Assembly: GCA_026874595.1 (NCBI GenBank)
Contig: CM049314.1
Span: 1,945,318-2,009,317, forward strand
Direction of reading: 5' to 3'
DNA: 64,000 bases
DNA from: Sipunculus nudus
Taxonomy: Eukaryota; Annelida; Sipuncula; Golfingiida; Sipunculidae
The notes beneath the pieces are model-generated. The model ran no database searches. It was not told where the DNA came from and saw only the letters and a program-made list of their open reading frames with translations. A program made the translations under genes and the position numbers. Below are positions 1-64,000 of this stretch, in pieces; position 1 is the stretch's first letter; every line of letters begins with the position of its first letter.

Positions 1-905
1 TGCCGGTAGTAGACATTATACTTATACCGGCTCACGTAAACCGGTGTGTCGTGGTGCTAGTAGACATTATACATATACCGGCTCAGTTACATTGTGTGTC
101 AGTGGTGCTAGAAGACATTTTACAAATACCGGCTCAGGTAAACTAGTGTGTCGGGGATGCTAGTGGACAACATACAAAGGCCGGCTCAAGTAAACTAGTG
201 TGCCGTGGTGCTAGTAGACATTAAACAAATCCGGCACAGGTAAACTAGTGTGTCGGGTGTGCTAGTAGACATTATACATATACCGGCTGAGGTAAACTAG
301 ACTGTCTATGGGAAGATAGTAGACATTATACATAAACAGGCTCAGGTAAACTAGTGTGTCTTGGGTGCTAGTAGACATTAAACATATACCTGTACAGGTA
401 AACTAATGTCTGATGTGCTAGTAGACATTATACATAAACTGGCTCAGGTAAACTAGTGTGTCGCGGTGCTAATAGACATTATACATATATTAGCTCAGGT
501 AAACTAGTGTGTCGGGGGTGCTAGTAGACATTAAACATATACCGGCTCAGGTTAACGAGGGTGTCACTGGTGCTAGTAGACATATACATATACCGGCTCA
601 GGTAAACTAGTGTGTCTGGGGTGCTAATGGACATTATACATATACCGGCACAGGTTAAGTAGTGTGTCGGGGGTGCTTGTAAACACTATACAAATAACGG
701 CACAGGTAAACTAGAGTGTCGGGGGTGCTAGTAGACATTAAACATATACCTGTACAGGTAAGCTATGTGTCTGATGTGCTAGTAGACATTATACATAAAC
801 CGGATCAGGTAAACTAGTGTGTCGGGGGTGCTAGTAGACATTATACAAATGCCGGCTTAGGTAAACTAGTGTGTCGGGGGTGCTAGTAGACATTATATAA
901 TTACA

Positions 906-2355
906 GGCTCAGGTAAACTAGTGTGTCAGGGGTGCTTGTAAACATTATACATATACCGGCACAGGTAAACTAGTGTGTCCGGTTGCTATTAGACATTATA
1001 CATGTATCCGCTCAGGTAAACTAGTGTGTCGGGGTGCTAGTAGAAATTATACATAAACAGGCTCAGGTAAACTAGTGTGTCGGGGGTGCTTGTAAACATT
1101 ATACATATACCGGCACAGGTAAACCAGAGTGTCGGGGGTGCTAGTAGACATTAAACCTATATCTGTACAGGTAAGCTATGTGTCTGATGTGGTAGTAGAC
1201 ATTATACATAAACCGGATCAGGTAAACTAGTGTGTCGGGGGTGATAGTAGACATTATACAAATGCCGGCTTAGGTAAACTAGTGTGTCGGGGGTGCTAGT
1301 AGACATTATATAATTACAGGCTCAGGTAAACTAATGTGTCAGGGGTGCTTGTAAACATTATACATATACCGGCACAGGTAAACTAGTGTGTCGAGTTGCT
1401 ATTAGACATTATACATGTACCCGCTCAGGTAAACTAGTGTGTCGGGGTGCTAGTAGAAATTATACAAAAACAGGCTCAGGTAAACTAGTGTGTCGGTTGT
1501 GCTTGTAAACATTATACATATACCGGCACAGGTAAACTAGTGTGTCGGGGGTGCTAGTAGGCTTTAAACATATACCTGTACAGGTAAGCTTTGTGTCTGA
1601 TCTGCTAGTAGACAATATACATAAACCGGATCAGGTAAACTAGTGTGTCAGGGGTGCTTGTAAACATTATACATATACCGGCACAGGTAAACTAGTGTGT
1701 CCGGTTGCTATTAGACATTATACATGTATCCGCTCAGGTAAACTAGTGTGTCGGGGTGCTAGTAGAAATTATACATAAACAGGCTCAGGTAAACTAGTGT
1801 GTCGGGGGTGCTTGTAAACATTATACATATACCGGCACAGGTAAACTAGAGTGTCGGGGGTGCTAGTAGACATTAAACCTATATCTGTACAGGTAAGCTA
1901 TGTGTCTGATGTGCTAGTAGACATTATACATAAACCGGATCAGGTAAACTAGTGTGTCGGGGGTGATAGTAGACATTATACAAATGCCGGCTTAGGTAAA
2001 CTACTGTGTCGGGGGTGCTAGTAGACATTATATAATTACAGGCTCAGGTAAACTAATGTGTCAGGGGTGCTTGTAAACATTATACATATACCGGCACAGG
2101 TAAACTAGTGTGTCGAGTTGCTATTAGACATTATACATGTACCCGCTCAGGTAAACTAGTGTGTCGGGGTGCTAGTAGAAATTATACAAAAACAGGCTCA
2201 GGTAAACTAGTGTGTCGGGGGTGCTTGTAAACATTATACATATACCGGCACAGGTAAACTAGTGTGTCGGGGGTGCTAGTAGGCTTTAAACATATACCTG
2301 TACAGGTAAGCTTTGTGTCTGATCTGCTAGTAGACAATATACATAAACCGGATCA
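906..2355. repeat. 722-bp tandem duplication inside the array (2 copies)
   Basis: Markers repeat at an exact 722-bp offset. GTGTGTCAGG is at 921 and 1643, the unusual TTAAACCTAT monomer is at 1151 and 1873, and the GTAGGCTTTAAAC monomer recurs near 1558 and 2280. The unit equals 14 monomers. The copies differ at a few bases, for example GATGTGGTAG against GATGTGCTAG, so this is a recent event with some divergence. There is no third copy: the expected variant is absent at about 2365. Confidence 0.85.
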
Positions 2356-2580
2356 GGTAAACTAGTGTGTCGGGGGTGCTAGTAGACATTATACATATAC
2401 CTGAACAAGACTAGTGTGTCTGATGTGCTAGTAGACATACATAAACCGGCTCAGGTAAGCTAGTGTGTCGGGGGTGGTAGTAGACATTATATATATACTG
2501 GCTCAGGTAAACTAGTGTGTCGTGGCGCTAGTAGACATTATACATATACCGGCTCAGGTAAACTAGTGTATTGGGGGTGC

Positions 2581-5500
2581 TAGTAGACATTATACATATA
2601 CTGGCTCAGGTAAACTAGTGTGTCTGGGGTGCTAGTAGACATTATACATATACCGGCTCAGGTTAAGTAGTGTCTCTGGGGTGCTAGTAGACATTATACA
2701 TATACCGGCTCAGGTGAACTAGTGTGTAAGGGGTGCTAGTAGACATATACATATACCGGCACAGGTAAACTAGTGTATCGTGCTGTTAGTAGACATAATA
2801 CTTATACCGGTTCAGGTAAACTAGTATATCGTGGTGCTAGTAGACATTATACATATACCGGCTCAGGTAAACTAGTGTGTCGGGGGTGCTAGTAGATATT
2901 TTACAAATACCTGCTCAGGTAAACTAGTGCGTCGGGGGTGCTAGTCGACATCATACAAATGCCGGTTCAGGTAAACGAGTGTGTGGGGGTGCCATTAGAC
3001 ATTAAACATATACCGGCTCAGGTAAACTAGTTTGTCGGGGCTGCTAGTAGACATTATACATATACCGGCTGAGGTAAACTAGTGTGTCTGGGGTGATAGT
3101 AGACATTATACATAAACCGGCTCAGGTAAATTAGTGTGTCGGGGGTCTAGTAGACATAATACATATACCTGTACAGGTAAACTAGTGTGTCTGATGTGCT
3201 AGTAGACATTATACATAAACCAACTCAGGTAAACTAGTGTGTCGGGGGTGCTAGTAGACATTATACATATACCGGCTGAGGTAAACTAGTGTGTCTGAGG
3301 TGATAGTACACATTATACATAAACCGGCTCAGGTAAATTAGTGTGTCGGGGGTCTAGTAGACATAATACATATACCTGTACAGGTAAACTAGTGTGTCTG
3401 ATGTGCTAGTAGACATTATACATAAACCAACTCAGGTAAACTAGTGTGTCGGGGGTGCTAGTAGACATTATATATATACCGGATGAGGTAAACTAGACTG
3501 TCTCTGGGATGATAGTAGACATTATACATAAACAGGCTCAGGTAAACTAGTGTGTCTTGGGTGCTAGCAGACATTATACATATACCTGTACAGGTAAACT
3601 AATGTCTGATGTGCTAGTAGACATTATACATAAACCGGCTCAGGTAAACTAGTGTGTCGGGGGTGCTAATAGACATTATACATATATTGGCTCAGGTAAA
3701 CTAGTGTGTCGGGGGTGCTAGTAGACATTAAACATATACCGGCTCAGGCTAACGAGTGTGTCACTGGTGCTAGTAGACATATACATATACCGGCTCAGGT
3801 AAACTAGTGTGTCTGGGGTGCTAGTGGACATTATACATATACCGGCACAGGTTAAGTAGTGTCTCTGGGATGCTAGTAGACATTATACATATACCGGCAC
3901 AGGTGAACTAGTGTGTCAGGGGTGCTAGTAGACATTATACATATACCGGCTCAGGTGAACTAGTGTGTCAGGGGTGCTAGTAGACAAATACATATACCGG
4001 CACAGGTAAACTAGTGTATCGTGCTGTTAGTAGACATAATACTTATACCGGTTCAGGTAAACTAGTATATCGTGGTGCTAGTAGACATTATACATATACC
4101 GGCTCAGGTAAACTAGTGTGTCGGGGGTGCTAGTAGATATTTTACAAATACCTGCTCAGGTAAACTAGTGCGTCGGGGGTGCTAGTCGACATCATACAAA
4201 TGCCGGTTCAGGTAAACTAGTGTGTGGGGGTGCCATTAGACATTAAACATATACCGGCTCAGGTAAACTAGTTTGTCGGGGCTGCTAGTAGACATTATAC
4301 ATATACCGGCTGAGGTAAACTAGTGTGTCTGGGGTGATAGTAGACATTATACATAAACCGGCTCAGGTAAATTAGTGTGTCGGGGGTCTAGTAGACAAAA
4401 TACATATACCTGTACAGGTAAACTAGTGTGTCTGATGTGCTAGTAGACATTATACATAAACCAACTCAGGTAAACTAGTGTGTCGGGGGTGCTAGTAGAC
4501 ATTATACATATACCGGCTGAGGTAAACTAGTGTGTCTGGGGTGATAGTAGACATTATACATAAACCGGCTCGGGTAAATTAGTGTGTCGGGGGTCTAGTA
4601 GACATAAAACATATACCTGTACAGGTAAACTAGTGTGTCTGATGTGCTAGTAGACATTATACATAAACCAACTCAGGTAAACTAGTGTGTCGGGGGTGCT
4701 AGTAGACATTATACATATACCGGATGAGGTAAACGAGTGTGTCTTGGGTGCTAGTAGACATTAAACATATACCGGCTCAGGCTAACGAGTGTGTCACTGG
4801 TGCTAGTAGACATATACATATACCGGCTCGGGAGAACTAGTGTGTCTGGGGTGCTAGTGGACATTATACATATACCGGCACAGGTTAAGTTGTGTCTCTG
4901 GGATGCTAGTAGACATTATACATATACCGGCACAGGTGAACTAGTGTGTCAGGGGTGCAAGTAGACATTATACAAACACCAGCACAGGTAAACTAGTGTG
5001 TCTGGGGGCCTAGTAGACATCATACATGTATCCGCTCAGGTAAACTAGTGTGTCGTGCTGTTAGTGGACATTATACTTATACCGGCTCAGGTAAACTAGT
5101 GTGTCGGGGGTGCTTGTAAACATTATACATATACCGGCACAGCTAAACTAGTGTGTCGGGTTGCTATTAGACATAATACATGTACCCGCTCAGGTAAACT
5201 AGTGTGTCGGGGTGCTAGTAGACATAATACATATACATTTACAGGTAAATTAGTGTGTCTGATGTGCTTGTAGACATTAAACATATACCTGTACAGGTAA
5301 ACTAGTGTGCCGGGGGTGCTAGTAGACATTATACATATACCGGCTCATGTAAACTAGTGTGTAGTGGCGGTAGTAGACATTATACATATACTGGCTCAGG
5401 TAAACTAGTGTGTCTGGGGTGCTAGTAGACATTATACATATACCGGCTCAGGTTAAGTAGTGTCTCTGGGGTGCTAGTAGACATTATACATATACCGGCT

Positions 5501-7090
5501 CAGGTGAACTAGTGTGTCAGGGGTGCTAGTAGACATATACATATACCGGCACAGGTAAACTAGTGTATCGTGCTGTTAGTAGACATAATACTTATACCGG
5601 TTCAGGTAAACTAGTATATCGTGGTGCTAGTAGACATTATACATATACCGGCTCAGGTAAACTAGTGTGTCGGGGGTGCTAGTAGATATTTTACAAATAC
5701 CTGCTCAGGTAAACTAGTGCGTCGGGGGTGCTAGTCGACATCATACAAATGCCGGTTCAGGTAAACTAGTGTGTGGGGGTGCCATTAGACATTATACATA
5801 TACCGGCTCAGGTAAACTAGTTTGTCGGGGCTGCTAGTAGACATTATACATATACCGGCTGAGGTAAACTAGTGTGTCTGGGGTGATAGTAGACATTATA
5901 CATAAACCGGCTCAGGTAAATTAGTGTGTCGGGGGTCTAGTAGACATAATACATATACCTGTACAGGTAAACTAGTGTGTCTGATGTGCTAGTAGACATT
6001 ATACATAAACCAACTCAGGTAAACTAGTGTGTCGGGGGTGCTAGTAGACATTATACATATACCGGCTGAGGTAAACTAGTGTGTCTGAGGTGATAGTAGA
6101 CATTATACATAAACCGGCTCAGGTAAATTAGTGTGTCGGGGGTCTAGTAGACATAATACATATACCTGTACAGGTAAACTAGTGTGTCTGATGTGCTAGT
6201 AGACATTATACATAAACCAACTCAGGTAAACTAGTGTGTCGGGGGTGCTAGTAGACATTATATATATACCGGATGAGGTAAACTAGACTGTCTCTGGGAT
6301 GATAGTAGACATTATACATAAACAGGCTCAGGTAAACTAGTGTGTCTTGGGTGCTAGTAGACATTATACATATACCTGTACAGGTAAACTAATGTCTGAT
6401 GTGCTAGTAGACATTATACATACACCGGCTCAGGTAAACTAGTGTGTCGGGGGTGCTAATAGACATTATACATATATTGGCTCAGGTAAACTAGTGTGTC
6501 GTGGGTGCTAGTAGACATTAAACATATACCGGCTCAGGCTAACGAGTGTGTCACTGGTGCTAGTAGACATATACATATACCGGCTCAGGTAAACTAGTGT
6601 GTCTGGGGTGCTAGTGGACATTATACATATACCGGCACAGGTTAAGTAGTGTCTTTGGGATGCTAGTAGACATTATACATATACCGGCACAGGTGAACTA
6701 GTGTGTCAGGGGTGCTAGTAGACATTATACAAACACCAGCACAGGTAAACTAGTGTCTCTGGGGGCCTAGTAGACATCACACATGTATCCGCTCAGGTAA
6801 ACTAGTGTGTCGTGCTGTTAGTGGACATTATACGTATACCGGCTCAGGTAAACTAGTGTGTCGGGGGTGCTTGTAAACATTATACATATACCGGCACAGC
6901 TAAACTAGTGTATCGGGTTGCTATTAGACATAATACATGTACCCGCTCAGGTAAACTAGTGTGTCGGGGTGCTAGTAGACATAATACATATACCTTTACA
7001 GGTAAATTAGTGTGTCTGATGTGCTTGTAGACATTAAACATATACCTGTACAGGTAAACTAGTGTGTCGGGGGTGCTAGTAGACATTATA
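2581..7090. repeat. Mosaic block of overlapping higher-order duplications
   Basis: Three offsets coexist. Bases 2581-3940 match 5371-6730 at 2,790 bp; the marker monomer starting GTATCGTGC is at 2775 and 5565. Bases about 2740-3490 match about 3980-4733 at 1,241 bp, with the same marker at 4016. Bases about 4960-5330 match about 6717-7087 at 1,757 bp; TGTCGTGCTGTTAGTGG is at 5051 and 6808. The simplest reading is successive unequal exchanges with different registers. The block edges are by eye. Confidence 0.8.
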
Positions 7091-9904
7091 CATATACCGG
7101 CTCAGGTAAACTAGTGTGTAGTGGCGGTAGTAGACATTATACATATACCGGCTCAGGTAAATTAGTGCATCTGATGTGCTAGTAGACATTATACATTAAC
7201 CGGCTCAGGTAAACTAGTGTGTCAGGGGGGATAGTAGACATTATACTTATACCTGTACAGGTACACTAGTGTGTCAGGGGGGATAGTAGACATTATACTT
7301 ATACCTGTACAGGTAAACTAGTGTGTCGTAGCGCTAGTAGACATTATACATATACCGGCTCAGGTAAACTATTGTATCGAGGGTGCTAGTAGACATTATA
7401 CATATACTGGCTCAGGTAAACTAGTGTGTCTGGGGTGCTAGTAGAATTTAAACATATACCGGCTCAGGTTAACGAGTATGTCACTGGTGCTAGTAGACAT
7501 ATTCATATACCGGCTCAGGTAAATTAGTTTGTCTGGGGTGCTAGTAGACATTATACATATACCGGCATAGGTGAACTAGTGTGTCGGGGTGTTACTAGAC
7601 ATTATACATATACCAGCACACTTAAACTAGTGTGTCTGGGGGCTAGTAGACATTATATATGTACCGGCTCAGGTGAACTAGTATGTCAGGGGTGCTAGTA
7701 CACATTATACATATACCAGCACTGGTAAACAAGTGTGTCTGGGGGCTAGTATACATTATACATGTACCGGCTTAGGTAAACTAGTGTGTCGTGCCGGTAG
7801 TAGACATTATGCTTATACCGGCTCACGTAAACCGGTGTGTCGTGGTGCTAGTAGACATTATACATATACCGGCACAGGTGAACTAGTGTGTCAGGGGTGC
7901 TAGTAGACATTATACATACACCAGCACAGGTAAACTAGTGTGGCTGGGGGCCTAGTAGACATTATACATGTATCCGCTCAGGTAAACTAGTGTGTCGTGC
8001 TGTTAGTAGACATTATACTTATACCGGCTCAGGTAAACTAGTGTGTCGGGGGTGCTTGTAAACATTATACATATACCGGCACAGCTAAACTGGTGTGTCG
8101 GGTTGCTATTAGACATAATACATGTACCCGCTCAGGTAAACTAGTGTGTCGGGGTGCTAGTAGAAATTATACATAAACAGGCTCAGGTAAACTAGTGTGT
8201 CTTGGGTGCTAGTACACATTATAGATATACCGACACAGGAAAACTAGTGTGTCGGGGATGCAAGTAGACATTATACATATACCGGCTCAGATATACTAGT
8301 GTATCGCGGTGCTAGTAGACATTATACATATACCGGCACAGCTAAACTAGTGTGTCGGGTTGCTATTAGACATAATACATGTACCCGCTCAGGTAAACTA
8401 GTTTGTCGGGGTGCTAGTAGAAATTATACATAAACAGGCTCAGGTAAACTAGTGTGTCTTGGGTGCTAGTAAACATTTTACAAATGCCGGCTCAGGTAAA
8501 CTAGTGTGTCGGGGTGCCAGTAGACATTAAACATATACCGGCTGAGGTAAACTAGTGTGTCGGGGGTGCTAGTAGACATTGTACATAAACCGGCACAGGT
8601 AAACTAGTGTGTCGGGGGTGCTAGTAGACATTATACAAATGCCGGTTTAGGTGAACTAGTGTGTCGGTGGTGCTAGTAGACATTATACAAATGCCGGCTT
8701 AGGTGAACTAGTGTGTCGATGGTGCTAGTAGACATTATACAAATGCCGGTTTAGTTAAACTAGTATGTCGAGGGTGCTAGTAGACATTATATAAATACCG
8801 GCTCAGGTAAACTAGTGTGTCGGGGGTGCTTGTAAACATTATACTTATACCGGCACAGGTAAACTAGTGTGTCGGGTTGCTATTAGACATTATACATGTA
8901 CCCGCTCAGGTAAACTAGTGTGTCGGGTTGCTAGTAGAAGTTATACATAAACAGGCTCAGGTAATCTAGTGTGTCGGGGTGCTTGTAAACATTATACTTA
9001 TACCGGCACAGGTAAACTAGTGTGTCCGGTTGCTATTAGACATTATACATGTATGCGCTCAGGTAAACTAGTGTGTCGGGGTGCTAGTAGAAATTATACA
9101 TAAACAGGCTCAGGTAAACTAGTGTGTCGGGGGTGCTTGTAAACATTATACATATACCGGCACAGGTAAACTAGAGTGTCGGGGGTGCTAGTAGACATTA
9201 AACATATACCTGTACAGGTAAGCTATGTATCTGATGTGCTAGTAGACATTATACATAAACCGGATCAGGTAAACTAGTGTGTCGGGGGTGCTAGTAGACA
9301 TTATACAAATGCCGGCTTAGGTAAACTAGTGTGTCGGGGGTGCTAGTAGACATTATATAATTACAGGCTCAGGTAAACTAGTGTGTCAGGGGTGCTTGTA
9401 AACATTATACATATACCGGCACAGGTAAACTAGTGTGTCGAGTTGCTATTAGACATTATACATGTACCGGCTCAGTTAAATTGGTGTGTCAGTGGTGCTA
9501 GAAGACATTTTACAAATACCGGCTCAGGTAAACTAGTGTGTCGGGAAAGCTAGTAGACAACATACAAATGCCGGCTCAAGTAAACTAGTGTGCCGTGGTG
9601 CTAGTAGACATTAAACAAATCCGGCACAGGCAAATTAGTGTGTCGGGGGTGCTAGTAGACATTATACATATACCGGCTGAGGTAAACTAGACTGTCTATG
9701 GGATGATAGTAGACATTATACATAAACAGGCTCAGGTAAACTAGTGTGTCTTGGGTGCTAGTAGACATTATACATATACCTGTACAGGTAAACTAATGTC
9801 TGATGTGCTAGTAGACATTATACATAAACCGGCTCAGGTAAACTAGTGTGTCGGGGGTGCTAATAGATATTATACATATATTGGCTCAGGTAAACTAGTG
9901 TGTC

Positions 9905-12900
9905 TGGGGTGCTAGTGGACATTATACATATACCGGCACAGGTTAAGTAGTGTCTCTGGGATGCTAGTAGACATTATACATATACCGGCACAGGTGAACT
10001 AGTGTGTCAGGGGTGCTAGTAGACATTATACATACACCAGCACAGGTAAACTAGTGTGTCTGGGGGCCTAGTAGACATTATCCATGTATCCGCTCAGGTA
10101 AACTAGTGTGTCGTGCTGTTAGTAGACATTATACTTATACCGGCTCAGGTAAACTAGTGTGTCGGGGGTGCTTGTAAACATTATACATATACCGGCACAG
10201 CTAAACTAGTGTGTCGGGTTGCTATTAGACATAATACATGTACCCGCTCAGGTAAACTAGTGTGTCGGGGTGCTAGTAGAAATTTACATAAACAGGCTCA
10301 GGTAAACTAGTGTGTCTTGGGTGCTAGTACACATTATAGATATACCGACACAGGAAAACTAGTGTGTCGGGGATGCAAGTAGACATTATACATATACCGG
10401 CTCAGGTAAACTAGTGTATCGCGGTGCTAGTAGACATTTTACAAATACCGGCTCAGGTAAACTAGTGTGTCGGGGGTGCTAGTAGACATTATATAAATGC
10501 CGCCTTAGGTAAACTAGTGTGTCGGGGGTGCTAGTAGACATTATATAAATACAGGCTCAGGTAAACTAGTGTGTCGGGGGTGCTTGTAAACATTATACAT
10601 ATACCGACAAAGGTAAACTAGTGTGTCGGGTTGCTAATAGACATTATACATGTACCCGCTCAGGTAAACTAGTGTGTCGAGGGTACTAGTAAACATTTTA
10701 CAAATGCCGGCTCAGGTAAACTAGTGTGTCGGGGTGCCAGTAGACATTAAACATATACCGGCTCAGGTAAACTAGTGTGTCGGGGTGCTAGTAGACATTA
10801 TACATATACCGGCTGAGGTAAACTAGTGTGTCGGGGGTGCTAGTAGATATTGTACATAAACCGGCACAGGTAAACTAGTGTGTCGGGGGTGCTAGTTGAC
10901 ATTATACAAATGCCGGCTCAGGTGAACTAGTGTGTCGGTGGTGCTAGTAGACATTATACAAATGCCGGTTTAGTTAAACTAGTGTGTCGAGGGTGCTAGT
11001 AGACATTATATAAATACCGGCTCAGGTAAACTAGTGTGTCGGGGGTGCCTGTAAACATTATACTTATACCGGCACAGGTAAACTAGTGTGTCGGGTTGCT
11101 ATTAGACATTATACATGTACCCGCTCAGGTAAACTAGTGTGTCAGGGTGCTAGTAGAAGTTATACATAAACAGGCTCAGGTAATCTAGTGTGCCGGGGTG
11201 CTTGTAAACATTATACTTATACCGGCACAGGTAAACTAGTGTGTCCGGTTGCTATTAGACATTATACATGTATCCGCTCAGGTAAACTAGTGTGTCGGGG
11301 TGCTAGTAGAAATTATACATAAACAGGCTCAGGTAAACTAGTGTGTCGGGGGTGCTTGTAAACATAATACATATACCGGCACAGGTAAACTAGAGTGTCG
11401 GGGGTGCTAGTAGACATTAAACATATACCTGTACAGGTAAGCTATGTGTCTGATGTGCTAGTAGACATTATACATAAACCGGATCAGGTAAACTAGTGTG
11501 TCGGGGGTGCTAGTAGACATTATACATATACCGGCTCAGGTGATCTAGTGTGTCAGGGGTGCTAGTAGACATACATATACCGGCTCAGGTTAAGTAGTGT
11601 CTCTCGGGTGCTAGTAGACATTATACATATACCATCTCAGGTGATCTAGTGTGTCAGGGGTGCTAGTAGACATATACATATACCGGCACAGGTAAACTAG
11701 TGTGTCGTGCTGTTAGAAGACATTATACTTATACAGGTTCAGGTTAACTAGTATGTCACGGTGCTAGTACACATTACACATATACCGGTTCAGGTAAACT
11801 AGTGTGTGGGGGTGCCATTAGACATTAAACATATACCGGCTCAGGTAAACTAGTGTGTCGGGGGTACCATTAAACATTTTACAAATGCCGGCTCATGTAA
11901 ACTAGTGTGTCGGGGTGCCAGTAGACATTAAACATATACCGGCGCAGGTAAACTAGTGTGTCGGGGTGCTAGTAGACATTATACATATACCGGCTTAGGT
12001 AAACTAGTGTGTCGGGGGTGTTAGTAGACATTGTACATAAAATGGCTCAGGTAAACAAGTGTGTCGGGGTGCTAGTAGACATTATACAAATGCCGGCTTA
12101 GGTAAACTAGTGTGTCGGGGGTGCTAGTAGACATTATATAAATGCCGCCTTAGGTAAACTAGTGTGTCGGGGGTGCTAGTAGACATTATATAAATACAGG
12201 CTCAGGTAAACTAGTGTGTCGGGGGTGCTTGTAAACATTATACATATACCGGCAAAGGTAAACTAGTGTGTCGGGTTGCTAATAGACATTATACATGTAC
12301 CCGCTCAGGTAAACTAGTGTGTCGAGGGTACTAGTAAACATTTTACAAATGCCGGCTCAGGTAAACTAGTGTGTCGGGGTGCCAGTAGACATTAAACATA
12401 TACCGGCTCAGGTAAACTAGTGTGTCGGGGTGCTAGTAGACATTATACATATACCGGCTGAGGTAAACTAGTGTGTCGGGGGTGCTAGTAGATATTGTAC
12501 ATAAACCGGCACAGGTAAACTAGTGTGTCGGGGGTGCTAGTAGACATTATACAAATGCCGGCTCAGGTGAACTAGTGTGTCGGTGGTGCTAGTAGACATT
12601 ATACAAATGCCGGTTTAGTTAAACTAGTGTGTCGAGGGTGCTAGTAGACATTATATAAATACCGGCTCAGGTAAACTAGTGTGTCGGGGGTGCCTGTAAA
12701 CATTATACTTATACCGGCACAGGTAAACTAGTGTGTCGGGTTGCTATTAGACATTATTCATGTACCCGCTCAGGTAAACTAGTGTGTCAGGGTGCTAGTA
12801 GATGTTGTACATAAACAGGCTCAGGTAATCTAGTGTGCCGGGGTGCTTGTAAACATTATACTTATACCGGCACAGGTAAACTAGTGTGTCCGGTTGCTAT

Positions 12901-14666
12901 TAGACATTATACATGTATCCGCTCAGGTAAACTAGTGTGTCGGGGTGCTAGTAGAAATCATATATAAACAGGCTCAGGTAAACTAGTGTGTCGGGGGTGC
13001 TTGTAAACATAATACATATACCGGCACAGGTAAACTAGAGTGTCGGGGGTGCTAGTAGACATTAAACATATACCTGTACAGGTAAGCTATGTGTCTGATG
13101 TGCTAGTAGACATTATACATAAACCGGATCAGGTAAACTAGTGTGTCGGGGGTGCTAGTAGACATTATACATATACCGGCTCAGGTGATCTAGTGTGTCA
13201 GGGGTGCTAGTAGACATACATATACCGGCTCAGGTTAAGTAGTGTCTCTCGGGTGCTAGTAGACATTATACATATACCGGCTTAGGTGATCTAGTGTGTC
13301 AGGGGTGCTAGTAGACATACATATACCGGCTCAGGTTAAGTAGTGTCTCTCGGGTGCTAGTAGACATTATACATATACCGGCTCAGGTGATCTAGTGTGT
13401 CAGGGGTGCTAGTAGACATATACATATACCGGCACAGGTAAACTAGTGTGTCGTGCTGTTAGAAGACATTATACTTATACCGGTTCAGGTAAACTAGTAT
13501 GTCACGGTGCTAGTACACATTACACATATACCGGTTCAGGTAAACTAGTGTGTGGGGGTGCCATTAGACATTAAACATATACCGGCTCAGGTAAAGTAGT
13601 GTGTCGGGGGTACTAGTAAACATTTTACAAATGCCGGCTCATGTAAACTAGTGTGTCGGGGTGCCAGTAGACATTAAACATATACCGGCGCAGGTAAACT
13701 AGTGTGTCGGGGTGCTAGTAGACATTATACATATACCGGCTTAGGTAAACTAGTGTGTCGGGGGTGTTAGTAGACATTGTACATAAACCGGCTCAGGTAA
13801 ACTAGTGTGCCGGGGGTGCTAGTAGACATTATACAAATGCTGGCTCAGGTAAACTAGTGTGTCGGGGTGCTAGTAGACATTAAACATATACCGGCTCAGG
13901 TAAACCAGTTTGTCGGGGGTGCTAGTAGACATTATACATATACCGGCTCAGGTAAACTAGTGTGTCTGGGGTGCTAGTAGACATTATACATAAACCGGAT
14001 CAGGTAAACTAGTGTGTCGGGGGTGCTAGTAGACATAATACATATACCTGTACAGGTAAATTAGTGTGTCTGATGTGCTTGTAGACATTAAACATATACC
14101 TGTACAGGTAAACTAGTGTGTCGGGGGTGCTAATAGACATTATACATATACCGGCTCAGGTAAACTAGTGTGTCGTGGCGGTAGTAGACATTATACATAT
14201 ACTGGCTCAGGTAAATTAGTGCGTCTGATGTGCTAGTAGACATTATACATAAACCGGCTCAGGTAAACTAGTGTGTCAGGGGGATAGTAGACATTATACT
14301 TATACCTGTACAGGTAAACTTGTGTGTCGGGGGTGCTAGTAGACATTATACATATACTTGCTCAGGTAAACTAGTGTGTCGTAGCGCTAGTAGACATTAT
14401 ACATATACCGGCTCAGGTAAACTAGTGTATCGAGGGTGCTAGTAGACATTATACATATACTGGCTCAGGTAAACTAGTGTGTCTGGGGTGCTAGTAGAAT
14501 TTAAACATATACCGGCTCAGGTTAACGAGTATGTCACTGGTGCTAGTAGACATATACATATACCGGCTCAGGTAAATTAGTTTGTCTGGGGCGCTAGTAG
14601 ACATTATACATATACCGGCATAGGTGAACTAGTGTGTCGGGGTGTTACTAGACATTATACATATAC
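9905..14666. repeat. 4.8-kb satellite segment, copy A (partner at 35.6-40.5 kb)
   Basis: This ordered string of monomer variants recurs about 25.7-25.8 kb downstream. GCTAGTGGAC at 9911 pairs with 35643 (offset 25,732), TTGCTAATAG at 10631 with 36364 (25,733), and GGCATAGG at 14617 with 40450 (25,833). The roughly 100-bp change in offset is a two-monomer indel. Internally the segment is also a near-tandem duplication: TTGCTAATAG is at 10631 and 12276, an offset of 1,645 bp that grows to 1,746 bp further right. Confidence 0.8.
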
Positions 14667-15789
14667 CAGCACACTTAAACTAGTGTGTCTGGGGGGCTAG
14701 TAGACATTATATATATACCGGCTCAGGTGAACTAGTATGTCAGGGGTGCTAGTAGACATTATACATTTACCGGCTCAGGTTAAGTAGTATCTCTGGGATT
14801 CTAGTAGACATTATACATATACCGGCACAGGTGAACTAGTGTGTCAGGGGTGCTAGTAGACATTATACATATACCAGCACTGGTAAACAAGTGTGTCTGG
14901 GGGCTAGTATACATTATACATATACCGGCACAGCTAAACTAGTGTGTCGGGTTGCTATTAGACATAATACATGTACCCGCTCAGGTAAACTACTGTGTCG
15001 GGGTGCTAGTAGAAATTATACATAAACAGGCTCAGGTAAACCGGTGTGTCGTGGTGCTAGTAGACATTATACATATACCGGCTCAGTTAAATTGGTGTGT
15101 CAGTGGTGCTAGAAGACATTCTACAAATACCGGCTCAGGTAAACTAGTGTGTCGGGGAAGCTAGTTGACAACATGCAAATTCCGGCTCAAATAAACTAGT
15201 GTGCCGTGGTGCTAGTAGACATTAAACAAATCCGGCACAGGCAAACTAATGTGTCGGGGGTGCTGGTAGACATTATACATATACCGGCTGAGGTAAACTA
15301 GACTGTCTATGGGATGATAGTAGACATTATACATAAACAGGCTTAGGTAAACTAGTGTGTCTTGGGTGCAAGTAGACATTATACATATACCTGTACAGGT
15401 AATCTAATGTCTGATGTGCTAGTAGATATTATACATAAACCGGCTCAGGTAAACTAGTGTGTCGGGGGTGCTAATAGACATTATACATACATTGGCTCAG
15501 GTAAACTAGTGTGTCGGGGGTGCTAGTAGACATTAAACATATACCGGCTCAGGTTAACGAGTGTGTCACTGGTGCTAGTAGACATATACATATACCGGCT
15601 CAGGTAAACTAGTGTGTCTGGGGTGCTAGTGGACATTATACATATACCGGCACAGGTTAAGTAGTGTCTCTGGGATGCTAGTAGACATTGTACATATACC
15701 GGCACAGGTGAACTAGTGTGTCAGGGGTGCTAGTAGACATTATACATACACCAACACAGGTAAACTAGTGTGTCTGGGGGCCTAGTAGA

Positions 15790-17405
15790 CATTATACATG
15801 TATCCGCTCAGGTAAACTAGTGTGTCGTGCTGTTAGTAGACATTATACTTATACCGGCTCAGGTAAACTAGTGTGTCGGGGGTGCTTGTAAACATTATAC
15901 ATATACCGGCACAGCTAAACTAGTGTGTCGGGTTGCTATTAGACATAATACATGTACCCGCTCAGGTAAACTAGTGTGTCGGGGTGCTAGTAGAAATTAT
16001 ACACAAACAGGCTCAGGTAAACTAGTGTGTCTTGGGTGCTAGTACACATTATAGATATACTGACACAGGAAAACTAGTGTGTCGGGGATGCAAGTAGACA
16101 TTATACATATACCGGCTCAGGTAAACTAGTGTATCGCGGTGCTAGTAGACATTTTACAAATACCGGCTCAGGTAAACTAGTATGTCGGGGGTGCTAGTAG
16201 ACATTATATAAATGCCGCCTTAGGTAAACTAGTGTGTCGGGGGTGCTAGTAGACATTATATAAATACAGGCTCAGGTAAACTAGTGTGTCGGGGGTGCTT
16301 GTAAACATTATACATATACCGGCACAGGTAAACTAGTGTGTCGGGTTGCTATTAGACATTATACATGTACCCGCTCAGGTAAACTAGTGTGTCGGGGGTA
16401 CTAGTAAACATTTTACAAATGCCGGCTCAGGTAAACTAGTGTGTCGGGGTGCCAGTAGACATTAAACATATACCGGCTCAGGTAAACTAGTGTGTCGGGG
16501 TGCTAGTAGACATTATACATATACCGGCTGAGGTAAACTAGTGTGTCGGGGGTGCTAGTAGACATTGTACATAAACCGGCACAGGTAAACTAGTGTGTCG
16601 GGGGTGCTAGTAGACATTATACAAATGCCGTCTCAGGTGAACTAGTGTGTCGGTGGTGTTAGTAGACATTATACAAATGCCTGTTTAGTTAAACTAGTGT
16701 CTCGAGGGTGCTAGTAGACATTATATAAATACCGGCTCAGGTAAACTAGTGTGTCGGGGGTGCTTGTAAACATTATACTTATACCGGCACAGGTAAACTA
16801 GTGTGTCTGATGTGCTAGTAGACATACTAGTGTATCGGGGTGTTAGAAGACATTATACATATACCGGCTCAGGTTTAGTAGTGTCTCTCGGGTACTAGTA
16901 GACATTATACATATACCGGCTCAGGTGATCTAGTGTGTCAGGGGTGCTAGTAGACATATACATATACCGGCACAGGTAAACTAGTGTGTCGTGCTGTTAG
17001 AAGACATTATACTTATACCGGTTCAGGTTAACTAGCATGTCACGGTGCTAGTAGACATTACACATATACCGGCTCAGGTAAACTAGTGTGTCGGGGGTGC
17101 TAGTAGATATTTTACAAATACCTGATCAGGTAAACAAGTGTGTCGGGGGTGCTAGTAGACATTATACAAATGCCGGCTTAGGTAAACTAGTGTGTCGGGG
17201 GTGCTAGTAGACATTATATAATTACAGGCTCAGGTAAACTAGTGTGTCAGGGGTGCTTGTAAACATTATACATATACCGGCACAGGTAAACTAGTGTGTC
17301 GAGATGCTATTAGACATTATACATGTACCCGCTCAGGTAAACTAGTTTCTCGGGGTGCTAGTAGAAATTATACATAAACAGGCTCAGGTAAACTAGTGTG
17401 TCGGG
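15790..17405. repeat. 1.6-kb satellite segment duplicated at 40.5-42.2 kb
   Basis: The order of variants matches 40,538-42,153 at an offset of 24,748 bp. TGTCGTGCTG is at 15823 and 40571, GTATCGCGG at 16131 and 40879, and the truncated monomer at 16818 and 41566. The match ends where one copy continues with GGGGGTACTAG and the other with GGGGGTGCTTG. The offset differs from that of the neighbouring 4.8-kb block, so the two were either copied separately or later rearranged. Confidence 0.75.
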
Positions 17406-20400
17406 GGTACTAGTAAACATTTTACAAATGCCGGCTCATGTAAACTAGTGTGTCGGGGTGCCAGTAGACATAAAACATATACCGGCGCAGGCAAACTAGT
17501 GTGACGGGGTGCTAGTAGACATTATACATATACCGGCTTAGGTAAACTAGTGTGTCGGGGGTGTTAGTAGACATTGTACATAAACCGGCTCAGGTAAACT
17601 AGTGTGTTGGGGGTGCTAGTAGACATTATACAAATGCTGGCTCTGGTAAACTAGTGTGTCGGGGTGCTAGTAGACATTAAACATATACCGGCTCAGGTAA
17701 ACCAGTTTGTCGGGGGTGCTAGTAGACATTATACATATACCGGCTCAGGTAAACTAGTGTGTCTGGGGTGCTAGTAGACATTATACATAAACCGGATCAG
17801 GTAAACTAGTGTGTCGGGGGTGCTAGTAGACATAATACATATACCTGTACAGGTAAATTAGTGTGTCTGATGTGCTTGTAGACATTAAACATATACCTGT
17901 ACAGGTAAACTAGTGTGTCGGGGGTGCTAATAGACATTATACATATACCGGCTCAGGTAAACTAGTGTGTCGTGGCGGTAGTAGACATTATACATATTCT
18001 GGCTCAGGTAAATTAGTGCGTCTGATGTGCTAGTAGACATTATACATAAACCGGCTCAGGTAAACTAGTGTGCCAGGGGGGATAGTAGACATTATACTTA
18101 TACCTGTACAGGTAAACTTGTGTGTCGGGGGTGCTAGTAGACATAATACATATACTTGCTCAGGTAAACTAGTGTGTCGTAGCGCTAGTAGACATTATAC
18201 ATATACCGGCTCAGGTAAACTAGTGTATCGAGGGTGCTAGTAGACATTATACATATACTGGCTCAGGTAAACTAGTGTGTCTGGGGTGCTAGTAGAATTT
18301 AAACATATACCGGCTCAGGTTAACGAGTATATCACTGGTGCTAGTAGACATATTCATATACCGGCTCAGGTAAATTAGTTTGTCTGGGGTGCTAGTAGAC
18401 ATTATACATATACCGGCATAGGTGAACTAGTGTGTCGGGGTGTTACTAGACATTATACATATACCAGCACACTTAAACTAGTGTGTCTGGGGGGCTAGTA
18501 GACATTATATATGTACCGGCTCAGGTGAACTAGTATGTCAGGGGTGCTAGTAGACATTATACATTTACCGGCTCAGGTTAAGTAGTGTCTCTGGGATTCT
18601 AGTAGACATTATACATATACCGGCACAGGTGATCTAGTGTGTCAGGGGTGCTAGTAGACATTATACATATACCAGCACTGGTAAACAAGTGTGTCTGGGG
18701 GCTAGTATACATTATACATATACCGGCACAGCTAAACTAGTGTGTCGGGTTGCTATTAGACATAATACATGTACCCGCTCAGGTAAACTAGTGTGTCGGG
18801 GTGCTAGTAGAAATTATACATAAACAGGCTCAGGTAAACCGGTGTGTCGTGGTGCTAGTAGACATTATACATATACCGGCTCAGTTAAATTGGTGTGTCA
18901 GTGGTGCTAGAAGACATTTTACAAATACCGGCTCAGGTAAACTAGTGTATCGCGGTGCTAGTAGACATTTTACAAATACCGGCTCAGGTAAACTAGTATG
19001 TCGGGGGTGCTAGTAGACATTATATAAATGCCGCCTTAGGTAAACTAGTGTGTCGGGGGTGCTAGTAGACATTATATAAATACAGGCTCAGGTAAACTAG
19101 TGTGTCGGGGGTGCTTGTAAACATTATACATATACCGGCACAGGTAAACTAGTGTGTCGGGTTGCTATTAGACATTATACATGTACCCGCTCAGGTAAAC
19201 TAGTGTGTCGGGGGTACTAGTAAACATTTTACAAATGCCGGCTCAGGTAAACTAGTGTGTCGGGGTGCCAGTAGACATTAAACATATACCGGCTCAGGTA
19301 AACTAGTGTGTCGGGGTGCTAGTAGACATTATACATATACCGGCTGAGGTAAACTAGTGTGTCGGGGGTGCTAGTAGACATTGTACATAAACCGGCACAG
19401 GTAAACTAGTGTGTCGGGGGTGCTAGTAGACATTATACAAATGCCGTCTCAGGTGAACTAGTGTGTCGGTGGTGTTAGTAGACATTATACAAATGCCTGT
19501 TTAGTTAAACTAGTGTCTCGAGGGTGCTAGTAGACATTATATAAATACCGGCTCAGGTAAACTAGTGTGTCGGGGGTGCTTGTAAACATTATACTTATAC
19601 CGGCACAGGTAAACTAGTGTGTCTGATGTGCTAGTAGACATACTAGTGTATCGGGGTGTTAGAAGACATTATACATATACCGGCTCAGGTTTAGTAGTGT
19701 CTCTCGGGTACTAGTAGACATTATACATATACCGGCTCAGGTGATCTAGTGTGTCAGGGGTGCTAGTAGACATATACATATACCGGCACAGGTAAACTAG
19801 TGTGTCGTGCTGTTAGAAGACATTATACTTATACCGGTTCAGGTTAACTAGCATGTCACGGTGCTAGTAGACATTACACATATACCGGCTCAGGTAAACT
19901 AGTGTGTCGGGGGTGCTAGTAGATATTTTACAAATACCTGATCAGGTAAACAAGTGTGTCGGGGGTGCTAGTAGACATTATACAAATGCCGGCTTAGGTA
20001 AACTAGTGTGTCGGGGGTGCTAGTAGACATTATATAATTACAGGCTCAGGTAAACTAGTGTGTCAGGGGTGCTTGTAAACATTATACATATACCGGCACA
20101 GGTAAACTAGTGTGTCGAGATGCTATTAGACATTATACATGTACCCGCTCAGGTAAACTAGTTTCTCGGGGTGCTAGTAGAAATTATACATAAACAGGCT
20201 CAGGTAAACTAGTGTGTCGGGGGTACTAGTAAACATTTTACAAATGCCGGCTCATGTAAACTAGTGTGTCGGGGTGCCAGTAGACATAAAACATATACCG
20301 GCGCAGGCAAACTAGTGTGACGGGGTGCTAGTAGACATTATACATATACCGGCTTAGGTAAACTAGTGTGTCGGGGGTGTTAGTAGACATTGTACATAAA

Positions 20401-21762
20401 CCGGCTCAGGTAAACTAGTGTGTTGGGGGTGCTAGTAGACATTATACAAATGCTGGCTCTGGTAAACTAGTGTGTCGGGGTGCTAGTAGACATTAAACAT
20501 ATACCGGCTCAGGTAAACCAGTTTGTCGGGGGTGCTAGTAGACATTATACATATACCGGCTCAGGTAAACTAGTGTGTCTGGGGTGCTAGTAGACATTAT
20601 ACATAAACCGGATCAGGTAAACTAGTGTGTCGGGGGTGCTAGTAGACATAATACATATACCTGTACAGGTAAATTAGTGTGTCTGATGTGCTTGTAGACA
20701 TTAAACATATACCTGTACAGGTAAACTAGTGTGTCGGGGGTGCTAATAGACATTATACATATACCGGCTCAGGTAAACTAGTGTGTCGTGGCGGTAGTAG
20801 ACATTATACATATTCTGGCTCAGGTAAATTAGTGCGTCTGATGTGCTAGTAGACATTATACATAAACCGGCTCAGGTAAACTAGTGTGCCAGGGGGGATA
20901 GTAGACATTATACTTATACCTGTACAGGTAAACTTGTGTGTCGGGGGTGCTAGTAGACATAATACATATACTTGCTCAGGTAAACTAGTGTGTCGTAGCG
21001 CTAGTAGACATTATACATATACCGGCTCAGGTAAACTAGTGTATCGAGGGTGCTAGTAGACATTATACATATACTGGCTCAGGTAAACTAGTGTGTCTGG
21101 GGTGCTAGTAGAATTTAAACATATACCGGCTCAGGTTAACGAGTATATCACTGGTGCTAGTAGACATATTCATATACCGGCTCAGGTAAATTAGTTTGTC
21201 TGGGGTGCTAGTAGACATTATACATATACCGGCATAGGTGAACTAGTGTGTCGGGGTGTTACTAGACATTATACATATACCAGCACACTTAAACTAGTGT
21301 GTCTGGGGGGCTAGTAGACATTATATATGTAGCGGCTCAGGTGAACTAGTATGTCAGGGGTGCTAGTAGACATTATACATTTACCGGCTCAGGTTAAGTA
21401 GTGTCTCTGGGATTCTAGTAGACATTATACATATACCGGCACAGGTGATCTAGTGTGTCAGGGGTGCTAGTAGACATTATACATATACCAGCACTGGTAA
21501 ACAAGTGTGTCTGGGGGCTAGTATACATTATACATATACCGGCACAGCTAAACTAGTGTGTCGGGTTGCTATTAGACATAATACATGTACCCGCTCAGGT
21601 AAACTAGTGTGTCGGGGTGCTAGTAGAAATTATACATAAACAGGCTCAGGTAAACCGGTGTGTCGTGGTGCTAGTAGACATTATACATATACCGGCTCAG
21701 TTAAATTGGTGTGTCAGTGGTGCTAGAAGACATTTTACAAATACCGGCTCAGGTAAACTAGT
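16131..21762. repeat. 2,816-bp higher-order tandem duplication (2 copies)
   Basis: Bases 16131-18946 are repeated at 18947-21762. Markers at exactly 2,816 bp include GTATCGCGG (16131/18947), GTCTGATGTG next to a truncated monomer (16805/19621) and GTCTGATGTGCTTG (17865/20681). The unit is about 55 monomers. In my reading the copies are almost identical; one clear difference is TATGTACCGG near 18509 against TATGTAGCGG near 21325. The near identity implies very recent duplication or strong homogenisation. Confidence 0.88.
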
Positions 21763-24700
21763 GTGTCGGGGAAGCTAGTTGACAACATACAAATGCCGGC
21801 TCAAGTAAACTAGTGTGCCGTGGTGCTAGTAGACATTAAACAAATCCGGCACAGGCAAACTAGTGTGTCGGGGGTGCTAGTAGACATTATACATATACCG
21901 GCTGAGGTAAACTAGACTGTCTATGGGATGATAGTAGACATTATACATAAACAGGCTCAGGTAAACTAGTGTGTCTTGGGTGCAAGTAGACATAAAACAT
22001 ATACCGGCGCAGGTAAACTAGTGTGACGGGGTGCTAGTAGACATTATACATATACCGGCTTTGGTAAACTAGTGTGTCGGGGGTGTTAGTAGACATTGTA
22101 CATAAACCGGCTCAGGTAAACTAGTGTGTCGGGGGTGCTAGTAGACATTATACAAATGCTGGCTCTGGTAAACTAGTGTGTCGGGGTGCTAGTAGACATT
22201 AAACATATACCGGCTCAGGTAAACCAGTTTGTCGGGGGTGCTAGTAGACATTATACATATACCGGCTCAGGTAAACTAGTGTGTCTGGGGTGCTAGTAGA
22301 CATTATACATAAACCGGATCAGGTAAACTAGTGTGTCGGGGGTGCTAGTAGACATAATACATATACCTGTACAGGTAAATTAGTGTGTCTGATGTGCTTG
22401 TAGACATTAAACATATACCTGTACAGGTAAACTAGTGTGTCGGGGGTGCTAATAGACATTATACATATACCGGCTCAGGTAAACTAGTGTGTCGTGGCGG
22501 TAGTAGACATTATACATATACTGGCTCAGGTAAATTAGTGCGTCTGATGTGCTAGTAGACATTATACATAAACCGGCTCAGGTAAACTAGTGTGCCAGGG
22601 GGGATAGTAGACATTATACTTATACCTGTACAGGTAAACTTGTGTGTCGGGGGTGCTAGTAGACATAATACATATACTTGCTCAGGTAAACTAGTGTGTC
22701 GTAGCGCTAGTAGACATTATACATATACCGGCTCAGGTAAACTAGTGTATCGAGGGTGCTAGTAGACATTATACATATACTGGCTCAGGTAAACTAGTGT
22801 GTCTGGGGTGCTAGTAGAATTTAAACATATACCGGCTCAGGTTAACGAGTATATCACTGGTGCTAGTAGACATATTCATATACCGGCTCAGGTAAATTAG
22901 TTTGTCTGGGGTGCTAGTAGACATTATACATATACCGGCATAGGTGAACTAGTGTGTCGGGGTGTTACTAGACATTATACATATACCAGCACACTTAAAC
23001 TAGTGTGTCTGGGGGGCTAGTAGACATTATATATGTACCGGCTCAGGTGAACTAGTATGTCAGGGGTGCTAGTAGACATTATACATTTACCGGCTCAGGT
23101 TAAGTAGTGTCTCTGGGATTCTAGTAGACATTATACATATACCGGCACAGGTGATCTAGTGTGTCAGGGGTGCTAGTAGACATTATACATATACCAGCAC
23201 TGGTAAACAAGTGTGTCTGGGGGTTAGTATACATTATACATATACCGGCACAGCTAAACTAGTGTGTCGGGTTGCTATTAGACATAATACATGTACCCGC
23301 TCAGGTAAACTAGTGTGTCGGGGTGCTAGTAGAAATTATACATAAACAGGCTCAGGTAAACCGGTGTGTCGTGGTGCTAGTAGACATTATACATATACCG
23401 GCTCAGTTAAATTGGTGTGTCAGTGGTGCTAGAAGACATTTTACAAATACCGGCTCAGGTAAACTAGTGTGTCGGGGAAGCTAGTTGACAACATACAAAT
23501 GCCGGCTCAAGTAAACTAGTGTGCCGTGGTGCTAGTAGACATTAAACAAATCCGGCACAGGCAAACTAGTGTGTCGGGGGTGCTAGTAGACATTATACAT
23601 ATACCGGCTGAGGTAAACTAGACTGTCTATGGGATGATAGTAGACATTATACATAAACAGGCTCAGGTAAACTAGTGTGTCTTGGGTGCAAGTAGACATT
23701 ATACATATACCTGTACAGGTAATCTAATGTCTGATGTGCTAGTAGACATTATACATAAACCGGCTCAGGTAAACTAGTGTGTCGGGGGTGCATATAGACA
23801 TTATACATATATTGGCTCAGGTAAACTAGTGTGTCGGGGGTGCTAGTAGACATTAAACATATACCGGCTCAGGTAAACGAGTGTGTCACTGGTGCTAGTA
23901 GACATATACATATACCGGCTCAGGTAAACTAGTGTGTCTGGGGTGCTAGTGGACATTATACATATACCGGCACAGGTTAAGTAGTGTCTCTGGGATGCTA
24001 GTAGACATTATACATATATCGGCACAGGTGAACTAGTGTGTCAGGGGTGCTGGTAGACATTATACATGTATCCGCTCAGGTAAACTAGTGTGTCTGATGT
24101 GCTTGTAGACATTAAACATATACCTGTACAGGTAAACTAGTGTGTCGGGGGTGCTAATAGACATTATACATATACCGGCTCAGGTAAACTAGTGTGTCGT
24201 GGCGGTAGTAGACATTATACATATACTGGCTCAGGTAAATTAGTGCGTCTGATGTGCTAGTAGACATTATACATAAACCGGCTCAGGTAAACTAGTGTGC
24301 CAGGGGGGATAGTAGACATTATACTTATACCTGTACAGGTAAACTTGTGTGTCGGGGGTGCTAGTAGACATAATACATATACTTGCTCAGGTAAACTAGT
24401 GTGTCGTAGCGCTAGTAGACATTATACATATACCGGCTCAGGTAAACTAGTGTATCGAGGGTGCTAGTAGACATTATACATATACTGGCTCAGGTAAACT
24501 AGTGTGTCTGGGGTGCTAGTAGAATTTAAACATATACCGGCTCAGGTTAACGAGTATATCACTGGTGCTAGTAGACATATTCATATACCGGCTCAGGTAA
24601 ATTAGTTTGTCTGGGGTGCTAGTAGACATTATACATATACCGGCATAGGTGAACTAGTGTGTCGGGGTGTTACTAGACATTATACATATACCAGCACACT

Positions 24701-27700
24701 TAAACTAGTGTGTCTGGGGGGCTAGTAGACATTATATATGTACCGGCTCAGGTGAACTAGTATGTCAGGGGTGCTAGTAGACATTATACATTTACCGGCT
24801 CAGGTTAAGTAGTGTCTCTGGGATTCTAGTAGACATTATACATATACCGGCACAGGTGATCTAGTGTGTCAGGGGTGCTAGTAGACATTATACATATACC
24901 AGCACTGGTAAACAAGTGTGTCTGGGGGCTAGTATACATTATACATATACCGGCACAGCTAAACTAGTGTGTCGGGTTGCTATTAGACATAATACATGTA
25001 CCCGCTCAGGTAAACTAGTGTGTCGGGGTGCTAGTAGAAATTATACATAAACAGGCTCAGGTAAACCGGTGTGTCGTGGTGCTAGTAGACATTTTACAAA
25101 TACCGGCTCAGGTAAACTAGTGTGTCGGGGAAGCTAGTTGACAACATACAAATGCCGGCTCAAGTAAACTAGTGTGCCGTGGTGCTAGTAGACATTAAAC
25201 AAATCCGGCACAGGCAAACTAGTGTGTCGGGGGTGCTAGTAGACATTATACATATACCGGCTGAGGTAAACTAGACTGTCTATGGGATGATAGTAGACAT
25301 TATACATAAACAGGCTCAGGTAAACTAGTGTGTCTTGGGTGCAAGTAGACATAAAACATATACCGGCGCAGGTAAACTAGTGTGACGGGGTGCTAGTAGA
25401 CATTATACATATACCGGCTTTGGTAAACTAGTGTGTCGGGGGTGTTAGTAGACATTGTACATAAACCGGCTCAGGTAAACTAGTGTGTCGGGGGTGCTAG
25501 TAGACATTATACAAATGCTGGCTCTGGTAAACTAGTGTGTCGGGGTGCTAGTAGACATTAAACATATACCGGCTCAGGTAAACCAGTTTGTCGGGGGTGC
25601 TAGTAGACATTATACATATACCGGCTCAGGTAAACTAGTGTGTCTGGGGTGCTAGTAGACATTATACATAAACCGGATCAGGTAAACTAGTGTGTCGGGG
25701 GTGCTAGTAGACATAATACATATACCTGTACAGGTAAATTAGTGTGTCTGATGTGCTTGTAGACATTAAACATATACCTGTACAGGTAAACTAGTGTGTC
25801 GGGGGTGCTAATAGACATTATACATATACCGGCTCAGGTAAACTAGTGTGTCGTGGCGGTAGTAGACATTATACATATACTGGCTCAGGTAAATTAGTGC
25901 GTCTGATGTGCTAGTAGACATTATACATAAACCGGCTCAGGTAAACTAGTGTGCCAGGGGGGATAGTAGACATTATACTTATACCTGTACAGGTAAACTT
26001 GTGTGTCGGGGGTGCTAGTAGACATAATACATATACTTGCTCAGGTAAACTAGTGTGTCGTAGCGCTAGTAGACATTATACATATACCGGCTCAGGTAAA
26101 CTAGTGTATCGAGGGTGCTAGTAGACATTATACATATACTGGCTCAGGTAAACTAGTGTGTCTGGGGTGCTAGTAGAATTTAAACATATACCGGCTCAGG
26201 TTAACGAGTATATCACTGGTGCTAGTAGACATATTCATATACCGGCTCAGGTAAATTAGTTTGTCTGGGGTGCTAGTAGACATTATACATATACCGGCAT
26301 AGGTGAACTAGTGTGTCGGGGTGTTACTAGACATTATACATATACCAGCACACTTAAACTAGTGTGTCTGGGGGGCTAGTAGACATTATATATGTACCGG
26401 CTCAGGTGAACTAGTATGTCAGGGGTGCTAGTAGACATTATACATTTACCGGCTCAGGTTAAGTAGTGTCTCTGGGATTCTAGTAGACATTATACATATA
26501 CCGGCACAGGTGATCTAGTGTGTCAGGGGTGCTAGTAGACATTATACATATACCAGCACTGGTAAACAAGTGTGTCTGGGGGTTAGTATACATTATACAT
26601 ATACCGGCACAGCTAAACTAGTGTGTCGGGTTGCTATTAGACATAATACATGTACCCGCTCAGGTAAACTAGTGTGTCGGGGTGCTAGTAGAAATTATAC
26701 ATAAACAGGCTCAGGTAAACCGGTGTGTCGTGGTGCTAGTAGACATTATACATATACCGGCTCAGTTAAATTGGTGTGTCAGTGGTGCTAGAAGACATTT
26801 TACAAATACCGGCTCAGGTAAACTAGTGTGTCGGGGAAGCTAGTTGACAACATACAAATGCCGGCTCAAGTAAACTAGTGTGCCGTGGTGCTAGTAGACA
26901 TTAAACAAATCCGGCACAGGCAAACTAGTGTGTCGGGGGTGCTAGTAGACATTATACATATACCGGCTGAGGTAAACTAGACTGTCTATGGGATGATAGT
27001 AGACATTATACATAAACAGGCTCAGGTAAACTAGTGTGTCTTGGGTGCAAGTAGACATTATACATATACCTGTACAGGTAATCTAATGTCTGATGTGCTA
27101 GTAGACATTATACATAAACCGGCTCAGGTAAACTAGTGTGTCGGGGGTGCATATAGACATTATACATATATTGGCTCAGGTAAACTAGTGTGTCGGGGGT
27201 GCTAGTAGACATTAAACATATACCGGCTCAGGTAAACGAGTGTGTCACTGGTGCTAGTAGACATATACATATACCGGCTCAGGTAAACTAGTGTGTCTGG
27301 GGTGCTAGTGGACATTATACATATACCGGCACAGGTTAAGTAGTGTCTCTGGGATGCTAGTAGACATTATACATATATCGGCACAGGTGAACTAGTGTGT
27401 CAGGGGTGCTAGTAGACATTATACATGTATCCGCTCAGGTAAACTAGTGTGTCTGATGTGCTTGTAGACATTAAACATATACCTGTACAGGTAAACTAGT
27501 GTGTCGGGGGTGCTAATAGACATTATACATATACCGGCTCAGGTAAACTAGTGTGTCGTGGCGGTAGTAGACATTATACATATACTGGCTCAGGTAAATT
27601 AGTGCGTCTGATGTGCTAGTAGACATTATACATAAACCGGCTCAGGTAAACTAGTGTGCCAGGGGGGATAGTAGACATTATACTTATACCTGTACAGGTA

Positions 27701-30655
27701 AACTTGTGTGTCGGGGGTGCTAGTAGACATAATACATATACTTGCTCAGGTAAACTAGTGTGTCGTAGCGCTAGTAGACATTATACATATACCGGCTCAG
27801 GTAAACTAGTGTATCGAGGGTGCTAGTAGACATTATACATATACTGGCTCAGGTAAACTAGTGTGTCTGGGGTGCTAGTAGAATTTAAACATATACCGGC
27901 TCAGGTTAACGAGTATATCACTGGTGCTAGTAGACATATTCATATACCGGCTCAGGTAAATTAGTTTGTCTGGGGTGCTAGTAGACATTATACATATACC
28001 GGCATAGGTGAACTAGTGTGTCGGGGTGTTACTAGACATTATACATATACCAGCACACTTAAACTAGTGTGTCTGGGGGGCTAGTAGACATTATATATGT
28101 ACCGGCTCAGGTGAACTAGTATGTCAGGGGTGCTAGTAGACATTATACATTTACCGGCTCAGGTTAAGTAGTGTCTCTGGGATTCTAGTAGACATTATAC
28201 ATATACCGGCACAGGTGATCTAGTGTGTCAGGGGTGCTAGTAGACATTATACATATACCAGCACTGGTAAACAAGTGTGTCTGGGGGCTAGTATACATTA
28301 TACATATACCGGCACAGCTAAACTAGTGTGTCGGGTTGCTATTAGACATAATACATGTACCCGCTCAGGTAAACTAGTGTGTCGGGGTGCTAGTAGAAAT
28401 TATACATAAACAGGCTCAGGTAAACCGGTGTGTCGTGGTGCTAGTAGACATTTTACAAATACCGGCTCAGGTAAACTAGTGTGTCGGGGAAGCTAGTTGA
28501 CAACATACAAATGCCGGCTCAAGTAAACTAGTGTGCCGTGGTGCTAGTAGACATTAAACAAATCCGGCACAGGCAAACTAGTGTGTCGGGGGTGCTAGTA
28601 GACATTATACATATACCGGCTGAGGTAAACTAGACTGTCTATGGGATGATAGTAGACATTATACATAAACAGGCTCAGGTAAACTAGTGTGTCTTGGGTG
28701 CAAGTAGACATAAAACATATACCGGCGCAGGTAAACTAGTGTGACGGGGTGCTAGTAGACATTATACATATACCGGCTTTGGTAAACTAGTGTGTCGGGG
28801 GTGTTAGTAGACATTGTACATAAACCGGCTCAGGTAAACTAGTGTGTCGGGGGTGCTAGTAGACATTATACAAATGCTGGCTCTGGTAAACTAGTGTGTC
28901 GGGGTGCTAGTAGACATTAAACATATACCGGCTCAGGTAAACCAGTTTGTCGGGGGTGCTAGTAGACATTATACATATACCGGCTCAGGTAAACTAGTGT
29001 GTCTGGGGTGCTAGTAGACATTATACATAAACCGGATCAGGTAAACTAGTGTGTCGGGGGTGCTAGTAGACATAATACATATACCTGTACAGGTAAATTA
29101 GTGTGTCTGATGTGCTTGTAGACATTAAACATATACCTGTACAGGTAAACTAGTGTGTCGGGGGTGCTAATAGACATTATACATATACCGGCTCAGGTAA
29201 ACTAGTGTGTCGTGGCGGTAGTAGACATTATACATATACTGGCTCAGGTAAATTAGTGCGTCTGATGTGCTAGTAGACATTATACATAAACCGGCTCAGG
29301 TAAACTAGTGTGCCAGGGGGGATAGTAGACATTATACTTATACCTGTACAGGTAAACTTGTGTGTCGGGGGTGCTAGTAGACATAATACATATACTTGCT
29401 CAGGTAAACTAGTGTGTCGTAGCGCTAGTAGACATTATACATATACCGGCTCAGGTAAACTAGTGTATCGAGGGTGCTAGTAGACATTATACATATACTG
29501 GCTCAGGTAAACTAGTGTGTCTGGGGTGCTAGTAGAATTTAAACATATACCGGCTCAGGTTAACGAGTATATCACTGGTGCTAGTAGACATATTCATATA
29601 CCGGCTCAGGTAAATTAGTTTGTCTGGGGTGCTAGTAGACATTATACATATACCGGCATAGGTGAACTAGTGTGTCGGGGTGTTACTAGACATTATACAT
29701 ATACCAGCACACTTAAACTAGTGTGTCTGGGGGGCTAGTAGACATTATATATGTACCGGCTCAGGTGAACTAGTATGTCAGGGGTGCTAGTAGACATTAT
29801 ACATTTACCGGCTCAGGTTAAGTAGTGTCTCTGGGATTCTAGTAGACATTATACATATACCGGCACAGGTGATCTAGTGTGTCAGGGGTGCTAGTAGACA
29901 TTATACATATACCAGCACTGGTAAACAAGTGTGTCTGGGGGTTAGTATACATTATACATATACCGGCACAGCTAAACTAGTGTGTCGGGTTGCTATTAGA
30001 CATAATACATGTACCCGCTCAGGTAAACTAGTGTGTCGGGGTGCTAGTAGAAATTATACATAAACAGGCTCAGGTAAACCGGTGTGTCGTGGTGCTAGTA
30101 GACATTATACATATACCGGCTCAGTTAAATTGGTGTGTCAGTGGTGCTAGAAGACATTTTACAAATACCGGCTCAGGTAAACTAGTGTGTCGGGGAAGCT
30201 AGTTGACAACATACAAATGCCGGCTCAAGTAAACTAGTGTGCCGTGGTGCTAGTAGACATTAAACAAATCCGGCACAGGCAAACTAGTGTGTCGGGGGTG
30301 CTAGTAGACATTATACATATACCGGCTGAGGTAAACTAGACTGTCTATGGGATGATAGTAGACATTATACATAAACAGGCTCAGGTAAACTAGTGTGTCT
30401 TGGGTGCAAGTAGACATTATACATATACCTGTACAGGTTATCTAATGTCTGATGTGCTAGTAGACATTATACATAAACCGGCTCAGGTAAACTAGTGTGT
30501 CGGGGGTGCTAATAGACATTATACATATATTGGCTCAGGTAAACTAGTGTGTCGGGGGTGCTAGTAGACATTAAACATATACCGGCTCAGGTAAACGAGT
30601 GTGTCACTGGTGCTAGTAGACATATACATATACCGGCTCAGGTAAACTAGTGTGT
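20681..30655. repeat. 3,359-bp higher-order repeat built of 1,705 + 1,654 bp halves
   Basis: The marker GTCTGATGTGCTTG occurs at 22387, 24092, 25746, 27451 and 29105. The spacings are 1705, 1654, 1705 and 1654 bp, summing to 3,359 bp. An independent marker, CATAAAACAT in a CGCAGG-type monomer, is at 21991, 25350 and 28709, spaced exactly 3,359 bp twice. The halves differ in part by one monomer: the longer has the AAATTGGTGTGTCAG monomer before GACATTTTACAAA, and the shorter lacks it. Order and phase are lost near 30,655, where GTGCTAGTGGAC is expected but GTGCTTGTAAAC is found. This is a nested, alpha-satellite-like organisation built from a short monomer. Confidence 0.9.
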
Positions 30656-30824
30656 CTGGGGTGCTTGTAAACATTATACATATACCGGCACAGGTAAACT
30701 AGTGTGTCGAGTTGCTATTAGACATTATACATGTACCCGCTCAGGTAAACTAGTGTCTCGGGGTGCTAGTAGAAATTATACATAAACAGGCTCAGGTAAA
30801 CTAGTGTGTCGGGGGTGCTTGTAA

Positions 30825-33800
30825 ACATAATACATATACTTGCTCAGGTAAACTAGTGTGTCGTAGCGCTAGTAGACATTATACATATACCGGCTCAGGT
30901 AAACTAGTGTATCGAGGGTGCTAGTAGACATTATACATATACTGGCTCAGGTAAACTAGTGTGTCTGGGGTGCTAGTAGAATTTAAACATATACCGGCTC
31001 AGGTTAACGAGTATATCACTGGTGCTAGTAGACATATTCATATACCGGCTCAGGTAAATTAGTTTGTCTGGGGTGCTAGTAGACATTATACATATACCGG
31101 CATAGGTGAACTAGTGTGTCGGGGTATTACTAGACATTATACATATACCAGCACACTTAAACTAGTGTGTCTGGGGGGCTAGTAGACATTATATATGTAC
31201 CGGCTCAGGTGAACTAGTATGTCAGGGGTGCTAGTAGACATTATACATTTACCGGCTCAGGTTAAGTAGTGTCTCTGGGATTCTAGTAGACATTATACAT
31301 ATACCGGCACAGGTGATCTAGTGTGTCAGGGGTGCTAGTAGACATTATACATATACCAGCACTGGTAAACAAGTGTGTCTGGGGGTTAGTATACATTATA
31401 CATATACCGGCACAGCTAAACTAGTGTGTCGGGTTGCTATTAGACATAATACATGTACCCGCTCAGGTAAACTAGTGTGTCGGGGTGCTAGTAGAAATTA
31501 TACATAAACAGGCTCAGGTAAACCGGTGTGTCGTGGTGCTAGTAGACATTATACATATACCGGCTCAGTTAAATTGGTGTGTCAGTGGTGCTAGAAGACA
31601 TTTTACAAATACCGGCTCAGGTAAACTAGTGTGTCGGGGAAGCTAGTTGACAACATACAAATGCCGGCTCAAGTAAACTAGTGTGCCGTGGTGCTAGTAG
31701 ACATTAAACAAATCCGGCACAGGCAAACTAGTGTGTCGGGGGTGCTAGTAGACATTATACATATACCGGCTGAGGTAAACTAGACTGTCTATGGGATGAT
31801 AGTAGACATTATACATAAACAGGCTCAGGTAAACTAGTGTGTCTTGGGTGCAAGTAGACATTATACATATACCTGTACAGGTTATCTAATGTCTGATGTG
31901 CTAGTAGACATTATACATAAACCGGCTCAGGTAAACTAGTGTGTCGGGGGTGCTAATAGACATTATACATATATTGGCTCAGGTAAACTAGTGTGTCGGG
32001 GGTGCTAGTAGACATTAAACATATACCGGCTCAGGTAAACGAGTGTGTCACTGGTGCTAGTAGACATATACATATACCGGCTCAGGTAAACTAGTGTGTC
32101 TGGGGTGCTAGTGGACATTATACATATACCGGCACAGGTTAAGTAGTGTCTCTGGGATGCTAGTAGACATTATACATATATCGGCACAGGTGAACTAGTG
32201 TGTCAGGGGTGCTAGTAGACATTATACATGTATCCGCTCAGGTAAACTAGTGTGTCGTGCTGTTAGTAGACATTATACTTATACCGGCTCAGGAAAACTA
32301 GTGAGTCGGGGGTGCTTGTAAACATTATACATATACCGGCACAGCTAAACTAGTGTGTCGGGTTGCTATTAGACATAATACATGTACCCGCTCAGGTAAA
32401 CTAGTGTGTCGGGGTGCTAGTAGAAATTATACACAAACAGGCTCAGGTAAACTAGTGTGTCTTGGGTGCTAGTACACATTATAGATATACTGACACAGGA
32501 AAACTAGTGTGTCGGGGATGCAAGTAGACATTATACATATACCGGCTCAGGTAAACTAGTGTATCGCGGTGCTAGTAGACATTTTACAAATACCGGCTCA
32601 GGTAAACTAGTATGTCGGGGGTGCTAGTAGACATTATATAAATGCCCCCTTAGGTAAACTAGTGTGTCGGGGGTGCTTGTAAACATTATACATATACCGG
32701 CACAGGTAAACTAGTGTGTCGGGTTGCTATTAGACATTATACATGTACCCGCTCAGGTAAACTAGTGTGTCGGGGGTACTAGTAAACATTTTACAAATGC
32801 CGGCTCAGGTAAACTAGTGTGTCGGGGTGCCAGTAGACATTAAACATATACCGGCTCAGGTAAACTAGTGTGTCGGGGTGCTAGTAGACATTATACATAT
32901 ACCGGCTGAGGTAAACTAGTGTGTCGGGGGTGCTAGTAGACATTGTACATAAACCGGCACAGGTAAACTAGTGTGTCGGGGGTGCTAGTAGACATTATAC
33001 AAATGCCGGCTCAGGTGAACTAGTGTGTCGGTGGTGCTAGTAGACATTATACAAATGCCGGTTTAGTTAAACTAGTGTCTCGAGGGTGCTAGTAGACATT
33101 ATATAAATACCGGCTCAGGTAAACTAGTGTGTCGGGGGTGCTTGTAAACATTATACTTATACCGGCATAGGTAAACTAGTGAGTCTGATGTGCTAGTAGA
33201 CATACTAGTGTATCGGGGTGTTAGAAGACATTATACATATACCGGCTCAGGTTAAGTAGTGTCTCTCGGGTACTAGTAGACATTATACATATACCGGCTC
33301 AGGTGATCTAGTGTGTCAGGGGTGCTAGTAGACATATACATATACCGGCACAGGTAAATTAGTGTGTCGTGCTGTTAGAAGACATTATACTTATACCGGT
33401 TCAGGTTAACTAGCATGTCACGGTGCTAGTAGACATTACACATATACCGGCTCAGGTAAACTAGTGTGTCGGGGGTGCTAGTAGATATTTTACAAATACC
33501 TGATCAGGTAAACAAGTGTGTCGGGGGTGCTAGTAGACATTATACAAATGCCGGCTTAGGTAAACTAGTGTGTCGGGGGTGCTAGTAGACATTATATAAT
33601 TACAGGCTCAGGTAAACTAGTGTGTCAGGGGTGCTTGTAAACATTATACATATACCGGCACAGGTAAACTAGTGTGTCGAGTTGCTATTAGACATTATAC
33701 ATGTACCCGCTCAGGTAAACTAGTGTCTCGGGGTGCTAGTAGAAATTATACATAAACAGGCTCAGGTAAACTAGTGTGTCGGGGGTGCTTGTAAACATTA

Positions 33801-35525
33801 TACATATACCGGCACAGGTAAACTAGTGTGTCGGGGGTGCTAGTAGGCTTTAAAAAAATACCTGTACAGGTAAGATTTGTGTCTGATGTGCTAGTAGACA
33901 ATATACATAAAAACCGGATCAGGTAAACTAGAGTGTCGGGGGTGCTAGTAGACATTATACATATACCTGTACAAGTAAACTAGTGTGTCTGATGTGCTAG
34001 TAGACATACATATACCGGCTCAGGTAAGCTAGTGTGTCGGGGGTGTTAGTAGACATTATATATATACTGGCTCAGGTAAACTAGTGTGTCGTGGCGCTAG
34101 TAGACATTATACATATACCGGCTCAGGTAAACTAGTGTATTGGGGGTGCTAGTAGACATTATACATATACTGGCTCAGGTAAACTAGTGTGTCTGGGGTG
34201 CTAGTAGACATTATACATATACCGGCTCAGGTTAACTAGTGTGTCAGGGGTGCTAGTAGACATATACATATACCGGCAGAGGTAAACTAGTGTATCGTGC
34301 TGTTAGTAGACATTATACTTATACCGGTTCAGGTAAACTAGTATATCGTGGTGCTAGTAGACATTATACATATACCGGCTCAGGTAAACTAGTGTGTCGG
34401 GGGTGCTAGTAGATATTTTACAAATACCTGCTCAGGTAAACTAGTGTGTCGGGGGTGCTAGTCGACATCATACAAATGCCGGTTCAGGTAAACTAGTGGG
34501 TGGGGGTGCCATTAGACATTAAACATATACCGGCTCAGGTAAACTAGTGTGTCGGGGCTGCTAGTAGACATTATACATATACCGGCTGAGGTAAACTAGT
34601 GTGTCTGGGGTGATAGTAGACATTATACATAAACCGGCTCAGGTAAATTAGTGTGTCGGGGGTCTAGTAGACATAATACATATACCTGTACAGGTAAACT
34701 AGTGTGTCTGATGTGCTAGTAGACATTATACATAAACCAACTCAGGTAAACTAGTGTGTCGGGGGTGCTAGTAAACATTTTACAAATGCCGGCTCATTTA
34801 AACTAGTGTGTCCGGGTGCCAGTAGACATTAAACATATACCGGCTCAGGTAAACTAGTGTGTCGGGGGTGCTAGTAGACATTATACATATACCGGCTCAG
34901 GTGATCTAGTGTGTCAGGGGTGCTAGTAGACATATACATATACCGGCACAGGTAAACTAGTGTGTCGTGCTGTTAGAAGACATTATACTTATACCGGTTC
35001 AGGTTAACTAGCATGTCACGGTGCTAGTAGACATTACACATATACCGGCTCAGGTAAACTAGTGTGTCGGGGGTGCTAGTAGATATTTTACAAATACCTG
35101 ATCAGGTAAACAAGTGTGTCGGGGGTGCTAGTAGACATTATACAAATGCCGGCTTAGGTAAACTAGTGTGTCGGGGGTGCTAGGAGACATTATATAATTA
35201 CAGGCTCAGGTAAACTAGTGTGTCAGGGGTGCTTGTAAACATTATACATATACCGGCACAGGTAAACTAGTGTGTCGAGTTGCTATTAGACATTATACAT
35301 GTACCCGCTCAGGTAAACTAGTGTCTCGGGGTGCTAGTAGAAATTATACATAAACAGGCTCAGGTAAACTAGTGTGTCGGGGGTGCTTGTAAACATTATA
35401 CATATACCGGCACGGGTAAACTAGTGTGTCGGGGGTGCTAGTAGGCTTTAAACATATACCTGTACAGGTAAGATTTGTGTCTGATGTGCTAGTAGACAAT
35501 ATACATAAACCGGATCAGGTAAACT
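30825..35525. repeat. 4.7-kb satellite segment, copy A (partner at 48.1-52.9 kb)
   Basis: The variant order is repeated about 17.27 kb downstream. GAATTTAAAC at 30979 pairs with 48251, the truncated monomer at 33196 with 50467, and the AAAACCGGATC monomer near 33906 lies 17,271 bp before its partner. Near 34.2 kb against 51.5 kb the offset steps from 17,271 to 17,374 bp. The downstream copy carries two extra monomers there, of the GTGAACCAGTGTATCGGGG type. Confidence 0.85.
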
Positions 35526-35635
35526 AGTGTGTCGGGGGTGCTAGTAGACATTAAACAAATACCGGCTCAGGTTAACGAGTGTGTCACTGGTGCTAGTAGA
35601 AATATACATATACCGGCTCAGGTAAACTAGTGTGT

Positions 35636-38600
35636 CTGGGGTGCTAGTGGACATTATACATATACCGGCACAGGTTAAGTAGTGTCTCTGGGATGCTAGT
35701 AGACATTATACATATACCGGCACAGGTGAACTAGTGTTTCAGGGGTGCTAGTAGACATTATACATACACCAGCACAGGTAAACTAGTGTGTCTGGGGGCC
35801 TAGTAGACATTATACATGTATCCGCTCAGGTAAACTAGTGTGTCGTGCTGTTAGTAGACATTATACTTATACCGGCTCAGGTAAACTAGTGTGTCGGGGG
35901 TGCTTGTAAACATTATACATATACCGGCACAGCTAAACTAGTGTGTCGGGTTGCTATTAGACATAATACATGTACCCGCTCAGGTAAACTAGTGTGTCGG
36001 GGTGCTAGTAGAAATTATACATAAACAGGCTCAGGTAAACTAGTGTGTCTTGGGTGCTAGTACACATTATAGATATACCGACACAGGAAAACTAGTGTGT
36101 CGGGGATGCAAGTAGACATTATACATATACCGGCTCAGGTAAACTAGTGTATCGCGGTGATAGTAGACATTTTACAAATACCGGCTCAGGTAAACTAGTG
36201 TGTCGGGGGTGCTAGTAGACATTATATAAATGCCGCCTTAGGTAAACTAGTGTGTCGGGGGTGCTAGTAGACATTATATAAATACAGGCTCAGGTAAACT
36301 AGTGTGTCGGGGGTGCTTGTAAACATTATACATATACCGACAAAGGTAAACTAGTGTGTCGGGTTGCTAATAGACATTATACATGTACCCGCTCAGGTAA
36401 ACTAGTGTGTCGAGGGTACTAGTAAACATTTTACAAATGCCGGCTCAGGTAAACTAGTGTGTCGGGGTGCCAGTAGACATTAAACATATACCGGCTCAGG
36501 TAAACAAGTGTGTCGGGGTGCTAGTAGACATTATACATATACCGGCTGAGGTAAACTAGTGTGTCGGGGGTGCTAGTAGATATTGTACATAAACCGGCAC
36601 AGGTAAACTAGTGTGTCGGGGGTGCTAGTAGACATTATACAAATGCCGGCTCAGGTGAACTAGTGTGTCGGTGGTGCTAGTAGACATTATACAAATGCCG
36701 GTTTAGTTAAACTAGTGTGTCGAGGGTGCTAGTAGACATTATATAAATACCGGCTCAGGTAAACTAGTGTGTCGGGGTTTCCTGTAAACATTATACTTAT
36801 ACCGGCACAGGTAAACTAGTGTGTCGGGTTGCTATTAGACATTATACATGTACCCGCTCAGGTAAACTAGTGTGTCAGGGTGCTAGTAGAAGTTATACAT
36901 AAACAGGCTCAGGTAATCTAGTGTGCCGGGGTGCTTGTAAACATTATACTTATATCGGCACAGGTAAACTAGTGTGTCCGGTTGCTATTAGACATTATAC
37001 ATGTATCCGCTCAGGTAACTAGTGTGTCGGGGTGCTAGTAGAAATTATACATAAACAGGCTCAGGTAAACTAGTGTGTCGGGGGTGCTTGTAAACATAAT
37101 ACATATACCGGCACAGGTAAACTAGAGTGTCGGGGGTGCTAGTAGACATTAAACATATACCTGTACAGGTAAGCTATGTGTCTGATGTGCTAGTAGACAT
37201 TATACATAAACCGGATCAGGTAAACTAGTGTGTCGGGGGTGCTAGTAGACATTATACATATACCGGCTCAGGTGATCTAGTGTGTCAGGGGTGCTAGTAG
37301 ACATACATATACCGGCTCAGGTTAAGTAGTGTCTCTCGGGTGCTAGTAGACATTATACATATACCGGCTTAGGTGATCTAGTGTGTCAGGGGGGCTAGTA
37401 GACATACATATACCGGCTCAGGTTAAGTAGTGTCTCTCGGGTGCTAGTAGACATTATACATATACCGGCTCAGGTGATCTAGTGTGTCAGGGGTGCTAGT
37501 AGACATATACATATACCGGCACAGGTAAACTAGTGTGTCGTGCTGTTAGAAGACATTATACTTATACAGGTTCAGGTTAACTAGTATGTCACGGTGCTAG
37601 TACACATTACACATATACCGGTTCAGGTAAACTAGTGTGTGGGGGTGCCATTAGACATTAAACATATACCGGCTCAGGTAAAGTAGTGTGTCGGGGGTAC
37701 TAGTAATCATTTTACAAATGCCGGCTCATGTAAACTAGTGTGTCGGGGTGCCAGTAGACATTAAACATATACCGGCGCAGGTAAACTAGTGTGTCGGGGT
37801 GCTAGTAGACATTATACATATACCGGCTTAGGTAAACTAGTGTGTCGGGGGTGTTAGTAGACATTGTACATAAAATGGCTCAGGTAAACAAGTGTGTCGG
37901 GGTGCTAGTAGACATTATACAAATGCCGGCTTAGGTAAACTAGTGTGTCGGGGGTGCTAGTAGACATTATATAAATGCCGCCTTAGGTAAACTAGTGTGT
38001 CGGGGGTGCTAGTTGACATTATATAAATACAGGCTCAGGTAAACTAGTGTGTCGGGGGTGCTTGTAAACATTATACATATACCGGCAAAGGTAAACTAGT
38101 GTGTCGGGTTGCTAATAGACATTATACATGTACCCGCTCAGGTAAACTAGTGTGTCGAGGGTACTAGTAAACATTTTACAAATGCCGGCTCAGGTAAACT
38201 AGTGTGTCGGGGTGCCAGTAGACATTAAACATATACCGGCTCAGGTAAACTAGTGTGTCGGGGTGCTAGTAGACATTATACATATACCGGCTGAGGTAAA
38301 CTAGTGTGTCGGGGGTGCTAGTAGATATTGTACATAAACCGGCACAGGTAAACTAGTGTGTCGGGGGTGCTAGTAGACATTATACAAATGCCGGCTCAGG
38401 TGAACTAGTGTGTCGGTGGTGCTAGTAGACATTATACAAATGCCGGTTTAGTTAAACTAGTGTGTCGAGGGTGCTAGTAGACATTATATAAATACCGGCT
38501 CAGGTAAACTAGTGTGTCGGGGGTGCCTGTAAACATTATACTTATACCGGCACAGGTAAACTAGTGTGTCGGGTTGCTATTAGACATTATACATGTACCC

Positions 38601-40500
38601 GCTCAGGTAAACTAGTGTGTCAGGGTGCTAGTAGATGTTGTACATAAACAGGCTCAGGTAATCTAGTGTGCCGGGGTGCTTGTAAACATTATACTTATAC
38701 CGGCACAGGTAAACTAGTGTGTCCGGTTGCTATTAGACATTATACATGTATCCGCTCAGGTAAACTAGTGTGTCGGGGTGCTAGTAGAAATTATACATAA
38801 ACAGGCTCAGGTAAACTAGTGTGTCGGGGGTGCTTGTAAACATAATACATATACCGGCACAGGTAAACTAGAGTGTCGGGGGTGCTAGTAGACATTAAAC
38901 ATATACCTGTACAGGTAAGCTATGTGTCTGATGTGCTAGTAGACATTATACATAAACCGGATCAGGTAAACTAGTGTGTCGGGGGTGCTAGTAGACATTA
39001 TACATATACCGGCTCAGGTGATCTAGTGTGTCAGGGGTGCTAGTAGACATACATATACCGGCTCAGGTTAAGTAGTGTCTCTCGGGTGCTAGTAGACATT
39101 ATACATATACCGGCTTAGGTGATCTAGTGTGTCAGGGGTGCTAGTAGACATACATATACCGGCTCAGGTTAAGTAGTGTCTCTCGGGTGCTAGTAGACAT
39201 TATACATATACCGGCTCAGGTGATCTAGTGTGTCAGGGGTGCTAGTAGACATATACATATACCGGCACAGGTAAACTAGTGTGTCGTGCTGTTAGAAGAC
39301 ATTATACTTATACCGGTTCAGGTAAACTAGTATGTCACGGTGCTAGTACACATTACAAATATACCGGTTCAGGTAAACTAGTGTGTGGGGGTGCCATTAG
39401 ACATTAAACATATACCGGCTCAGGTAAAGTAGTGTGTCGGGGGTACTAGTAAACATTTTACAAATGCCGGCTCATGTAAACTAGTGTGTCGGGGTGCCAG
39501 TAGACATTAAACATATACCGGCGCAGGTAAACTAGTGTGTCGGGGTGCTAGTAGACATTATACATATACCGGCTTAGGTAAACTAGTGTGTCGGGGGTGT
39601 TAGTAGACATTGTACATAAACCGGCTCAGGTAAACTAGTGTGTCGGGGGTGCTAGTAGACATTATACAAATGCTGGCTCAGGTAAACTAGTGTGTCGGGG
39701 TGCTAGTAGACATTAAACATATACCGGCTCAGGTAAACCAGTTTGTCGGGGGTGCTAGTAGACATTATACATATACCGGCTCAGGTAAACTAGTGTGTCT
39801 GGGGTGCTAGTAGACATTATACATAAACCGGATCAGGTAAACTAGTGTGTCGGGGGTGCTAGTAGACATAATACATATACCTGTACAGGTAAATTAGTGT
39901 GTCTGATGTGCTTGTAGACATTAAACATATACCTGTACAGGTAAACTAGTGTGTCGAGGGTGCTAATAGACATTATACATATACCGGCTCAGGTAAACTA
40001 GTGTGTCGTGGCGGTAGTAGACATTATACATATACTGGCTCAGGTAAATTAGTGCGTCTGATGTGCTAGTAGACATTATACATAAACCGGCTCAGGTAAA
40101 CTAGTGTGTCAGGGGGATAGTAGACATTATACTTATACCTGTACAGGTAAACTTGTGTGTCGGGGGTGCTAGTAGACATTATACATATACTTGCTCAGGT
40201 AAACTAGTGTGTCGTAGCGCTAGTAGACATTATACATATACCGGCTCAGGTAAACTAGTGTATCGAGGGTGCTAGTAGACATTATACATATACTGGCTCA
40301 GGTAAACTAGTGTGTCTGGGGTGCTAGTAGAATTTAAACATATACCGGCTCAGGTTAACGAGTATGTCACTGGTGCTAGTAGACATATACATATACCGGC
40401 TCAGGTAAATTAGTTTGTCTGGGGCGCTAGTAGACATTATACATATACCGGCATAGGTGAACTAGTGTGTCGGGGTGTTACTAGACATTATACATATACC
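35636..40500. repeat. 4.8-kb satellite segment, copy B (partner at 9.9-14.7 kb)
   Basis: This is the downstream partner of the 9.9-14.7 kb segment. It has its own internal near-tandem duplication at an offset of 1,745 bp (TTGCTAATAG at 36364 and 38109). Near 37.3-37.4 kb it carries an extra pair of short monomers (GTAGACATACATATACC, lacking the usual TT). Copy A has that pair only in its second internal half, which accounts for the 100-bp offset step. Confidence 0.8.
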
Positions 40501-41189
40501 AGCACAGGTGAACTAGTGTGTCAGGGGTGCTAGTAGACATTATACATGTATCCGCTCAGGTAAACTAGTGTGTCGTGCTGTTAGTAGACATTATACTTAT
40601 ACCGGCTCAGGTAAACTAGTGTGTCGGGGGTGCTTGTAAACATTATACATATACCGGCACAGCTAAACTAGTGTGTCGGGTTGCTATTAGACATAATACA
40701 TGTACCCGCTCAGGTAAACTAGTGTGTCGGGGTGCTAGTAGAAATTATACACAAACAGGCTCAGGTAAACTAGTGTGTCTTGGGTGCTAGTACACATTAT
40801 AGATATACTGACACAGGAAAACTAGTGTGTCGGGGATGCAAGTAGACATTATACATATACCGGCTCAGGTAAACTAGTGTATCGCGGTGCTAGTAGACAT
40901 TTTACAAATACCGGCTCAGGTAAATTAGTATGTCGGGGGTGCTAGTAGACATTATATAAATGCCGCCTTAGGTAAACTAGTGTGTCGGGGGTGCTAGTAG
41001 ACATTATATAAATACAGGCTCAGGTAAACTAGTGTGTCGGGGGTGCTTGTAAACATTATACATATACCGGCACAGGTAAACTAGTGTGTCGGGTTGCTAT
41101 TAGACATTATACATGTACCCGCTCAGGTAAACTAGTGTGTCGGGGGTACTAGTAAACATTTTACAAATGCCGGCTCAGGTAAACTAGTG

Positions 41190-44100
41190 TGTCGGGGTGC
41201 CAGTAGACATTAAACATATACCGGCTCAGGTAAACTAGTGTGTCGGGGTGCTAGTAGACATTATACATATACCGGCTGAGGTAAACTAGTGTGTCGGGGG
41301 TGCTAGTAGACATTGTACATAAACCGGCACAGGTAAACTAGTGTGTCGGGGGTGCTAGTAGACATTATACAAATGCCGTCTCAGGTGAACTAGTGTGTCG
41401 GTGGTGTTAGTAGACATTATACAAATGCCTGTTTAGTTAAACTAGTGTCTCGAGGGTGCTAGTAGACATTATATAAATACCGGCTCAGGTAAACTAGTGT
41501 GTCGGGGGTGCTTGTAAACATTATACTTATACCGGCACAGGTAAACTAGTGTGTCTGATGTGCTAGTAGACATACTAGTGTATCGGGGTGTTAGAAGACA
41601 TTATACATATACCGGCTCAGGTTTAGTAGTGTCTCTCGGGTACTAGTAGACATTATACATATACCGGCTCAGGTGATCTAGTGTGTCAGGGGTGCTAGTA
41701 GACATATACATATACCGGCACAGGTAAACTAGTGTGTCGTGCTGTTAGAAGACATTATACTTATACCGGTTCAGGTTAACTAGCATGTCACGGTGCTAGT
41801 AGACATTACACATATACCGGCTCAGGTAAACTAGTGTGTCGGGGGTGCTAGTAGATATTTTACAAATACCTGATCAGGTAAACAAGTGTGTCGGGGGTGC
41901 TAGTAGACATTATACAAATGCCGGCTTAGGTAAACTAGTGTGTCGGGGGTGCTTGTAGACATTATATAATTACAGGCTCAGGTAAACTAGTGTGTCAGGG
42001 GTGCTTGTAAACATTATACATATACCGGCACAGGTAAACTAGTGTGTCGAGTTGCTATTAGACATTATACATGTACCCGCTCAGGTAAACTAGTTTCTCG
42101 GGGTGCTAGTAGAAATTATACATAAACAGGCTCAGGTAAACTAGTGTGTCGGGGGTGCTTGTAAACATTATACATATACCGGCACAGGTAAACTAGTGTG
42201 TCGGGGGTGCTAGTAGGCTTTAAACATATACCTGTACAGGTTAGATTTGTGGCTGATGTGCTAGTAGACAATATACATAAACCAGATCAGGTAAACTAGA
42301 GTGTCGGGGGTGCTAGTAGACATTATACATATACCTGTTCAAGTAAACTAGTGTGTCTGATGTGCTAGTAGACATACATATACCGGCTCAGGTAAGCTAG
42401 TGTGTCGGGGGTGTTAGTAGACATTATATATATACTGGCTCAGGTAAACTAGTGTGTCGTGGCGCTAGTAGACATTATACATATACCGGCTCAGGTAAAC
42501 TAGTGTATTGGGGGTGCTAGTAGACATTATACATATACCGGCTCAGGTGATCTAGTGTGTCAGGGGTGCTAGTAGACATATACATATACCGGCACAGGTA
42601 AACTAGTGTGTCGTGCTGTTAGAAGACATTATACTTATACCGGTTCAGGTTAACTAGCATGTCACGGTGCTAGTAGACATTACACATATACCGGCTCAGG
42701 TAAACTAGTGTGTCGGGGGTGCTAGTAGATATTTTACAAATACCTGATCAGGTAAACAAGTGTGTCGGGGGTGCTAGTAGACATTATACAAATGCCGGCT
42801 TAGGTAAACTAGTGTGTCGGGGGTGCTTGTAGACATTATATAATTACAGGCTCAGGTAAACTAGTGTGTCAGGGGTGCTTGTAAACATTATACATATACC
42901 GGCACAGGTAAACTAGTGTGTCGAGTTGCTATTAGACATTATACATGTACCCGCTCAGGTAAACTAGTTTCTCGGGGTGCTAGTAGAAATTATACATAAA
43001 CAGGCTCAGGTAAACTAGTGTGTCGGGGGTGCTTGTAAACATTATACATATACCGGCACAGGTAAACTAGTGTGTCGGGGTGCCAGTAGACATTAAACAT
43101 ATACCGGCTCAGGTAAACTAGTGTGTCGGGGTGCTAGTAGACATTATACATATACCGGCTGAGGTAAACTAGTGTGTCGGGGGTGCTAGTAGACATTGTA
43201 CATAAACCGGCACAGGTAAACTAGTGTGTCGGGGGTGCTAGTAGACATTATACAAATGCCGTCTCAGGTGAACTAGTGTGTCGGTGGTGTTAGTAGACAT
43301 TATACAAATGCCTGTTTAGTTAAACTAGTGTCTCGAGGGTGCTAGTAGACATTATATAAATACCGGCTCAGGTAAACTAGTGTGTCGGGGGTGCTTGTAA
43401 ACATTATACTTATACCGGCACAGGTAAACTAGTGTGTCTGATGTGCTAGTAGACATACTAGTGTATCGGGGTGTTAGAAGACATTATACATATACCGGCT
43501 CAGGTTTAGTAGTGTCTCTCGGGTACTAGTAGACATTATACATATACCGGCTCAGGTGATCTAGTGTGTCAGGGGTGCTAGTAGACATATACATATACCG
43601 GCACAGGTAAACTAGTGTGTCGTGCTGTTAGAAGACATTATACTTATACCGGTTCAGGTTAACTAGCATGTCACGGTGCTAGTAGACATTACACATATAC
43701 CGGCTCAGGTAAACTAGTGTGTCGGGGGTGCTAGTAGATATTTTACAAATACCTGATCAGGTAAACAAGTGTGTCGGGGGTGCTAGTAGACATTATACAA
43801 ATGCCGGCTTAGGTAAACTAGTGTGTCGGGGGTGCTTGTAGACATTATATAATTACAGGCTCAGGTAAACTAGTGTGTCAGGGGTGCTTGTAAACATTAT
43901 ACATATACCGGCACAGGTAAACTAGTGTGTCGAGTTGCTATTAGACATTATACATGTACCCGCTCAGGTAAACTAGTTTCTCGGGGTGCTAGTAGAAATT
44001 ATACATAAACAGGCTCAGGTAAACTAGTGTGTCGGGGGTGCTTGTAAACATTATACATATACCGGCACAGGTAAACTAGTGTGTCGGGGGTGCTAGTAGG

Positions 44101-44538
44101 CTTTAAACATATACCTGTACAGGTTAGATTTGTGTCTGATGTGCTAGTAGACAATATACATAAACCGGATCAGGTAAACTAGAGTGTCGGGGGTGCTAGT
44201 AGACATTATACATATACATGTTCAAGTAAACTAGTGTGTCTGATGTGCTAGTAGACATACATATACCGGCTCAGGTAAGCTAGTGTGTCGGGGGTGTTAG
44301 TAGACATTATATATATACTGGCTCAGGTAAACTAGTGTGTCGTGGCGCTAGTAGACATTATACATATACCGGCTCAGGTAAACTAGTGTATTGGGGGTGC
44401 TAGTAGACATTATACATATACCGGCTCAGGTGATCTAGTGTGTCAGGGGTGCTAGTAGACATATACATATACCGGCACAGGTAAACTAGTGTGTCGTGCT
44501 GTTAGAAGACATTATACTTATACCGGTTCAGGTTAACT
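41190..44538. repeat. Duplicated segment at 1,883-bp offset
   Basis: Bases about 41,190-42,655 match 43,073-44,538. GTCTGATG next to the truncated monomer is at 41553 and 43436, and GTATTGGGGG at 42505 and 44388; both give 1,883 bp. The right limit is where the second copy changes from the TAGCATGTCACGG to the TAGTATGTCACGG form. Between the copies lies unrelated monomer order, so the duplication is not a simple tandem. Confidence 0.78.
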
Positions 44539-47500
44539 AGTATGTCACGGTGCTAGTACACATTACACATATACCGGTTCAGGTAAACTAGTGTGTGGGG
44601 GTGCCATTAGACATTAAACATATACCGGCTCAGGTAAACTAGTGTGTCGGGGGTACTAGTAAACATTTTACAAATGCCGGCTCATGTAAACTAGTGTGTC
44701 GGGGTGCCAGTAGACATAAAACATATACCGGCGCAGGTAAACTAGTGTGACGGGGTGCTAGTAGACATTATACATATACCGGCTTAGGTAAACTAGTGTG
44801 TCGGGGGTGTTAGTAGACATTGTACATAAACCGGCTCAGGTAAACTAGTGTGTCGGGGGTGCTAGTAGACATTATACAAATGCTGGCTCTGGTAAACTAG
44901 TGTGTCGGGGTGCTAGTAGACATTAAACATATACCGGCTCAGGTAAACCAGTTTGTCGGGGGTGCTAGTAGACATTATACATATACCGGCTCATGTAAAC
45001 TAGTGTGTCTGGGGTGCTAGTAGACATTATACATAAACCGGATCAGGTAAACTAGTGTGTCGGGGGTGCTAGTAGACATAATACATATACCTGTACAGGT
45101 AAATTAGTGTGTCTGATGTGCTTGTAGACATTAAACATATACCTGTACAGGTAAACTAGTGTGTCGGGGGTGCTAATAGACATTATACATATACCGGCTC
45201 AGGTAAACTAGTGTGTCGTGGCGGTAGTAGACATTATACATATACTGGCTCAGGTAAATTAGTGCGTCTGATGTGCTAGTACACATTATACATAAACCGG
45301 CTCAGGTAAACTAGTGTGCCAGGGGGGATAGTAGACATTATACTTATACCTGTACAGGTAAACTTGTGTGTCGGGGGTGCTAGTAGACATAATACATATA
45401 CTTGCTCAGGTAAACTAGTGTGTCGTAGCGCTAGTAGACATTATACATATACCGGCTCAGGTAAACTAGTGTATCGAGGGTGCTAGTAGACATTTTACAA
45501 ATACCGGCTCAGGTAAACTAGTATGTCGGGGGTGCTAGTAGACATTATATAAATGCCGCCTTAGGTAAACTAGTGTGTCGGGGGTGCTAGTAGACATTAT
45601 ATAAATACAGGCTCAGGTAAACTAGTGTGTCGGGGGTGCTTGTAAACATTATACATATACTGGCACAGGTAAACTAGTGTGTCGGGTTGCTATTAGACAT
45701 TATACATGTACCCGCTCAGGTAAACTAGTGTGTCGGGGGTACTAGTAAACATTTTACAAATGCCGGCTCAGGTAAACTAGTGTGTCGGGGTGCCAGTAGA
45801 CATTAAACATATACCGGCTCAGGTAAACTAGTGTGTCGGGGTGCTAGTAGACATTATACATATACCGGCTGAGGTAAACTAGTGTGTCGGGGGTGCTAGT
45901 AGACATTGTACATAAACCGGCACAGGTAAACTAGTGTGTCGGGGGTGCTAGTAGACATTATACAAATGCCGTCTCAGGTGAACTAGTGTGTCGGTGGTGT
46001 TAGTAGACATTATACAAATGCCTGTTTAGTTAAACTAGTGTCTCGAGGGTGCTAGTAGACATTATATAAATACCGGCTCAGGTAAACTAGTGTGTCGGGG
46101 GTGCTTGTAAACATTATACTTATACCGGCACAGGTAAACTAGTGTGTCTGATGTGCTAGTAGACATACTAGTGTATCGGGGTGTTAGAAGACATTATACA
46201 TATACCGGCTCAGGTTTAGTAGTGTCTCTCGGGTACTAGTAGACATTATACATATACCGGCTCAGGTGATCTAGTGTGTCAGGGGTGCTAGTAGACATAT
46301 ACATATACCGGCACAGGTAAACTAGTGTGTCGTGCTGTTAGAAGACATTATACTTATACCGGTTCAGGTTAACTAGCATGTCACGGTGCTAGTAGACATT
46401 ACACATATACCGGCTCAGGTAAACTAGTGTGTCGGGGGTGCTAGTAGATATTTTACAAATACCTGATCAGGTAAACAAGTGTGTCGGGGGTGCTAGTAGA
46501 CATTATACAAATGCCGGCTTAGGTAAACTAGTGTGTCGGGGGTGCTAGTAGACATTATATAATTACAGGCTCAGGTAAACTAGTGTGTCAGGGGTGCTTG
46601 TAAACATTATACATATACCGGCACAGGTAAACTAGTGTGTCGAGATGCTATTAGACATTATACATGTACCCGCTCAGGTAAACTAGTTTCTCGGGGTGCT
46701 AGTAGAAATTATACATAAACAGCCTCAGGTAAACTAGTGTGTCGGGGGTGCTTGTAAACATTATACATATACCGGCACAGGTAAACTAGTGTGTCGGGGG
46801 TGCTAGTAGGCTTTAAACATATACCTGTACAGGTAAGATTTGTGTCTGATGTGCTAGTAGACAATATACATAAACCGGATCAGGTAAACTAGAGTGTCGG
46901 GGGTGCTAGTAGACATTATACATATACCTGTTCAAGTAAACTAGTGTGTCTGATGTGCTAGTAGACATACATATACCGGCTCAGGTAAGCTAGTGTGTCG
47001 GGGGTGTAAGTAGACATTATATATATACTGGCTCAGGTAAACTAGTGTGTCGTGGCGCTAGTAGACATTATACATATACCGGCTCAGGTAAACTAGTGTA
47101 TTGGGGGTGCTAGTAGACATTATACATATACCGGCTCAGGTGATCTAGTGTGTCAGGGGTGCTAGTAGACATATACATATACCGGCACAGGTAAACTAGT
47201 GTGTCGTGCTGTTAGAAGACATTATACTTATACCGGTTCAGGTTAACTAGTATGTCACGGTGCTAGTACACATTACACATATACCGGTTCAGGTAAACTA
47301 GTGTGTGGGGGTGCCATTAGACATTAAACATATACCGGCTCAGGTAAACTAGTGTGTCGGGGGTACTAGTAAACATTTTACAAATGCCGGCTCATGTAAA
47401 CTAGTGTGTCGGGGTGCCAGTAGACATAAAACATATACCGGCGCAGGTAAACTAGTGTGACGGGGTGCTAGTAGACATTATACATATACCGGCTTAGGTA

Positions 47501-48200
47501 AACTAGTGTGTCGGGGGTGTTAGTAGACATTGTACATAAAGCGGCTCAGGTAAACTAGTGTGTCGGGGGTGCTAGTAGACATTATACAAATGCTGGCTCT
47601 GGTAAACTAGTGTGTCGGGGTGCTAGTAGACATTAAACATATACCGGCTCAGGTAAACCAGTTTGTCGGGGGTGCTAGTAGACATTATACATATACCGGC
47701 TCAGGTAAACTAGTGTGTCTGGGGTGCTAGTAGACATTATACATAAACCGGATCAGGTAAACTAGTGTGTCGGGGGTGCTAGTAGACATAATACATATAC
47801 CTGTACAGGTAAATTAGTGTGTCTGATGTGCTTGTAGACATTAAACATATACCTGTACAGGTAAACTAGTGTTTCGGGGGTGCTAATAGACATTATACAT
47901 ATACCGGCTCAGGTAAACTAGTGTGTCGTGGCGGTAGTAGACATTATACATATACTGGCTCAGGTAAATTAGTGCGTCTGATGTGCTAGTAGACATTATA
48001 CATAAACCGGCTCAGGTAAACTAGTGTGCCAGGGGGGATAGTAGACATTATACTTATACCTGTACAGGTAAACTTGTGTGTCGGGGGTGCTAGTAGACAT
48101 AATACATATACTTGCTCAGGTAAACTAGTGTGTCGTAGCGCTAGTAGACATTATACATATACCGGCTCAGGTAAACTAGTGTATCGAGGGTGCTAGTAGA
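43070..48200. repeat. Duplicated segment at 2,710-bp offset
   Basis: Bases about 43,070-45,490 match 45,780-48,200. The offset is exactly 2,710 bp at three markers: GTCTG plus truncated monomer (43436/46146), GTATTGGGGG (44388/47098) and AGTGTGTCGGGGG before TACTAG (44641/47351). It shares its left end with the second copy of the 1,883-bp duplication, so that segment occurs three times with decreasing shared length. Confidence 0.8.
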
Positions 48201-51200
48201 CATTATACATATACTGGCTCAGGTAAACTAGTGTGTCTGGGGTGCTAGTAGAATTTAAACATATACCGGCTCAGGTTAACGAGTATATCACTGGTGCTAG
48301 TAGACATATTCATATACCGGCTCAGGTAAATTAGTTTGTCTGGGGTGCTAGTAGACATTATACATATACCGGCATAGGTGAACTAGTGTGTCGGGGTGTT
48401 ACTAGACATTATACATATACCAGCACACTTAAACTAGTGTGTCTGGGGGGCTAGTAGACATTATATATGTACCGGCTCAGGTGAACTAGTATGTCAGGGG
48501 TGCTAGTAGACATTATACATTTACCGGCTCAGGTTAAGTAGTGTCTCTGGGATTCTAGTAGACATTATACATATACCGGCACAGGTGATCTAGTGTGTCA
48601 GGGGTGCTAGTAGACATTATACATATACCAGCACTGGTAAACAAGTGTGTCTGGGGGCTAGTATACATTATACATATACCGGCACAGCTAAACTAGTGTG
48701 TCGGGTTGCTATTAGACATAATACATGTACCCGCTCAGGTAAACTAGTGTGTCGGGGTGCTAGTAGAAATTATACATAAACAGGCTCAGGTAAACCGGTG
48801 TGTCGTGGTGCTAGTAGACATTATACATATACCGGCTCAGTTAAATTGGTGTGTCAGTGGTGCTAGAAGACATTTTACAAATACCGGCTCAGGTAAACTA
48901 GTGTGTCGGGGAAGCTAGTTGACAACATACAAATGCCGGCTCAAGTAAACTAGTGTGCCGTGGTGCTAGTAGACATTAAACAAATCCGGCACAGGCAAAC
49001 TAGTGTGTCGGGGGTGCTAGTAGACATTATACATATACCGGCTGAGGTAAACTAGACTGTCTATGGGATGATAGTAGACATTATACATAAACAGGCTCAG
49101 GTAAACTAGTGTGTCTTGGGTGCAAGTAGACATTATACATATACCTGTACAGGTAATCTAATGTCTGATGTGCTAGTAGACATTATACATAAACCGGCTC
49201 AGGTAAACTAGTGTGTCGGGGGTGCTAATAGACATTATACATATATTGGCTCAGGTAAACTAGTGTGTCGGGGGTGCTAGTAGACATTAAACATATACCG
49301 GCTCAGGTAAACGAGTGTGTCACTGGTGCTAGTAGACATATACATATACCGGCTCAGGTAAACTAGTGTGTCTGGGGTGCTAGTGGACATTATACATATA
49401 CCGGCACAGGTTAAGTAGTGTCTCTGGGATGCTAGTAGACATTATACATATATCGGCACAGGTGAACTAGTGTGTCAGGGGTGCTAGTAGACATTATACA
49501 TGTATCCGCTCAGGTAAACTAGTGTGTCGTGCTGTTAGTAGACATTATACTTATACCGGCTCAGGAAAACTAGTGAGTCGGGGGTGCTTGTAAACATTAT
49601 ACATATACCGGCACAGCTAAACTAGTGTGTCGGGTTGCTATTAGACATAATACATGTACCCGCTCAGGTAAACTAGTGTGTCGGGGTGCTAGTAGAAATT
49701 ATACACAAACAGGCTCAGGTAAACTAGTGTGTCACGGGTGCTAGTACACATTATAGATATACTGACACAGGAAAACTAGGGTGTCGGGGATGCAAGTAGA
49801 CATTATACATATACCGGCTCAGGTAAACTAGTGTATCGCGGTGCTAGTAGACATTTTACAAATACCGGCTCAGGTAAACTAGTATGTCGGGGTTGCTAGT
49901 AGACATTATATAAATGCCCCCTTAGGTAAACTAGTGTGTCGGGGGTGCTTGTAAACATTATACATATACCGGCACAGGTAAACTAGTGTGTCGGGTTGCT
50001 ATTAGACATTATACATGTACCCGCTCAGGTAAACTAGTGTGTCGGGGGTACTAGTAAACATTTTACAAATGCCGGCTCAGGTAAACTAGTGTGTCGGGGT
50101 GCCAGTAGACATTAAACATATACCGGCTCAGGTAAACTAGTGTGTCGGGGTGCTAGTAGACATTATACATATACCGGCTGAGGTAAACTAGTGTGTCGGG
50201 GGTGCTAGTAGACATTGTACATAAACCGGCACAGGTAAACTAGTGTGTCGGGGGTGCTAGTAGACATTATACAAATGCCGGCTCAGGTGAACTAGTGTGT
50301 CGGTGGTGCTAGTAGACATTATACAAATGCCGGTTTAGTTAAACTAGTGTCTCGAGGGTGCTAGTAGACTAAAATAAATACCGGCTCAGGTAAACTAGTG
50401 TGTCGGGGGTGCTTGTAAACATTATACTTATACCGGCACAGGTAAACTAGTGTGTCTGATGTGCTAGTAGACATACTAGTGTGTCGGGGTGTTAGAAGAC
50501 ATTATACATATACCGGCTCAGGTTAAGTAGTGTCTCTCGGGTACTAGTAGACATTATACATATACCGGCTCAGGTGATCTAGTGTGTCAGGGGTGCTAGT
50601 AGACATATACATATACCGGCACAGGTAAACTAGTGTGTCGTGCTGTTAGAAGACATTATACTTATACCGGTTCAGGTTAACTAGCATGTCACGGTGCTAG
50701 TAGACATTACACATATACCGGCTCAGGTAAACTAGTGTGTCGGGGGTGCTAGTAGATATTTTACAAATACCTGATCAGGTAAACAAGTGTGTCGGGGGTG
50801 CTAGTAGACATTATACAAATGCCGGCTTAGGTAAACTAGTGTGTCGGGGGTGCTAGTAGACATTATATAATTACAGGCTCAGGTAAACTAGTGTGTCAGG
50901 GGTGCTTGTAAACATTATACATATACCGGCACAGGTAAACTAGTGTGTCGAGTTGCTATTAGACATTATACATGTACCCGCTCAGGTAAACTAGTGTCTC
51001 GGGGTGCTAGTAGAAATTATACATAAACAGGCTCAGGTAAACTAGTGTGTCGGGGGTGCTTGTAAACATTATACATATACCGGCACAGGTAAACTAGTGT
51101 GTCGGGGGTGCTAGTAGGCTTTAAACAAATACCTGTACAGGTAAGATTTGTGTCTGATGTGCTAGTAGACAATATACATAAAAACCGGATCAGGTAAACT

Positions 51201-52899
51201 AGAGTGTCGGGGGTGCTAGTAGACATTATACATATACCTGTACAAGTAAACTAGTGTGTCTGATGTGCTAGTAGACATACATATACCGGCTCAGGTAAGC
51301 TAGTGTGTCGGGGGTGTTAGTAGACATTATATATATACTGGCTCAGGTAAACTAGTGTGTCGTGGCGCTAGTAGACATTATACATATACCGGCTCAGGTA
51401 AACTAGTGTATTGGGGGTGCTAGTAGACATTATACATATACTGGCTCAGGTAAACTAGTGTGTCTGGGGTGCTAGTAGACATTATACATATACCGGCACA
51501 GGTGAACCAGTGTATCGGGGTGTTAGAAGACATTATACATATACCGGCTCAGGTAAACTAGTGTCTCTGGGGTGCTAGTAGACATTATACATATACCGGC
51601 TCAGGTTAACTAGTGTGTCAGGGGTGCTAGTAGACATATACATATACCGGCAGAGGTAAACTAGTGTATCGTGCTGTTAGTAGACATAATACTTATACCG
51701 GTTCAGGTAAACTAGTATATCGTGGTGCTAGTAGACATTATACATATACCGGCTTAGGTAAACTAGTGTGTCGGGGGTGCTAGTAGATATTTTACAAATA
51801 CCTGCTCAGGTAAACTAGTGTGTCGGGGGTGCTAGTCGACATCATACAAATGCCGGTTCAGGTAAACTAGTGGGTGGGGGTGCCATTAGACATTAAACAT
51901 ATACCGGCTCAGGTAAACTAGTGTGTCGGGGCTGCTAGTAGACATTATACATATACCGGCTGAGGTAAACTAGTGTGTCTGGGGTGATAGTAGACATTAT
52001 ACATAAACCGGCTCAGGTAAATTAGTGTGTCGGGGGTCTAGTAGACATAATACATATACCTGTACAGGTAAACTAGTGTGTCTGATGTGCTAGTAGACAT
52101 TATACATAAACCAACTCAGGTAAACTAGTGTGTCGGGGGTGCTAGTAAACATTTTACAAATGCCGGCTCATTTAAACTAGTGTGTCCGGGTGCCAGTAGA
52201 CATTAAACATATACCGGCTCAGGTAAACTAGTGTGTCGGGGGTGCTAGTAGACATTATACATATACCGGCTCAGGTGATCTAGTGTGTCAGGGGTGCTAG
52301 TAGACATATACATATACCGGCACAGGTAAACTAGTGTGTCGTGCTGTTAGAAGACATTATACTTATACCGGTTCAGGTTAACTAGCATGTCACGGTGCTA
52401 GTAGACATTACACATATACCGGCTCAGGTAAACTAGTGTGTCGGGGGTGCTAGTAGATATTTTACAAATACCTGATCAGGTAAACAAGTGTGTCGGGGGT
52501 GCTAGTAGACATTATACAAATGCCGGCTTAGGTAAACTAGTGTGTCGGGGGTGCTAGGAGACATTATATAATTACAGGCTCAGGTAAACTAGTGTGTCAG
52601 GGGTGCTTGTAAACATTATACATATACCGGCACAGGTAAACTAGTGTGTCGAGTTGCTATTAGACATTATACATGTACCCGCTCAGGTAAACTAGTGTCT
52701 CGGGGTGCTAGTAGAAATTATACATAAACAGGCTCAGGTAAACTAGTGTGTCGGGGGTGCTTGTAAACATTATACATATACCGGCACAGGTAAACTAGTG
52801 TGTCGGGGGTGCTAGTAGGCTTTAAACATATACCTGTACAGGTAAGATTTGTGTCTGATGTGCTAGTAGACAATATACATAAACCGGATCAGGTAAACT
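48097..52899. repeat. 4.8-kb satellite segment, copy B (partner at 30.8-35.5 kb)
   Basis: This is the downstream partner of the 30.8-35.5 kb segment. It is about 100 bp longer because of two inserted monomers near 51.49-51.59 kb. Rare shared variants, such as GGTGCTAGGAGACATT near 35.18 and 52.55 kb and CTCATTTAAACTAG near 34.79 and 52.17 kb, show common descent rather than chance similarity of monomers. Confidence 0.85.
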
Positions 52900-54175
52900 A
52901 GAGTGTCGGGGGTGCTAGTAGACATTATACATATACCTGTACAAGTAAACTAGTGTGTCTGATATGCTAGTAGACATACATATACCGGCTCAGGTAAGTT
53001 AGTGTGTCGGGGGTGTTAGTAGACATTATATATATACTGGCTCAGGTAAACTAGTGTGTCGTGGCGCTAGTAGACATTATACATATACCGGCTCAGGTAA
53101 ACTAGTGTATTGGGGGTGCTAGTAGACATTATACATATACTGGCTCAGGTAAACTAGTGTGTCTGGGGTGCTAGTAGACATTATACATATACCGGCACAG
53201 GTGAACCAGTGTATCGGGGTGTTAGAAGACATTATACATATACCGGCTCAGGTAAACTAGTGTCTCTGGGGTGCTAGTAGACATTATATATATACCGGCT
53301 CAGGTTAACTAGTGTGTCGGGGGTGCTAGTAGACATTAAACATATACCGGTACAGTTGAACCAGTGTATCGGGGTGTTAGAAGACATTATACATATACCG
53401 GCTTAGGTTACGTAGTGTCTCTGGGGTGCTAGTAGACATTATACATATCCCGACTCAGGTAAACTAGTATGTCAGGGGTGCTAGTAGACATTATACATAT
53501 ACCGGCACAGGTAAACTAGTGTGTCGGGGGTGCTAGTAGGCTTTAAACATATACCTGTACAGGTAAGATTTGTGTCTGATGTGCTAGTAGACAATATACA
53601 TAAACCGGATCAGGTAAACTAGAGTGTCGGGGTGCTAGTAGACATTATACATATACCTGTACAAGTAAACTAGTGTGTCTGATATGCTAGTAGACATACA
53701 TATACCGGCTCAGGTAAGTAAGTGTGTCGGGGGTGTTAGTAGACATTATATATATACTGGCTCAGGTAAACTAGTGTGTCGTGGCGCTAGTAGACATTAT
53801 ACATATACCGGCTCAGGTAAACTAGTGTATTGGGGGTGCTAGTAGACATTATACATATACTGGCTCAGGTAAACTAGTGTGTCTGGGGTGCTAGTAGACA
53901 TTATACATATACCGGCACAGGTGAACCAGTGTATCGGGGTGTTAGAAGACATTATACATATACCGGCTCAGGTAAACTAGTGTCTCTGGGGTGCTAGTAG
54001 ACATTATACATATACCGGCTCAGGTTAACTAGTGTGTCGGGGGTGCTAGTAGACATTAAACATATACCGGTACAGTTGAACCAGTGTATCGGGGTGTTAG
54101 AAGACATTATACATATACCGGCTTAGGTTACGTAGTGTCTCTGGGGTGCTAGTAGACATTATACATATACCGGCT
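52800..54175. repeat. 720/721-bp tandem duplication near the array's right end
   Basis: The GTAGGCTTTAAAC monomer is at about 52815 and 53536 (721 bp), and GCTTAGGTTACGTAG at 53401 and 54121 (720 bp). The one-base step comes from a G-run of five in one copy and four in the other (AGAGTGTCGGGGGTG against AGAGTGTCGGGGTG). The unit is 14 monomers, the same count as the 722-bp unit at the left end, but with different variants. Confidence 0.8.
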
Positions 54176-56639
54176 CAGGTTAACTAGTGTGTCGGGGGTG
54201 CTAGTAGACATTAAACATATACCGGTACAGGTAAACTAGTGTGTCGTGCTGTTAGTAGACATTAAACATATACCGGCACAGGTGAACCAGTGTATCGGGG
54301 TGTTAGAAGACATTATACATATACCGGCTGAGGTAAACTAGTGTGTCTGGGGTGATAGTAGACATTATACATAAACCGGCTCAGGTAAATTAGTGTGTCG
54401 GGGGTCTAGTAGACATAATACATATACCTGTACAGGTAAACTAGTGTGTCTGATGTGCTAGTAGACATTATACATAAACCAACTCAGGTAAACTAGTGTG
54501 TCGGGGGTGCTAGTAAACATTTTACAAATGCCGGCTCATTTAAACTAGTGTGTCCGGGTGCCAGTAGACATTAAACATATACCGGCTCAGGTAAACTAGT
54601 GTGTCGGGGGTGCTAGTAGACATTATACATATACCGGCTGAGGTAAACTAGTGTGTCGGGGGTGCTAGTAGACATTAAACATATACCGGTACAGTTGAAC
54701 CAGTGTATCGGGGTGTTAGAAGACATTATACATATACCGGCTTAGGTTATGTAGTGTCTCTGGGGTGCTAGTAGACATTATACATATCCCGACTCAGGTG
54801 AACTAGTATGTCAGGGGTGCTAGTAGACATATACATATACCGGTACAGGTAAACTAGTGTGTCGTGCTGTTAGTAGACATTAAACATATACCGGCACAGG
54901 TGAACCAGTGTATCGGGGTGTTAGAAGACATTATACATATACCGGCTGAGGTAAATTAGTGTGTCGGGGGTGCTAGTAGACATTGTACATAAACCGGCTC
55001 AGGTAAACTAGTGTGTACGGGGTGCTTGTAGACATTATACATAAACCGGCTCAGGCAAACTAGTGTGTCATGGGGGCTAGTAGACATTATCCATATACCG
55101 GCTCAGGTAAACTAGTGTGTCGGGGTGCTTGTAGACATTATACATAAACCGGCTCAGGCAAACTAGTGTGTCATGGGGGCTAGTAGACATTATACATATA
55201 CCTGTATAGGTAAACTTGTGTGTCGGGGGTGCTTATTCACATTATACATATACCCCCTTAGGTAAACTAGTGTGTCATGGCGGTAGTAGACATTATACAT
55301 ATACTGGCTCAGGTAAATTAGTGTGTCTGATGTGCTAGTAGACATTATACATAAACCGGCTCAGGTAAACTAGTGTGTCAGGGGGGCCAGTAGACATTAT
55401 ACTTATACCTGTACAGGTAAAATTGTGTGTCGGGGGTCCTAGTAGACATTATACATATACTTGATAAGGTAAACTAGTGTGTCGTTGCGCTAGAAGACAT
55501 TATACATATACCGGCTCAGGTTAAGTAGTGTCTCTGCGGTGCTAGTAGACATTATAGATATCCCAACTCAGGTGAACTAGTGTGTCAGGGATGCTAGTAG
55601 ACATAAACATATACCGGCACAGGTAAACTAGTGTGTCGTGCTGTTAGTAGACATTATACATAAACCAGCTCAGGTAAACTAGTGTGTCGGGAGTGCTCGT
55701 AGATATTTTACAAATACCTGCTCAGGTAAACTAGTGTGTCGGGGGTGCTAGTCGATATTATACATATACTGGCTGAGGTAAACTAGTGTGTGGGGTGCTA
55801 GTAGACATTATACATATACCTGCTGAGGTAAACTAGTGTGTATGGGGTGCTAGTAGACATTATACATAAACCGGCTCAGGTAAACTAGTGTGTCGGGGGT
55901 GCTAGTAGACATAATACATATATACCTGTACAGGTAAACTAGTGTGTCTGATGTGCTAGTAGACATTATACATACACCGGCTCAGGTAAACTAGTGTGTC
56001 GGGGGTACTAGTAAACATTTTACAAATGCTGGCTCAGGTAAACTAGTGTGTCGGGGTGCCAGTAGACATTAAACATATACCGGCTCAGGTAAACTAGTGT
56101 GTCGGGGGTGCTAGTAGACATTTTACATATACCGGCTGAGGTAAACTAGTGTGTCGGGGGTGCTAGTAGACATTGTTCATAAACCGGCTCAGGTAAACTA
56201 GTATGTCGGGGGTGCTAGTAGACATAATACAAATGCCGGCTCAGGTAAACTAGTGTGTCGATGGTGCTAGTAGACATTATACAAATGCCGGTTTAGTTAA
56301 ACTAGTGTATCGGGGGTGCTAGTAGACATTATATAAATACCGGCTCAGGTAAACTAGTGTGTCGGGGGTGCTTGTAAACATTATACTTATACCGGCACAG
56401 GTAAACTAGTGTGTCGGTTGCTATTAGACATTATACATGTACCCGCTCAGGTAAACTAGTGTGTCGGGGTGCTAGTAGAAATTATACATAAACAGGCTCA
56501 GGTAAACTAGTGTGTCGGGGGTGCTTGTTAACATTATACTTATACCGGCAGAGGTAAACTAGTCTGTCGGGTTGCTATAAGACATTATACATGTACCCGC
56601 TCAGGTAAACTAGTGTGTCGGGGTGCTAGTAGAAATTAT

Positions 56640-56956
56640 ACATAAACAGGCTCAGGTAAACTAGTGTCGGGGGTGCTAGTAGACATTATACATATACCGA
56701 CACAGGAAAACTAGTGTTCCGGGTGTGCTAGTAGACATTATTTTATATATAACGGCTCAGGGAAACTAGTGTGTCTTGGATACTAGTAGACATTATACAT
56801 ATACCGATACAGGTAAACTAGTGTGTCGGTGTGCTAGTAGACATTATAAATTTACCGGTAGGTAAAATAGTGTGCAGGGGTGCTGGCAGACATTATTCAT
56901 ATATGGGTACAGGTAAACTAGTGTGTCGGGGGTGCCAGTAGAAACTATACATATAC
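56640..56956. repeat. Degenerating right edge of the satellite array
   Basis: The last six or so monomers carry many more changes than any interior stretch. Examples are TTTTATATATAACGG, a shortened CCGGTAGGTAAAATAG, CATTATTCATATATGGG and GAAACTATACATATAC. Monomer identity stops at about 56,956, where TTTATCTCATTCTCGG begins. Higher divergence at an array edge is what unequal exchange predicts, because edge units are homogenised least. Confidence 0.85.
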
Positions 56957-58038
56957 TTTATCTCATTCTCGGAATATCGTATTTTCTTCACTTCTACCAA
57001 ATATTATGAAATATATATTTACATAATACAAAACTTTTTTTTCTCAATTTCAGGATCATATTATTAATAACTTGTATTTGATTTTAACATGAAGGACAAC
57101 CATGTGCGGATATTAACTCATGTACAATAATGACAACCCTGTGAAGAAATTACCTTATGTACTTTTCGAAATAGTTTTGATATGATATGCATAAAAGAAG
57201 ATTGTTGACGAAAACATGAGGAAATTCTGAACTGATCGACGGAAACATATTGAAATTTTTAAACTTATTTGTGTCAATCCCGTAAAAAGGGTACTACAAG
57301 AAAGAGGCACATTAATGATTTTATTCCATTGTGGCACATTCCTATATCGCCGGCTAGATTGGTTTATGAATTATTTGGTAGGGGGCGCTTTGTTACAGAG
57401 CCTGGTGTACATGTGTCGGTCACGTGTGACATTATGTTTAACACAAGAAATATGGATCACAACTACACACATCTAGTATGCAAATATTTTCTTTTTATTT
57501 TGAGACAAAGTTTTATATCTATTGACTGGAGAGGCTTTTAAAGTCTTCTTCTTTCATTCTGCAGGAAACATGTTTAGTTTAAATATGTATGGATATTGAC
57601 TTTTCACCACGACTTGCACGTTAACGGAAGGGAATGGGCGTCACGGCTTAAAGTGGGAGGCACGACGGAATGAAAAGACTTCCTTAATCTTTAATTACAG
57701 TCAATAATTCTTATATGTTATTAGAGCACAGAGCTGACGATTATATAAGGCCACCGGCGTTTAATCTATAGCTGCACTCTTAATCATAAAAAAACATCCA
57801 TTTGTTTTTTTTTTCTATTTTTTGTTGGGTATCTGACTACATAAAAAGGTCGCAATAATGATCACTGACAACAATTAAAATGGATAAAAGAAACAAAATG
57901 TATAATATCTAATACTTGCGAAAATATTGTGTGCAAAAAGACTGGTTCAATAATAGCAAGCAAATGTATTAACTATATATCTGCATTCTAATAAATGCAA
58001 GCCCCCGCCATTCACTTATTCGGTCTATATTCCCAGGT
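56957..58038. other. Single-copy AT-rich flank, no gene recognised
   Basis: Unique AT-rich DNA lies between the array and the 33-bp minisatellite. It has homopolymer T runs near 57,033 and 57,806. An open frame of about 90 codons at 57,269-57,541 on the plus strand lacks an ATG start and shows no recognisable motif. Nothing else is supportable here. Confidence 0.6.
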
Positions 58039-58160
58039 AAATTCCATGATGACGTGACTGTATATTTGTGTAAATTCCATGATGACGTGACTGTATATTT
58101 GTGTAAATTCCATGATGACGTGACTGTATATTTGGGTATATTCCCTGATGACGTTCCTTG
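58039..58160. repeat. 33-bp minisatellite with a TGACGT core per copy
   Basis: There are three near-perfect 33-bp copies starting at 58039, 58072 and 58105, then a degenerate fourth from 58138. Each contains TGATGACGT; the TGACGT cores lie at 58050-58055, 58083-58088, 58116-58121 and 58149-58154, exactly 33 bp apart, and the first three read TGACGTGAC. The length is a multiple of three, so the minus strand stays open through it (57,969-58,208, 79 codons with an 11-residue repeat). I treat that frame as a by-product. Confidence 0.9.
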
Positions 58161-59361
58161 AACCGGATCATGTGCTGGATCCACATCAAAATCTAATCGA
58201 TTCTTCATTGGCCCATTTCCGAAAATCCCTTAAAATGTTATGAGAATCCGTTAATGATTGTGTGAGGTTGTTGTGATCAAACACACAGAATCACACACAC
58301 ACGAACGGGAATGAAAGCACATGTGCTTCATGGGGAAACAGGTAAACAAAGTGTAATACATGTGGTAATCTAAGTGCCTTACTTTATGTCGGATACCGCT
58401 TATATTTAATCAGGAGTATCATAACCTTCCGCAATATTACCCATTTATGTAAAAGAAAACTTATAGAGATATACATGAAAAGGGACAAGCCAAGAAATAT
58501 ACCAATAATAATTACACTGTTAAATATAAGGTTCTTAATATATCGATGCTCTTCGACCAACGACAAATAAAACTAATTATGGAGAGTAATAAGAGTTTGT
58601 TCAAATATTGTTTACTTTTAATGACCAAAGAATATGCAAGGCCATTGAGACGAGCAAAATCAAAACTAAAAAAAGCAATAAAAAAGACATTAAATCAGGA
58701 CCTCGCCAATTCTGGACTTTCCATATAAATCATAATTATACATTTGAAGATCCATTGCTATTAGGGATTCAGTCCCATATATGTCCATTAATTTCCTACC
58801 ACCGATAGGTAGTTGTGGGCGAGGCTTACAGGGGTTTATGAATTTATATAAATATGTATGTCGAGATGTATACGTCGGCTAGAAATTCTTTTTTTTTTCT
58901 ACCTGTTAATTGAATAATGAACAAGCCTGCAAGTGTTTTAGGCCGAAATTATAACTGCCAATCAAATCGAACGAACACTCACAGTCTGTACAAGAACACA
59001 TGTACACAACGGGACAGGTTTATATCGATCTATTTGATTGGTCAAAGTCCCGATACCCTCCAGGCAATGTTAAACATCTAGAACTAGAACCAGACGTGCT
59101 CTGGCCGCCGCGTAAAACAAGTTTAAACGAGTCATTTGTTAGGTTCAATTGCCCTATGCTTTATTCATGAAATGGAAACCAGAGTGGCTCGCAGAATCAA
59201 GGTCTGTGATATCATTGCTACCACAGGACGGGTTGTATGAAATGTTTATATTTGACCTTGAACTAAATTTCAAGGTTGTGATCTATTTAGCATATATTTG
59301 CTCATGGGTTATAATCGGTCAACATTTTTTGACGCGGATTGCTTTTATGCACAACATGTCC
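58161..59361. other. Single-copy AT-rich intergenic DNA
   Basis: No gene is recognised. The stretch holds a short CA-rich run near 58,290, an A-rich stretch near 58,660-58,690 and a T-run near 58,890. Open frames of 60-73 codons on both strands have no domain, signal peptide or splice context that I can identify. Confidence 0.55.
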
Positions 59362-59367
59362 CATGTA

Positions 59368-59462
59368 TGACGTTTCGTGACGTTTTAGGCTGCTGATTGG
59401 TTGCTGGCTGTCATAAATATTCTAAAATAAATCATCTGGCAATAGTTGAGTTGGAGACGCCA
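59368..59462 (+). promoter_or_regulatory. Promoter-like cluster: paired TGACGT, inverted CCAAT, AT-rich box
   Basis: Two TGACGTTT elements (CRE/ATF-type half-sites) start at 59368 and 59378, exactly 10 bp apart. ATTGG, an inverted CCAAT box, follows at 59396-59400, and then AT-rich CATAAATATTC from 59412. An ATG at 59462 in the context GACGCCATGTC opens a 55-codon frame ending at 59629. Within it, TTCCCTTTACAG ending at 59584 resembles a splice acceptor, so a small spliced first exon is conceivable. No product is recognised. The pattern is suggestive only; such motifs arise by chance. Confidence 0.25.
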
Positions 59463-59629
59463 TGTCACCTGCCTACAGACCGTGTAGAACCATGAAGGTT
59501 GTAACAGTTAAAGGTTTTTTTATGATGTTGTTTCATGAAGTTTTTATCTTAAATTATATCTTTACAACCATATTCCCTTTACAGAATATTCGCAAAAATT
59601 GGTTAACTCCTTGTTCGTTCTTTATGTAG

Positions 59630-60041
59630 CAGTTGTCTAGTTGAACAAATGGCTTGCCCTAGACAAGGTCGATTTCGTTAAAGAAGTTGTTGCACTCACA
59701 ACAGTGTCGTGCATTCGTTTAATTGTTTAGACATAATACACGGTATAACTATAACTATATATATCAATAAAACAGATTCACAAAAATTAATCCAAGTTAG
59801 GGACGAAGTCAGCAAGTAGGCACATGGATATTTCCTTTGGAAATCTGAAGGTTTAATAAGTCAAAATTACTTTCTACATAGCCACAAAACCTACGCAATA
59901 AATATAAGCATAAAAATATGATTTCTTTTGACAACTCTCATTTGTCGTTTCAAATCAAATACTGGTGGTTATGTATCAAGGAGTCAGAAAAGAAATAAAT
60001 AGTTTTTGGTCGTTTCAAGGCGGTCGCGTCTGTCCGATGCA
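59630..60041 (-). terminator. 3' flank of the lectin gene with a candidate poly(A) signal
   Basis: Downstream of the stop codon of the minus-strand lectin gene there is no AATAAA on that strand nearby. The closest common variant is ATTAAA, read on the minus strand at 59857-59852, about 185 bases past the stop. The next perfect AATAAA on that strand is near 59,160-59,165. The assignment is weak; the rest of this stretch shows nothing else. Confidence 0.3.
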
Positions 60042-60187
60042 TCAAGGTGTATCTCTTTCACAGAGGAATTTCATCGGGTAAATACAATTTTGATCGATCC
60101 ATTTGAAACCACAGCCGGTGTATATTAAACCGCAGTCATCGTCTTGATGATCATTGACGTAACTGCCACACCAGTGCTGAAACCCGC
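60042..60187 (-). CDS. Exon 5: C-terminal lectin-like segment and stop
   Basis: It completes codon 225 (Ser), then encodes residues 226-272 and a TGA at 60044-60042. The acceptor is TTTATTTCAG. Five cysteines appear (231, 243, 250, 259, 267). C243, C259 and C267 fit the conserved second, third and fourth lectin cysteines; C231 and C250 may form an additional bond. Where EPN or QPD is expected after W230, the sequence reads CGSYVNDH. The WND position reads WID (254-256). Confidence 0.9.
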
Positions 60188-62255
60188 CTGAAATAAAGGT
60201 TAACCCGATTACGGTAACGTTACGGCATTCGATTGTACATTAGTCGTATTTCCCTCTACTGAAATTTTTAGTTAGGCAATTCTAACGTTTGGCAATTTTA
60301 CAAATAATTGCTTATTTAAGATATAAGGGACCTATGGGTCTGGATGCTCAGCTGAATTTGCTTGTAACATTAATTCATCAATCCTGGCATATATACGAAA
60401 ACATTATTTTTTATGCTGGTACACTTGTAAATCCTTATGCTGCCGTCATTTGGTTTTTATTCTTATTAAGTCAGTCCTGCATGTATGGTCTCCTTTCTCT
60501 AAGTTCCAAGTACATGTGTTGTTGCTTGGGCACCAACACTGATTATACATGCTGAGGCGTATGAATAATGAAAACATGTTTGGATCAATGTTTTCAATAT
60601 TCAAAATGAATCATAAATTTGTACGTATATAAAAATTAGCAGAAAGTATGTTGATTCAGAATGATCAGATATTGAAAGGTAGACATGGCGATGGAAAGAC
60701 AGAGCTGACGACTGTATGTCTCATTTTGCTGAGGCAGGGAAATAAAAAATGCGTGTTTGCATAAGATCCTATTTTTTATCATATGTCTGAAAATACAAAG
60801 ATTTATCAGAATAATAAGTTGCATCATGATTCATACTTTATTTAGCTCATTTAATGTCTAAATTATGCTTACACAAATATATAATCATTTTTTTATTATT
60901 GAATTTTTAAACTAAATTCAAAAGGTTACTCAGCTGACCACGCAATCTATCACGTGGTCAAACGTGGGTAACACCCTAAGGGGTCAGGTGTTACAACATC
61001 TTTCACTGCAACTATACATAAATAATCACTGGTATCCTTAGATTTGATGCCCTCCTTCCTGAATTAGTCTTAACTTTGTAATGTTCATAAAGGCGCTTTT
61101 AATGCCAAATTTTAGGTAAAAAAACGTATCAAACTAGTTTATCATATTGTGGAACCCAAAATTTGTACTTCTGTAATATAAAAGCATTGTGCCTATATTA
61201 ATACTTCATAATACAAGTAAATAGAAACTTCATAATAAACAGAACATATTCCTGTAATATATATATATATATTCACGTGACCTACTGGTGACGTCGATCC
61301 CTGCCGCTCCGTCTCTGACCCATTCCCAGTTGCCTGGACTTGCTTCATGCAGCGACACCCAGAGACCATCCGTGGCAATAGATCCAAAATATTCTGTAAT
61401 GAGTAAACATTAACATGACATACCTATAAATAATTTTATTTCAATCAAAAGGTCCTAACAAGGACAATAACAACAAGGGATTGAACAATCGAAACTTTAA
61501 AAATGCAGTTGTAATTGTAATGTTGATGTTTAATAAAATTTCCTCGCGCTCTCCCTCTCACGCTGTCTCCTTCAAAATGTATATTCCCACTATGTATGCT
61601 ATCTCTTCAAAAATATATATATCTGATGAGAACACTTTTAACATTAGAAATTAGAATTTTATTCGTCTGTGTACCTACCTGGATGCGCTTTGAAGTAATT
61701 TTCAACAAAATCATTTTCGGCGAGAGTTTCTATAATGGCCAGGTTACCACCCTCGGCCACACAGTAGGCCTGCGCATCGTCCCAGTTGTGTTGTAGAGGG
61801 TCTCCTGTGCCGCAGTCACCCGGGATTTTGTAGTATTTTCCTTGGAATTCCGTGTACTGCTGCATAACACACTGGAAATTTAGCAAAATGATGTATATTA
61901 TTAATTCCTTTAAAAAAATTTAAAAGACACAGAAATATTTTTTATGAATCCAGTTTTTAAAAGTACGTAACATTTTACAGGAAACAATCAAGAAAAGATA
62001 GACACATATATGTCAATATTATCATCCCTCTGTTATTTAGAGAAATATATTGATACATATTGATATATTGTAAATGAAATGAAATATATTAATAACCAGA
62101 ATTATAAACTTTGGTTCTATTTCTAAATTATTACATATCTTAAACTGGTTTAGAATTTACCTATACTGAAAACAATATACCTTGTAATTAAAACCTAACT
62201 TTATACTTCATTGTTATATATTTGGATGGTGTCACACAAACAATAAAAGGTAGGT

Positions 62256-62301
<46 letters not shown>

Positions 62302-63299
62302 GCAAATAGAGGAATCAAATTTTTTCCGACATTTTTACTTCTATGTAGTTACGTGCAACGAGTTGCACTCATATATTCATATATATATATATATTATAAA
62401 GTTTTCACAAATTTGATTACCCTCCCACACCCATCCATGAAGATATATTGACGCCACCGGGCTTACCGGAGTAGATGTTGATTTTGGCGCTGGCTGTGTA
62501 GATGCTGATACTGTAGCATCGCTCTGTTTTAAAATAAAACATGCTACTTGCTATTAAAAATAGAAAAGAGAATCTCCCAGCTTAAGGAATTTAAAATCAT
62601 CATTACTCTTATAAATTTTATTCAGCGTATATCTTTTAAGATCGATTTGATTTGAGGTCTATGCGATCCTTATCATGATAAATTCCTTTAAATTAATTCA
62701 TTTTTAAGATGTAACACAAACAAGCAATATCCTTTGATGACAGCAGAAGGCATAGAGAAAACTTTGTATTTGTCCTCTACAGTGAACTTCTAAATTTTTA
62801 AAACATAAACTTAAATTTTGCTCGTCTCAACGTTAACCTTTTACTATAACCCTACCTTTTTCTTAATTTTAAAATTATGAACATCAAGTCGTCCCCTTGA
62901 AATATTGCTTTTGTTTTCTTAAGACAGTCATACAGACAAACTAATATAAAAAATTACAACAATTACTCAGAATTGTTTACTGACCACTGCGAAGTAAGTA
63001 CATTTCCCAGCACTGTTTCCTATCACGCTCAGGTCTTCGACAGTCTCAGTCAGCAGCTGACAGGTGTAGGTGGAGCCCGGGGCCAGTCCTGCGGCCGAGT
63101 AGCCGACCGTCCGACAGCCAGTCTCAGCAGCGCATTCGATTCCACATTGAATCAGGCTTTCCGCTTTAACTCTCTTTGCGCTGTTATTTAAACCACAGTC
63201 GCGGTTCTCATACACCTTCTTATAAACCTGAACAAAGGTTGTGCCAAACGCGCACATAGGAAGGAATGATACAATGCCAATTATGTTTACCAGACCCAT
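60042..63299 (-). CDS. Secreted PAN/apple-like plus C-type lectin-like protein, five exons
   Basis: The model joins 63299-62985, 62523-62467, 61871-61679, 61393-61286 and 60187-60042 on the minus strand, giving 819 nt and 272 residues. Junction phases are 0, 0, 1 and 1 and all agree. Residues 1-19 are a hydrophobic signal peptide. Residues about 26-105 hold six cysteines (35, 52, 56, 62, 80, 100), as in PAN/apple domains. Residues 106-124 are a Ser/Thr/Pro linker. Residues about 133-270 are a C-type lectin-like domain with WDDAQAYC (154-161), GGNLA (165-169), LWVSL (199-203), NWEWVRDG (210-217), DCG (242-244), KWIDQNC (253-259) and FLCER (265-269). The EPN/QPD sugar-specificity motif is not recognisable, so calcium-dependent sugar binding is doubtful. 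It is probably an extracellular recognition or matrix protein; the ligand is unknown. The ATG has a strong context (AAAATGG). Confidence 0.88.
60188..61285 (-). other. Intron 4 of the lectin gene (1,098 bp)
   Basis: It is bounded by GTAGGT and TTTCAG on the minus strand. It contains the paired hairpins near 60.93-60.99 kb and an (AT)8 run at 61257-61272 close to the donor. An 88-codon plus-strand frame at 60,289-60,555 lacks an ATG at its first codon and has no recognisable motif. Confidence 0.8.
60935..60994. repeat. Two adjacent hairpins in intron 4
   Basis: TGACCACG (60935-60942) pairs with CGTGGTCA (60953-60960) over a 10-base loop. Seven bases on, GTAACACC (60968-60975) pairs with GGTGTTAC (60987-60994) over an 11-base spacer. 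A further GTTAC near 60925 could pair with GTAAC of the second stem, giving alternative folding. It may be the end of a foldback or MITE-type element; no matching distal end was found. Confidence 0.6.
61286..61393 (-). CDS. Exon 4: central C-type lectin-like strand region
   Basis: It encodes the rest of codon 189, residues 190-224, and the first base of codon 225. The acceptor is CATTACAG and the donor CCA|GTAGGT. DGLWVSLHEASPGNWEWVRD corresponds to the family's WIGL segment and the following W-x-W strand. There is no cysteine, as expected here. A (TA)n tract begins 14 bases inside the following intron. Confidence 0.87.
61394..61678 (-). other. Intron 3 of the lectin gene (285 bp)
   Basis: It is bounded by GTAGGT and TTACAG on the minus strand and interrupts codon 189 in phase 1. 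It contains a short CT-rich tract near 61,540-61,570 and nothing else recognisable. Confidence 0.8.
61679..61871 (-). CDS. Exon 3: N-terminal half of the C-type lectin-like domain
   Basis: It encodes residues 125-188 plus the first base of codon 189. The acceptor AAATTTCCAG and donor CAG|GTAGGT are both strong. YYKIPGDCG and HNWDDAQAYCVAEGGNLAII match the first strand and first helix of C-type lectin-like domains; C161 is the expected first conserved cysteine, with C144 as the extra N-terminal cysteine of long-form domains. Confidence 0.9.
61872..62466 (-). other. Intron 2 of the lectin gene (595 bp)
   Basis: It is bounded by GTAAGC and TTCCAG. It carries two (TA)n tracts and a short perfect inverted repeat, GTGCAAC-GA-GTTGCAC, at 62353-62368. 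Confidence 0.8.
62258..62297. repeat. (TA)20 microsatellite
   Basis: This is 40 bp of uninterrupted TA dinucleotides in intron 2. A second AT-rich run lies at 62371-62395. Confidence 0.97.
62467..62523 (-). CDS. Exon 2: 19-residue Ser/Thr/Pro linker
   Basis: This is a 57-nt exon between acceptor AAAACAG and donor CCG|GTAAGC, phase 0 on both sides. It encodes SDATVSASTQPAPKSTSTP, a low-complexity linker of the kind that is often O-glycosylated between extracellular domains. A different frame (RCYSISIYTASA...) is also open, but it would end in phase 1 and clash with exon 3. The exon is symmetrical and could be skipped without a frameshift. Confidence 0.75.
62524..62984 (-). other. Intron 1 of the lectin gene (461 bp)
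   Basis: It is bounded by GTCAGT, a slightly unusual donor with C at +3, and AAACAG. It is AT-rich with no repeat or open frame of note. It separates the PAN/apple exon from the linker exon in phase 0. Confidence 0.7.
62985..63299 (-). CDS. Exon 1: signal peptide and PAN/apple-like domain
   Basis: It encodes residues 1-105. The start has A at -3 and G at +4. The hydrophobic segment VNIIGIVSFLPMCAFG ends near residue 19. The pattern SLIQCGIECAAETGCRTVGY is typical of PAN/apple folds, followed by CQLL and GKCTYFAV. N38-N39-S40 is an N-glycosylation sequon. I chose the donor GTG|GTCAGT (phase 0) over TCA|GTAAAC (phase 1), because only phase 0 gives a frame that carries through exon 2 into exon 3. 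Confidence 0.87.
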
Positions 63300-63884
63300 T
63301 TTCCTTTTCCTACGTTTTAATTGTGCTAAGCATGCGAAAAGCTCACAGATATTTCGTATCTTATTGTGGCTGGCGGCAGATGATGTCTGTGGGAACGAAC
63401 CCTGGAGCGGCTAAGGAACTTTAATGCAAGCAAAAGTCTTTCTGCTTCGAGGGTCTGTTGTAAGAGCCCGGAAGTCTTCGTTATTAGCGCTAATGCACAG
63501 TACATTGTGTTTTTATGTATGAAAATGCCGAAAAAAACATATCCCTTTAGCGAAAGTCACGAAAAAATTGAGTGATTTCCTGTTTAACTTGTCCCGTGGT
63601 TTTATAGGGGTCTCGAAGACGTGGAGAGCCAGTGAAACTGTGAAAGTATCCCCTTAACTGTATAGTTTATAGTCAATCTTTCAATGGGGGTCAATGGGAT
63701 GGTCTATTTTTGCTTTATGGTATTCTCTCATACTATACCCATCTACATCAAGAAACAAGTGGTTGATGTCTGGGCTTTGTCAGCATGTCTTAGAGTGGTG
63801 TGTTTGCAGTCTTCTTGTCGTCTCTCATTTCATATGCATATGGAAAATTACAGAGGTTCTTGGATACTTGTAAAGTAAAGTTCA

Positions 63885-63920
<36 letters not shown>

Positions 63921-64000
63921 TCAGTAAAAAATACTTGGTAATCCCCAAAAATGGCTACGCAAAGACACGTCCATTGCACATGCGCAATCATGGTTGATGT
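63300..64000 (-). promoter_or_regulatory. Upstream region of the lectin gene with TATA candidate
   Basis: On the minus strand, TATAAAA lies at 63606-63600, about 300 bases above the ATG. A weaker CTATAAAC lies near 63672-63665. Further up are a (TC)n tract (63887-63917) and a near-palindrome TTGCACATGCGCAA (63974-63987), one base off the NRF-1 type TGCGCATGCGCA. Plus-strand frames of 64-65 codons here overlap the microsatellite and are not convincing. Which element acts as the promoter cannot be told from sequence. Confidence 0.3.
63887..63917. repeat. (TC)15 microsatellite
   Basis: This is an uninterrupted TC run, reading (GA)n on the strand of the lectin gene, about 590 bases upstream of its start codon. 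Confidence 0.95.

Follow-up and report, generated by a model that had tools for sequence, protein, structure and literature searches.

Anatomy and proposed origin of a nested 65-monomer higher-order repeat in a large minisatellite array of Sipunculus nudus

The minisatellite array and its surroundings

The window analysed here is a 64,000-bp stretch of the Sipunculus nudus assembly GCA_026874595.1 (C9:1945318-2009317, C9 being contig CM049314.1), and it contains part of a long minisatellite (Table 1). After flanking DNA had been added to give a 129-kb region with both flanks, wraparound alignment to a 52-bp unit placed the array at C9:1899380-2002273, where 102,894 bp hold 1,999 monomers. The array is a minisatellite in the sense of head-to-tail units of 10-100 bp, since 1,867 of its 1,999 units measure 51 or 52 bp. 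The original prediction had described a 51-bp minisatellite, which is true of 722 monomers; 1,145 others are of 52 bp, and the unit is therefore mixed. The monomers comprise 540 distinct sequences with an average identity to the consensus of 0.90, and monomer-to-monomer identity is 0.83 for random and adjacent pairs alike. Greedy grouping at no more than one mismatch yielded 329 monomer types. Almost all internal monomers (1,982 of 1,997) measure 48-55 bp, indicating that register is maintained, as judged from borders drawn by a consensus-fitted alignment that is biased towards register.

Pattern searches of the 1.43-Gb genome (153 contigs) placed the array at a single locus: all 504 matches to a 49-letter pattern (at most three mismatches) and all 1,203 matches to a 31-letter pattern lay inside it, and both searches gave identical counts in the 129-kb region alone. 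Every one of these matches was in forward orientation, with no reverse-strand monomer among them, and a 251-bp query found only C9 among the 145 matches listed; relatives of greater divergence may lie elsewhere. GC skew stayed between +0.19 and +0.24 for each 2-kb step through 56 kb of the window. Within the portion of the array covered by the window, open reading frames with ATG, GTG or TTG starts included two of 70 aa and none longer, and a coding role was rejected on this ground. A search for Rfam families across the window gave none at gathering scores. One 103-bp sequence was folded, that at 22431-22533, of which an identical copy lies at 29149-29251; it did no better than its shuffles, 177 of 200 on one strand and 196 of 200 on the other folding as well.

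To the left, a plus-strand open frame with no Pfam match stops at C9:1899122, leaving 257 bp between it and the array. To the right lies a minus-strand gene with a partial match to PF00059 (E 5.8e-6) and a match to PF00024 (E 7.1e-5). If both flanking frames are genes, the array sits between two convergent ones. Other repeats occur nearby. A 49-bp minisatellite of 20 copies lies 8.5 kb downstream (C9:2010740-2011721; L002:1423-2404); TRF scored its six-unit 293-bp period at 1717 against 1698 for 49 bp, and its plain identity favoured lag 49 (0.86) over lag 293 (0.79). A 28-bp minisatellite of 41.6 copies occupies C9:1889838-1890992 (L003:4521-5675), and the 378-aa stop-to-stop minus-strand frame running through it is probably owing to the repeat. 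Past the lectin exons, a reverse-transcriptase fragment of a retrotransposon was found at L002:4397-4669 (PF00078, E 1.6e-9).

A dispersed repeat starts 5-27 bases past the array end, which may mark an old boundary. Fifteen of the 16 other genome matches to window 56950-57250 fell in 56961-57090, at 72-90% identity. The sole other match of the left flank was a 34-bp GGTGGT tract. An origin of the array inside a transposable element is unsupported, given that left-hand tract and the lack of any related tandem array at the five loci of the dispersed repeat that were searched (about 3.1 kb each).

The array lies 1.9 Mb from base 1 of C9. No telomeric repeat was present in the first 900 bases of the contig, and TRF reported one 12-bp repeat only in its first 3,000. 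Elsewhere in the assembly, 11 matches to the COX1 family were recorded, with strong ones on C60, C61, C62, C66, C72, C74, C75, C89 and C123. The C61 frame is open over 467 residues and aa3-like, and that on C123 is cbb3-like. Both appear to be bacterial, and the assembly may include bacterial associates.

Table 1. Features of the window (positions in the window)
Feature	Position	Strand	Basis or remark
Minisatellite, part within the window; continues upstream	7..56956	+	TRF, wraparound decomposition
Tandem duplication of 55 monomers (2,816 bp), overlapping neighbour of the tripled block	16109..21764	+	1 mismatch in 2,840 bp
First copy of the 33-monomer tandem duplication X-Y-248 (1,706 bp); second copy from 22017	20311..22016	+	
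Block copy 1, 66 monomers, 3,411 bp: Y-248-X-Y-T, first Y undeleted	20673..24083	+	
Junction monomer, type 248 = 60 (left) / 242 (right); also at 25324 and 28683	21965..22016	+	
Tail T, 8 monomers; also at 27030-27442	23671..24083	+	
Block copy 2, 65 monomers, 3,359 bp: Y'-248-X-Y-T	24084..27442	+	4 substitutions and 52 gap columns vs copy 1
First monomer of Y', joined to type 250; same at 27443	24084..24135	+	Neighbouring types
Fused monomer, type 251 = 120 (left) / 191 (right); also at 28424	25065..25115	+	
Block copy 3, 62 monomers, 3,203 bp, closing with T''	27443..30645	+	3 substitutions vs copy 2 in the shared part
Variant tail T'' (types 252, 229, 62, 10, 64), end of third copy	30389..30645	+	
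Unduplicated X-Y-T, with 242 before and 69 after; presumed starting arrangement	47451..49517	+	
Right-hand gene, two exons seen (C-type lectin, PAN), more possible	61659..63299	-	PF00059, PF00024

Anatomy of the tripled block

The 31-mer CTGATGTGCTTGTAGACATTAAACATATACC matches the window 13 times, and six of these matches, at 20683, 22389, 24094, 25748, 27453 and 29107, are separated by 1706, 1705, 1654, 1705 and 1654 bp. Monomer type 248 recurs twice at exactly 3359 bp. The original prediction had reported spacings of 1705, 1654, 1705 and 1654 bp, together with a second marker at 3,359 bp twice, in the interval 20681-30655; both sets of spacings are present, the former preceded by the extra 1706, and the interval agrees with the block limits determined here. 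Comparison of the window with itself by k-mer diagonals likewise recovered the 3359-bp lag, with 4 mismatches across the 5,579 bp of 21728-27306. The alternation had been called strict, which is correct over two cycles; the opening spacing is 1706, and block 1 comprises 66 monomers in 3,411 bp. Spacings of the same or neighbouring markers beside the interval differ (2816 bp before it, 1444 or 10,796 bp after it), and the hierarchy is therefore local. When the order of monomers was permuted in five trials, the longest repeated block reached 4-5 monomers against 107 for the observed 65-mer repeat, which excludes a chance order.

Three blocks, arranged head to tail and numbering 66, 65 and 62 monomers, make up window 20673-30645. 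A few segments suffice to describe them: X, of types 243 219 244 31 221 47 12; Y, of 25 monomers from type 49 through type 59; and the tail T, of types 60 229 249 10 64 65 66 250. The region then reads X Y 248 X Y T / Y' 248 X Y T / Y' 248 X Y T''. Substitutions number 4 between blocks 1 and 2, 3 between blocks 2 and 3, and 6 between blocks 1 and 3. The blocks are thus 3-6 substitutions apart over 3.2-3.4 kb, compared with 83% identity between random monomers, and form a higher-order repeat (HOR) in the general sense. Type 249 is common to the tails of blocks 1 and 2 and absent from the third tail, and the five types of T'' also come after Y near 31.9 kb.

The 65-mer is the 25-monomer segment Y taken twice, in two different contexts. 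Its 1,705-bp half is Y plus T (33 monomers), and its 1,654-bp half is Y' plus 248 plus X (32 monomers). The halves have in common 19 monomers, then types 120-191 in one and the single fused type 251 in the other, then four more monomers, and the 23 shared pairs have identities of 0.98-1.0. The difference of 51 bp between 1654 and 1705 arises because types 120 and 191 are fused into 251. The last eight monomers of the halves are different: at the same rank they are 0.79-0.90 identical (mean 0.87, against 0.83 for random pairs), which excludes a simple dimer of a 33-mer. The proposal that the halves differ by loss of one monomer therefore accounts for the fusion and leaves out the last eight monomers. 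Monomer, sub-block and block are all present, in keeping with the two-level hierarchy of the original prediction, but the 65-mer is no dimer of two 33-mers.

Traces of copying and proposed origin

The tripled block has company within the array. With thresholds of at least 8 monomers per period and at least 1.9 copies, 12 tandem HORs were detected, with periods of 8 to 93 monomers (4.8 kb for the longest). The 65-mer is the only one above 2.0 copies, at 2.65 by lag and about 2.95 by blocks. Repeated blocks of at least 5 monomers take in 95% of the monomers, and those of at least 20 monomers 83%. Copies are also found at long range: window positions 11505-14673 and 37338-40506 are 3.2-kb direct copies, 25.8 kb apart and 99.5% identical, and further long-range copies occur within the array.

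The junctions inside the tripled block bear the marks of copying. Type 248, read as a 60/242 hybrid, has 1 mismatch; compared with type 60 alone it has 5, and with type 242 alone 4. No pair among 3,000 drawn at random fitted as well, and 0.15% of about 2,000 did so in another test. Such a hybrid is the trace expected if the monomer preceding X had exchanged with the beginning of T, and this accounts for the 1,706-bp duplication. Type 251, read as a 120/191 hybrid, has 0 mismatches, against 3 and 4 to its parents, a fit that again none of 3,000 random pairs matched. Type 250 occurs at five places, followed by Y' at two and by type 69 at three (two of them after T); because it elsewhere always precedes 69, the joint between T and Y' is new. 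Reading the first Y' monomer as a 69/49 hybrid proved uninformative, since one base decides the case and 84% of randomly chosen left partners fit equally well. Between 22379 and 29097 the two half types alternate at columns 1 and 850 of Y (numbering starts at 0), indicating that the whole block was copied. Column 850 is C in Y', in the first Y and in the copy at 47.8 kb, and T in the second Y, which makes the first Y the source of Y', in line with the second step of the scheme set out below.

An automatic hybrid test on the 12 tandem junctions was clear at 2 (periods 33 and 18), weak at 4 and negative at 6; it performs poorly where the run equals the period length, which applies to several of the negatives. 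Identity tracts at the junctions had a median of 22 bp in the 9 of 17 rows retained. The rows omitted were the multi-copy 65-mer, periods 58, 34 and 8 (where the alignment was lost), the values of -10 and 153, and two further occurrences of a 36-bp value, all owed to a single 4-monomer repeat; the median stayed at 22 when -10 and 153 were added. Random in-register breakpoints gave tracts with a mean of 10.3 and a median of 8, 16% of them reaching 19, and arbitrary breakpoints a mean of 0.9.

We propose that the region very probably arose by local tandem segmental amplification within a large non-coding minisatellite, through homology-dependent in-register unequal exchange; this degree of confidence covers homology-dependent in-register copying whichever enzymes act. 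The exchange could have been an unequal crossover between sister chromatids or between alleles, or recombinational repair of an equivalent kind. The starting order would have been 242-X-Y-T-69, still found once at about 47.4-49.6 kb. An exchange of type 60, the first of T, with 242 would have doubled X-Y, producing the 33-monomer duplication and the hybrid 248. An exchange linking T's end with the beginning of the first Y would then have doubled the 66-monomer block Y-248-X-Y-T. An exchange of the adjacent types 120 and 191 would have removed one monomer from the new Y, leaving the hybrid 251 and shortening 1705 to 1654. A final 65-monomer exchange would have duplicated the shortened block, resulting in three blocks and the 1705/1654 alternation. 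Four exchanges account for the region: the copies themselves, both hybrids (248 and 251), the change of neighbour at the second step and the unduplicated order are all seen, and from them we infer the order of the steps and exchange as the mechanism.

Three other explanations were weighed. The tripling could be an assembly artefact, a loop through near-identical repeats, with one or two blocks on the true chromosome. Tandem copies are indeed nearly identical: those of the 55-mer show 1 mismatch in 2,840 bp, and those of the 28-mer none in 1,468 bp. Yet the blocks carry fixed differences, namely the fusion 251, T or C at column 1 of Y, G or A at 24052, A or T at 27080, a dinucleotide at 27151-27152, and T versus T''; moreover, the junction monomers are the very hybrids foreseen from the unduplicated order, the 129-kb region contains no N, and the array flanks are mostly unique (one query had 1 full and 5 short partial matches, the other 1 full and a 34-bp match). 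We therefore regard an artefact as unlikely. A functional, selected HOR array, for example a chromosome-specific centromere, is more doubtful still and seems to us most improbable: a 103-kb array at a single genomic place by two pattern searches would suit it, but HOR homogenisation never goes past about three copies, the folded 103-bp sequence is no better structured than shuffles on either strand, and the window part of the array has no open frame (ATG, GTG or TTG start) above 70 aa.

Replication-based amplification instead of crossover, whether by slippage, by homologous template switching or through break-induced replication, overlaps our own explanation. At most measured junctions the identity tracts are 19-36 bp long, which suits replication and crossover alike, direct copies alone are seen, and homologous template switching in replication would leave marks identical to those of exchange. 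Copied lengths of up to 93 monomers (4.8 kb) are, however, long for simple slippage, and we consider this alternative the less probable one, with a chance that is appreciable. Homology-dependent in-register exchange remains the preferred reading, and we propose no role for the repeat, which would be a recombination by-product of a long tandem array.

In a simulation with hand-set parameters, arrays underwent duplications and deletions in register as well as mutation. A nested HOR was defined as a period of at least 20 monomers in at least 2.5 copies with an internal repeat of at least 10 monomers. Such HORs appeared in 3 of 120 runs when identical monomers were preferred 5-fold, in 19 of 120 at 20-fold and in 71 of 120 at 100-fold; without homology preference they appeared in 0 of 120 runs, and in about 1 of 84 in an earlier version. 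The simulated arrays average 20-62 tandem HORs against 12 observed. Because its parameters are hand-set and it makes too many HORs, the simulation speaks for possibility and for the effect of homology preference and provides no fit. In this simple model nesting is strongly favoured by homology preference, without need of selection.

More tentatively, the array may recombine very actively, with a strong preference of its exchanges for long identity tracts, and the 65-mer may be a nascent HOR that has reached three copies. If so, the monomer string would be a readable record of single exchanges, and the 65-mer would illustrate the beginnings of HOR arrays. Since one array preserves the unduplicated order, the junction hybrids and the successive duplications, it is a compact example of HOR onset, and of a nested HOR outside primate centromeres. 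The observation is real and its anatomy is here corrected; otherwise the region reflects ordinary genome turnover with an unusually legible history.

Relation to known systems

A survey by title of the literature on minisatellites and HORs found nothing on this array, which is weak evidence of absence, and text searches of papers for monomer substrings and for simulation terms gave no match. In Smith's 1976 model, tandem repeats are said to arise by unequal crossover, with higher-order periods forming without selection. The scheme proposed here shares in-register duplications and deletions with it; the comparison is with a model and no sequence family.

The original prediction held a HOR to be less expected in a minisatellite. 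This finds no support: an excerpt from PMC11406999 calls HOR formation and local homogenisation typical of non-coding minisatellites, part of PMC7859515 calls HORs a common trend of satellite evolution, and the array itself holds 11 further tandem HORs. The degenerate telomeric repeats of Arabidopsis, whose HORs the same excerpt of PMC11406999 ascribes to slippage and unequal crossing over, resemble the array in their short monomers, local homogenisation and multi-monomer blocks copied a few times. They differ in having monomers of about 7 bp, as described there, whereas the array has 51/52-bp monomers, a length of 103 kb and blocks of up to 93 monomers.

Alpha satellite is the other natural comparison. 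Its monomer is about 171 bp, against 51/52 bp here, so the array is no alpha satellite, and the many-copy homogenisation of alpha-satellite-type HOR arrays is replaced here by about three copies, with other periods elsewhere in the array. According to PMC11276891, the longest primate HOR is a 59-mer; set against 65 or 93 monomers this is a weak comparison, because those of the array are two- or three-copy duplications. There is a likeness to cascading HORs, defined in an extract of PMC11050224 by monomer types recurring inside one canonical copy. The 65-mer has this property, with 39 types among its 65 monomers. As in the cascading alpha-satellite HORs of the parts of PMC11050224 and PMC11276891 consulted, types recur and sub-periods (33/32 inside 65) are present; those HORs have hundreds of copies, compared with three here, in an array at one locus. 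The 65-mer HOR is a new example of an already known phenomenon.
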